NCBI GenBank assembly: GCA_025738555.1
Contig: JAOVFP010000010.1
Location: 124,001 to 188,000, forward strand
Direction: 5' to 3'
DNA: 64,000 nucleotides
Source: Cyathus striatus
Lineage: Eukaryota; Basidiomycota; Agaricomycetes; Agaricales; Nidulariaceae
Both the position numbers and the translations under genes were made by a program. Positions 1 through 64,000 of the stretch are shown here, piece after piece. How positions within the stretch are numbered: the first letter of the stretch is position 1; every line of letters begins with the position of its first letter. Under the pieces are notes generated by a model, which saw only the letters and a program-made list of their open reading frames with translations, did no database searches and was not told where the DNA came from.

Positions 1-255
1 CTTCACAATGCGCATGCAGGACTACCAGAGAAATGGTCTGAAAAGGATCATGGAGATTTCTATAGAACCGCTGAATTCCTTGCCTTTTCACAGCACGTGC
101 AGTACATGCTTACTGGATGCTTAGCCTATATATCTGACTACCAGGGTGAGTTTTAAAGCACCTTTGGTGAAAAAAATTCTTATTCTTCTGCAGGAAGCTG
201 TACAATTTTAACAGACCCACAGATTATGACTTCTCCTGAGTGCGCTGTTTTGTAA
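1..255 (+). CDS. 3' end of an unrecognised spliced gene (partial)
   Basis: An open frame runs from the first base (reading LHNAHAGLPEKW...) to a splice donor GTGAGT at 146. A pyrimidine-rich acceptor ends in CAG at 193. The joined frame continues for about 20 codons to a TAA at 253-255. The first exon (about 48 codons) reads like real coding sequence, with a polar and aromatic mix and no low complexity. I do not recognise the family. The 5' part lies outside the window. It could instead be the tail of a degenerate transposon protein, since the DNA to the right is repeat-rich. Confidence 0.4.
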
Positions 256-995
256 ACTTTAATCCATCCCACTATGGTCTACTAATGCTTTTATTTGGCT
301 AGGGAGTTCACTGGTACTCTATTTGGTGGAGGAAACCTCGCAGAAGGATTCAGGGCCTTTCCAAAGCAACACCCATGCAATAAATATTGCATCTGGTTCC
401 GCCTCCCTTCAATTTTCCCTACAGAGGAATAAACTGCTACTGCCCAAGGTCCACTTTCACCTAAGCCCTCTTCTTTCTTTTATTTCTTTCAAGCCTTTGA
501 CTTTGCAGAGCACCCAGTGCACTGCAATGTACCCTTTCAACTTTCTATTATTATTGCTGTAGTAGTTGTATATGCTATCTACTCAATATTCACTTAATGT
601 TAAAGGCACCTCCCTTAAATTGATAACAGGAAGCTATCTCTAGTCAGAACTTAGAAGTGCATTGAGAGCCAGCACGACCAGCTCAGGGTTAATCATCTGC
701 CAGGTTGATTAGATCCATGAAGCTTGATTAGATGTGTATGCTTTCTGCTTCCCTGGCGGCTAAAAGAGAAGCAAAAATATTTATTTCTTGTTTTCCATAT
801 TTGGGCTGTGCATAGTTTTTGGGGTCCCATACTCGGCATGTGTGCCGATGCTGATCCAATCAAAAAAAGGTAGCGTGATAGTCTGGCCTTCCATATGTAA
901 TAGTAGACCAGAAGGCTGCAGCCTAAGCTCGGTTAATCGCTACGCACTAAGACAAGCGGCCCTACCGGCTAGCCGCGAGTGCTCAACTTCACGTC
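256..995. other. no recognisable gene
   Basis: Mixed-composition DNA with only short chance open frames. I see no protein motif, splice structure or terminal repeat. Confidence 0.5.
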
Positions 996-3900
996 AGCCC
1001 TACAACTGTGGGAAAAATGGAAGCCCCCGCACGGACCATTGAATTCGAAGAGAAACCCTCCGGCTGGCGACTTGCTTGCAGAATGTGACATCGAAAATCT
1101 TTCAGCTTTCGTCCTAGCACCACCATTACTTCTCTTGACCTCAAGATGCTGGAGTATGGAGTACCACATTACTCCCGAGTCCCGACGACACGAACGAATA
1201 GCCATTGATCCGTTCGTTTTCGTGTATGTATCACAGTTGTGATCACTTCCCTAGTGGACATCCATCCAACGTTGTATCAACCAGGTGCTCCGAGTTGCAG
1301 CAACGTCAGCCCTGTGGCGCCTTCGAAGATATTTCGCGATGCAGACGCTGGTTAGCGTGTATTAGGTGAAGTGCGGCTTTGGTACAGTATCGGTACCGTC
1401 TTTGACGTACCAGTACTGGAACGCATGTACGGTCACCCCTTTATCTGTGTTTAAAAACTCCAGCCAACCTACTCACAGGTTAGACAGTTCATCCGCTACA
1501 ATGCCATACCGCTCCCAGAACTATATCCAACACTTCATATCCCCCATGTCCTTCACGTACGAAACCACCAATCAACGGGCGGTGCTCTCAACCGCGCGCG
1601 CTTCTTATTAGCACCCATTCTCATGCATAGGACCCCTTTCGTCGCCACCTTCGCCAGTCATCCACCAGCATTACGGGAACGAATGACTATCATTTCGGTC
1701 CTCCCCATCCGCACTTTGCAGCTGTCGCTACTTCTCTTGCTGGCCGTCTATGTAATGTTCGATCGGCGGCGGATTAACTAGCAACATCGGGCTGCGACGT
1801 CTTCGAAGGTGATTGGTAGATTCTGGGTAAACACGATTCAACCGTGAATTTCAAGGTTCAAGAGCGATGTGAAGCTTGGGAGCAGTCCTTTGGAGGTACT
1901 GGAACGCACGCACGTCCTTACATCATCTGTATTCTCTCACTCCAGCCAACCCACTCACAGGGTCCAATCACTACGAAAGCCGTAAAGCTCCCAGAATCGC
2001 ATCCTACACTACTCTCTACCACTTTCCCGAACGAACACATCACCCCCTCCTATGAACGGCGCATCACCGCGACACCCTAGTCCACGAGGGGGTTAGCATA
2101 GCACAGCATATCGTAAGTCTTCACTCTTCCCCTCCATAGATACGATTGTTGATACATTAAAGTGATATACTAGCGATGCAGAAGGACAAGCACAAATGTG
2201 TCGCAACATTTATTTATGATAACGCGGATAAAGCCGTTGTCTTTTACGATAGGTACTGCGCTCCCGTTCGAGTATCTAGAGGACATTATATGTTTCTTGT
2301 GTACTATCTTCAAACACGTTCATATCGTTCAGAAGCTGTACACGCTTTTGCTTTGAAATGTCCAATGGACTTGTACGTGTTCTTGGTCACGTTGCCTCGT
2401 CTAACGTGTTCCTATGTGCTACTTAAAGCTGCTCCTTATCTATGCACAGGATCGCATGTATACATACCTCCAATATAATCTTTCTTCGAAGGCTGCGAAT
2501 TCACGGTAGACACTCTCACGAATTTTATTATTATCTCTTCACCTCGATGCGATCGATAACACAAGTAATTTCGGAGTAGCGATCCACTGTCTTATCGTCA
2601 CTGGAGTACCGGCTTATTTATAGCAATAGTAATCGATGGAATCGATACAAATTTCAGGTCAGCAGACTACATATAGAGTCTATGTAGATTTATATAGCAA
2701 AGGTGAACTGTGGGAGACTATGGTCGATTTGGATGACTGGGTTCCTCTCTCCAAGTCTTCGCTCCAACAGCACTGGCAGCTCCTTCGTGAGCACCTGTAA
2801 CTGATTTTAAACGGATCATGATTATTACTTGTTAGATGTTCTGCTGTGAATAGACTGGAAGAGTTGTGACATTCCAAGATGTTCCACGCTAGAACCTAAA
2901 AGTTCAGAAACTTGCTGGGAATGGCGATGAGGAGTACCGGTAACCAGTTCATCATGTGCATTAGGGGAATTCAAATATGTCTGTTTTGTAGCGTTACTAC
3001 ATGTTGCTACGGAACAGTCGCTACAACCTTGCCGAAAAACGTGATTAGAAATTCAAACGGAGAGTTCTAACGTAAATGTTCCCTATGTTTTACTCTTTTC
3101 CACTTTGAAATTTCGTTAAAAATTTGGAGGTTGGGTAGATATTAATGTATTCAAACATTCTATCTAATAAATAATATATTTTCGTAAGGTGAAAGGAAGT
3201 GATTCTTGTAAGTACGATTCAAACATTATGAACTCCGAACTGATCGCCGCTCGTTCTTCTTGGCAACGATACAGAAATCACTGTAGCGTATCACGTATCG
3301 CCATATTTGAATTCCCCTATTGTCTCATTATTCTAGCGACACAAGGACAACCGTAGGTCATCGATTTCAGCTCCTGCACCAACATGTATATCGGTTTGAT
3401 TCCAGTCGTACCTTGAAAGGTACGACCAAGTACTGCTTCCTGCCGCGGAATAATCCTCCAGGAATCCTCCAAATTTTACGTTAAATGATTTTTACGGCTC
3501 AACTGCGGGAAAATAGAAGCTCCCGCACGGACCATTGAACTCGAACCGAATCCATCTTTGTCGATGTCTAGCAAACGCTGGAACTTCACGTCGAGAACAC
3601 TCGAGACCATGGAGTCGGTGTTCGGACCATGTAGTACGGCACATCGAATGAGTGGAACGGGCGTTTCGTTGAGGAATTCAGGTGATGCACTCCCACACAA
3701 GTAAAGAATTCCTCTCACATCCCTTTCGGTAACCACGCCAGCGGAGCTACACCGGACCCACGACGGCGTTTCCAGCTCCTAGTAATTGACCACGAAGAAG
3801 TGGGTACATGTATGTCTGCTCCCCCCTCCCAACCATGCGTTACTGGAAAGTCTCTTTTTAGGTATGGAACCCCTTCCGTCACGCACCTCCACATTACTTC

Positions 3901-4235
3901 TGACATCCAAAATGAACAGACAATCGATTCCGCCCATCATAGCTGTCACTACTTCCCTTGTACACCGTTCGTCCAACGTTCTGTCTACCGAGAACTCGCT
4001 TGCAATGTCAACCCTATGGCACCTTCATAGGCGATTCATCGACTCAGACAGCAGATTTAGATGCAAAGTATCTTCAAGCCGTTTGTCTACGCTGCAGAGA
4101 TCGTGATTAGGGAAGTGTAGCTATGTTGCAGTATCAGTATTGACTCTGAGATGCTGGATCACATGTTCGTCCGCCCCTTCATCTGTTGTCTAAATCCAGC
4201 CAACCCACTCACAGGCTTCGTTTCATGGCTCTCCC
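996..4235. repeat. degenerate non-coding repeat, about three copies
   Basis: Shared anchors mark diverged copies of one unit. GCACGGACCATTGAAYTCGA occurs at 1,029 and 3,525. CCAGCCAACCYACTCACAGG occurs at 1,460-1,479, 1,942-1,961 and 4,196-4,215. The anchors keep the same order and orientation, so the copies look like direct repeats. Short open frames inside them are not conserved between copies, so I read the unit as non-coding. Its class is unknown; it could be worn retrotransposon DNA. Confidence 0.45.
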
Positions 4236-4449
4236 ACTGTGGTAACTGTAACGCCTTCAGAACAACATCCTGCACATTATCCCCACCATCCTGCTCGTGC
4301 GTGAAGTCACCACTCCAGCCATGATTGCTTCATTAGTACCACAAGAAGATCGATTAGAGGCTAGTGTAAAGCAGCGGATTGTGTATTCAATGACAGAACT
4401 TATGCACGTCAGCGTAATTTTCTCGAGTCTCAAGAGTAGGAATTTGGCC

Positions 4450-4590
4450 ACCATCACTCTTTGTCAAGTTGTAGGCTCAAGGCGTGCAACATAGCAGGAA
4501 ACGATATACAAGATGAAGTTGAGTGTACCTGATACGCTTAGATTGTAATGGTAGTAGCAAGCGTAACACGTATTGACAAGGTACATTAGG
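4450..4590 (+). repeat. dispersed repeat, copy 1 of 3 (also 55,370-55,515 and 58,150-58,275)
   Basis: All three copies share the order TTGTAGGCTCAA, then an ATGAAGTTGAGTGT-like block, then AATGTAAT, then TAACACATTTGACAAGG. The copies at 55 and 58 kb have lost CpGs relative to this one. Sequence further upstream (GGTCAGCAGACTA near 2,657 and 57,740) suggests that the parent repeat is about 2 kb. No coding capacity was seen. Confidence 0.5.
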
Positions 4591-4785
4591 ACCCCTGAAA
4601 ATTCCCCGAAATCCCTGATGTAAAAACGGATAAAAGTTGGGAAATTTTTTGAAAATGCCTATAGAAAAAACGGATAAAAAGCACTGTCTTTGCGAAAATG
4701 CCTTGCCTGTGGTAAATTGCCGTATAAAAATTAGGATTGACAAGGTGGGCCTAGTCCTGAAGCGGATAAAAATTGGGGTCATGAC
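4590..4785. repeat. CGGATAAAA motif cluster, upstream copy
   Basis: The 9-mer CGGATAAAA occurs at about 4,635, 4,672 and 4,763, with a CCGTATAAAA variant near 4,720. A related cluster lies at 5,690-5,790. The two clusters bracket the hypothetical gene at 4,992-5,635. They may be subterminal arrays of another small element, but I found no terminal repeat or target duplication. Confidence 0.35.
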
Positions 4786-4991
4786 GAAGGATCGAATCCT
4801 GACCATAACCTCTTAATTACCCACGCTGCAACAATTACAGCGTTATTAACCACCACTCTACGAAGGTTATAAATGTGCATGTAAAGTAAGGGTAATAACG
4901 TGTTTCCAATTAAGCAAACATGAAAACGTTGATGAGGTCCATAGCAAAGCACTAATCGATATTGCTGCTCTCTGTTCACTCCTCCACAACG

Positions 4992-5635
4992 ATGTCAACC
5001 GCTGTACTCGATCTCATTGAAGATTCCCTTTTTGATCCTGATGCTTGGATTGGAAAGGGTTTCAAGTAATATTCAGACGATGTCCCATGGCAGTTTACCA
5101 CGTATCTTGAAGGCCTTGTCAAGATGCCACCAGCGCTGCTGATGGTACCTCAGCTGCAGGGTACGGATTTGTGTGGTTCAACCAAAAAGTTATGCTTGGA
5201 AAAGGTGTGTATGCTTCACTATAACTATTTCATTTACAATCTAACACTTTATATTACTTAGTCGTCACTATTTATGAAAAGTATACTGCAAAAGGTGCAA
5301 GACATACTTGGGTGTCCGACTCATCTAATATTTCAGCGGTATCAAATATCCCGATCCAAGTGTATGAGCACTTTGTTGGTGTGCAGTTCCGAGACATGCC
5401 GACTAGCAGCATGAACTACCGGGAAAAGCAGTTCGACCTCCTGCAGTCTGCAAACTTCTTGTGTGCTCTTGAGGTTATTCCGATTGCTGCAGTTGGGAGT
5501 GTTAAAATTTCGCACTCTGACTGGATTCTCTTCAAGAAACTTACTGCCAACGCTAGTACTGGGGACAAAGAAAAGCCTTTAAATTCTCTCACAAAAAAAG
5601 ATACACAGGCTAAGGATGAGAGCGAGAACTGTTAA
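4992..5635 (+). pseudogene. decayed hypothetical protein gene, two exons
   Basis: A frame starts at ATG 4,992 (MSTAVLDLIEDSLFDPDAW). It meets a TAA after FK (probably from CAA), reads on as YSDDVPWQFTTYLEGLVK, then needs a 1-2 nt frame change near 5,123. It continues as a GTSAAGYGFVWFNQKVMLGK block to a donor at 5,205 (GTGTGT). After a 57-nt intron, the second exon (5,262-5,635) gives about 120 open codons containing SSMNYREKQFDLLQSANFL and a basic, polar tail. The clean splice and the long coherent second exon argue for a former gene. The stop and frameshift argue that it is dead. No domain is recognised. Confidence 0.5.
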
Positions 5636-5689
5636 ATATATATGTACCTTTCATTACCTGCTATTCTAATCACTTTCTGTTCTCTGAAT

Positions 5690-5790
5690 ACTGTTCTGAG
5701 CGCCGCTAGGCAAAAATTTCGAAAAATCCGATTTTTTTTGACTATGCCTGTGCAAATTTCCGGATAAAAATTGCATTTTGAAGACGGGTA
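5690..5790. repeat. CGGATAAAA motif cluster, downstream copy
   Basis: This stretch contains TTTCCGGATAAAAATT and an AAAATTTCGAAAAATCCG run like those at 4,590-4,785. It sits just 3' of the hypothetical gene. Confidence 0.3.
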
Positions 5791-5867
5791 CATTCATTAC
5801 TTCAATTGTCGGTAACGTGATATACCTCAGTCTGTTAATATCATACAACCAAATATAAGATCGTAAC

Positions 5868-8800
5868 TGGATGACTTCCCGCAGGGGCTACTAGATTTTG
5901 ACGTTGCCCGGATTTTGACGTTGCCGTGGCGTTGCCAGTGAGGCAACGTCAATTCTCGCACGGCAACGTCACGCAACGCCAGGCAACGTCACAGCAACGC
6001 CAGTGCAGCAAAGTGCCCGTGAAGAGGTGGTAAGTCGGGACATTCATATGCCATACTCTCTCATACTCTTCACATATATAATTTACTTATGTCTGGAGAT
6101 CCAAATGGCAAGCCAGAATTCACATGTACATTGGGTTGTTGCGATGTGGGATTTTTCAATTAAGTGTGGGAAATACTGTTGAACAAAAAATATTGTGAAA
6201 AAAAAAATACATGGTTTTCGGGTCAATTTGGTTGTTATCATGAGATTTAGGGACACTTATAATGACATTTTAGCCCCCAAATTGCCCTCGGGGCTTCTGT
6301 TCTTTGTGTTGTATCGCATGCGAAGGTTATTTTCCCACGCTTTCTCGATGCGTGGAGACTTCAGCAACATTTATTAGACCTGTACTATAAACATATACAT
6401 CATGAATATCATAGAAAGTGATTTATGCACTATCTCTTATTAGTTATAAATTCAGATTTCTTATGCCACTAGTACCAATACTAATGAAGAGCTTAACAAT
6501 GTACTGTCATTCTATCACTTCTCTGGGTTGATTGACTTAATGACAGCGGAATGTGTTGAAAATTTAACTTATATAAGCCCCTATGTACACCATAGAAGTA
6601 CATTAAGTCACTTTGATAATGTGTTGTAGGGAACCCTGCCGGCCTATGTACAAAACTACCTAATATACATAGTCCGCTGGTCCCTGTACTTACCTTAACC
6701 AATTAAAACATACCTTAGCCACTGTACCCTGATCTCGGCACACTATCAATATTCCACACCTCGATTATTCCGAAGATCATTACAAAATTTTGATGAAGTC
6801 CGCAATATTACTAATCGATCAATCATTACTCAGCAAGCGCTAAAGTTAACGTGCTAAGTAGTATCCTAAAACCAACGCGCCCAAGTAAACGCCGTACCTT
6901 CCCAAAGTGAAAGGCACGTGACTTAGCGCTGACCAATCACAACGCCCGGCAAAGCGCTCGCATCAATATTACTTTATCCGATGCCGCCGCGCGCCCTTTA
7001 TACATATTCCTTTCCCCTTTTCTTTATTCCCCTACCTTTATCTTTATTCCTTTGCTACAAATCATTCTTACTTACTGTATTATTAATCATGGTACATATT
7101 TCTACCTAGGTAGTTCTAAAAAGTATATAAACCCCTCTCATGTAGCTACATCCCTCAGTCAATTCCAGCTTGATTCACACTCAGCACTTATCTGTTATTC
7201 ACACTAAGCTTCTAGCTGTAGAAACTTAGTGCACTTCTGTTCTCATCTGCTTAATACTCAGTACTGCCCAGCCATATTATTAGTTAAAGCTCTTGCACAG
7301 GCAAGAACCTTAGCTAACTCCGCATTTTCTACCCCAAACACTTCAAAAACACCTTCACTACTTCTCTTAAAATTCTATACAGGTCTTAATAATTCTATAA
7401 GACTTGTACCTTACTTCAACACCTCACTACAAACTCGACAACTCATTTAGAACACCAGTGACAGATTGGACACTGTCACACTCAGTACTTAACTGTACAA
7501 CCTTCAGACAAGTCTCCACCTTACAGTGTATCTACTTATTTTACTATCTAGTAAGTATTATTGAAGAGTCTCCGCATGGTCAGCAAGCGTGGGAAAACGC
7601 ATCAATGTAGTGTGATGCGTGATGGCAACGTCAGCAATGTCACGGAAACGCCATCAGGCAACATCACAGCAACGTCACAGCAACGTCAGCAACGTCAGGC
7701 AATGTCCGGCAACGCAAGCAACGTCAAGCAACGTCACGGCAACGTCAATTCTCAGATTGGCAACATCAGGCAACGTCAAAATCCTTATTTTCAGATTTCT
7801 GTAACTTGTATAAAAATGAGTAGAGTGCATGTATCTCTACCAATCTTTACTTGTTATTAGTAATAGTATATATCATAAATTTACAAAACTACCAGCCAGC
7901 TAAAATCTAAGTAATATTAGAAATGTTGTACACAAGTGACAAAATATATGTATTTCACTGTGGGATTGTAAGTATTATTTGTTATACCCTCTCCCCACCC
8001 CCCATCCAGTGGTAATATATATTATTAAAATGAAAGAACATCCATCTTGTGCAATCCTACTTATTTATTGTATTTATTACTAACTACACAGTGGGACTTG
8101 AACACAGGACCTCAGCACTAATATATGTAGCAACATCAAAAATAAATAAGCAACGTCATGCAATGTCACACGCAACGCCAGGCAATGTCAAATCCCAGAA
8201 TGGCAACGTCAGGCAATGTCACCAAAGCAATGTCAAAAACCGGGCAACGTCAAAATCTGTAGGCCCTTCCTGCAGCGTTTAGAAACCCAGATTAAATTTA
8301 TAAACATCTTAAGCGAGATTAGCTGTGATGCCGACATCCAAATCGGCTCGACCTGACAGCTGATCTTAAAACCAACCTCTTTCTAGTTCAAAATCTGTAA
8401 GAGGCCCCCCCCTCTTCCAGTTGTAAACAGCTGTTCTAAACACATTTTTCAGCTCCGATGTCAAATGGACCTGCAGGGACTGTTCATCTCAAATTTCTCA
8501 ACAGCACTCCTCTTGCTTTTCACTCCTTTCGCTATAGTGAAGGATCGTGATTCTCTAGCTTGAATGCTTATTAGTGCCGAAAGTATCCATTAAATTAATT
8601 CTCTACTTCAACAACAAGTCTGTTCATATATTGCTGAGAACACTACTGAGAGTTGACTGAGAGTACGACTAAAGTTGCTTTAAAGTTCAAATTAATGCAC
8701 CCACTTGTCAAAGAAATATATGGAATTAATATGCATAAATGTATAACTTGATTGGTGAAGTATCTTGAACATAGTGTTACAGCAGCGCTTGTAATTCACA

Positions 8801-8994
8801 CAATTGTTAGAAGGGAGCTGTGAAGATAACATATGATAAGATAAAGATCGTAATGATGCATTTTATAATTGATGTTCAAACATCTGAGAGAAAGTGCACC
8901 ATGGTTAGAAACGAAGACCCAAATTAGCCGAACGTCACTCGCTTAACATTTGGATAAATAATCTGGGTTTCTAAACGCTGCGGGAAGTCATCCA
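5868..8994. mobile_element. outer TIR element interrupted by an inner element
   Basis: The right end (8,955-8,994, read on the minus strand) begins TGGATGACTTCCCGCAG and continues CGTTTAGAAACCCAGATTA. The left end carries the same TIR, but it is split. Its first 17 bases lie at 5,868-5,884, and the rest resumes at 8,276 after the inner element. Without the insert the element is about 740 bp and non-coding. No matching direct repeats flank it (GATCGTAAC versus CTATCACTG), so its superfamily is open. Confidence 0.75.
5885..8266. mobile_element. non-autonomous TIR transposon with TGACGTTGCC motif arrays
   Basis: The left end GGGCTACTAGATTTTGACGT and the reversed right end GGGCCTACAGATTTTGACGT match over about 39 bp. 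Flanking 9-mers are TTCCCGCAG (5,876-5,884) and TTCCTGCAG (8,267-8,275), a 9-bp target duplication differing by one CpG transition. Clusters of GCAACGTCA / TGACGTTGC lie at 5,885-6,010, 7,615-7,790 and 8,115-8,266. The interior has no transposase. It does hold a promoter-like stretch with a TATA motif near 7,118 (AGTATATAAACCCC). The 9-bp duplication fits MULE-type transposition. Confidence 0.88.
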
Positions 8995-9029
8995 CTATCA
9001 CTGGCTTCCATGCTTTCAGACATTTATAA

Positions 9030-9149
9030 CTTCACGTAATCACATATTTAAGTCCTCCATTCATATATTCATCTAGATCCTAGATTCTAAATGGGACCCT
9101 CCGAGAACACATGATGAACACATGATGTTCTCATGTACAGCATCTTAAC
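9030..9149 (+). promoter_or_regulatory. orphan NLR 5' flank, detached from its gene
   Basis: This stretch (CATATATTCATCT, AAATGGGACC, GAGAACACATGAT, CAGCATCT) matches the upstream flank of NLR C at 59,030-59,110. It breaks at 9,149, where the TIR element starts. No NLR coding sequence follows. The last nine bases, CATCTTAAC, reappear next to NLR A, 7 kb away. Confidence 0.7.
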
Positions 9150-10423
9150 GGGCACATAGAAAATTCCGGGCACGCACAAAAGTGAGCGTGATTGAGCGTG
9201 CCATGCTCAAGGCCAAATTTTCACGCACAAAAGTGAGCGTGATTGAGCATGTCACGCTCAAGGTATTTATTTTAGTTCTAAATGGCCTATTTGTGAGCCA
9301 AAAAGAGTATAAATCAAATGTACATACTGGTGTTGTATGACTGTGTCTTATTGTGAATGTGAGTGAGGTTTTTAATCAAGATATGAAGTAAAATGTTGAA
9401 GAATGATATTTATATTTCACGCTCAAACATGTGCATGCACGCTCATGTTCACACTCAAGGTGTGAGCGTGGATTGAGCATGCACGCTCAACACACGCTCA
9501 AGATCTTTCTTCACGCACAGGGTCAGATTTTTCACGCACAGGGTCAGATTTTCACGCTCAGGGTCATCGTTTTCACGCTCAAGTCACTAGTTTTCACGCT
9601 CAACATTTGTGAGCGTGAACTGTGAGCGTGAAAATACAGTAATTCGACTAAGTACATGAAAATATTTTTAACATTTGTTTCAGTCTGGAAAGATGTAGTA
9701 CATATATATAGTCACATTCGTTATAGTTTGACCATGGGCATAAAAGTTTAAGTATGAATATTTTCCAATTCATGCTCACGCTCAATGTAAATTACATGCA
9801 TGAGCGTGAATAGTATAGCTTACCACGGTCATGGTTAAACTCAATTTAATTAAGATCATACTCAAACTCGAGTAAATTATGCGTTGCAGTTAATGTAATA
9901 CTCATGCAATAGTTATGGTAGATATGCGTGAGCATGAATTGTAGTACCTATCACGCTCACCTCCAACTTCATAAAATGACACTCAAAGGAGTGAGCGTGA
10001 TAGATATTACATATCACGCTCATGCTCAAACTTAATTAAATTGAGCGTGAGCGTGAATACAGATTAGTATATATATATTCACACTCACAATGGCTATATT
10101 TACTGTAGAGTGAGTTTGAATGTAAAATACATATGTATTATTCATGCTCACGCTCAATTTAATCGATTTTGAGCATGAGCGTGATAGGTATTACCATTCA
10201 TGCTCACAGACACTCAAACCGATTATTAATGTGAGTGTGGATAGTTATATTTACACATTTTTAAGACAGTACAATACAGAACTATCTCAATTTATAAGAT
10301 ATTATCTTCACGCTCATGTAGGATTTCTTCACGCTCAATATACAATACTTCACGCTCAGGGTCGCCATTATCACGCTCAACTCACGCTCACTTTTGTGCG
10401 TGCCCGGAATTTTCTTGCTGCCC
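9150..10423. mobile_element. non-autonomous TIR transposon with TGAGCGTGA arrays (copy 1)
   Basis: The left end GGGCACATAGAAAATTCCGG and the reversed right end GGGCAGCAAGAAAATTCCGG continue with GGCACGCACAAAAGTGAGCG on both sides, an inverted repeat of about 42 bp. Dozens of TGAGCGTGA / TCACGCTCA units fill the element in both orientations, often as facing pairs around AT-rich spacers. No protein gene is present. Flanking 9-mers (CATCTTAAC and GCCACGATG) do not match, which suggests a rearrangement after insertion. Confidence 0.85.
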
Positions 10424-12640
10424 GCCACGATGTGCTCAAAGGTAAACATGCAACGTATGTCGCTTCGCTACACACATTAAAGTGCAAGCTTGACGAATCC
10501 TAGTTTTAGTTACATCCTTTTTATACACACTAAGTTAACTTGTTACACTATATTTTAATTTTTAGTTATCACTATTTCCAGCTTGAATTTATTTGAACAG
10601 AATTTAATCACTGGTATACTTTTTTTGTCTTCAATATTATTCATATGATTAAATTTTGCTTCATTTTTACATTAAAAAGCTGCTATAAGGCACTCATTTT
10701 GAGTTGATTAAAGTGAAAAAATCAAACTATTGACAATGAGCAGAGAGTGCATACGAGCGCGACGCACAAGTTCAAGCGTGGCTGGCAAATCTGACGAGCG
10801 TTTTGGAGAAATCCGAGCGTGGCGGCGAAGTCTGTACGTGCCACGGTGCATGCACAGCCACTATGCATTGCCGCTCGACGTCAGTGATGTACAGTCGACT
10901 CTGTATAAATACATACCCCTCGGTGGGCATATTTTGCTATAGAATAGTACAGAGTATATATTAGCAAAAGAATGACAAATAGGGGGAGCAAGCTCCCCCA
11001 ATGATAATCACATTGCCGCTCGACGTCAGTGATGTACTTACATTGTTAGCTGAACAGCTAACTCTGAAAATGAACTCTAAAGCTCCGCGTGAAAAAAATA
11101 CCCACTTTGAGCTAGCTTTCATAAAAACATCACACATCAAATCGGTTCCGAACGTTTCTATCTGATTTGCACGGCATGTGCAGTCATGCGACGAAGCCCG
11201 TCGAAGTTCAATTAAATGATTGATTAGATCTCGGATGTAGAGTGGCCTTATGATCTTGGCTAATAATAAAGATTAAGACGAACTTATAACCTGGACGAGG
11301 GTTCACTATTGCTAGTAAGTGCAGGTACAATTTCGAATCATGGCAGCACCAATCCCTAGTATCCCATCGAATCTTTCTACAGTGTGATTTTATCTTACGG
11401 TCTTTACTGTTCAACCCTTAGACTTTCGTTTTGCTGTACTTAGAACGGCTCCGCTGGTAAGCCGTTTTGCTTTTGCATGGTTAAAAGTATTACTTACATC
11501 TCATCCCGTTCGTCAGCTCCTCGGCGCTTTGTTCAATTATGCCCTGTACGGCATACTAAGTACACAAGTGTGTAAGTAGGCCTGATCACTTAATGAAATG
11601 CATTGACAACTTCAAGCTAGTCTTTTACAGCCTCACATTTCCAAATGATCCCAAACGCAACAAAATTCTAGGCAAGTTCCCCTGTTACATGTCACCATCC
11701 TAGTTCACTAACCTTAAATCCGTTATCAGTGTATTCGGTTTACCTCTTCGAAACGCTCCAAATTTCCCTGGCCACCGCCGATATATACTATTGGCTCGCC
11801 TCAGGTTTCGGAGATGTTCCTCGACTAGACAATATCTACATCTCCGCCTTCGATACACCAATAATGTGTGGGATACTGGATCATTTCGACCGATTGTTCG
11901 GTCAGGCGTCACATGACATCTAGAAACAGAATAATTGTGACAAATGTCACGCATCCCGAGGAGCACCGAACAAAGGTTCAGTGAAACAAAAAAAGGCCAA
12001 AATTAGACACAAAAAATTGTTTTTTCGTTATTAACTGTATGTACTGCATTTCTAACGTTCCTCCTAAGCTCCTATAGAATACGTGTTTTAAAAAAATTTC
12101 CTCTTCCCCCGCCTAAGTTCTGGAGTTGTGTCAGTTAGTAATGTATCAACCACTTCAACAAGCGTGCTCTCTGCATCTGTTGCAAGTTGAAGTCCAAAAA
12201 ATGAGTCATGACCAGTGGAGTTTTCGATATGGTCCAATACCACTGTCTTTAATCTAACTTTGGATGTTATATCTCATGTTGATTGAATAAAAATGACATA
12301 CTGTACTCACCTCAAATTCTATAAACAAAGTGTTTGTTGTGTGTATTCTCTACTAGCAATATTTATATAAATCATGGGTGACCTGGCATTGACCTGACTC
12401 CACTCAGCACTGCAGTAATAGCTACTAAATAAATACTACACATTGTTACAGTATTGGTATTGGTCCTTATTGTTTGTCAATTGTAGAAATACTTACTTGG
12501 TTTTGTTCTTAGCAAGTCCCATAGTTCGCTCTTAAAGGGTATGAACAAATTTGAATGATGTCACACACTAAAATAGGCCACGAACAGAACAATGAACCGA
12601 AAATTTCGGTCACACAAAATGTCAGCGAACAATCGGTTGA
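10424..12640. other. no recognisable gene; small direct repeat and hairpin
   Basis: An exact 27-bp direct repeat lies at 10,866-10,892 and 11,011-11,037 (begins CATTGCCGCTCGACG). Between the copies is a perfect 8-bp-stem hairpin (GGGGGAGC/GCTCCCCC, 10,982-10,999). The remainder holds only short open frames without protein character. Confidence 0.5.
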
Positions 12641-12914
12641 AATGATCCAGTAGTGTCATTCGTCGTGCAGAGCTGTTTTTGCTATTGCATTTGTCTCTTG
12701 GGCGGCAAGAGATATGTGTGGTGGAGCGGTTTGATATTTCTGGTAAGTAAACCCTATGGAATCCACTGTTATTGGACGATTAGTATCAACACTTATTTTA
12801 GATATCTGCTACTCAAGCTTGTGCTGCTATTGCTGGAGGTGCCAAGGTGAGTACAAAATGGAAGGTATATTACAATGTGACCTCCTCACAGATGGCAATA
12901 CAGGGGCATATTCA

Positions 12915-15060
12915 AGGCCACAAGCTTTACACCCGTGCTCCGCTATGGGTACGGGAGTCTGTCGGCTCCCTCCTCTGCTCCACACAGATGACAGCTTGCT
13001 GTGGGGCTGCGCCCCCAGACCCCCTGCTTCTTAATCCCAGTTCATTTGGCTGAGGGGCTGTGCCCCCAGACCCCCGCTTTTTTTCTTCTTGGGGGGTTGC
13101 ATCCCTAACCCATGAGGCATATATCTACCCATGTAGGTTTATATCTACATACTCACAACAATTGCAGATCTCCTTGAAAAGGATCATCATTTGCACTCAT
13201 TTCTCATTGATCTACTTCTACCCAATGCAATCTCCATTAATCACAACATATTATTGTGCATGTGCCTTCCACCATCTCCAATTGATGCACATACCACATC
13301 CTCATGCATTCTCTATTCTCACACAAAACACCATATTTACACCTGTGTAATTTATATCTACACCCTCTGCAATGAATACTGAGTATCAATCAGTTAGAGC
13401 TCCTTTTAATTTATTGCACCTCATTTAGGTTATATCTTCCATGTGGTATATATTAAATTTTACACCCCAACTATCAACTGCTATTTATATACCTGTGTGA
13501 TATATATCAATATTCAGAAATCCCCAAATATCAACCTATGCACCAAAATCTGAAACCATACACATATCCTGAATCTACATATCATAAATTTCATAATACT
13601 TAAATATTTATAGTCCCAGTATATATCTACAAATATATCCTGTATTATTGTCCTGTTACAACCCAAGGGGGGAGGGGGGTAAAGGGAAAGGAAGTGCCAG
13701 TAGCAGAACTCTAGCCATTATTACTTAATCACCCATTGTGACATGCACATGGAAAGAAGCTTAGTCATTTACTTTTGTTGAACATCATTTGCATCCATCC
13801 ATTTTGAAGATGCTTAGTCACATTTATCATTTATTTACATATATTATATTCACACATTGTTGAACATTGTTTGCATTCATTTTCGATTTTGAGCCCATCA
13901 ATTCCCACACAAATATTCTCATGCACCATATATACCCACTTTCCACATGCCTAGTCTCATTATATATAGACAAGCTTTACACCCATGCTCCGCTACGGGT
14001 ATGGGAGCCTGTCAGCTCCCTCCTCCACTCCCCACAGATGACAGCTTGCTGTGGGGCTGCGCCCCCAGACCCCCTGCTTCTTAATCCCAGTCCATTGGCT
14101 GAGGGGCTGTGCCCCCAGACCCCTGCTTTTTTTCTTCTTGGGGGGTTGCACCCCCCAAACCCCCTGCTTACCCATGTGAAATATATCTGCACCCGTGTAG
14201 ATCATATCTGCACCCGTGTAGATCATATCTGCACCCATGTAGTTTAGTCTTCACTATTTTCATTCCCTGAAACAGAATAAATCTATTTTAATCAATACTC
14301 CTATTTCTATTCATTACACTCAAATTACACACTGAGAACATTACTATATCCACCATACATTACTACAGTGTCCATCAAATATTTTATTATTTATGAATTA
14401 TAATCCTATTGTCATCCTCATATATCATATGTATCACCCATGTCATATATATCAATATTCAGAAATCCCCAAACATCAACTGGTATTTATACACCTGTAT
14501 GATATATATCATATATGTCACCTATGTGGTATATATCAATATTCAGAAATCCCCAAATATCAACCTATCCACCAAAATCAGAAACTATACACATATCCTT
14601 TATCTACATATCATCAATCCCAGTATTCACATCAAATAAACACATATTATGCACCTCTCACCAAATATTCACATCATCAATTGCTGAAAACTAACTCAAA
14701 CCATATATAATACACTATAAATTACTACACCATCCATCAAATACATCATAATTTATCAATTATACTACCATTGTTATCCACATAAATATTCTGTGGAATA
14801 TATCTACCTGTGCTGTTTATATCCACACCCATGTTGTTTAGTCTCAAATATTACTACAGTGCCCATCAAAAAAATATTGTTCACTCATTATAATCCTATT
14901 GTTAATCGAATATATCAATATTCCTCAATCCCCAAATAAAAACTGCTATTTATATACCTGTGTGATATATATCATAATATATCTACCCATGTGGTTTATA
15001 TCTACACCCATCCAAATACATGAATTATCTATAACCATTTACATTTAAACCATACATCAC
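12915..15060. repeat. AT-rich tandem repeat block with two GC-rich palindromic modules
   Basis: Two copies of a module of about 190 bp (12,921-13,110 and 13,971-14,160) start CAAGCTTTACACCC and contain GGGGCTGCGCCCCCAGACCC palindromes. Between and after them an AT-rich unit repeats, with phrases such as CAGAAATCCCCAAATATCAA (13,515 and 14,540) and ATATATCTACACCCATGT. Short His/Ile-rich open frames here are by-products of the repeats. Confidence 0.65.
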
Positions 15061-15068
15061 ATATATAT

Positions 15069-16405
15069 TTATTCTCCTACTTCTGACTCCCTGGGTTGCT
15101 GTACATCTATTATTGAGGTAAGGTGCAGCATGCGTAACTTCAGATCCAACTCCTTAATTCCTAAGAATATCGCTAGATACTCCATACCACCGATAAAATG
15201 TCTAAAGATCGCTGACAGAGCTATGACTTTTAATATAACCATAATTGCATCATATCCTCCATTTGTTTTAGATGGAGCTGATGAAAGAATGTGATTGTAC
15301 AGCATATCTAACTGTGCAAAACAGTTTTCTTCTGATGTGTGTTCCACAGTCTTATGAATGATAGTGTCAAGCACTTCTCGTGGATCGTGACTATCATCAG
15401 AAATGAATTTAACCACAATCGAAGCATAAATGAACTGCCCTGATGATTTAACCACTAATTTCCATAGGTCATACGATGTTGGCCAGCTGGGAGTTCCAGA
15501 TAACTCAGAGGCTAAGGCATGAGTCTGTTTAATGATGTTGAATGCATCTAGAAGATATGTCTTGATATCCTGGTCAGGATTATATTTCCAATCTAGAGTC
15601 AGGCAAGTGGATATATTATTGACCAATGGTAAATCAAATGTTTTCTGAATTTGATGTTCTGGTCTGCTTGCTATGAGAAATCGCAGCTGAAGAGGCTGCA
15701 ACAATGTGATGCCTGCAATTGCCTTTATAATCCTTGATTAAATGTCGGTGCTGTTGCATTCATCTAGACCATTAATTATTACTAGGCATGGAGTAAGGAG
15801 ATCACCATTCATCTTAAGATGCATGATTGGACCTATGACTAGACTCTTCAGCTGTTTCTCCATTGAGCGGTGGAATATGGCTGGGTCACATTTCAGCTCT
15901 TCCAAGATCAAATCTCTTGCTTTCAATATCTGAGTTGCAAGATGGTATATGATCATTGGAATAACTCTTGTTCCGTTGTCTCATCCTGTACCTGTAAAAA
16001 TTCGTGAAAAGAAAAAACTGGAAATTAGTGTATCCTCTGAGTCCTCATCGCATTGTTCTGCTATAGTCTGAGCAATAGCGGACTTTCCTACACCAGCAGC
16101 TCCATTTAACCACATTATTTGGTTTTCTGTATCTGGTGTGTTAACCCATTTCTTAATCTCTTCAATAACTCTCTCTCTTGTGTCAGGATGACACATGGGA
16201 GGATCTGCGCGCTCAGCAGAGTCATGGCCTGCTCCTGGACAGGCTGCACGAGTGATTATATCCATTGCTTAAAATGTATCAATATGGTTGGCAACATTTG
16301 AAAGATTGAATGTCTACAACCAGAATTATCATGATAATTAATTTCTTGTTGATTGAAATTTCCACCAACATTAATTTTGAAGTCGTTTGCTCCTGAGAAA
16401 GCCAT
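15069..16405 (-). pseudogene. NACHT-type NLR, copy A
   Basis: Exon 1 (16,405-16,321) encodes MAFSGANDFKI. Exon 2 starts at 16,267 with MDIITRAACPGAGHDSAER and CHPDTR, then Walker A GAAGVGKS. Walker B reads IINGLDECN, where a paralogue has IIDGLDECN. It continues with the ASRPE motif and the SSGQFIYAS helix. Such proteins are STAND NTPases in fungal self/non-self and cell-death signalling (family knowledge). The frame has TGA at 15,981-15,983, where copy B has an AGA arginine codon, and TAA at 15,738-15,740, where copy C has CAA. It ends near ELDLKLRMLHL, before the effector-proximal part seen in B. A TATA-like run (16,491-16,500) lies between the start and the adjacent transposon. Confidence 0.85.
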
Positions 16406-16521
16406 ATCTGTGCAAGATACTCTTATCATTAGCGTTTCGGGGGTGTTTGATAAGGTCTTAGTGGAAGAGTTTAGCTGGGGAAGAAGAACATATATATAGC
16501 ATTTTCTATGCTGTTAAGATG

Positions 16522-18744
16522 GGGCAGGCAGAAAATTCCGTGCACGCACACACATGAGCGTGAGTTGAGCGTGCACGCTCAATAGGTGAGCGTGGAAATT
16601 CCCTGTGCGTGAATATCTTATATGTGTGTGTGAATATCCTATACTTGAGCGTGAATAATTTTTATATAAGCGTGAACAAACTGGGTGTCTTAAAACAATT
16701 ACTATACTGAATACTTGGTGTGATAAAGTGCATATCTAATACCATTTAGTATATATTAAGGCTCAAACGAATGAATTTTAATTGAGAGTGGACATGAGCA
16801 TAAAGTGAATACATATCGATGTTCACGCTCACTCTAAGTGTATGAAAAATGTGTGAGCGTGAATAGTATATTATTCACGCTCATGCTCACTCTAAGTTAA
16901 AAGAGCGATTTATAAATGTGAATCGACTCGGATTTCACGTTCAAACGAGTTTAATAGGGAGTGAGCGTGAGTACGAATATAATACATATCCACACTCACG
17001 CTCACGTTCAAAAAAATTAGTAGGGAGTGAACGTGAGCATGGATAGTATTATATCCATGCTCACACTCATGTTCAAGTGAAGTTTAATACATTGAGCATG
17101 AGCGTGAATCGATTTCACGCTCACGCTCACGTTCGAATAATGTTAATAGGGAGTGAGCGTGAGTGTGAGCATGAATATAATACATATATACACCCATGCT
17201 CACATTCAAATAAAATTAATAAGGAGTGAGCGTGAGCATGGATATAATATATATCCATGCTCACACTCACATTCAAGCGAATTCTAATACAGTGAGCATG
17301 AGTATGAATCAATTTCACGCTCACGCTCACTGTATTAAAAATAGAGAGTGAGCATGAAAGTAATACATATATACACTCATGTTCAAGTTCACACTCACAT
17401 TCAAACGAAAATTAATAGGGAATGAGCGTGAGCATGGATATAATAATACATATCCATGCTCACACTCATGTTCAGGTGCACGCTCAGGGTCTGCATGTGG
17501 AAATTCGACCCTGAGTATGAATATTCTATATGTGAGTGCGAAGCAATATGTAAATGAGCATGAAGCAATAGGTTGTCGTAAATCTACTACTATTATAAAC
17601 ACATACTGTACTACTGCATGCATATTTATTTGTATAACTTGTGCGTGAGTGTTATGTTCACACTTGTACTCGATTAAATTGTGCTTGCGCGTGAGCGTGA
17701 TAGGCTAAGGTAATGCTATTCACGCTCATGCATGTTCTTTAGAACTCACTTTCAACTTAAAGGAGTTTGACGGTGAGCGTGATGGATATTCCTTTTCACA
17801 CTGACACATTCTATTTACTGCTTCACGCTCACACATATCTCCTTTGACTTGAGTGTGAGCACAGTGGTGGATATCCATATTCACGCACATGCTTATGTCC
17901 TATATCTTGAGAGTGAGTGCAAATATAATATTTACATTCAGGCTCACGCTCACACATATCCTATAAATTGAGCATAAATTGTGTCCATAAATATTATATT
18001 TAAGTTCATGCTCAAGTTAATTGAGTTTGAGAGTGAGCGTGAAAGAGTATAAGTATTATTTCGGCATTCATGGTCGAGTTAATTGGACTGAGTGCCTATC
18101 ACGCTCACAATATTCATGCTCACGCTCACTCTCAATTAAAATGAATTTGAGCGTGAGCGTGAAGTGAATACATACTCACACTCAGGCATAGTATTTACTG
18201 TAACTTGAGAGTGGGTGTGTATATTTAATATTATATTACTTATATTCACGCTCACATGAGTTTGAGAGTGAGCGTGAGTTTAAAGACCTTGAGCGTGAAG
18301 TAACATACCTTGAGCGTGAAAATTCAGACCCTGTGCGTGAATGTATAGACCCTGTGCGTGAAATTTCGACCCTGAGCGTGAAATAAGATCTTGAGCGTGA
18401 GGTGAGCGTGCACGCTCACACCTTGAGCGTGAAAAATGAGCGTGCACGTTCAAGCTTGAGCGTGAAAATATTGCCTTGAGCGTGAAATTTAATATTTATT
18501 CTTCTACTTCTGAGTATTTATCTTGCTTAAAAACTTCACCTGCAGTGGCAATAAAACTACAATAGTACAGTACCAGTATATACACTTGATTTACAACTAG
18601 TTTGACTTAGAAATAGGCCTGTTACAACTATTAAATATATCTTGAGCGTGACACGCTCACCTACTGAGCGTGAAAATTTGACCTTGAGCGTGGCACGCTC
18701 AGCCACGCTCACTTTTGTGCGTGCACGGTAAAAACTACGTGCCC
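16522..18744. mobile_element. non-autonomous TIR transposon with TGAGCGTGA arrays (copy 2)
   Basis: The left end GGGCAGGCAGAAAATTCCGT and the reversed right end GGGCACGTAGTTTTTACCGT are followed by GCACGCACA...GAGCGTG, as in copy 1. TGAGCGTGA units and their complements recur throughout, many as divergent or convergent pairs about 30-60 bp apart. It is non-coding. Its left edge is about 20 bp from the TATA-like box of NLR A. Flanking 9-mers are GTTAAGATG and GATCTTTAG; the first is the exact reverse complement of copy 1's left flank. Confidence 0.85.
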
Positions 18745-18782
18745 GATCTTTAGGTGTCATTGGCAAATATAAATGTTGGAAA

Positions 18783-21200
18783 TTATACCAATAAATAATC
18801 CTGTAATACTTTCATTATCTTTACCAGGTCCCAATGCAAAAAGCTCGTAATGTGAATTTCTAGAGCTAGAAGCAGTTTGTGAAGGGACCTTCCAAATTCC
18901 AGTGATGGTTTAGCTCTTTTGAATATATATTTAAAGATGCCTTGATATTTTTCAATTGTGACTCCAAACACCACAGTTGGGTATTCTGCCATGTTTCTAC
19001 AAGAAATTTAGGTCAAAACCAATTACATTCACTAGAAATTACTAATGAATGATAACGCACACTTTGCACAGCTGTTCCAAAATTTGGAGAATCAAAAATT
19101 GACATTTATTGTTGCTCAAATAGAAATGTTTTCCTCGCACAGGGCAGTCCATCATTACTGCTAACCAGCATTCATTCCTCCAATACCAATTTTCAGATAT
19201 TGGTGGTTCCGGGGTGATTTCCGGGACCACGATGCCCATTTCTGGCCCTAACAAGCGTTTCATCGCCCAACTCCACTGCCCAAACGGTGGTGCTCTCCAA
19301 GCGATCTCCAAGATTATGATATTTATGGTGAACATATATGTTTCCACAGTATCGGAATACCGTCCCAAAATATATTGGTCTACTGTGTTACTTACATGCC
19401 TGCAAATATCTTCTGCTTTTTCTGATATTGGAACAGTAAAGCTCTATAGAATGTGATCGGGATAAGTAGCCTTTAATGAAAGGGAATAATTATACTCACT
19501 TTTCACGAACATTAAAATCGAATAATGGTCGAAATATACTAGCCATGTGATGCCTTTCATGAATCATACAATTAATGATTCCAACATCTTGCAGTTGAAT
19601 TAATTCATTTAATAATTTATTATCGAAATTGCTGAGCTTCATATGGTAGAAATAGAAGTAAAGAGCATATTTCTGCACATTCTTGTGTATCTCATGTTCT
19701 TCTGTGTCTATTTCATTCCAGACAATGATCATGGTATCCAGTGTTTTGAGCTTCATTATATGCTGAATTATAGCTAGGCAACATTGTGCCATAAATATAT
19801 TCCCTTCTATAGGATCAACAAAAAAAAACCCCGACCTTGAAGAGTCCAGCAAGAAGTCTTTAATGGACGCATGATGAAATGTAATCTTGTCATCATAATC
19901 TGAAACAGATATTATCGAGTGAAGGTGAACCATCCCTAACTCCAGGTCAGATATTTTAATTCCTAAAAAATTGGCAACTGTTCTAGCAGTGTTTAACTTT
20001 ATATCATCCACATAATCAATATTAGAGAGTCTATGACTTGCAACATGGTCAAGATTGTATCCTTCCCCCCCTTTATTTTAGATGCAGCTGAGGAAAGTAT
20101 ATGATTATACAGTGCATCTAACTGTGCAAATGGATTTTCATCCAACATATTTCCAATTGACCTGTGTATGATAGTATTAAGTGCTTCTTGAGGATCTCCA
20201 TCATCTTTGCCTATGTATTTCAAGACAGTTGAAGCATAAATGAATTGTCCTGATGACCTATTGACCAATGTCCAAACATCCCACATTGATGGCCAATTAG
20301 AATCAGCAGACAAATAAGTGGCTAAGGTATGGGTCTTTTTCATTTTATCAAACTCACTTCTAAGATATACCTCAATATCATGATAAGCTTTTGAGTCATC
20401 CCCAAGTGACAGTTGTACAGATACATTGCAGATAGATGGTAAATCAAATGTTTTTTGAATTTCTCTTTCAGGTCAGCTTACAATTAGATATCGCATGTGG
20501 ACTGGTGATTGTTTCAAGGTATCTGCAATTGTTGTTATAATTCTTGATTGTACTTGCAGCTCATTGCACTCATCCAGGCCATCAATTATAACCAAGTATG
20601 GGATAAAGACCTCCCTTTGAATGCTTTCAAGCTGTTCTATAGGGTCCATAATAAGTCTCTTCAATTGTACTTCCATAGAATGGTGAAACATTGCTGGATC
20701 TTTCTTTAGCTCTATGACAATAAAGCTCGCTGCTTCTGGTACAAAAATTGCAAGATGATATGAGATGGTAGGAATAAGTCTGTGTCCGTCATCTCTTCCA
20801 CTCCCAGTAGCTGTACGTGAAAAGAAGAAACTAGATAGCAATTTTCCCTCGCGGGAACTTCTTTCCGCTATGGTCTGAGCGATTGCTGACTTGCCAGCAC
20901 CAGCGACACCATTGAACCACATTAACGGTTTCTCTGGATCCACGGAATTGACCCAATCCATAATGTCTTGAATGACTTTCTTTCTAGTATCAGGATGACA
21001 TCTTGGTGGATCAGCACGTTCTGCAGATTCATGGCCTGCGCCTGGGCAAGCAGCATCCGCGAGACTCCTCATTTCTGTAATTGTTAATCAGCAAATTGAT
21101 AAATGGAATTTCGGGAAGTCGTACCAAAATTTCCTTGACTACTCATATCTACTTGATTTAGATTATTAATGGTAAAATTGTGTGCTCCCTTGAAAGCCAT
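18783..21200 (-). pseudogene. NACHT-type NLR, copy B (longest copy)
   Basis: Exon 1 from 21,200 gives MAFKGAHNFTINNLNQVD. After a short intron, exon 2 gives MRSLADAACPGAGHESAER, CHPDTR, Walker A GVAGAGKS, Walker B LVIIDGLDECN and a FIYAS helix. It then runs through HASIKDFLLD and further helical sequence, with likely 3' exons at 19,368-19,042 and 18,992-18,783. The motif SRPE is broken by TGA at 20,473-20,475 (expected CGA). The frame also slips by one base near 20,020-20,045. Membership of the STAND/NLR class is clear from these motifs. C-terminal exon joins are uncertain. It lies 475 bp left of the giant transposon. Confidence 0.85.
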
Positions 21201-21674
21201 TGTGCTCGAAAAAGCTAGTATGAGATGATAAGCAAAGTGTTTGGTACAATGTCCGAGTAAGGGATGCAATGGAGTTCAGTGGGGGAGGACATGTATGGTA
21301 TATATATATACCATTAACGATACTGGACATGCAGAAGCCTCATGTTCACGCCAAGGACCTGTCGTAAGCGTTCACAACCTTTCTAGGAAAGTCGGAAGTA
21401 TCCTGCTGTTTGCCTGCACTGCAAAATGCACATTTCATTACCGTTTTGGCATATCTCGTTGCATTCTGATTGCTATTACTACCTAGTATAGTAGTACCTA
21501 CCCAGCCAATAAGCTACATGATCTCGATATCAGTGTATTCCTGCGATATAACCGGACCTGAATGGATATTTTGGTACATACTGTGATCTTCATTGGGCTC
21601 ACGCATATCATGCGTGTATGTACCTGCTCGGTGATGTTGATTTTTGCCGGACATCCGCGGTGCCTAGTTTAATT

Positions 21675-22775
21675 GGGCCGTCAACTTTTCGAGTTACCGG
21701 TAACTCGAATGGAACTCGATCGGAACTCGACTAGAACTCGACTTCGGAACTCACCTGTAACTTGAAAAATGTAAAATGTATGGTATATGACAGACATTCC
21801 AACACTGCTATGGGTTGCTAGATTGGTGCTTGCTCACTATTGCGCCTCCGCACTCATTATTTCCCACGCCCCTGAATGTCGATCATTAACTTCATCTGTC
21901 CATCAAATTGATCAATGAGTGCCGCACGTTGTTTTCCGCGGCGCGTTTGATCGCGTTCATGTGCCTCGTCATCGTCATAAACAGTGAGCACCCATTATTT
22001 TCATTTCTGGTTGAGTTCTTGGGCGATTTCTCTCAATTTCTTTTGTGAATATGAATATATATTAAATGCTTTGACAGTACAGCTAAACTACCTATGAAAT
22101 AGTATGAAAAGCTGAAATTATTATTGTTCATGTAATATTTTCTATAAGCACAGTACATGATATTTATACAACTAAGATGTTATATTGCATACAAAATAAC
22201 TAACTCCATATTATACAAAAAAAATCATAGGAAAAATCGAAAAACTGAGAGAAGAATGCACAAAATATGTGCTCACTGTTGAGCACGATGATGGAAGAAG
22301 TGCGACGCGATCACCATCAATGCATCAGAAGCAAGTGGAATGATCGGGGATTTGATGGATGATGTGATGGCACTATTTTTACACATCCGCGGCGGCAGGG
22401 GTGGGTGTAGGAAACAACGAGGTAAGGGATCACGACAACAATGAGCACAATCATAAAGTATGGGTTTTTTGTTATGGAACTTGAGGAACTTAAGTTAGAC
22501 ACTCGACTGGAACTTAAGTGGAACTCGAATGGAACTCGACTCAAATTCGAGTGGAGTCGAGTGGCATTTTCCACTCGAAGGTAACTCGATGGTAACTTAC
22601 CTTCCACTCGAATTTAGTGTAAGCGAGGAACTTAACTCCACTCGACTGACACTCGAAAAAAATATAAGCGAGGAACTCGACTCCACTCGATGGAACTTAA
22701 CTTTCACTCGAAAAAATAAGCGAGGAACTTAACTCCACTCGAGGAACTTGAAGACACTCGACTTTTACTTATTTT
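21675..22775. repeat. left terminal array of the giant element
   Basis: TIR plus AACTCGA units at 21,675-21,770, then about 700 bp of spacer, then a dense AACTTAACTCCACTCGA-type array at 22,480-22,770. The spacer resembles 49,640-50,400 of the F-box-splitting element (shared ACTGTTGAGCAYGATGATG), so the two belong to one lineage. Confidence 0.75.
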
Positions 22776-23835
22776 GATTTTTACAAGTACGTAGTATACA
22801 GGTTACGTTGTTCAATGGTTCAGATACATTTTTCATTGTGGCCAGCAAGCGGCAAAGCGCACTACCCAGAATTCATTTAGATTTACCCTAACTCAAGCTC
22901 ATTTAGATACACGTTTGATGTATTTTGCGGAATTATAACTACTATTCTCAAATTTAATTTCTCCAATCACATGTGGAAGGGTGGAATGCGCTAGTGGGAA
23001 TGCGATAAAGAACGAAGGCCTGTCAAGCATAATAGGTGACGACGAGATTCATCAGCTCTCTGCTGCAGGTCCCCTTCCTGAATATACGACTTTGTCCTCT
23101 TCATCGTACAAGAAATAAGCAAGAAAGATTGGTCACTTGGCTTGCACTCGAAAGATATAAGCGAAGTAAATGGCTCAGTAATTCGGAATTCCAGGTCTCA
23201 GGAATAACTAAGGAGGTACCGTCCAAGTTAACTAATATTCCACTTCATTTTGAACGTTTCGAAATCCAAGCAACTCTTTATTATTTACAAGACCCTATAA
23301 ACCAATTCTATACGCTTGTCATTATGCTCTTCGTGATACCTCCTCTTTCTTGCTAGTCCTGACCTGGAACTGTCTTTCGTATCAGTAAGTTTAATCTATA
23401 TTTTTAATATGTTCTCTCATAACCTCTATATGTTGTTAGCTTGCAAAGAAAAACGGTTGGTATGGACAATAGTGCTGCATTACTTACTTTCTCTTGTTGT
23501 TAACAGATCTTCATAAGTTTGATTATCGTTTTGTTTCTGCACTTCTTTTTCTGCAATTATTCCACCCTACAGCATAACACTTCGCACTCATCCCTATCAA
23601 ATTTTTGTTTGTCTATTTTGTCTATCGTGATCTTACAGCATTCTTAGTATTGGTAAGTTTTGGCTTTTCATCACTATTTGTTATTCTCACAACAAACAGT
23701 TTGCACTCATCCCTATCCACTTCGCACTCTCGTCCTTCCTAACCTCATAACTTGTTTAGCACTGGTAAGTTTTATCTATTCGTCGCTATTTGCTGTTCTC
23801 ACAACTGTTTTCTTTTAGTCCCAACCAGCAACGTA

Positions 23836-24277
23836 ATGGCCGTATGTTTTTTCTCTTTTCCATTACGATCTCGTGTAATTAATGTGTGTAATAGCCCATT
23901 CTCGTCTACCGTCCAGTAGGCAATCATATGACCCGCCGCGAACGAATGGAAGCAGGGGCAGCTGCACGACACGCAGTGTATCGAAATATGTGGCGGGGGG
24001 GTCGACGAAATATACAACACTGGGTCCTGTTGTAAGTCTTTCGTTGCTCATTCGTGTTTGCTCTAAATCCTGGTGCTTCAGGGCACCATTCCACGTCAGT
24101 GATTCGGACATGCAGCAACACTTTATGCTCCGGGGATTCAGACACAATGGAAAAGCTATAGCGACGATGCATATTTATTCGCGTACCCGGGAGCGTTATT
24201 ACAAGAACGGTGGAGCGAAATGGGGCAGTTCAGGATACCGTCGAATGGACTTCAACAATGATTGTGATCGGCTTTGA
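23836..24277 (+). CDS. small basic protein, three exons, unknown function
   Basis: ATG GCC (23,836-23,841) is followed by a GTATGT donor. Exon 2 is 23,895-24,031 and exon 3 is 24,082-24,277, with donor GTAAGT and acceptor TTCAG. The joined frame is 112 codons without a stop. It starts MAPILVYRPVGNHMTRRERM, has an Arg/His-rich centre (RNMWRGGRRNIQHW), and ends MDFNNDCDRL. It is predicted basic and nuclear-like, with no membrane segment. It lies inside the giant element on the strand opposite the two large genes. I do not recognise a family. The two-residue first exon is a weak point; the start could instead be the in-frame Met in NHMTRRERM. Confidence 0.45.
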
Positions 24278-24594
24278 AGATAATCTGTAGTATAATATAG
24301 TTTGTAGACCATCGTTTAATGTACATATATCTTGTTGTATATCTTGGTAATACGGATAAGTGGGGAGTAGAGTTGTATACTATCTATTATTGTATAAGTA
24401 TCTTATTGTATAACTTGGTAATATGGATACGAAAGGGAATGGAATTGTATATTACTCAAGGCATTTTACTGTTGTGTTCACACTCAAGATATATATTGTA
24501 GTTAATTACATTATGAAAATATACTGACACAAAAGTGCGTCCCCTTCCTGAATCAAAACCTACTAGTCCTCTCTATCGACATCTAGCGCGATAT

Positions 24595-24870
24595 AGTTTT
24601 TTCAAATCCTAGTTTATCTATGAGAAGGGTGAGTAGTGTCTGCAAGGGTGAGGCGAGCGGCGTTATAAGTCTGGCAGTGGAGGAAGAAGTGATTAGTGGT
24701 CTCAGGGCCATGTTGGCAGAAGAGAGACATATCTTGCCCGTTGATTTGCATATGCGATGGTGGTGGGAGCCCAGGAGGTTGTAATTTGTGATGGGGTATA
24801 CGAGCACTGTAGAGAGCTTGCGGGGGAGCGTTGGTTTGTTTAGCGTATTTCTAATCATCTCTTCTCTTTC
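24595..24870 (-). pseudogene. LINE polyprotein C-terminal fragment
   Basis: Two overlapping minus-strand frames give a HHHRI block and, after a frame change, LFCQHGPETTNHFFLHCQ. This matches the Cys/His tail that follows RNase H in fungal LINE-type reverse transcriptases. It lies 3' of the Spt5-like gene and is clearly dead. It may derive from the same LINE family as the RNase H piece at 30,452. Confidence 0.5.
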
Positions 24871-25004
24871 TTCATGCGTGCTCGAATCCTAAGCAAACGA
24901 TTGCTGTTATATAGCACCAAGAAAGTTTTATAATGTAAGTAATACCCGATAGCTATGTACACGTCTAAAAATACTATATACAATATATGGTAAGCGAGCA
25001 AATA

Positions 25005-28000
25005 TCAGCGCCTTTTTGCAATAACAGCGAGATCCCCCATAGGAATGTTAATCCCCCTATCATGTCTTTTCTTTCCTTTGTGTGGATAGGCAAAGACAGC
25101 CTCTCCCTTGAGATCGACTACCTGGTATTCCCCCCTGTAGATTTGGTGGTTTAGGTGATTCATGGCCGTAACCAGTTGACCTCTCCTTTCCGGGGGAACC
25201 CTATGGACATATTTAGCGGGTACAGAAATTACAATATTACCAGTTAATTCCACTCAGATTGATTGATCTCTATTAACGACTTCGACACAAAAACCAGTGC
25301 AGTTTTCATACCTCCCATTTTCAAATCCGCAGCTAGCCATAGTCGGTTGGGAGCCCGAAATAATCACATCGAGATAATTTTTACTCAGAAACAAACTGTC
25401 GCCATCGACAAGCCGTTTGATCCAATGATCTGCAAAGTTGTAAATATATTAGGGAAATATTTACGAGGAATAACAATACACACCATTGAATTCATTTATG
25501 AGATTTGAATGTACTGAAGAGCCTTCACCTATAACAAAAGTTTGCATAGATGGTGGAAGAGGACCAGAGGGTTCCAAGTAGCCAGTTGATTCTTCGTTCT
25601 CTGGAACTATAATTACTGTTATCAGTATATGCCAATACTACGACTAAAACTGACTGACTGCGATGCGGATACGCGATAAATTCAGCAGCTGCGGCATTTG
25701 ATATCTAAGCAGTATTTAATTAAGCACATATATCACATTTAAATATAAATACTTACTTGCGGGGTCCTTGAGCTGGGATTCCAAGCAGGTGTATGGGACC
25801 CAGTCCCAAAATCATTTTCCCATTGAGGCGTAGGACATATATTCATTGACGATGATGAATCTCCAACTAAATTAAGACCCTTGAAAATTTCTGGGAACGT
25901 GTCGTAATGCCTACGATATATTATTAGTTTGCAGGAGCAGAAAGTCAAAATTTTATCTATAATTACCCAGGAATATATAAGTGTTTTATTGACACTTCAT
26001 CCTGACGGTTGGAGCTTATTAAGCGGGCCTGAACTTCAAGAATGGCTTTCCCATCCACATTCACACTCTTCAGTATACCCATATCCCCTTTACGAGGGCC
26101 AAATTTAACCACTGCGTATTGGCCATAAAGAAATTTATACGGATCTTCTCGCATGATCCTGGCCTCATATTCACGATCCGCCATACTCTCCTCCTTAAAG
26201 GTATGGCTTCTATGGACTTCGCTACAAAAATCCAAATCCGATGAGCGAACTGACTCATGATGCCCCTATTCAAACGGTTTGAGTAACGTGTCACTGCAAA
26301 AATGTTTATAACTACCTTTATTGGAAAGGTGACGATGGTAACTTTCTCCTCGCCAATTTGCCCATAAGGCTGTATATCGGATACCATCCCGACAATTCCC
26401 TTGAGATGTCCAGACTTCACCCTAATGCCATCACCAATTTTGAAGCATTTTTGGAGTTGAATAACCGGATATTCGAATAGTATTGTCGGGGATTCAAGGA
26501 GTCTCAGTGTCACGTTTCCTTCTGAGATGTCTTCTACGAAGGCGAGCAAAACCTTAGGCTGCTGTAGAACAACCTTCACTTGATCACCTATACGTATCGT
26601 TGCTGAAAGTACAGCTCGCCTTGTATCTTCCAAATTTTTTTTAGGAATTAGGCTACAGCTCTCGAATGACCGTAGCTCATCGATCGTAGGGGTTGCTTCA
26701 ACCTGATAATGGCATCCTGATTTGAGTTGCTCACGCAGTATGAACCCATCTTGTGTGTAGAAGGATTTCCTAAACTTATATCCTTTAATAATTCGATTAT
26801 TCTGATCTTCGAAAATAACTTCAAAGGTATTCGGGCTTATTTCTCGTGCTTTTTCAGGATTAAAGAGCTCGCAAGGTGGTTTCAGATTTGATGAACTAGA
26901 CGCATGCTTTCGTTTCGACGAGTTCCTATACGTTGTTCGAGGTATATGAACAACGTTGATCTCGAAAGTCTTCTTGCAGACATCTGTAATAAAACCTAGG
27001 TCGTATTGAAACCTTCCTCTGAGTCGGACCCATGTGTTCTTGGATGGAATATAGCATTCTCCAATTTTTGAAAAGGAGACATCCCAAGTGGTAGCTGGCG
27101 CCGCACGGATACTGTTTTGATATACATCCGCCAAAATTTTGGTGCTGGTTTTAACGTCATTGAGACATTTAGCCTCCACATAAACGTGACCAGGGATGAC
27201 CGATAACGAAAATGCACTGCGGATGTACTTCGGGCTGCCGTGTAAGCTGAGGGAAAATACCACATCTTCCTCAGATCCATCCTATAAAATGTAAATAAGA
27301 TCTCAGACATATCCGTATTGTACTGACTGACCTTAACCGCTAGATCCCAAAGGGGCCAGTCCCCAGAATTACGGCCGCATCGAGGGATACTATGCTTGCT
27401 GACTGCCGAAGAACTAGTTCCGCTCGCTTGCGAAACAGCACCTATGTATGAACTAGGACTTGAGTTAACATACATTGTAAAAATATCGTTGATAAGTTCG
27501 CGGTGATTATCAATGCGTTGTCCTGCTTGTAAACTCGCAAGAAGGTCCCCTCCACCTGAGCGTAAGCGATCCATAACTTGCTGTTTCTTGTCTTCATTTT
27601 GTAAGCGCGTGTAAAGTGAGCGCTGAAGTATCAGTCGTGCTATGGGGGTGTTGGGATCTTCCTCATCCTGATCCTCATCATTGATAAACCCTACAATAGT
27701 CAATTTCAGCCAGATAATTTGAATTCGGGTAATGAATTATACATACCGTCCATATCCTCACCGTCCTCTTCGTCCTCTGAGTCAGAAGCCACCTTCGCTT
27801 CGATATCTAAGAACATTTTCTGTACGAGATGAAAGACTTCAATAAAACATTCGTTACTCTCAGCATAATACATCACCTCTATTCTTGCTCTCTTGTTATT
27901 CTTCGGTAGAGGCATCTCGTCATCAGGGTCATAATGCCATTGAATTTCGCTGGCATCCTTCAATGTGCTGTCGTGATTCAAAGCACAATTATCTTCAGCC

Positions 28001-28107
28001 ATTATTATTTTTATTGCTACGGGTGGTGTTTTTATTGTATCGAAATGTGCCTTCGTTGTGGGTCCTAGGTCCTGGTGGTTTTTGTTGCTTTTACGGCGTA
28101 GCTTCAT
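25005..28107 (-). CDS. Spt5-like transcription elongation factor, transposon cargo
   Basis: The exons (28,107-27,747; 27,690-27,332; 27,281-26,316; 26,265-25,967; further exons to 25,005) join in frame with GT-AG introns of about 50 nt and no stop. Order: acidic N-terminus (DSEDEEDGEDMDG); NGN domain ending GHVYVEAKCLNDV; KOW-like segments RLRGRFQYDLGFITDV, RIGDQVKVV, IRVKSGHLKGIVGMVSDI and YAVVKFGPRKGDMGILKSV; a TPAW/SRTP stretch like the Spt5 C-terminal region; and a last basic domain (VPAKYVHRVPPERRGQ). Spt5 binds Spt4 and RNA polymerase II and sets elongation and pausing (family knowledge). This copy is shorter than host Spt5 and very divergent, so it is probably not the housekeeping gene. 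The start may instead be the MAEDN methionine at 28,012. The splice before VELTGN uses a weak donor. Confidence 0.8.
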
Positions 28108-28514
28108 TATGACTAGACGTTTTATCGTTCAGTGATATGTATCTACGTTTATCTATGTTATCTACTTATTTTATCTACTGTATCTAGTTTATCTACTGTA
28201 ATTAATGTTCGGATACTGCAATGGTGAAGGAACGGACAAAGAATCAACAGACGCCCACAACCGTTATATTGAAAATGGTTTATTTTAGGGCAGGCTCAAA
28301 TAATCACGTGATGTTCATGATTGTATCAAACTTACGGATAGCGTACCTACAGTATCTTATCTACTTTAACTAGTGTTCAGTTGTTACGATGGTGAAGGAA
28401 CGGAAATAATTGATAAAAAAAACCATAAACTAGTTGAATCTATATTGGCACCCATTAAACTTAATAATAAAATCGATCTAGAAAAATGTTACTGGAAAAC
28501 CTCGATATAATAAT

Positions 28515-28880
28515 GTACTTATTGGGATTCGAACTCAAAGCCATCCAAAGACTAGTACAAGCACTGTACCATTAGGCTAATTGAACTTAGAAATTACATG
28601 TAACTGCTCAGATAATATCACTACTATTCGTGGCGCAAACTTTTAAAAGACATTATAAAATATATGAACAGGTACTTACTGGAATTCGAACCCAAAGCCT
28701 TCTGTAATATATTACAACGTTGGTTTGCACTGTACCATTAGGCTAATTGACTTTAAGATCAGTCTGGAAAAAGAACTCAGAAGTTATTGACCTAGAAGTC
28801 CATTCGGGATTCGAACCCAAAGCCTTCCAAAGACTAGTACAACGTTTATTCGCACTGTACCATTAGGCTAATTGACCATG
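28515..28880 (-). repeat. three tandem tRNA-like sequences
   Basis: On the minus strand three units (about 28,808-28,880, 28,682-28,748 and 28,515-28,590) each carry TAGCCTAATGG, fitting a Pol III A box, and GTTCGAATYCC, fitting a B box. In the 28.8-kb unit the T arm pairs (TTGGG/CCCGA) and six of seven acceptor positions pair. The other two fold worse, and the anticodon arms differ by insertions. They are probably tRNA-derived repeats rather than working tRNAs. Flanks repeat too: CAACTGCTCAGATCATATCA at 28,893 has a close copy near 28,605. Confidence 0.5.
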
Positions 28881-29274
28881 TGAATTATACGCAACTGCTC
28901 AGATCATATCACTACTATTTATGCCGTGAACTTTTTTTAAAAAAACTAACCTTACAACTAGTTGAACTAAAAAGAACTATATGATACTCTTTGTTGTGTG
29001 AACTTTCAATGCTGAAACAATCTGGAAAAAAATTGAGATATATAATACTTTTCGTCGAGTGTACAACTACGGGGATCTATGCGTACTGAAGAATAATATT
29101 AAGGATCTCGTAGCATAAACTTTTTAAAAAAAACACTAGATGCAACATAAGTAAGTCGACTGCTCACGTTATATTACTACCACCTAATAAACTTAATAAC
29201 AAGAGCAATCTAGAACATCATACAGGAGCACTTCTAATCCATGAAGTCACATGGACTTTAAGTAATTTAATATT

Positions 29275-29660
29275 CACTTAACATACATTTGAAGGAACTT
29301 GAATTTTTGCTAGATGGAACTTAACTTTTCAATCGAAGGAACTTAACTGAACTTAACTACCACTCGACAGAACTTAACTTTTGACTCGAAGGAACTTAAC
29401 TTTCACTCGACGGAACTTAACTTTTTAATTGAAGGAACTTAACTGAACTTGACTACCACTCGACAGAACTTAACTTTTGACTCGAAGGAACTTAACTTTT
29501 GACTCGAAGGAACTTAACTTTCACTCGACGGAACTTAACTTTTTAATCGAAGGAACTTAACTGAACTTGACTATCACTCGACAGAACTTAACTTTTGACT
29601 CAAGGAACTTAACTGGATTTTACTATCACTCGACAGAACTTAACTTTTCACTCTGTATGT
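29275..29660. repeat. internal AACTTAACT/ACTCGA array of the giant element
   Basis: About 15 units of the type GGAACTTAACTTTTGACTCG occur in direct orientation. They resemble the terminal arrays but have no GGGC terminus beside them. The array lies between the Spt5-like gene and the transposase gene. Confidence 0.7.
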
Positions 29661-30451
29661 CGACCTTCATTTGATTAACTGAAAGGCCTCAACTCAATTG
29701 AGTCTTCATTAATTCAGAAAAAAAAAGATGTCTCAGCAGCATACATCACATGTTCAATATCCCATAGAATTCTCGTTGAGGTATATGGATAGTACTGTTG
29801 TATCACACTTATGTCCCTTTTCAGCACGTGTAGTTGGGTGTAATATCGGTGATGGGGTACCATATGTCGCGACATAGGGGTGTCTACTTGTACGTGTAAG
29901 TATAGAAATTGTATCGTAGAAGAGAAAATGTGTATGCATAGTCCATCGTCGTTATATACTGACACTCGGGATTTATAGACAAAATTGAATCAATAACGAA
30001 ATGATATATGAAAACATACGCTTGCTTAGGTATCTTCATAATTGTAATGCAGCTGAAATCATGATATCACCTCTAATATATTAATAAAAATATTCTCTAC
30101 TTTCTACATACAGAAAAGAATACTTATTGTAGGCCTGAATCCTACCGATACTGTACTCATATGTTGCGCTTCGATGTCGACGTTCATTCTTGTTACATAA
30201 ATAGCCTAAAATGACATAAACTTAAAATTAGCATACTGAAACAACCGAAAATCCTGAACAACATATTATCAATAAGAAAATAACACAGAAACAAGACGTA
30301 TGTATAATGTACTATAAGTTACCCTCAAAACTTCAACTGCAATGAGTGAACTGCGAAGCGCGGTGTGTGCGGCTCACGACGTGACGCGCGAAGGGTTTTT
30401 GTGCAGAAATCACGCCATATGTGACCATCTGTGTGATGAGGCTAGTGAGTC

Positions 30452-30740
30452 TTAATGGAGGAGTAGTGTCGACTTAGAGGAGATGTTGCGGGTGATCTGT
30501 GGGTGGCTGGGGGAGAATTTCCAGTGGTGGGAGGCGGCAGCTTTGAGTCGTTTCACATCATGATGAACTGCGCGCAAAGCAGACCTAGAGAATGGTAAGT
30601 TTTTGTGGAGGAGCTTCGGAGGCTCCTTCCGCGAGCTCGAGCTGTGGGTAATTGTGCGCTTAGCCTCCCTGTCCGCTGCATTGTTTCCGACGATGTCAAA
30701 GTGGCTAGGTACCCATCTGAGAGTGACCTGGATGTCCACA
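30452..30740 (-). pseudogene. LINE RNase H fragment
   Basis: The frame contains VTLRWVPSHFDIVGNNAADR, the C-terminal active-site region of LINE-encoded RNase H (WVPSH...G.N..AD..A). It then runs about 60 residues to a stop. No reverse transcriptase lies upstream, so this is a truncated copy nested in the giant element. Confidence 0.75.
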
Positions 30741-30896
30741 CCACCCCGTCTGGAGGACTTTCTATTGCTAATACTAATACTAATACTACTACTACTATTA
30801 CTTATACTGATGCTACTCTAATACGTTACTAGTGAGAACATGAGTGAATAGATGAAAGAATTGATGGTAACGGTCACAGTATTGACCGCTCCCATC

Positions 30897-30930
30897 ATAT
30901 TTAGGGCAGGCCAACCCTGCCCTAAATATG
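30897..30930. repeat. short perfect palindrome
   Basis: CATATTTAGGGCAGG and its complement face each other across a 4-base loop. A single arm (TTTTAGGGCAGGC) also occurs near 28,285. Confidence 0.5.
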
Positions 30931-31383
30931 ACCGAAACAACCAAACTTGGAGTCACATGATGTGGCTGCGCCATCACTTTCTTTCCACTACTACCACGTA
31001 CTCCCATAGTTAGATAGTAGCAGTAGTATCTCAAGTGTACCTAATAGTAGAAATAATAAAAATACATTATATTCTTCAACAAACGTTTGAATACCGATGG
31101 TAACTAGGAAAAGAAGATCGAATGCTCAACAGCGAGGGCCGATTTACATGAGAAAGGGATGGAGAAAAACATAGTATTCCCCTCAGTACTGTGAACAGAA
31201 TTAGGTACGGCTGTCTACGCATTGGAGATGTAACTAATGTTCTTTATATATTATCAGAACCAACCGTTTACTGTTACAGCTCAGCCGCGAGCACCGATTT
31301 ACATGAAGAAGGGAGGGATAATGGCATTCGGTACAGTACGGCTATCTACGTATTCATCTGAACAAACCGTTTACTGATACTAG

Positions 31384-34300
31384 CTATTCTTCTTTATAGT
31401 TAGGACCAACCTATTCGACGACATAATTAATACGACAGTCCAGGATGAGCATACATAAGCGTACCTCCAGATCCTCTTGAACATCTTCAAATTTTGATTC
31501 TCGCCAGTAAGCAGGGACTTCATCATAGGGAAACCATTCATTCTGGAGAGGACCAACATCGAATCCCCAAATTCCACTTCCAGCACGGTCTGCTTCAATC
31601 GAACTTTTGAACAGTCTCTGTTCAAACATTGTCACGCACTCGCGATCCACATCTATAGAAGGCATCATCCTTTCCTCCACCTGGTATATCCATGTGGCTT
31701 CGACAGGCTTCTTTCCGGTTTCAAGCCTATCCTTGTAGACCAACATGATGTATAATGTCACCGCGTGCGCAAATGATACAGTAAGCATCCACTTTGATGG
31801 ATGACTCTTCGAAGGCTTTTTCTTGTCTGATGATGCCGAAGCAATATTAATGGAGAACCAATGCACGATTTCAGCTCGTTGCTGAGCCATCAGGTTTCCA
31901 TAATGGTCGACTGTCCCTCGAATATAACTTAGGCTTCGCTCCTTGGGGTATTTCTCCATTCTGCGAACATAATGAAGTACTGGTACGTTCTTATATTTTC
32001 GGAGATCGATTTTGTAGATGTCGATATGGAGTAGCTCATCCAGTATAGTGACGTGAGGACCAAGGATTCTGTCCATTTCTTTTGTTACCGGAGTCTCTAT
32101 GAAGTTCTCGATTATGTCTTCCTCGGAAGGAGTATTAATCGCCAGCTTCCAATGACCAAGCTGATATGTTCGTTAGCTATTATGTTAATACTATAAAAAT
32201 ATGATCACCTGTATCGCTCGCCGGCTTTGGATATCTGTCCACAGCTCATCAACAATTTCGCTTTCCCTAACTCCATTATAGATATGAAATTCTCCTTGAT
32301 TGCTCTCAGGGATACTACAGTCCCTCCAAAGCTTTACGTCCCATTGTGTCTCATCTCCTAGCTCGACCTTCCTAAGAATCCTTCCTGGGTACCAATACGA
32401 ACCGACTAGGATTAAAGCGCCTCTCCCTGCTCTAGTTGACGAAAATGGTTAGTAGTTATCTCTTATGTGGCTAGGAAGAACTAACAGTAAGCGATCTTTT
32501 TGCTTTCTTAGTAGCCACCTTGGCGGAAGTTTTGGCCTGAAAGGCGGAAATATAAGAAACTTTGCTATAAAGTGAGTAAAAGGTTGCTTACGGTTTATAA
32601 GACACTCCCTTTGAGCAGTAGTCACAGAAGAAATCTGTTTCTTCTGGCAGCCAAGATCCTCGTCCACCTCGTTGGCAAGCCAAGTGCATCCAATCTTTGC
32701 ACCCATAGCATTGAATAGCTCCTGGTGCCTCCGCGTCGAGTTCTGGGCCGTTTCCAGCTACACCACATCGACAATTGAAAGGTGAGTCGCTTTCGACAGA
32801 GTCGTCATCTTCCTCAGCTTGTAGTTGCGAAGAACGCTTCTCTTCCGGATGCTGAGTTGACGATTCCTCTGGCGGAATGGAAGGTTTGTCGCTCTCATCA
32901 TCTGTAATGGGGATAACTTGATGGTGCAGAGGTGACGATTCTTCTGGTGGCATTGTGGGCAGTTCGGGAATAACTCTAGTATATTCCCGAGTATACACTT
33001 GCTTCTTCTTCGCAAACCATGGACAATTGACCTCTGGAGAAAGATCGGCTCCACGGTACTTTAATACCGGAGGTTTCTGTAGCCCCTCCGTATCCACACT
33101 AATCTGATGTAACTTAAGAACCTTTGCGACCTGTCACTCTAAGAATGATTCTTGTGAACTTATTCCACCTTGCAATTTATAAACGACCGTGGTTGTGGAG
33201 AAGCCGGGTGGAGGATTTATGTGCTGTCCATACAGAGCAGTCTTAGCTGTCACATCAGTGAGCTCCGTTGCGATACCATTGTCCATCCCATCATAGTCAT
33301 AAATTGCATTGTTGTACATGTACCGAGTTCTAAAGTGGTTAGCACCATAGAAAGCACGCCTGACCATTTCGTAAGTAACGGACCCCCATCAGGTTGAATT
33401 TCCCCCAGAAAATTCCAAACTAAAGGTAAGTTGTCCTTGCCTTGAGGCATAAAACAACCCTCATCCACATTGATGATTAGTACGACTGGGATAGATAACC
33501 ATTTCGTAATATTGAAGTTAACCCCAGTGCACTTGGGCTTGCCATCAATGGTTCTGTAACAGGGAAGTACATCGTGGATGTCGTATTTAAAGCAGGTTTG
33601 ATGTCGAAGCCAGGTATTTGCATTTTCTTTGAATGTGTTAAAGTCGTTAATGTTCAGATGAACGGCCCTTTTCCGTTTCGGCGTTTTTTCCATGTACAAG
33701 TGTGTAATCTCGTTTGCGTCGAGAGCTTTACAACATACGCGTATGGCCACCTCGAGTTGTTCAAAGTACAGGTGGCCGTTATACTTACTTTCTGTGCTCG
33801 CCTCGTTCACAACGTCATAAAACCATTCCTAACCATGAAGCCAATAAGAAAGTATACGTGATAGATCGTATCAACTCACCCAGAGATTGTTAAATTCGCC
33901 CTTTTTAACACTTCCTATCCTATTATTTGCGAGATAGGCTAAAAACGTATTCCGTTCCTCTGACAGCTTCTTTACAGAGGATTGGCTAAAGACTTCGGCT
34001 TGATAGCCCGTGTATTTATTAAATAATGTTTCGACTACCTTCAGATGGCAATTTGGTGGCACAGTCCTCACCACAGTTGCGAAGTCGCGGGGGCGACGAT
34101 ACAAAGCCTGAAATAACAGCTGTAAAGAGGAATCCAACCAGCACGAATTATCCTCCCATGAGAAGGAAGCAAAAAGACTGGGCTCGCGCCCTCCATTAGA
34201 GATACTGGAGCTATAATCTTCATATGTTTTCTTCTTTTGAGGCTTCGTAATGCCTTCAGGTAGTATCTCGCGCTGAGTTTTCTTCTTTTGAGGCTTCGTA

Positions 34301-37300
34301 ATACCTTTAGGTCCTTGTCGAGTCTTCCGTTGTGTTGTAACTTTGTTTGTGGTATTTTTTGGGGCTCTATCCGCTGCTTTTGTTGCTTGAAGGAGCTTAA
34401 CCTTCTCTTCGTTCTTAGCAGCTTCATTTAGACCCACTCGGGTATCTAGATATTTTTTTGTTTTGTGATCGTAAGGACGACCATCGTTCACGATCTTCTC
34501 TGTTCTTTTCTTCTTCGGTTTATTCTCAACCAATGTTTTCTTTGGAGACTCCTCTTCAGGCGATTCGGTCGCTTTACTTTCCTTCCGTGTTTCCTCATCT
34601 GTCAAGTCATTTATTGGCTTTTTTTCTGGATGGCGAGACTTTCGATCGTATGTCTGCCAGGGCGCAGCTTTTCCATAACGAATACGTGTGCCAGCTATGA
34701 AAATAAATATCAGTACCATCCCCAACTTAAGATAAGAGTTAAGACTTACTAATGACAGCATTGAATGTCGTTTCGTTCGCGTCTGCAAGCGCCTTCAATG
34801 ATTTAAGGCCTTCGTAAAAGTAGTGGTCTCGACCCTGGGACATATACATCTTGAAGTGCTGCGCTTCCTCAGCATTCGTCGTGGATGGTAGAGATGTCCA
34901 TTCAGTAACCCCCATCTTTCGTTTACACTGGAAAATCATCGATGCCATGTGGGGCCGTAAATACCAGGATAGCCACAGCTTCACCTCTGGGAAGGTTAGA
35001 AAAATCTTCTGAACAATCTTGTCAAATTCTTTCACTGGCACATCGAGAAGACGAAGCACGTTCATTTCGAATTTATAGTCGTTGGAATCGTCGTCGATTC
35101 CTTTCATATGCCCGATACGCCTCACGCTGCTTTTGAAATGCTGTTGGCAGCCTTTCAGAAGACCCTCAGCGGCAACCCTCAGTTCAATAAAATCTCGAGG
35201 ATCATTCATTTCAATGGCCATCTCAACAAATGCGTTGATATACCCATTTCACTGGGCCTCACTGAAATCAACAACCTAACAGATGATTAATGTGTATTAT
35301 CTATAGAGAGAGAGCATATAAAACACACACCCCAGAGAAGGCACGATCGGTAATCTGCACGTTGTTCTCTCTGTACAGAATGAAAATATTTCCGAATAAC
35401 ACCCGGAAATGAAGCTTGTAGTGTAGGCTCGTTCCGCCGTCGCTGTAGGTGAACAAGACCCGCATCCATGATGAAGTTTGCATGCAATAGAGTGTAGAAA
35501 TAATAACGAGAGAAGACCTGTCTTTCCACCAGCCATGCGCAGCATCTGAGATAACACCATTTAACCCAGAAGGATTAAAATCAGCTCTGACGAGTAAGGA
35601 AGCCATCCAAGTAGATTGGAAAGAGATAACTTTCTTGTCGATAAGATCCTCAGCGACAATAAATGTCGGATGTGCTTCAGAAAATGTTTTGTATGCTTCG
35701 AGATTGAACTCCAGCGTCATTGGGGGGCCCCCCAAAGACTCAATGATCTGTCTTCTTTCCACAGCGATTCTGTGGGTATTGTTATAGCAGGAGGAATAAT
35801 CGGTCGCTGGCACCCCAGGTATGCCCATTACATCTCGCGGTCCTGTCTTCAGCTCCGAAGCTTTAGCGTTTGGATATTTGATGACATCCTGCCTTAACTT
35901 GTCGCGCTGCACTGGTAAGGGACTAACTATGTCACCCGGTTTGCCGTGATGATGATAACCGTGCTGATGGAAATATATGCCCGTCTTATAAACATAAGTA
36001 ATGGCCTTTGCGTGGCATGTAATGTAGGTGATCGGGTTTCTACATTGCTTACACTTGCGCTCCTGTTGCCCAACTCGTTCCTGCACTGTGGCTCTGGCGC
36101 GAATAATAACTTTGCAATGGGGATTATCACAGGTAAAGACTCCTCGACAAGTTCTTTCACTTCTGTAGCCTCCTTTGTATTTTTTTGCGCTTCGGCTTCC
36201 ATTCTTTTTCACTCCCCAAGATGACTGATTCGCCCATTGGATCTTCATTCGTCCTGTATCAGCGTAATACCGCAGAGAGTATCTGTGATGCCACTCCCCA
36301 TCCGGAAAAGTGTTCCATGTATTAGGGTCTTCACCGGGCCAAAGTTCGACTGTTTTGGTGATATTTTTGAGCTCGTGTTCATTGATTCCTCCAAACTTGC
36401 GACCGCTCTTAGTGTTCAAGCCCTTCCCATTGTCTTCGTCGTCGTCGATCTCTCTATCACTGTCATTGCTGTCACTGCCAGTACTGTCACTACCATTATT
36501 GTCACTGTCATCGCTGTTGCTGTTGTCGTCTGTACAATGTGCAGTCCGGTGGTTAGTGTTATTCTTTGAAGCTTTAGCATTGACTTGTGTCTGCACATGG
36601 GTTGCAGTTGACCATATAGGTTCCATGGGCTCAGGAAGTAGTCCGGTTATGTCCCTTTCAACGGGCCTTGGAATATATCCACGGACATGTCCTAATGCAA
36701 AAGGATAGATAGTATCTAGCAAATAACGTCTTAGTATACATCAATAACTGACCTTCAGGTGTTACAAAGAGCGCAAATCCTTTCGGTATGCCTTGTTCCG
36801 CCCGTTCGTATACTTCGCCGATTATTTTATTCTTTTTATCGATATCGTCCTGTGTTTCATTTTTGTAGGTCTGTAAGCAGGCTATAACCACACCTGGTGG
36901 CGGGTGTTAGAAAAGGTAGAGGGCATATCATTATAGTGTAACGAACCAGCCGTATTGAGGAGATCCAGCATAGTTGTTTCCCTCCTACTCCCCTCTCCTT
37001 CAGTCTTCTCTTCGCCACTGGAAGCTTTCAGTTTCTTTGGAAGGGGAGATGTGGGATTCGAAATGGAACGTTTGCGTTTATGTCCGACAGCAAATAAACT
37101 TGCAATCGACTGCGCAAATTTGGTCTGCTATTGTGTAAGCAAGAAGTCATAGATGAATACTAATTACTAGTACATACAAATCCCATTTCTCGATTCCTGT
37201 TGAGCACTATCTATAACTTGCTGCAAGCTGGGATAAAAATGTTGTTGAGGTCCGAAGCAATGAATCTGTTTCAATAAAGTCCCCTTCTTCGATCCACAGA

Positions 37301-37352
37301 AAAAAAGTATTATCCCCATGTAACATGTACTTATCTGATGCGCCTCAGACAT
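31384..37352 (-). pseudogene. GCM-MULE transposase fused to C19-type peptidase, PHD and SH3-like regions
   Basis: Joined exons give, in order: an acidic linker; a GCM/WRKY-type zinc region (SLRYYADTGRMKIQWANQ, Cys pairs, HQHGYHHHGKP); a MULE DDE core with D in NGVISDAAHGWW, D in VVDFSEAQ and E in TTNAEEAQHF; a Lys-rich linker with repeated GITKPQKKKT; a C19-like Cys box (SWEDNSCWLDSSLQLL) and His box (GANHFRTRYMY); a C4HC3 PHD finger (CRCG...CYGC...H..C...CDYC); and an SH3/Tudor-like GSYWYPGRIL segment. It ends at TAG 31,384. Lesions: TGA at 35,249-35,251 just after VVDFSEAQ, TGA at 33,134-33,136, and a one-base loss in a G run (33,387-33,391). Possible extra 5' exons reach about 37,815 and include TGA at 37,693-37,695. 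Family knowledge: such proteins mobilise MULE-type elements. Confidence 0.85.
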
Positions 37353-37916
37353 ATCAATGACATTTTACTACTCGCTCCGGCCATCCGGTAGCAATGCGCA
37401 TAATCACATAGATGTTTATCAAGTTCAACTACTCTACTGGTACTATTGCCTGGAAATATCCTGGCTTGATGCCAAGAGACTCAGATATGTCAGCCAATGC
37501 AACACCTAGTTCTTCAGTTAAGGAATCAGTGGGAGATTATTCCATACTTCATCCTGTCTGTCATAACTCATTAAGAGACTTACGTGTTTCACATGCCTGT
37601 TGGAGTTGTTCACTACTGCGCTTGGAATCTTCGGCTGCTTGTTCAAGATGCGAAGGTTTGGGAGGCGCGTCGCGCTTGGCATCTAAGCGAGATCATGAGT
37701 GGCAAGTCTGGATATCAGGTACAGGATCGGCAGGGTTGATGTTGTCAACAGATAAGTCTACCACTGCAATCTTTTTCATATGTGTACAAGAATTAGAAAC
37801 AGTGAGTACTAATGATACAGCCAGGAATTTAACGAAACAGTACATGATCAAGATATAGTATAGGGCGTGGAAGAGATCGTCACGCGACAACATGTGTGAT
37901 TGATTTAAGACTATCT

Positions 37917-38225
37917 TAGTGTTAATATATTATTTAGAGACTTCTATCTATACCTGAGAACAAAAATGTACAATGAAAATGTGGAAAATAGAGGACAAAT
38001 CATAGACTACGGCGCCTCCAATGCTATGGCAACCGAACTACAGTACTATTATATGCCGCTCCGAATGGGAAATTAATCGCCGTACTGTAGTTCGGTTGCC
38101 ATAGGGAAGGGGGTGCCGTAGTCTACTATTTTTGCTCCATTTTCCGCATTTTCACTGTATGTTATTGTTCTAATGTATAACTACATGTCTCTACATGTTG
38201 TAATAACAATAAAATAGTGTTAAAT
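37917..38225. repeat. foldback (MITE-like) sequence with a related arm at 39,300-39,460
   Basis: The left and right halves are inverted copies: GACTACGGCGCC... faces ...GGTGCCGTAGTC, and GGCAACCGAACTACAGTAC faces its complement. The centre (CCGCTCCGAATGGGAAATTA) recurs inverted at about 39,425-39,450 with a similar outer arm. It is non-coding. Confidence 0.7.
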
Positions 38226-38433
38226 AGACCCAGAAGCTATGCTTTTTCACGAAATGCTTTGTTCAACAGTATTTCCCACGCTTACTTGAATGCCTTATGT
38301 CACTTCCATATCAATCGTTTCAGCCACCAAGCTTCAGGATCAAGTTCAACTATTTACAATACATTGAGTACTTGGTGTATTCCTCTCTCCATATTTTTTC
38401 TGCGTGCTCTTGTTCTCACGTGTAATAATGTAT

Positions 38434-38996
38434 AGGAACTAATTATTGTAACTATATATCCCGAAGTGAATTTGGAATAAGTATAAGTTTTAACTAAATT
38501 CCTATTGTTTCGTGGTGTTTAATAAATAGTTGAGATGTATTCGGTTGGAATAGACAGTATAGACATATACTGTCGCATAACAAGCCTATGTAATCAAATG
38601 CAAACGCATAATGTGTATGTTTTTCATCTTTTCTTCCATATGTAACATACATCAATGCTTTCACTCTCGTACCGGATAAACCCAATGTTCGCCCCTCTAA
38701 TACTTATAAAACCACTCCAGGTACTTAAATATGCATTTGTGAAGCAGAGTATACAGTACAAATTTTATTATACAGTTTTTCTCACCCTTTGCAGCAGGAA
38801 AAGGTGAGAAACATACACGTTACGCGTTCGCATTTGATTACATAGGCTCGTCATGCGACAGTATATGTCTATACCATCTGTTCCAACCTAATACATCTCA
38901 ACTATTTATTAAACACCACGAAACAATAGGAATTTAGTTAAACTTATACTTATTCCAAATTCACTTCGGGATATATAGTTACGATAATTAGTTCCC
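38434..38996. repeat. long inverted repeat, arms of about 195 bp
   Basis: Sequence 38,434-38,630 is nearly the exact reverse complement of 38,805-38,996 (for example GGAACTAATTATTGTAACTA faces TAGTTACGATAATTAGTTCC). A 175-bp spacer separates the arms. It lies upstream of the transposase gene inside the giant element. A transcript through it would form a long hairpin. Confidence 0.85.
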
Positions 38997-39469
38997 GCTT
39001 GCCCATCGCATACTTTGAGTAACACCTCGTTAAATACTCTTATGTGAAGCAAAGTATTCAATACCTTTTTAAGCATCTTTAATAAAATAACTTAGGGTAC
39101 CAGTGAACGCTAGCTTTAAATATGGGTTTCAAATTTCTAGACAAAATATGAACGAGTAGAGCTGAATAAATTTTTAAAGTGGACTGAAATGCGCTGTAGT
39201 AAAACTACTCTAAAGTACATCAACAAGGTGTGGGAAATGCATGGGAAATACCACTGATCGAAACATATGATGAAAAACACAACTTCTAGCCTAATCTTCG
39301 AACATATTATTGATATTAGAATGTTTAGAGACATTTAGTTATACATTAGAACAACAATATGCAGTGAAAATGCAGAAAATAGAAGAAACACCGTTGACTA
39401 CGGCAACTCTGTACTACGGCGATTAATTTCCCATTCGGAGCGGCATATTGGAGCGTCATATTGGAGCAT

Positions 39470-40492
39470 CATAGAGAATCTTATAAAATCAATACTCATG
39501 CCGTGAAAGTGAATTAAAGACCAATGCTACCAAGACGACAACATAATATTAGCAACTTCGTGAGGGTATGATAAGGAATATTTCCGATGCGTACAAGAAC
39601 TAAATACAGTACTAATGATACAGTCAAGAAGTGCCGAAAATGTATAATACAATAATAGTACATGCAACAAAAAGACGTATAGAGTCAAAAGAAAATGATT
39701 TCATGTCCTATAGGAAGTTGAGGACTGGAAGAATATAAAACAAAGATACTTACTACACTGGGTAACGAATATGATCCCAGCCAACTGAGCAATATGTATG
39801 CTTTCCAGTCTGGACGACAAACTCAAGGTACTGATAGGATTCGATGTGTAAGTATCGAGTACTAGTAATAGAAATGAATCACTTACTTTACATTTTTTCT
39901 TTTTATGTTCGATAATTTGGTCCACCGTTCCTGACCTCCATATTGGTCCAAGTCTACGACCTCTGTGGTATCTTTGATCGATTAGTATCATGACATGGTT
40001 TCCACACTACGTACACGTTAGCTTAAAAAAAGGAGCAAAATTAAATACCTACTTGGTAGGTTGCTAACTTTTCTTCATACTTGGGATGTTGAATAGGTGG
40101 GATCCTCTTGGGCATCTACAAGAATAGATTATATTAGTTAGCATATAACGAAGATGGCCAAATAAAAAATACTGTCGCCAATGGTAGAAATGGTGGCAGG
40201 GAAGTAAATGTTAAGAACTGGAGCGTACTTCGTGCACCGACATGATTTTGGCACCGACGAAGTTGTTTACCAACACATTTTATTCCAAACAAATGAATAA
40301 CGATAATAATTGGATAGAGCAGATTGACTACTCTACGGGATAGATAGTAGGGCGTTAAACGCCGTGGTAGGATGTGTGTAAGAAAAAATGGGCGTGGGGG
40401 CGGGATACCGCGATCAGCGGAGCGGGTGCGTGGGAATGATACGCAGTGGGTTATCTCTGATCTTGGCGGCGTTAAGCACATCGTCGGTATAG
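39470..40492. other. no recognisable gene
   Basis: AT-rich interior of the giant element, with short open frames only. I see no motif or splice structure. Confidence 0.5.
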
Positions 40493-40914
40493 GGGCTGTC
40501 AACTTTTCTAGTTACCGATAACTCAAATGGAACTTAAGAACTTAACTTGATCTGAGGGAACTCAACTTTCAGTCAAAAAAAAATAAGCGAGGAACTTAAG
40601 TTTACTCGAGGGAACTCGACTCTCACCAAAAAAAATAAAAGCAAGGAACTTAAGTCCACTCGAGGGAACTCGACTTTCACCAAAAAAAATAAATAGGGAA
40701 CTCGAGTCCACTCGAAATAAAGGAACTTAAGTCCACTCGAGGGAACTTGACTTTCACCAAAAAAAATAAATCGGGGAACTCGAGTCCACTCGAAATAAGA
40801 AAATGGCCACTTGAGGTAACTTAACTTTGACTCGAAAAAGTTAAGCGAGCTCAATAGTGGAACTCGACTATAACTTAAGTGAGACTCGACAAAAACTCGA
40901 AAAGTATGCAGCCC
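40493..40914. repeat. right terminal array of the giant element with its own left-type TIR
   Basis: It begins GGGCTGTCAACTTTTCTAGT, close to the 21,675 terminus, and ends in the true right TIR at 40,914. AACTTAAGTCCACTCGAGG units lie between. The 9-mer left of 40,493 (TCGGTATAG) does not match the right flank, so this block did not insert alone at its present place. Confidence 0.8.
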
Positions 40915-40923
40915 AGTTTAATT

Positions 40924-42503
40924 AATGAAGGAGTTGACGTTGTATTCGCTGGGAAAGGTGTGATGTAGTGATACTGTTTATTTTAAAACCAGTTTAGCCT
41001 AGGACACCACCTCCCATACCCCTTTGAACGTCCCTGAGAACACGCTCCTCCGAGGTTACCTAAACCGGACCAGACCAGAATAGATATCTATAAGCTTGAT
41101 CTGAAATACATCATATATATTAATGACTTATTAGCTATCGATTAGTCTCCTTGGTCATTCAATTCTACTGCTTTAACCGTCTGTTTTCCACGTATGCGAG
41201 GTTTGTAGTTGAACCATGCCTAAAACTCGTTAAGAACAACAGCTATGAAATGTGGTTCAAATAGATTGACATACGGAAGTGCCGCTTAATCATGTGCAGT
41301 GAGCCTTAGCTGTGTTTCATCCGCAGCTCTTTCTCGTTAAAGATCGAGTATCAACTTATGTATGTAATCGAACGTTGAATTAGTGTTCGCTTACGAATCT
41401 TCTACGAGTGCACATACCACATTGATACCACCAGCCTGTCATATACATTAAGTTACGCTTACGTAGTGTTTGCAGCCTCGAAACAATAATTAACTCTCTA
41501 TATCGATAAGTCGCCTTTCAACTCACATGCAGGAGATAGTAACCAATGTAACCGATAATGTGTATTAGTTTTCTGGAGTGTCGACATTGCATGCGGTGGA
41601 TATGTCTTTATGTCGTATGATATGAAGCTAGTTAAAACGGGGGAGGATGAAGGGTTATGAAGCCAGTACGTACAATAACCCGTGACCTCGTAGCCTATGT
41701 TGAGAACTAGGGATGCCGTCATGTTATATGTGGAGGTCCTGCATGGAGGGAGGAATCCAGGAGTTGTAAGACAGAAAGATTAGATCTCGAAGAGTAGGGA
41801 TATATCACAATGCTGAATATCTGGTCGAAAGAACAGGGATACCTGGCTGTACAATCACCGGCGTGCTCGTTCCATGATCCACGATACAGATGTCGACTAC
41901 CGTATCGAACGGTGCATGACCATTTCGACATCATATCGTGCTGGTAACTTGTCTGCCGCCTTAGAGCTTGAAGCTTTGAAGGTTGAACACGTCTGATCCT
42001 AGTCGTGTTGGATAGTCAGTCAGAACCAAAGACCTTAGAGATGCGAAATATGCACCAGGGAACCAATATCTATCTACTTCGTGTAACTTCGAACTTGTCC
42101 TGAGCAAGTCCTGGGTGTGTATGGCCAGTCATATATAGGAGTATGGGTGGTGCGGGTTGTAGACACGTAGGCGGCACTCCAGGAAGCAACGGGAGAATCG
42201 TTGGCGCATGAGCCTGAGCATTGAGAGGGATCTACGGTGTGGATGAGATTTTGAGAGGAGGTTTCGAGTACTTAGGGAGTCGAGTGTGAGGTGAGGCTAG
42301 CGCATGTTGAGTGCATGCCATTGAGAAACGAGCAAGAATTCGGTAATGGGATCGTGCACGGACCATTGACCTCACAGTGTTTCGTCTAACGTTTATACTT
42401 ACTAACACATTTACAGCAAACCCACAGCCCGTTTATGACTACATATCTGAAGTCGTTTACTGTCTTTTTCGAGATGGATAACCCACCTAACTTCATTTAG
42501 CTA
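40924..42503. other. no recognisable gene
   Basis: Fairly CpG-normal DNA with short unsupported open frames. The phrase GCACGGACCATTGA near 42,356 recalls the repeat at 1,029 and 3,525. Confidence 0.45.
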
Positions 42504-42512
42504 ATGTTGATC

Positions 42513-43449
42513 CAGACTCCAAACCAGTCACTCATGCGTTCAAGTTTGGCTAACGCTGTTAAATCCGTAGAAGCTGGAACTTGAACGCGCTGTAGCGACT
42601 GGCACAACTTGCAAAGTAGATCATGTGCCTATTTTTTTTCGCACACTGACAGTTTGCTGACGGTCGCGACTTGCGAGTGCGGGTCTACTGAGGGCATAGC
42701 TTGGGTGTAGCTGGGGTTTGAACAGAGTTCGTGTAAGTACACATATTTTACATGTTGTATATAGAGTTTATAAAAGTGAAAGTGTATGTTCTTATGACTA
42801 CTCAATGACTACTAACTGGCTACACATTTTTATACCTGACTACAGAAGGTCCAGAAGTGTATTGAAGATAATAACCAAGTAATACTACACCTTTTGTCCA
42901 ACTGTTTGTTGAACTACGCTGTGACGACAATGAGCAGTTGGACCCATTAGGAAAGGTCCAATGAAGACATTTTGTGGCAAGTGTTATGTATTTAAATATT
43001 TATTAGTCAGTTTTTGTGTGCAAAGCCAACATCCCAGCTAGAAACTGCCATTTATCCTACCTGTTATCTTATAGATTAGTCCACAGATATACAATATCAC
43101 TAATTATGGCCTTTCTTGACCTTCTGTAGTCATGTATATGTAACGATCTATTTTTAATAGGTACTTAGTCATTTGAACCAGTATTCTTACTTTATAAACT
43201 CTATATACAATATGTAAAATATGTGTACTTACATGAACTCCATTGAAACCCCAGCACCCAAGCTACGCCCTCAGTGGACCCGCACTCGCAAGTCGCGACC
43301 GTCAGCAAACTGTCAGTGTGCGAAAAAAAATAGGCACATGATCTACTTTGCAAGTTGTGCCAGTCGCTACAGCGCGTTCAAGTTCCACCTTCTACGGATT
43401 TAACGGCATTAGCCAAACTTGAATGCGCGAGCGACTGGTTTGGAGTCTG
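42513..43449. mobile_element. MULE-like foldback element, arms of about 300 bp
   Basis: The left end CAGACTCCAAACCAGTCACT and the reversed right end CAGACTCCAAACCAGTCGCT begin imperfect inverted arms reaching about 42,800 and 43,150. The flanks are the exact 9-mer ATGTTGATC at 42,504-42,512 and 43,450-43,458. Long TIRs plus a 9-bp duplication fit Mutator-like elements. The 350-bp centre is non-coding. Confidence 0.88.
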
Positions 43450-43826
43450 ATGTTGATCCAGTAAATTCAATACCTTCTTCAATCACTCTCAAACTCTTTG
43501 TCCCACTTAAAAAATTATCTATTATCTATTATAACTTAGAACGCTCTTCGATTTTCTAACAGATTGAATAGAATTGTTATGCAGTGGATGAGTCTTTGGA
43601 AAGACAAAGACGTCGAATCGTTCACGATTCAAGTAGAAATGAACATGTGGCAAATAAGAATAACAATCACTTACAGGCGCAACGAAGGCTTCAAGGAGCT
43701 AGTACAGGAGCGAATAAGGGAACGATCTATCAAATCGATCACCCTTAAATGCATTTGCTAAAAAATGTATGCAGGCACTCTTCATGGACTGCTAGCCTAT
43801 TCTTCGGATCGATCCGAGGTCTTGAC

Positions 43827-45572
43827 GCTCGCCCCCCCATTCCGTCCGGACTCCGGGTGAACTCCGTGGATTTGACAGATTCTGGACGGACTCCTGCTGG
43901 ACTTTGGCTGAATGTGTTTTAGCGACAAGTCCAGCCATTTTTGTCGAGTCCGGTCCTGTTCAAGTCCATCTGGAGTCCACAGGAGTCCACCCAGAATCCA
44001 TTGAATAGCGGGAGTCTGGCTAGTTCAACAGGAATTCCGGCGGACTAAATCCTTACGAAGTCTGACTGGACTCAACAGGACTCCTGCCGGAACATTGGAA
44101 TAGCTAGATTATATTTACTTTATATTAATTAACATTACAGTAAGTACTAGTACAGTATCAAAAATAAACACATACACTGTCCACAGCACAGTTCGAATGC
44201 ATGTCAATTCAAGTATTACATAATCATAAGTTCAAACACTTATGTGCGCAACTGATACACTATGACGGCATATTACACAATATGTAGGGTGCTCACTTGT
44301 GTGCACCATACACATTTGGCAACTCCTGTCTTGGCCACATCACGAGCCATGACAATGTTCACTCCTTCCCTCTCACACTCTCCTCCTCCATTCCCCTCCT
44401 CTCCTGCGCTCCCCTCCCTCTCCCTCCCCTCCTTCTCCCCTTCTCTCCTTCTCCTCGCCTCCTCTCTCCTCTTTCACAATGACAACAACATGATGAGGGA
44501 ATGACAATGACACACAGGTGACGACGACAACAGGGGATGGTGGATGACAAGGGAGGAAGCATGGGGATGTGGGGAGCAAGAGAGGAGGCACAACAAGGGG
44601 GAGAGCGCAAGGGGGAGAAGGGGTGCATTGAAGAGGGGGGGCACAACAAGGAGGGGGCATATTGAGAGGGAGGGGTATGCATCGAGTGGGAGGGGGAAGT
44701 GTCGAGAGGGAGGGGAATGCGTCGAGAGGGAGGACGACGCATCGAGAGGGAGCAGGATGTGTCGAGAGGGAGGGGAGCACGTTGAGAGGGAAGGGAGCAC
44801 GTCAAGTGGGAGAGGAACATGTCGAGAGGGAGGACACATTGAGAGGGAAGGGGATGCATTGAGTGGGAGGGGAACACATTGAGAGGGAGGACACATTGAG
44901 AAGGAGGGGTATGCATCGAGTGGGAGGGGATTGCATTGAGAGGGAGTGGAACATGTCGAGAGGGAGGGGAGCATGTCAAGAGGGAGGGAGCGCATTGAGC
45001 AGGAGGGGGACATGTTGAGAAGGAGGGGGATGCATTGAGAGGGAGGGGGATGCAAGAGGGAGGGGAGGTGGGCATGACAAAGAGGGAAGCATGACATGGG
45101 GGGAGGGTGCAGTGGTGATGAGATGGGGAGAAAAATAAGGGAGGTGCAGTGAGAGGGAGGGAGAGGTGCAACAAAGAGCAGGTGCCACATCAACAATAGG
45201 CGCTTTCCCACCTGTCATCGTTGTTGAGAGTGCTGGGCGGGAGCGTGGGAAATGAAAGCGGGGAGCAGTGGGGAGTAAATTATAGAAAATAAATAAAAAT
45301 ATGTAAATTTATTGTAATAAATTTATTTGTTCTGATTATTTTAAATGAATTTTCATAATTTATTTAATTCCTTTCACCTTAAGTTCACTTCAAATAATTA
45401 CTATAGTGAATTTGGTGATGAGTTGATTTAAACTGGTAGATACAAAGTCCATCAGGAATCCATCAGGACTCCAGCAGGACTCCAGGTGGACAATTGGATA
45501 TCCAGCTGGAGTCCATCAGGAGTCCATGGAATCCACGGAGTCCACTCAGAGTCCAGATGGACTGGGGGGAGC
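43827..45572. mobile_element. TIR element with GGACTCC arrays and a purine minisatellite core
   Basis: The left end GCTCGCCCCCCCATTCCGTC and the reversed right end GCTCCCCCCAGTCCATCTGG align and continue with GGACTC.G.GTG.ACTCCGTGGATT. GGACTCC-type motifs cluster at both ends (43,840-44,095 and 45,445-45,565). I could not find a target duplication. Confidence 0.65.
44520..45175. repeat. G-rich minisatellite (GAGAGGGAGGGG)
   Basis: Roughly 30 imperfect units such as CGTCGAGAGGGAGGGGAAYG occur with strong purine strand bias. Long Ser/Pro/Leu-rich open frames on the other strand (for example 44,359-45,174) are artefacts of the repeat. The G runs could form quadruplexes. Confidence 0.8.
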
Positions 45573-47246
45573 ATAAGTACTGGCTGTCCTGAAAAAAATT
45601 GGAGTCATTTGCGACTCACTACATACTCTGAGAAACCTTGAGTGACACTACTTATGTTAAAGCTTCTATTAATGAAGTGGTGAACTAGGTGAATTGTGTT
45701 GCAAGGGATGTGGACTGAATATCGTGAAGTAAAGCATTGGTGCAAAGTTGTTAGTGACATGAGAATGAAAGGTGTTTGTAGGTCGATTACTCAGCAATGT
45801 CAGCATTGCACCAGATCAAAAGTGGGGGGCTTGCCTATGTTTGCACATGCTACATTCTGTCTCTTTTACTGTCCGTAAAGTTGCCATAAAGCATTGAACT
45901 TCAAAGCTCCATGAGGAACATTCAAACTAAACTACATGCTCTGAAACCATTCATGCCAACTCTTTCCAAGTTCCAACCATACCGCAAATAACTCCAATAT
46001 AAAATACTAGCAAGGCTCAACCCCTGTCTGTTACCATGGCCTTACTCAATGTTAGAATTGTTGGGATATGAGAAATCTTCGCTACCTTGCTCTGCACTGT
46101 GCAGTGCACAGGTCCACCCTCACAGAAGTTAGAAAAACAAGCCCTTTCCAATGGCTATGGCAATTTAGGATAGTCTTTCTTTAGAATTGTATATATCATT
46201 GGGGTCAAGGAGGGTATGGGAAAACAGCAGTACAGTACAGAATGTGGGCGCTCTTTCTTTATTCTCTTTTCTTGTTCATCTACAAGGATTTCAACAGTTG
46301 GACATGCATAACTGACTATCATACCTCCAGGGATGCAGAAGATAAGTAACTCTACCATCCATGCTATAGGAGCTGGGCCAAAACTCCCTGAGTCTGTTTG
46401 TTGCTTGCAGCAGCTACGGTCTTCAAGTTTACCTGCATCCTTCCATACTTTCCCATTACATGGTGTAACTAATTCTCTCTAAACGTCACAGCTTTTGTCT
46501 TGATTCTATTCAACGAACTTGTGTTTAACTTCCTAATGGCATTGTACTATGCTAACTTCAGCTTTACAAGGCATCAATGTTAAAACATAAGATATTCCCT
46601 CCCTTACGTCGTCCATGACACATTCATCATTCATGACACCTGCATTTCAAAGCTGTTCAACTTCACTTTATAAACATACATTCAAGTAGTGCCCATATAC
46701 ATCTGTACAATGGCAGCAAGGTTGTAACAGGACTTGGATTGTCGACCTCCTTGAGTTGCAGACATTAAGTGATAGGAGAGTTAGGAGAGTTCTAACTTCT
46801 CTTGAACTTAGTATGGTATCACTGCCAAAAGACAAATTTTTCTAAGCAAGTTATTTCTTATACTTAAGTGGCTCCTGATGTAAGTATTGTCACATTGCTG
46901 AGATCTCCAATTACAATGTTTGCCAGCCTCTCCCTTGCGAGGTTGGCCACTATGATTTGTTTGATTTTGTAGCTATCTCTTGTGTAAGGCCATTTGAGTG
47001 AGGTGAGAGGATGGTTTTAGGAGCCTGTGAAAAGCTTTGTGTGGAAATGAGTCTGTTCCACACTTTGATTGTCCCTCTCCAACATAGCCTAAACCCAACT
47101 GTGTCTCTTGTCACTCACTTGCTTTTATCATAATAACAAAAACAAAACAAAAGAAGACATTCTAGTGTTTTATTATACTACAAACTTGAAGTTCAAACTC
47201 TGAATCTACATAGTACATAAGAATTTATGCTAAATATCTAGACAAT
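45573..47246. other. no recognisable gene, CpG-poor
   Basis: Old-looking DNA where CpG is rare and TpG/CpA common. I see no protein motif or terminal repeat. Confidence 0.45.
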
Positions 47247-50200
47247 TCACCCAGGGGCTGGGATTAGTTCAACCATAGAAAACAACGACCCTTTCTTCAT
47301 TTTAAACACAATATCCAACCCATTCTGCTTCAGATCCTCAAACCCATCTACCACCTTCCCATCCACTATGATATCATTCAACTTTTCAGCCATAGTTTCA
47401 AAAAGCACCAATTGTGCCATATCTCCTGATGTTACTGAAGAATCTGTATGCATTCGCAGTGCCTGCAGAATCGCACAGTAGTCATACAGGCCATCAAAGA
47501 TATGGAATTGCAACTCCTTGAGTTGTGGAAGAAACACCGTTGACTGCAGCTTCTGTATAAAGCTAGGAAACATGCTGAATTGAATGCCCTGCTTCAACTG
47601 AAGCTTTTCAATGCTACCATTCATGCAGTCCAATCCTGGCCAGAGGCTTTCTTTAAAATCGTCTATTTCAATCTTCAATGTAACCAACAGGCACCCTGAA
47701 CCTTTTACAAACTTTAAAAGTGATCCCAATTCAATCGTATTGAATAGTGGTGCCCTGGGTATTCTGAAGTACTCTCGTTTCTCACTATGCAAGTGAAGTT
47801 TGCATAATGCGGAACAGAAAATGCTTTTGAGCATAACAGACAAAACATCCCATTTAGTGAACACAAGACTAAGGGAGACCAGGGAGTGATGCAAAAAGAC
47901 TGAAGATCCATCCAGAAAAGTGAAGGAAGTAGGAAAACTAAGTGAGGGATCCTGGATCCATTCAACCCTATTACAGGACATTTGAGTGAGGTTAGGCAAG
48001 AAGTATATTGCCTCAAGGCAACTTTTCATCAACATTACTTCGAGACATAGATCAGTTATCTGAGTGCAGGCTGCTGACACCTTGACTTGGTAGTTGATAC
48101 CAGAAAGGATCATGATGCGGAGTAGTGGGCTGTTGCAGAACATGTCATCCATATTGACATAGTGGAATAGGTCAAATTGAATATCACTGAGTTGCACATG
48201 CTCAAGCAGAGGTAGGTAACTTCATGTAAGCTGATCAAATGTGTTATAAAACTTAAAATCCTCATCCCATGTGAGACTGATTTCTAGGTGCTTCAACCTA
48301 TGTCCAACATCCTTCATCCTCTCCAGTATATATGATTTCTGCAGGTATTGAATCTAAAAAAGTTGTGCTCCACAAGTTGAGCAAGATCAATAGGGCCTAC
48401 AGAACGTCACTTGAACATTACTCAAATGTCACTTGAATTGTCACTTGAATGTCACTTGAATTTCACTTGAATTTTGTTTACTTAATTATCTCGCTTAATT
48501 TCAGTGGTCTAATTACATGATTTATGTACTTGTTTTCTACTCCAGTTGTTAAATGGCTATCATACTATTATGTACCTAATGAACAATACATTAAACTGAA
48601 ATAACTATGTAAAATGCACAAGAAATGAGTTACAGTCATCAACCATTATATGTGACAACAAAACTTGAAGCTGTGATTTCACATCATTTGGTACACATTA
48701 TACTATAAAAATTGTACATATAGATAGACATAATCATATAGAATCACTTTTTATGATTTTTACCTTTCTGTGTTTTAGTAGGGAGTGAACATTCGCAAAA
48801 TAGTTGAGGGGACTGGATTTTGATCAAAACCACATGGCATGACAGCCGCTGATGGCAATACAGTTTATTACAAAACACTTCAAAATTAAAGATTGCTGAA
48901 GTCCGGATCATTAATATAAACAAAACCTCCTTGTCTTGCAACACTGAGCACTTCAGATCTCTAGTGATATCAGCAAACATAGATGCACTTTACTCATGAA
49001 AACATTTATACAGGTTTATTACATTGAATAATAGCTGCTTATGTTATAAAAAGTCAAATCAAGTACCTTTATTGAGTAATACATGTCATGTATTTTTTGT
49101 AAATCTCATGTTTGGGGTAACTCTCCAACTTAATTTATGTGTCATATATCTATTTCAATATATATCTGTAAAAATACTGTTGGAACTCATTCCTAGGATA
49201 CTATGCCTCAAAATACAAAAAGAATTGTAGTGATAGTCATAGATTTGAGGTGAGGAGAAGCCAATCAGTTAGGTTTGTCATGTGAGGTGGGGGTGTCACA
49301 TTTGGTGGTTGATGACTGTAGTAATGGTATAATATTTTTATCACTGTTGCATATGTCACTCAAATGTCACTCAAATGTCACTCAAATTTCACTCAAATTT
49401 TGAATTGTCACTTGACTGTGACTCAAATGCTACTCAAATGCTACTCAAATTGTGACTTGAGTAAAATTGTTGTCACTTGAAAAAAATATCACTTGAATGT
49501 TACTTGAATGCAACTCGACTGTTACTTGAATTTTCACTCAAATGTATCACTTGAATTTCTGGACTGTCACTCAAATTTGCTTGTTTAACTCACTCAATTA
49601 TAAATTTAATTGTACTTCTTGTGTACTTTGCTCTTGTCTGCCCTCCCACTCAAACTTTCCTGTGCCTCCACATATCAGCTATGTCCATTAATGTCCTGCT
49701 CATTATTTCCCATGCCTCCACTTAACTATTATATTGCTTAATTGATGTCAACCTCACTGCTCATTGTTTCCCATGCCTCTGCTTATCATTTGTGATGGAT
49801 GTCAACCTTCCCGCTTGTTGTTTCCCACGCCTCCGCTTATTATATTCAGTTCCCACTCACTGCTGCCCGCCCTTCTTCTCAAAATTCCCATGGTATTTCC
49901 TTCATTAAATACTCATCCTCAAAATTTCCCATGCATTTTAGAGTTGCCTGCTGTCACTTATTATTTCCCCATGCTTCATCATTTCATCAATTCATTGTTC
50001 CTGCCCCCCGCTTTCATTTTCCCATGCACATATTATTTATTTATTGGACTTTCCCTTAAGTTTACAGTCATTTAACAGTACCTATGCTTCATAAATTAGT
50101 CATAAGATTTATTGTACAAAAGTTTAAATTATTCTACAGTTTAAATTTGGATTATTTCGCATTTTCATATAATTACCCATACATATAGTACCTAAGGTAC

Positions 50201-50957
50201 AGTCTACTGTATAAAGAAGAATATATAAAAGATGATACAAAAAGATTCAGGAGAAAATAGTAAATATTGAGTGAAAAAATGCGAAATTACTTGCTTACTG
50301 TTGAGCATGATGATGAGGAAGGGTGCCCATCAACACATCACCCATCAATATGTGCAGTGGCCTTGAGGAAGTGAGTTTGATGGCATTGATGGATGTCAAT
50401 GACAGCAATTGCAAACATGGACAAAGGTGGGGGATATGTGGGAAATTTTGAACAAGGTGAGAACATTGAAGGAAATGGCAGGCAGGGGGGCGGGACAGAG
50501 GGGAGATATGTAGAGTACAAGAGTGTATAAAAATGCATAACTACATACTCATTTTTTTTTCATTACTCAAATCTTGGATTGTCACTTGATCACAACTCAA
50601 ACATCACTTGATTTCACTTGAATGAAATCAGCCTCAACTGGAATTCTTGTAAGCCCAGATTGATAAAGGGTGGTTTTTTGAGTTTTTCAAGTAAAAATTG
50701 AAAAATCTCTTTGGAGCTTGGCATTTTCTCCTGAAGAATTTAGTTACTATAGTAGACCACAGGTGCAGCGTGTACCATACAATATAGTACCATTCCTTGC
50801 ATACAGTACCAAGTACAATAGCCACTCTGGCCTGTCTGTTCGACATGTAGGGTATGTTGTTGAAGTCAATATAATTGGTATAGGTGAAGATTATATCTTT
50901 GATCTCTCTAGATAAATGGCTGTTAAAATTGGATCTTGAGACTGTGTTTAAGCACAT
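47247..50957 (-). pseudogene. F-box/LRR-like gene split by a transposon
   Basis: The N-terminal part (50,957-50,657) reads REIKDIIFTYT, then RQARVAIVLGTVCKEW and LHLWSTI, the usual fungal F-box entry. The C-terminal part (48,392-47,247) reads HRLKHLEISLTW, LPLLEHVQLSDI and a 316-codon open frame with LRR-like spacing (LTQMSCNRVEW...SLVSLSL). If the insert at 48,393-50,656 and one duplication are removed, the frame is continuous across the join, giving HPLSILLNLW. F-box proteins act as SCF ubiquitin-ligase adaptors (family knowledge). Besides the insertion there is a frame slip near 48,350 and a TGA after FDQLT near 48,220. Confidence 0.8.
48393..50656. mobile_element. non-autonomous TIR element with TCACTTGAA/ACTCAAATG arrays
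   Basis: The left end is GGGCCTACAGAACGTCACTT and the reversed right end is GGGCTTACAAGAATTCCAGT. The flanks AGATCAATA (48,384-48,392) and AGATTGATA (50,657-50,665) differ only where an ancestral CG would have become CA in one copy and TG in the other. Motif arrays lie at 48,395-48,475, 49,345-49,570 and 50,575-50,635. Its interior resembles the left part of the giant element with CpGs lost. It is non-coding. Confidence 0.8.
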
Positions 50958-51031
50958 TGTAATCTGTAGTGCAAGTGTTGGTGGAGATTCAGTTGGGGGC
51001 CTGAGGGTTTCATTGAACGGTTCTGATTATA

Positions 51032-51819
51032 CAGTGGCATGCAAAAAGAATGAGCATGCCTATTTTTCAGAAGTAGCAAAAAGTAATCTGCTCTCAAATC
51101 TCACATACTTGCTCAATTTTCATGTAATTTATATAATTGTACTATATATGTATAAATTCTATTTACAATAGTTACAAAAGTAAAAAATGCGAAAATTCAA
51201 TGTCTGGTGATATTTGTATCAAATATACCAAAAATGCGAAAATTAACCACAATTAACCATTATTATGGCAGATCAATTTACTTGATAATACCACAATCTG
51301 AATATGGATGTCTAAAGAGGTATATAAACTTGCTCTACATCAAATTATGTGTGGAAATAATGAAAACTGGGTGCAGGAGAACCTAAGCAACTTGAGGTTA
51401 TAAAAGCATATGTTTTATTATTCAAGCTGTATCTTTCTAACTAAGCCAGGTAAGTACATATTTAAACTTGCATAATACTTTTAGAACTTAGTACTATATA
51501 CGAGCAAAGAATTGTATTAAACAGTCAAGATATAAGCTTGCTAGATGTAAAAGAGTATATGCCAGATATGTAAACCAGCATAAATTTGTGTTAGACATTC
51601 TACAAGAAATAGTTGGAATTATGCCCTCATACTATTGGTAGATATAGACATCTACATTTAAAATGTGTACTAAAAGTATTGTAAGCAGTGAGTGTCTAGT
51701 TGCTGAGATAATGTCCTGTGAAGTTTGAGATTTTGGCCCAAAATGCTAAAGATTTTAGAGCAGATAACTTTCTTCTGCTTCTGAAAAATAGGCACACTCA
51801 TTCTTTTTGAACACCACTG
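51032..51819. mobile_element. Tc1/mariner-type MITE
   Basis: The left end CAGTGGCATGCAAAAAGAAT and the reversed right end CAGTGGTGTTCAAAAAGAAT extend to a TIR of about 65 bp (shared GCCTATTTTTCAGAAG). TA dinucleotides flank both ends. The 788-bp body shows no transposase frame. Confidence 0.75.
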
Positions 51820-52165
51820 TACTATCTAAAGATCATTACAATACTGCTACTGTCCACCATATTTCAGTGTTCAATCCCTTTCTGTATTGATTAATAACTA
51901 TATTCTCAGTCCTCAATCATTTAACCAAATTTCTATTTAAAAATTTCAATTGTTCACACCTATTTAAAAAGGAAACATATTCAAATCTCACCTCTGATAC
52001 TACAATCTTTATTACTGCTAAATTGGTCCAATGGCTTGATGAATATGCCTGGTTCAGAGTATGTATATTTCCTAACTTTCAATTACTCCATTTACAATAT
52101 CTTTCTACTTCAGACATAGGAACTTCAAATTTGTGGCATCTATTGCTATCATTTTTAATGTAGTA

Positions 52166-52340
52166 TATTAGTAGAGTTCAATCTTGGTGATACACAATAC
52201 AGCTACAGCTGTCTTGTAATGTGTGCTAAAAATTTTAGGCAGGATTGTAGTAGATTGTAGTGTTGCTGTCAAGTTTCTGTAGTGACTGATCTGTAGTGAC
52301 ATGACAAAACAGCCAAGATTGAACTCCCCTATTATTAACT
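52166..52340. repeat. small inverted-repeat element (possible MITE)
   Basis: GAGTTCAATCTTGG near 52,175 faces CCAAGATTGAACTC near 52,313, with partly matching flanks. No target duplication is certain. Confidence 0.35.
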
Positions 52341-52417
52341 GTTCTATTTTAATACAACTTTGCCCCTTTATTGTTTTTCCTTCCTGTCTGCAATCCATTA
52401 AATTCTTCAGGTAGTGG

Positions 52418-52560
52418 GCCCTGCCACTACCTTTTAAGGTAGTTGGGTTATAGGGACATCTGAATTCCCTATAAGGTGATTTACAGGTTTGTGAATGGGA
52501 TCTCAACCTGATTGGCTGGAGCCCTGTGACAATTCTGTGACCACTGATGAATTTCACTTG
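52418..52560. repeat. dispersed repeat, inverted copy at 57,410-57,555
   Basis: Both copies contain CTACCTTTTAAGGTAG beside a GGGTTATAGGG phrase, then a CCTTATAGG or CCTATAAGG phrase, and the phrase TCACAGGGCT, in opposite orientation. The palindromic edge suggests a MITE or foldback fragment. Confidence 0.5.
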
Positions 52561-52640
52561 TCTCAGATCTTCTCCGTGCTGCATTTTGTATTCAGATAGT
52601 GAGGGTCAACATCTGTCACTTTTCACCATGTACTGAACCA

Positions 52641-53760
52641 CTGGTTGCCTTTGCGATATGATAATGTAGCCAATCGATGCTTTATGCCCCCAGTCTGCAA
52701 TCGACCATATTGTGCACTGTGCATTGCCTCTATTCAATCTATTCTGCTCACTAGCAGCTTTGTGATAATCATGCTCATTGACATCCAGGGTGTTCCACAG
52801 GTATCAGCTGTACCTCTGGGGACATTAGCCAGACAAGATACTGTTCAGCTGGCCGACCCAATGAGTCACATGGACCCTACCTCGTCCAATGCCCAAACTC
52901 CCCTTCAAAGCTTCAATGTGTTCCATATGTGCATTGTATCCATCTCATCTTCCCACCTCTGCCCTTTCACCTGCCAAGTCCCTACCCCATGTCAGTTCCT
53001 CCTTCCTCTTTCTTACAATTTATCCTTGGTGGAGGATCAACATAGTTGCTGTTTCAGCACTACCACCACAACTTCCAAACATTTCCCAACTGCAACAGGT
53101 GCACATGGGCCTTTTTGAGACAAGGTTCTATACTGAACCAGTGATTCAAGAACAAGAATACACCATTATACACTGCTAGTAGCATAATACACTAAATGAC
53201 CTACTCATCCTCTTCATCCAGATATGCAACCTTCCTGTGTCCCCTCCTCCCAGGACCTTTCATCAACTCCCATGTATGTTCAACATCCACATCTTGGTGG
53301 TGCACAATCACTTTCCAGCCATTCAATGAATGCAACACTGTGATGTCGGCCCATTTCACAGCATACACCAATTAATACCTGCATCTCATCCTCTTCTTCT
53401 TCCTCATCATCCTCTTAGTGGCATTGTGCATGCTCATATATATTCAATTGCTAATCAGGTGCTATAGTGTTCAGTCCATTGTTCTTTGGTGCACAAATAC
53501 ATGTTCCCACCACAGACAACATTGACTAAGCAGTATGTTCTTTCTTCATTCATCTACCTAGTCATCCGCCTAACATGTCAGTATGATAGCTCTATAACAT
53601 TCTCTAGTCCAATCATTGCCTTCAACCCCTTCTGTGCAGTGTCATCAGACAATGCAAGTATTGAGACCTCACCATTCAACAAGATTGTAAAGGAGCCCCT
53701 CCTCAAGGAGGGTGAGATAGAGAAAGCCTGTTCAGTGCTTTGTCTTGTCGAGGTTTAGGA
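52641..53760. other. no recognised gene; compositionally biased open frames
   Basis: CpG-poor DNA with Ser/Pro/Thr-rich open frames up to 157 codons (52,645-53,118). I see no domain, conserved splice pattern or paralogue in the window, so I do not call a gene. Confidence 0.4.
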
Positions 53761-53764
53761 AGAA

Positions 53765-54700
53765 GGGGAAGAAGGGGAAGAATGGGCAGTGAAGGAATCT
53801 AGCACAGAGGCCACTGCATCTACCAAAGTTGATTCAACAGACACCCTTTCAGATGAGAGAAGAGATCCTCCTGTTGTAAAGCTGGTGATGCCAGCACAGA
53901 AGTTACTCCCTATGGACTCGAACTTCATCCCCCCATCAGCATGAGTAGTCCTCACTGCTCCCTAAGTGTGGAACTTTGCCAGAATACAGAGTGTGGAACT
54001 TGTCTCAGTTCCTGAGACAAGGAAGGTAGATGTGTCAAAAGTCTGACATGGAGGCATTCATCACTTCTAAGTCTTTGAAGGTTGAGGTGGTTGGAAAGCA
54101 GGAGGAGAATGTGGTGGGTGAGCTTGGGATAGCAAGGTATGGGATGTGGAAGGCTTGGTCAAAGTTCATGTTTCCCTCTCTTATACTTCACCTCATTAAT
54201 GGAGATACTACAACAGATGACAGAGTTTTGAGATACTTCACTTCAAGTACTCAATGACCCTCAACATTCCACATGGCCACACTACTTCCTGTCCATGCTC
54301 AACTACCATGTACCACCACACCACCCACCGCTGTCACACCACCAACCTTGAGACCATGAAAGAAGGGGCTGTGAAGGAGTCTTGAAGCCAAACAGACCCT
54401 TACAGATGAGAGAAGCTGCCCTCCTCTTGTAGAGTTGATAACATGAGTTCAGAAGCTCTGCCCCATGGACCCAAACTTTGTCCCCTCAGTATGACACACT
54501 GCCAGAAAGCAGGGTCTGAAACTCGCCTCTGTTTATGGGACATAGAAGGGTACACAAGCCAAGAAGTAGAATGGGGAGGGATTTCTCACTTCTAAGTCTT
54601 TGAAGGATGGGGTGGTTAGGATGTACTAGAGGAGGATGTGGTGATTGAGCTTGGGATGACGAGGTATGGGATGTGGAAGGTATGGTCCTTTCTCACTCAA
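53765..54700. repeat. tandem duplication of about 500 bp, degenerate
   Basis: The block 53,765-54,165 and the block 54,355-54,700 share CAGATGAGAGAAG, TCACTTCTAAGTCTTTGAAG, GAGCTTGGGAT and AGGTATGGGATGTGGAAGG in the same order. One reading frame gives the similar peptides IARYGMWKAW and MTRYGMWKVW, so the unit may once have been coding, possibly from a retrotransposon. Confidence 0.5.
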
Positions 54701-54821
54701 TGCTTAAGACTTGGATGCTGTACCAATTGTGGCTTGAACAGTCTGTGTAGCAGCTGGTAAATCAGGGTATAATGGATTATTCACCCATGAGCCCAATGCC
54801 ATTTTAGCTTTAAATGTTTTA

Positions 54822-54972
54822 CAATAGAAATTGTCATAACAAATAAGGTTGGTTGTGGACTTTCAATATTCATTTCAAGCATTCATTCACTACAACAAGC
54901 TGTCACAGTGTACCATGCCTTTGCAAATCTGTATTCATTATGAGCTTTTATTCATTATGACAATTTCTACTG
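54822..54972. mobile_element. small mariner-type MITE
   Basis: The left end CAATAGAAATTGTCATAA and the reversed right end CAGTAGAAATTGTCATAA are flanked by TA on both sides. It is 151 bp and non-coding. Confidence 0.65.
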
Positions 54973-55015
54973 TACTGTATTGTCAGTCACATAGTAATTG
55001 ATTTGATTACTAAAT

Positions 55016-57700
55016 AATACAGTTCTATTTTTATTAATGGCCCTGCCCCAGAACAGCTGAGATTAAAAGTCTATATTTATCTGCAGTGCCTGCAGGTCTG
55101 ACTCACACAGATTAGGTCCTGACCTGAACCCATAAAAATAAGCTGGGTATGGGTCTACCTGATATTTGGCTTATCCATGTTAGTCCCTATCATAGTGCTT
55201 GCTCACTTCATTAATGTGACAACCAAATTAATGAGAAGCTAGTACTAATGCACACCAGTGATGTGCTTAACTCCCCCCCCCCTCTTCCTCAGTGGATTGC
55301 ATAATCAACAACAGAAATATGTACGTAGCAGTGTAATCTACCCGAAGTCTCAATAAGAAGAATTTGGTGTCCATTGCTCTTTTTCTTGTCTTGTAGGCTC
55401 AATGTGCTCAGCATAGCAGGACATGTCATACTACATGAAGTTGACTCTGTACTTGCTATACTCAGAATGTAATAGTAGAAACAAGTGTAACACATTTGAC
55501 AAGGCAAGTACATTCTAACCAATATGATAAAATACCAGCTTAAACTTGACCCAGATTCATGCCTGTGGAGTCATGGCATCATTTCTCCATGGGATCACAT
55601 GTATACCTTGCTTTTTTAATACAGTTCCTTCAAATGCTTATCAAGAATTCTAGTCCTATTTTTATCTCTTAACCTTGGTGTGAGTATCAGTAGTAATTTC
55701 TCAGAAACTGGGTGACTTTCCATAGGAATCTATTCATGTTTATTTTGAATAGATTTGAATAGATCACTGTTCGCCAAGATGCCAATCCTCACCCAGTGTT
55801 GCATAGTTGGAGGTGGGGCCATACAGACCTTTGTAGATTTTGAAGTCTATGGAGAACTTAAAACCCCTCACCAGATTTTTAAGTCTTGAATAAACCTTGC
55901 TAAGGCTTGCTTAGTCTGTCAGAAGTAACAAAGAATAAGGAGGGTGGTTGAGAGCAAAGAGGATAATAAGAGAGCAAAGAGAGTGGTAAAGGAGCAAGAA
56001 CTCAAACACAGACACAGACACAGACACAAGATGGGAGGAAACTTGTTTTCAACTACCAAGTTACAGAGTGTTTATATATACTGAGTGTGTCTACCAAAGT
56101 CCAACCAAAGTCCTGTAACTAAGGTAACTGACAGCTGCCAATCTGTCAGTCACAAATCTGTCAATCAAGTATCTGTCATTCACAGAACTGTCAATCAAGG
56201 ATCTGTCAATCACAGATCTGTCAAGTATGACAGCTGTCAAGGAAGCTGTGCAACCCAGAATATCTAACATAGTCTGCTTAATTTCCCTTAATCTTCCTTT
56301 TATAGGTGAACTGACATTCAGCTTACAACACAGGTGCCATGGTCTGTTTCAGACTTGCAAGTTCTGTGGATTCCATGAATTTCTAGAGAATGCAACATAT
56401 CATATTCACTCCCAAGTCCTTCCTTTGTCTCCAAAAAATTTAATCACTAGTTCTTTTAATATATAATGAGTCCTCCTAACAGATATCTCACATAATTTTG
56501 TTATTTTACATATGGTGAATGTGTTCCAGTGGTCTTCAAGTCCCCCCAGAATCTAGAGGATGTAATGAAAAGTAGCAACATTGAAGTCCACTGTTGTTAA
56601 TAAAAATCTAGTCACTTTGACTCTTAAAAGGCTTGCCATGGTGTAATTTCACAAGGGGAGAGCAGAAGTTTCAGGGTATTTCTGTTGATAAAGAATAGGG
56701 CCGGCAAGTGGCAAAGCTCACTACCCACTTGATTACTGTTTAGTATTTACTAGTACTGTGACTCAAATGTAGCAAATTAATTTATGCAAGCCAAAAAGAT
56801 GATCGGGTTATTACTTATTTGCTGTCAATAACTCACAAATCCAATAACTGGGAATTGCCGACTGTGCCAGTGAGAACCTTGCTTGATGTTAAATGAAATG
56901 CAAGTGTAATAATATTCGAGGTACTATATTGTGAGTCAAGAAGGCACAAAATATGAGGTCAAAAAGATACTATTATGGGTAAATAACATGGACAAAGGCT
57001 CCAACAGCAAACAGGGAACAAACAATGAGTGCAATAATACATTGCAAGAACCATGGTGGTGGAAGAGTGTGAGGACAAGTCACGGCTTAGTCTGGAGGCC
57101 ATAATGAGAGATTACAATGAGTATGACAATCAATTTGGTGTCTCAAGCAGTCACAGGTGGAGTCAAATATGCTATACCTATCTTGAATTATTTCTCACTG
57201 GGATTATACTGTGATTCATCCATGATGATATCATACTTCATCCTGGACAAATGATATGTGGTTTGGCACCTTGCTTGTCATGTAAGCCCAAAGTCTCCTA
57301 TGTTTGGAGTGCACAAAAGACAGGGTGTTTGTGGTATTTGTGTGTTATCGTGCTGATGTGGATGCTATTACAAACTAAGGAGGTTGTCGTGGGCTGTCAC
57401 ACAGAGCTTCACTGTGTCACAGGGCTAAGGGTTCTAAGGTGTCAGCCAATCAAATCTCCTGAAAGTGAGATCCCAACCCCGATGTCTGAAATTTCCTTAT
57501 AGGAAAATCCAAACCACCCTATAACCCAACTACCTTAAAAGGTAGTGGGAATAATAGATTGTAATAGAATTGGCTATGGGAAAATGATATGAAATAGACA
57601 TAGATTTTCAAACTCTGATCTATTAAATATTTGAGTCTATTTGGAATAGAATCCCTATGGAAAGTTACCCACTGTTGAACACACATGTCTTATCATTGCT
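55016..57700. other. CpG-poor intergenic DNA with short tandem repeats
   Basis: It holds a dispersed-repeat copy (55,370-55,515), a CACAGA microsatellite (about 56,008-56,030) and a CTGTCAATCA tandem array (56,140-56,235). A GGGCCGGCAAGTGGCAAAGC phrase at 56,699 has a relative at 22,845 inside the giant element. No gene is recognised. Confidence 0.5.
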
Positions 57701-57714
57701 GGCATATTTATAGT

Positions 57715-58280
57715 AATCGATAAGCTTGATTTGGAGTTGAAGTCAGCAGACTATGTAGAGTGCTTGTGTACATTTATTTCACAAATGTAACTTACAGGTG
57801 ATTGATTTGGGCAACCAGACATCTTTCTTCTTCACTCTGACACCCAGCTCACTTGTGCATGCCTGTAACTCAATGTCATTATCTTTCTTATATTGCTATA
57901 AGGCCCAATTGCTCAGTAGCAACTGATCCTGCAGATGCATCCACAGATGAGAAGTTACAATCTGTTGTCAAATGTAGATCCTTCTAAGCCACTAAGACCA
58001 AAAAAGTGAAAATGTTGGCTGTGTTACAAAGAGTTTACATTCAACTTTACATAGGTAACCCAGATGGGTGTTAAGCAGCAAGTACACATCACCCTTGGAT
58101 TGAGAAGTGTAATTTGTTTGGAGTCTCAAGGGGGGGGGGGTTGGTGTTCATTGGTCTTTGTCCAGTTGTAGGCTCAACTCATTAAACACAGCAAGAAATG
58201 TTGTATTACATGAAGTTGAGTGTGCCAGCTGCTCTTAGAATGTAACAAACATAACACATTTTGACAAGGTACATTCACTA
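57715..58280. repeat. dispersed repeat, longest right-hand copy
   Basis: It shares ATTTATAGTAATCGAT and GTCAGCAGACTA with 2,615-2,670, and the TTGTAGGCTCAA...TTGACAAGGTACATT segment with 4,460-4,590 and 55,390-55,515. It is non-coding. Confidence 0.5.
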
Positions 58281-59205
58281 TTTTGTCAACAATGTGATAT
58301 CTTTCTTACTTTCACATTCACAGGCTCTGCATCTGTCTGTTACGCAACCTAACATAATATCATATTTATCACCTCTGAATAATACACTACAATGAAGCAT
58401 GTTTTATTGTCAGGTGCTTCAGTACTCCTGAGTCCATCCATCCTTCCATAACTAATGAATAAAATCAAATCACAACTCAGATACAACATGCATTTAATGA
58501 CTTGTGTGAATGTTTAACTAGTATTGATTACACCATCCTCCAGAGATGCCAAGTGTCAAGACATCTATTTATGCACAAGATCACTTGCAAGTTTGCTGTG
58601 CACTTTCAATATACATACTTCTAAGAACTCAAGGTAGTTGGTCTCATGAAAGGTATTTTTACCTCTTAACCTTGATGTGATCATGAACTAGTATTAATTT
58701 GGGAGAAACTACTGTGACTCAGATACACTGAGGTAAGCATGCCGCATGTCTTATCATCTGGTGTAAATATAGTATGGGGACAGAGATTAAATGGCTTCTC
58801 GACAAAAATATAAATCACTGAAGCCAAATTTGGACTGAACACATAGCTACACTAGCACCAGAGCTCTACAACATATTGTTATAAAATGTGCTTTGATGTG
58901 ATGAAGTTGTAGTAAGGTGGTGGTCTGCAAGTGTGAAGGCATCCCGAATGTGTGATGCAATTGCGCAACAAGTGTGTGAAGTGGCCAAAAGCATTAGTGA
59001 ATCCATTCCCAGCTTCACACCCCCACAACCTCCATTTATATATTCATCTAAATGGGACCTTCTGAGAACACATGATAAACATGTGGTTTCTTCATGTTCA
59101 GCATCTAAAATGGTACATATAGTTCTTTTCCCCCCAACCAAATCTTCCACTAACACCTTACCAAATGCCCCTGAGCCACTCATCATTGGAGTATCTTGCG
59201 CATAA

Positions 59206-60295
59206 ATGGCATTCTTAGGAGCAAACAACTTCAAAATTATTGTTGGTAGAGATTTCTATCAAAGGGAAATTAATAATTATAAAAATACTGGTTAGTAAAC
59301 ATTCAATATTTCAAATATTTCCTACCATATTGACACATTTTCAGCCAAAGCAATGGGTATAATCACTTGTGCAGCATGTCCAGGAGCAGGCCATGACTCT
59401 GCTGAGTGCGCTGACCCCTCCAAGTGTTATCCTGATACAAGAGATAGAGTCATCGAAGAGATTATGAAATGGATTAACACATCAGATCCAGAAAACCAAA
59501 TAATGGGGTTGAATGGAGCTGCTGGTGTAGGGAAGTCCACTATTGCTCAGACTATAGCAGAACAATGTGACAAGGACTTGGAGGATACACTAATTTCTAG
59601 TTTTTCTTTTCACAGACTTTTACAGGTACAGGATGAGATGATGGAACAAGAGTTATCCTGATGATGATATATCATCTTGTAATTCAAATACCAAAACCAA
59701 GAGATCTGATTTTGGAAGAGCTGAAATGTGACCCAGCCATATTCCATCACTCAATGGAGAAACAGTTGAAGAGTCTAGTCATAGATCCAAACATGCATCT
59801 TAAGATGAATGGTAATCTCCTTACTCCATGCCTAGTAATAATTGATAGTCTAGATGAATGCAACAGCACTGATATTCAATCAAGGATTATGAAGGTTATT
59901 GCAGGCAATGCAGTGTCACAGCCACTGCAGCTGCAGTTTCTCATAGCAAGCAGACCAGAACATCAAATTCAGAAAACATTTGATTTACTGTTGGTCAATA
60001 ATATATCTGCTTGCCTGGCTCTAGATTGGACATATGATCCTGACCAGGATATCAAGACATATCTTCTAGATGCATTCAACATAATTAAACAGACTCATGT
60101 CTTAGCCTCTGAATTATCTGGAACTCCCAGTTGGCCAACAGACAATGACCTATGGACATTGCTGCACAAATCATCTGGGCAGTTCATTTATGCTTCAATT
60201 GTGGTTAAATTCATTTCTGATGATAATCACAATCCACAAGAAGCTCTTGATGCTATAATTAGTAGCTCTCTGGAAAACACATTAGAAAATCCTTT
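59206..60295 (+). pseudogene. NACHT-type NLR, copy C (truncated)
   Basis: Exon 1 (59,206-59,290) is MAFLGANNFKI. Exon 2 from 59,345 gives CAACPGAGHDSAECADPSKC, Walker A GAAGVGKS, Walker B LVIIDSLDECN, ASRPE and SSGQFIYAS. It is close to copy A, with the same exon phase. A one-base loss in a T run near 59,604 shifts the frame. The TGA seen in A at 15,981 is also present here, so it arose before A and C separated. Coding sequence stops at ENPL, where a GGGCA transposon terminus begins. The 5' flank (about 59,030-59,205) is intact and matches the orphan flank at 9,030. Confidence 0.85.
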
Positions 60296-60570
60296 GGGCA
60301 GCAAGAAAATTCTGGGCATGCACAAAAGTGAGCGTGAGTTGAGCATGCACACTCACCTATTGAGCATGAAAATTCGGCCCTGTGCATGAATATTCTATAT
60401 GTGAGCATGAATATTCTATACATGAGCATGAATAATCCTTATATGAGCATGAGCCAACTGGCTGTCTTATATCAACTACATACTGAATAATTGGCATAGT
60501 AAAGCATGTTTTTAATACAATTTGGTATATACTAAGCACTGTAATGTAATAATTGAAGAACACCAGTGGG
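60296..60570. mobile_element. TGAGCGTGA-family element, left part only
   Basis: It starts GGGCAGCAAGAAAATTCTGG and follows copy 2 (16,522-16,790) closely, but most GCGTGA units read GCATGA, a CpG loss. The presumed target 9-mer is AAATCCTTT (60,287-60,295). No right terminus was found in the window. Confidence 0.75.
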
Positions 60571-60709
60571 TTTTATATATGTTTCATTGTTATTGTCCAT
60601 AAGTGTCAGCCAAAATTATCATAAAAATGTAGTGTTTTATGATTGCCACAATCATAAATAATGATCACCTTCATGACTATGCGTTTTGAGAGCTTATCCA
60701 CCTATTAAT

Positions 60710-60885
60710 ACTAAATCTAATGGTGATCATAAGTGATCATTGGCTATTTTGAAGTGAATATTACTACTGTAGGTCCATTATAATATGGTGATCATATGTG
60801 ATCATTGACTATCATTAGCTATTTGAAGTGAATATTACTATATTGTAATGTGGTGATCATATGTGATCATTGACATATTTTGAAA
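60710..60885. repeat. three tandem units around TGATCATATGTGATCATTG
   Basis: Units of about 70 bp contain GGTGATCATATGTGATCA and GAAGTGAATATTACTA. The palindromic GATCATATGTGATC core repeats at about 60,730, 60,788 and 60,853. Confidence 0.65.
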
Positions 60886-61728
60886 TGAAAATTATTACAT
60901 ATTGCTATTGTAGTTCATGTCACATTTGTCACAATCTTCCCACGTGTCACATATTTCGCGCACTTCACACAATTCCCACGCATCTCATAATTCCTGTGCT
61001 CTACATCATTCCTGCACTCTGGATAATTCCGGCACATCATGATTGTCATGATCTTCCCATGTGTCACAATCTTCCCATGTGTCATGATCTTCCTGTGTGT
61101 CACGATCTTCCCATGTGTCACGATCTTCCCACATGTCACATATTTCCCGCACTCCACATCATTCCTGCACACCATGTTTGTCACGTTCTTCCCGCGCGTC
61201 ACAATCGTCACGCTTTAGCATGTGTCACGATTGTCACACCTTTACACGCGTTACGATTGTCACGCCTTTACACGTGTTACGATCGTCACGCTTTAGCATG
61301 CATCACGATCTGTCACGCTCTAGTGCGCGTTACGGTTGTCACGCCTTTACACGCATCACGATCGTCACGCTTTAGCACGCGTCACAATTGTCACGCCTTT
61401 ACACATGTCGCAATTGTCACGCCTTTACACGTGTTACGATCGTCACGCTTTAGCATGCGTCACAATTGTCACGGTTTTACACATGTCACGACTGTCACGC
61501 CTTTACATGCGTCACAATCGTCACGGTTTTACATGTGTCACGATCGTCACGCTTTAACACACATCACAATTGTCACGCATTTATGTCTATCTCATATGTG
61601 ACATATTTCCAACATGTCATTATTTTTCATGCATGTCAGCTGTCACATTTTTAGCCTATAATATCATGTAGATTATTTTAACTTTTGTTTATCTTACACA
61701 GAGTATAACAATAATAGATATGTGTACT

Positions 61729-62339
61729 TGTCATATCCGTGACAATCCCTGTACTATTGGATTCAACTCCGGGTTTACTCCGCTTTTAGTATGTTTCCTC
61801 CGGACTATGTATACTTATTATATATCGAACTCCCATTACTAATGTTTACTTGTAACTGTTTACTTGTTCCTTCCCTTTAATATTTCTACCTTGTTCTCCG
61901 GCCGCGGCCATTTCTCCTATGACTATAATCTAGAGGCGTACTACTAGTTTACCATGTTCTACATTTCATGGAGTTTACTTAACCCTAGGATGCCACATAC
62001 CCATGGGCATTACTCCGTACGCATTCGGACAAAGTAGTTTACTATATAAACTACTCCTGTAATGTAGATAGACTTCAGTTTCAAATCAACTACGTTTACA
62101 CCCTTTCTCCTACTTGGGCCTTGAGCCAACTCCGCTGTTTTGCCACTTACTCCGCTTTGTTCTAAATACGGAACTGGAAGTCCAAGGGGCGCAACACACA
62201 AGTTGAAGCCAACGTTCCACTACTCCCGTACTCATTCACTACCTCCACGCACCCTACTAACGTGTGCGAGTTACTCCGCTTCTATCAGACTATCTACTCC
62301 GAGGTTCTTGTCCTTAGTGGAATAGAACGGGACGTGACA
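61729..62339 (+). mobile_element. solo LTR
   Basis: It starts TGTCATATCC and ends GGGACGTGACA (TG...CA), with the 5-bp duplication GTACT at 61,724-61,728 and 62,340-62,344. A TATA-like ACTATATAAACTAC lies near 62,040. A TACTCCG word repeats inside. Size (611 bp), ends and duplication fit an LTR retrotransposon whose internal part was lost by recombination. It is nested in the GTCACGATCG element. Confidence 0.8.
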
Positions 62340-62344
62340 GTACT

Positions 62345-63539
62345 AATTATTGACTTTTACATATGTGGGTCCAGGGATATAGTTAAGAGGAGGTTTGCAA
62401 TGTACCTAAAACTTAATGCTAAACAAGGGAAGCCAACCACATGTGCAGTTTCTGGTACATCTGTATCACCATCCAAATTGTCACAGAAGCAGATTAAGTA
62501 TTTGAAACCACAAAGCTAATTATAAAAATCACAGTAAATGAATATGCACTTTTAGAATTGAAGGTTGTAATACAGTATATGACAAATATAATGATATAGA
62601 AGTGTAACAGTAATAAGAAACTAGATTAGAGGATGTAGAGTGTATATGTAGTTGGAGTCTTAGTTCTATTTAGAGTGTATGATATATTTGGAAATGAGAT
62701 GGTATGCTATGTTTTACAATCAAGACTAGGGATATGATAAAATGACAAAATAATAACCATAATGGTTAGTCTAGGTATGAAAGATGATGAAGTCATTACA
62801 ATGGTATTGAACATTATGGAAACATGTACCAACCAGACAGAGAAGAATATAGAACCTTGCATGCTTAACACATATGAATGGATAGTGTATAGATGTGATT
62901 CCACATTACATCAAACTTACACATTACAGCATTTAGATGATTCTAATTCTTGCATTGGTCATTGATTATACTAATATCTTCAACACACATTACCAAATCA
63001 CATAATTGCTTACTCTATATGATTACATGATAGTTGTCTATGTTTTATTGAAATGGGGAGTTAATGAAAACTATCTTATTGTGTCTCAAACAGTTTCACT
63101 TCTACTCACTCTTTTAGTATTAGTATTCATTCTGATATCTGAAAACTCCATTTTGTACTTCTTTGCACTTTCTTGCTCAGTTGCTGTTATTTACTTACTT
63201 TCTGTTCTCTAGCTTAGTGTTAATTATCACATTGCCTTCTTATACAATGTTATCAACAGGATCAGACCTCATCTGCCAAAAAAGTATGTGTTAATGATTG
63301 ACAGTTGACAGATTAATCAATGACTAGTCAATGTAAAAGACTGAATTACATTGCTAAGCAATAAACTGAGAATCAGAATTAAATGTTATATCACTCAATA
63401 CTCTTATTCTTACATCATAAAAGTGATGGGAACAATTGTCATTGCACACCTGTTGGAACCCCATCAATATTTGATCAACTCATCTATAGATTAAATGGTG
63501 TATAATATGACCACCATTGACTGATTATGCCAACACTAT
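62345..63539. other. no recognisable gene
   Basis: Middle of the GTCACGATCG element. AT-rich, with open frames under 90 codons and no motif. Confidence 0.5.
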
Positions 63540-64000
63540 TGTTGATGAATGTGACATGTAAAAGCTTGACAATTGTGACATGCAAGAAATATATTGCATT
63601 TGTGACAGCCATAAATGTGTGACGATCGTGACGCATGTAAAAGCGTGACAATCATGACACATGTAAAACTGTGACAATTGTGACGCGTGCTAAAGCGTGA
63701 CAATCGTAATGCGTACTAGAGCGTGACAGATCGTGACATGTGTAAAAGCGTGACAATCATGGTGTAAAAGTGTGACGATTGTGACGCATGTAAAGGTGTC
63801 ACAATCGTGACATGTGCTAAAGCGTGACAATCATGACGCATGTAAAACCGTGACAATCACTAAAGCATGATGTGTGCTAAAGCGTGACGATCGTGACATG
63901 TGTAAAGGCGTGACAATCATGATGCGTGCTAAAGCGTGACGATCGTGACGCATGTAGAGGTGTGACAATCGTGACATGTGCTAAAGAGTGACAATCATGA

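Follow-up and report, generated by a model that had tools for sequence, protein, structure and literature searches.

The locus described here raises the question whether a transposase gene and an Spt5-like gene lying close together belong to one mobile element and, if so, what such an element would gain from a transcription elongation factor. In the window, i.e. the whole analysed stretch of 64,000 nucleotides from Cyathus striatus, an element of 19,240 bp extends between two convergent termini at 21675 and 40914. The 9-mer AGTTTAATT is located directly outside both ends (left copy 21666..21674, right copy 40915..40923, both unstranded), the left terminus starting with GGGCCGTCAACTTTTCGAGTT (21675) and the right terminus finishing with AACTCGAAAAGTATGCAGCCC (40914); the duplication claimed in an earlier sequence-only reading of this DNA proved exact. 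The left terminus with the first subterminal repeats of ACTCGA-type units (21675..21760, plus strand) was delimited by repeat comparison of the window and by its matches in the genome, at least 40 of which reach 92% identity or more, and the right terminus (40884..40914, plus strand) by repeat comparison, genome matches and target-duplication pairing. Together both ends form an inverted repeat of 31 nt (77%, target included).

The 107-Mb genome contains at least seven full-length copies of 18.5–22.0 kb, the window copy among them. Since the same termini bound six other stretches of this size, the pairing of the termini in the window is not due to chance. The siblings carry their own duplicated targets, and the 9-bp duplication was exact in five of the seven full-length copies, or in 6/8 of the pairs tested when a short copy of 2,630 bp is included; for C8 it became exact once the right end was extended by one base, and C6 showed an 8/9 match after a one-base shift of the right border. 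For comparison, the left flank of one copy matched the right flank of another at 5/9 positions at most (56 comparisons) and shifted positions gave at most 7/9 (392 comparisons), in line with the earlier view that a chance match of the 9-mers is unlikely. In the pairing, the 20,295-bp pair with exact duplication was kept for the left end of C2 and a 22,427-bp alternative lacking a shared 9-mer was dropped, while the right end L046, where no terminus was recognised, was left out. Inverted termini and a target duplication of fixed length, the hallmarks of a cut-and-paste DNA transposon, were found in independent copies. C3 and C11, which were read whole in the proposed check for other copies, carry their genes in the order seen in the window, bounded by the same termini, and the other four full-length copies carry the Spt5-like gene and a transposase exon at fitting places. 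The window unit is one member of a multi-copy family with many short derivatives and not a one-off capture, and that it is a transposon is virtually certain.

Empty sites with a single target copy, as expected for a DNA transposon, were obtained through copy C5, which sits in a repeat whose uninserted copies persist in the genome. Its joined flanks matched nine paralogous sites across the junction, and none of the five that were aligned carries an insert there. The search for an empty site proposed earlier was successful for this sibling only in such paralogous form; for the window copy neither the suggested pattern nor the joined flanks retrieved one from the genome, a genome search for C8 found none either, and for C3 it gave only a 69% match. 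The main earlier reading, a single large transposon that made a 9-bp duplication and contains transcription and chromatin genes, is supported by the copies and the sibling's empty sites.

The transposase gene (31411..37186, minus strand, 10 modelled exons, 5' end uncertain) was defined by a gene model, alignment with relatives, and profile and fold searches; in an intact sibling the protein comprises about 1,760 amino acids. It contains a DDE-like core (SDAAHG, VVDFSEA, TTNAEEA), a protease box (NSCWLDSS), a PHD finger and a tail that we took for SH3-like. The window copy is broken by an in-frame stop and a 1-bp frameshift, and dN/dS amounts to 0.37, a figure in which about the first 100 codons are out of frame (exon end 13 bases off). 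A homology search with the whole protein gave no match and a shorter query gave five, namely P0008 (Cytidiella melzeri), P0009 (Mycena pura), P0010 (Rhodocollybia butyracea), P0011 (Daedaleopsis nitida) and P0012 (Lentinula edodes), from species which we take to be all Agaricomycetes. These proteins, annotated as 'hypothetical protein' or uncharacterised, show 29–36% identity to the element over 63–96% of the query piece and, as far as their gene models extend over them, contain the three core blocks in partly altered form. Judged by this alignment, the transposase type is common to the element and other mushrooms.

GCM, C98-type protease and PHD matches were obtained in two of the five relatives each, all below the cut-offs (GCM: P0008 1.6e-4, 22 bits versus a cut-off of 25; P0009 0.0021), and Pfam yielded neither a GCM nor a protease match in the element's own protein, whose GCM-like finger is judged by alignment with the other mushrooms' relatives. 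To judge by the fold predicted for P0009, the protease appears to be of the USP type, since the 50 matches listed for that model were all USP-type (best E 4.6e-7), the model itself being of low confidence (mean pLDDT 47; TM-scores of 0.45 or less). The box NSCWLDSS was found in the element, P0009 and P0010; a solved-structure sequence search with the protease part gave no relevant match and an NCBIfam profile search no useful one. Of the MULE transposase fused to peptidase, PHD and SH3-like regions described in the sequence-only reading, the protease and PHD regions stand where they had been seen, but the gene is broken and no Pfam MULE match was obtained up to E 10 with HMMER filters that drop most weak matches, beside the conserved D/D/E-like blocks in the alignment with relatives. 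The MULE label is therefore not proven; it rests on the 9-bp duplication, which lies in the Mutator-like range of about 9–11 bp, on the GCM-like finger, which Pfam sees in relatives only, Mutator-like elements having fingers of WRKY/GCM1, FLYWCH or SWIM type, and on recognised motifs. According to the accessible part of the source, Rehavkus MULEs have a 9-bp target duplication, a PHD finger and, ahead of the 3' end, a minisatellite, and are recorded for arthropods and annelids (PMC6446971). The element resembles MULE/Rehavkus in the 9-bp duplication and, for Rehavkus, the PHD finger and the minisatellite, but differs in the lacking Pfam MULE match, the length of 18–22 kb, the apparently USP-type protease and the Spt5 cargo. 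Its 9 bp also depart from the 8-bp duplication given for Zisupton in the available text of PMC12730594 and thereby from the Kyakuja-Dileera-Zisupton group. For giant mushroom transposons whose transposase is of this GCM-DDE-USP-PHD type, no name was found in the literature consulted.

The Spt5-like gene (25005..28002, minus strand) consists of eight exons (28002-27747, 27690-27332, 27281-26316, 26265-25967, 25910-25757, 25704-25659, 25606-25484 and 25429-25005) and was identified by a gene model, a solved Spt5 chain and sub-cut-off Pfam matches. It had been called apparently intact; the window copy has an in-frame stop at codon 793 of 875, and the intact version is in sibling C3. The protein matches the solved Spt5 chain 8qsz_Y with E 5e-14 over 194–508, and Pfam places NGN (2.4e-4) and KOW5 (2.3e-5) 1.0 and 2.7 bits below their cut-offs, with acidic N and CTR matches likewise below the curated ones. 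NGN followed by KOW domains, as in Spt5, is flanked by an acidic N-terminus and remnant C-terminal repeats, about two motifs by eye compared with many in the host Spt5; the structure model is poor (mean pLDDT 35, 9-row alignment). The second gene of the element is a full Spt5 paralogue. It shares the domain plan and one intron position with canonical fungal Spt5 but differs in a shortened NGN loop, few C-terminal repeats and its own N-terminal signature, and 80 of 307 aligned core residues are identical to this genome's own Spt5. The common intron lies at VK|xG in phase 0 (VN|VG in the C22 paralogue). Because it was kept at the place and phase of the host Spt5, we infer that the captured material was DNA with an Spt5 paralogue that had not gone through an mRNA stage; a processed, mRNA-derived capture was rejected on account of the introns. 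The closest known Spt5-like sequences are in Cyathus; in a 5-residue-word search in which the 7,990 candidates sharing most words were scored, no Spt5-like homologue was found outside Cyathus, and none in the species of the five transposase relatives.

The Spt5-like gene belongs to the standard content of the element, being present in all seven full-length copies and in 12 of 13 sampled copies, a sample drawn from 23 near-complete DDE-exon matches. It is intact in C3 and damaged in the other six full-length copies, window included. Five of the seven show no exon indels; in C5 exon 3 is short by 2 bases, and C8 has an insertion in exon 3, its first exons lying outside the stretch examined. Only C18 has a transposase-type exon nearby without the Spt5-like gene, so the gene is dispensable for some copies; C18 may move with help from others. 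The dN/dS values are 0.39, 0.43 and 0.47 over 872–874 codons and, versus the C14 subfamily, 0.28–0.37 (exon 3), 0.20 (exon 4) and 0.40 (last exon), all blurred by CpG decay, which adds nonsynonymous change in dead copies. At the silent sites of exon 3 the two subfamilies differ by about 20%, and exon 4 shows two nonsynonymous and no synonymous differences between window and C3. Changes of C>T and G>A in CG context account for 57/71 deviations from the majority in C11, 60/76 in C2 and 91/129 in C6, compared with only 8/28 in C3 and 15/25 in the window. The values of 0.28–0.47 (whole gene and largest exon) indicate that the gene evolves under purifying selection. From its regular presence, Spt5 plan and apparent purifying selection it follows that the copies that moved probably carried a working Spt5-like gene, and we regard it as highly probable that Spt5 is a selected gene of the element.

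An Spt5 copy kept working by selection suggests that the element governs its own transcription. The insertion in the window belongs to a family of large cut-and-paste DNA transposons, and in the proposed mechanism the Spt5-like protein would serve the element. Most likely it would associate with RNA polymerase II, together with the host Spt4, and help transcription through the element's own long, CpG-decaying, probably methylated genes; alternatively, it would compete with silencing that depends on host Spt5. An additional effect on chromatin may come from the protease and PHD parts of the transposase. As a whole explanation, an element family with a selected Spt5 paralogue acting for the element is favoured with moderate confidence. 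The pro-transcription or anti-silencing role as such is put forward tentatively, and it is possible, hardly more, that the paralogue replaces or outcompetes host Spt5 on the polymerase such that 18–22 kb of methylated, intron-rich DNA are expressed despite host silencing.

By analogy with a reversed plant SPT5L/KTF1, the protein could instead be a decoy that blocks host co-transcriptional silencing by competing with host Spt5 rather than aiding elongation. The short C-terminal repeat region and the CG-context decay, which fits methylation, agree with this, as does an Spt5 relative acting in plant RNA-directed DNA methylation according to the parts available of PMC3111484 and PMC10229537; we nevertheless consider the decoy rather unlikely. 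Quite unlikely is a mere passenger, a gene picked up a single time beside the transposase and replicated with it while contributing nothing to the element, even though acquisition of host gene fragments is a noted trait of MULEs (accessible part of PMC6446971), C18 does without the gene and the gene is broken in six of the seven full-length copies. A passenger would drift, whereas this gene is complete, spliced, nearly always present and held at low dN/dS across two subfamilies. Spt5 rides on the polymerase, and together with the PHD finger and SH3-like region of the transposase this could point to a protein that, tethered to the elongating polymerase, guides the transposase to transcribed or permissive chromatin. 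Such steering appears very unlikely, as C5 sits inside a repeat and two relatives keep the PHD finger with no Spt5-like homologue found in their species.

If a selected Spt5 paralogue does act for the element, this would be a eukaryotic DNA transposon encoding its own general transcription elongation factor, and with a complete, selected paralogue the list of presumed anti-silencing genes of transposons would come to include core elongation machinery of RNA polymerase II. One could then test whether a mobile element can tune elongation for its own benefit, and a natural, highly diverged Spt5 is provided for structure-function work. The element also documents a group of giant mushroom transposons. 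Fungal DNA transposons with a TET/JBP dioxygenase (Kyakuja, Dileera, Zisupton, Plavaka and others) are described in the accessible text of Kojima 2025 (PMC12730594), in whose main text Spt5, Mutator, PHD and Cyathus are absent. They, too, acquired an additional gene with a presumed anti-silencing role, in their case TET/JBP instead of Spt5. Another parallel is offered by Arabidopsis VANDAL elements, whose VANC is, to our knowledge, not an Spt5 homologue. VANDALs are DNA transposons with an extra gene, VANC, directed against their own silencing, as far as the available parts of PMC10398659 and PMC5735166 go. No transposon-borne Spt5 was found named in the accessible literature.

Apart from the two large genes, which contain all ORFs of at least 150 amino acids, the small spliced gene seen earlier was recovered at its position (23928..24277, plus strand; exons 23928-24031 and 24082-24277). 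Its 99 codons and an identical 50-bp intron are kept in window, C3 and C11, with dN/dS of about 0.5 for window-C3 and C3-C11 and about 1 for window-C11. Rfam and tRNA scans of the window gave no matches. Repeat comparison revealed a left subterminal block (22485..22761, plus strand) with units in common with the right end, an array of tandem subterminal-type units inside the element, separating the two large genes (29266..29653, plus strand), and right subterminal tandem repeats of 54- and 77-bp units (40538..40798, plus strand); six repeat pairs (I1-I6) form a nested, foldback-like block of inverted repeats (37903..39448, unstranded). A second, internal left terminus in direct orientation (40493..40534, plus strand, 90%) lies 422 bp from the right end in all three copies read whole. 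The right end alone could thus be a short element and the 9-mers could bound two different neighbours, which is extremely improbable, since TCGGTATAG, and not the target sequence, precedes the internal terminus in the window, all three copies share the composite right end at the border, each with its own exact outer duplication, and these duplications together with the C5 empty sites led us to reject an accidental pairing. The right part of the element resembles the product of an old fusion that is mobilised in one piece today.

The element family is a multi-copy DNA transposon of 18-22 kb that carries a selected Spt5 paralogue. At the 19,240-bp window copy, the 9-bp target duplication AGTTTAATT was found at 21666-21674 and 40915-40923, immediately outside both termini, as the sequence-only reading had proposed. 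In the genome searched (107,453,461 bases, 24 contigs), where the window corresponds to C10:124001-188000, the left terminus occurred at at least 40 places with at least 92% identity (40 of 165 initial candidates scored), and the right terminus gave at least 47 matches (40 of 141 candidates scored). Pairing of 30 left and 20 right ends on the same strand yielded seven full-length copies of 18,491-22,007 bp, named by contig as C10 (the window copy), C11, C3, C5, C2, C8 and C6, together with a short copy of 2,630 bp. For six of these eight pairs the 9 bp outside both ends matched exactly; the duplication of C8 became exact once its right end was extended by one base, and that of C6 reached 8/9 after a one-base shift. 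Control flanks taken from different copies agreed at 5 of 9 positions at most (56 comparisons), and shifted positions at 7 of 9 at most (392 comparisons). As a side observation, in 10 of the 19 right ends with a recognised terminus about 20 bp were tandemly duplicated relative to the window copy.

The short empty-site pattern suggested from the sequence alone had no match anywhere in the genome. In addition, the joined flanks of four copies (window, C3, C8 and C5) were run against the genome. Those of the window, C3 and C8 copies returned only themselves, except for one 69% match for C3. The joined C5 flanks matched nine other places across the junction; identity was 90-92% for seven of them and 83% for the remaining two. 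In the five of these paralogous sites that were aligned, the junction was free of any insert and the target, partly mutated, occurred once per site. Consequently, the C5 sibling represents a unit of 19,469 bp that has inserted into repetitive sequence.

Three copies (window, C3 and C11) were read whole. The window copy is 94-98% identical to the other two across the Spt5-like region and the transposase, and the three are distinguished by nested insertions. All three contain a second left terminus in direct orientation, 422-457 bp inside the right end, as if the right end had been supplied by an old short element. Compared with C3 and C11, the window has a shorter stretch preceding this internal terminus, and its junction coincides with a brief GGGGC common to the copies; the additional sequence in C3 and C11 reads by eye like a piece of a Copia polyprotein. 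Separately, the Spt5-carrying element on C14, which belongs to a second subfamily, was seen to harbor a nested 1,725-bp short relative with the exact target duplication GAATTACAC.

The Spt5-like gene lies on the minus strand (28002-25005) in a model of eight exons and encodes 875 residues in C3. The best solved-structure chain for the protein was 8qsz_Y (residues 194-508, 5e-14), recorded as 'Transcription elongation factor spt5' and presumably from S. pombe; a second, weak stretch of 11.9 bits covers the KOW/C-terminal-repeat region. In Pfam, the domains NGN (2.4e-4) and KOW5 (2.3e-5) were matched, as were the acidic N-terminal region of Spt5 (0.025) and its C-terminal repeats (0.053), each below the curated cut-off. 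In a search that scored the 7,990 candidates with the most words in common, all seven Spt5-like relatives were from Cyathus striatus. With the transposase relatives described below, this led us to regard the host as an agaricomycete near Cyathus. Two Spt5-like proteins of C. striatus, P0005 and P0006, are annotated with an N-terminal WD40 fusion, which may be genuine or may reflect faulty gene models.

The gene had been described as apparently intact in the window, which does not hold: the window copy has one in-frame stop, and it is the C3 copy that is free of stops. C11 carries two stops, C2 and C6 six each, and C5 four followed by a 2-base deletion, and in C8 exon 3 contains an insertion (the first exons fall outside the stretch examined). 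When 1,001 bp of the DDE exon were searched against the genome, 25 matches were obtained, 23 of which cover at least 999 bases at 89-100% identity. Six further loci have a left end that lies 12-21 kb from a DDE-exon match in fitting orientation, and these were checked over 3.5-3.6 kb at the expected gene position or, for C14, over a stretch of that locus. The gene was present at C14, C4, C1 and two places on C2 (1.51 Mb and 1.09 Mb), in some cases partial within the stretch. It was absent from C18:165701-169300, where element sequence from both its sides is found and a transposase-type exon lies nearby. Thus, 12 of the 13 copies examined, which were selected for a left end at fitting distance from among the 23 near-complete DDE-exon matches, contain the Spt5-like gene.

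Over 872-874 codons, dN/dS of the Spt5-like gene was 0.39 for window-C3, 0.43 for window-C11 and 0.47 for C3-C11. Against the C14 subfamily, values of 0.28-0.37 (exon 3, dS 0.19-0.22), 0.20 (exon 4) and 0.40 (last exon) were obtained; in exon 4, window and C3 differ by two nonsynonymous and no synonymous changes. Among deviations from the majority in the gene region, C>T and G>A changes in CG context accounted for 57/71 in C11, 60/76 in C2, 91/129 in C6, 35/62 in C5, 18/23 in C8, 15/25 in the window and 8/28 in C3, a context that would fit decay following CG methylation.

With respect to origin, two genes outside the element were compared. The gene on C20 was taken as the host's own Spt5: its match to the NGN family of Spt5 has an E-value of 2e-18, and its C-terminal repeat region is long. 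A stand-alone divergent paralogue lies on C22 (C22:1288992-1291677), with open exons throughout the part read. Over the core it shows 44% identity to the element protein, and it shares the N-terminal signature CALNxxGTLKDA of that protein. Core identities were 80/307 (host-element), 81/307 (host-C22) and 143/319 (element-C22), and the three genes share, by eye, an intron of identical position and phase where the first NGN strand ends (VK|PG, VK|DG, VN|VG). Together these identities and the common intron place the element gene in a divergent Spt5 branch, probably captured with introns. The 21 kb read at the C22 locus showed no match to the transposase, element DNA or terminus pattern, and its neighbours look by eye like ordinary host genes. 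The C22 gene could be either the source of the element gene or a settled descendant of it.

The transposase gene of C3 is stop-free for 1,764 codons (10-exon model, 5' end uncertain), and that of the window is broken twice, by an in-frame stop directly following VVDFSEAQ and by a frameshift of 1 bp at about 33388. Between these two copies dN/dS was 0.37, with about the first 100 codons out of frame owing to an exon end placed 13 bases off. The DDE-containing piece retrieved five relatives (P0008-P0012; 29-36% identity, E 1e-48 to 1e-95) from five other mushroom genera, all of which we take to be Agaricomycetes. The SDAAHG, VVDFSEA and TTNAEEA blocks are recognizable in the alignment, although the relatives depart from them in places or have gaps there. 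A cysteine box, NSCWLDSS, is common to the element, P0009 (Mycena pura) and P0010 (Rhodocollybia butyracea). Of the MULE transposase with PHD region proposed earlier, the PHD finger was recovered as a weak Pfam match (E 0.01 in the C3 protein, 6.5e-4 on a single window ORF) beside one weaker, probably chance match. MULE profiles gave no match to the excised DDE region up to E 10, in a search whose HMMER filters drop most weak matches. MULE-like is used here as a provisional superfamily label. Among the relatives, GCM (best 1.6e-4), PHD and, weakly, the C98 SUMO/ubiquitin protease family appeared in two each, all below curated cut-offs. The predicted P0009 structure (mean pLDDT 47) matched USP7, USP1, USP18 and USPL1 with a best E of 4.6e-7 and TM-scores of at most 0.45.

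The MULE group Rehavkus is described as having a 9-bp duplication, a PHD finger and a minisatellite (PMC6446971), and TET/JBP cargo is reported for fungal DNA transposons (PMC12730594); the main text of the latter mentions neither Spt5 nor Mutator, PHD or Cyathus. The C. striatus genome was reported in PMC8480192, whose main text names neither Spt5 nor Mutator. By title and abstract opening, none of the open-licence PMC papers listed as matches concerned a transposon-borne Spt5. Most likely, the Spt5 paralogue would aid transcription of the element or its evasion of silencing.

The small spliced gene noticed earlier (23928-24277) was found with equal length in the window, C3 and C11, comprising 99 codons and one 50-bp intron; it matched no Pfam family at cut-off. 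Its dN/dS was about 0.5 for window-C3 and C3-C11 and about 1 for window-C11, which differ by only 14 changes. By eye, the C3 gene resembles that of the C14 subfamily more than the window gene (about 80% to the window, compared with 97-98% in the large genes), a possible sign of recombination between the subfamilies. Further along the window, a row of similar units at 28524-28935 resembles by eye reversed tRNA-derived (A/B box) sequence, and ARAGORN called no tRNA in these units. Nested long inverted repeats at 38435-38995 and 37903-39448 (145 nt at 92% and 56 nt at 98%) form foldback-like insertions within the element, and a piece of an NACHT/NPHP3-type P-loop gene lies just left of the element at 20473-21072.
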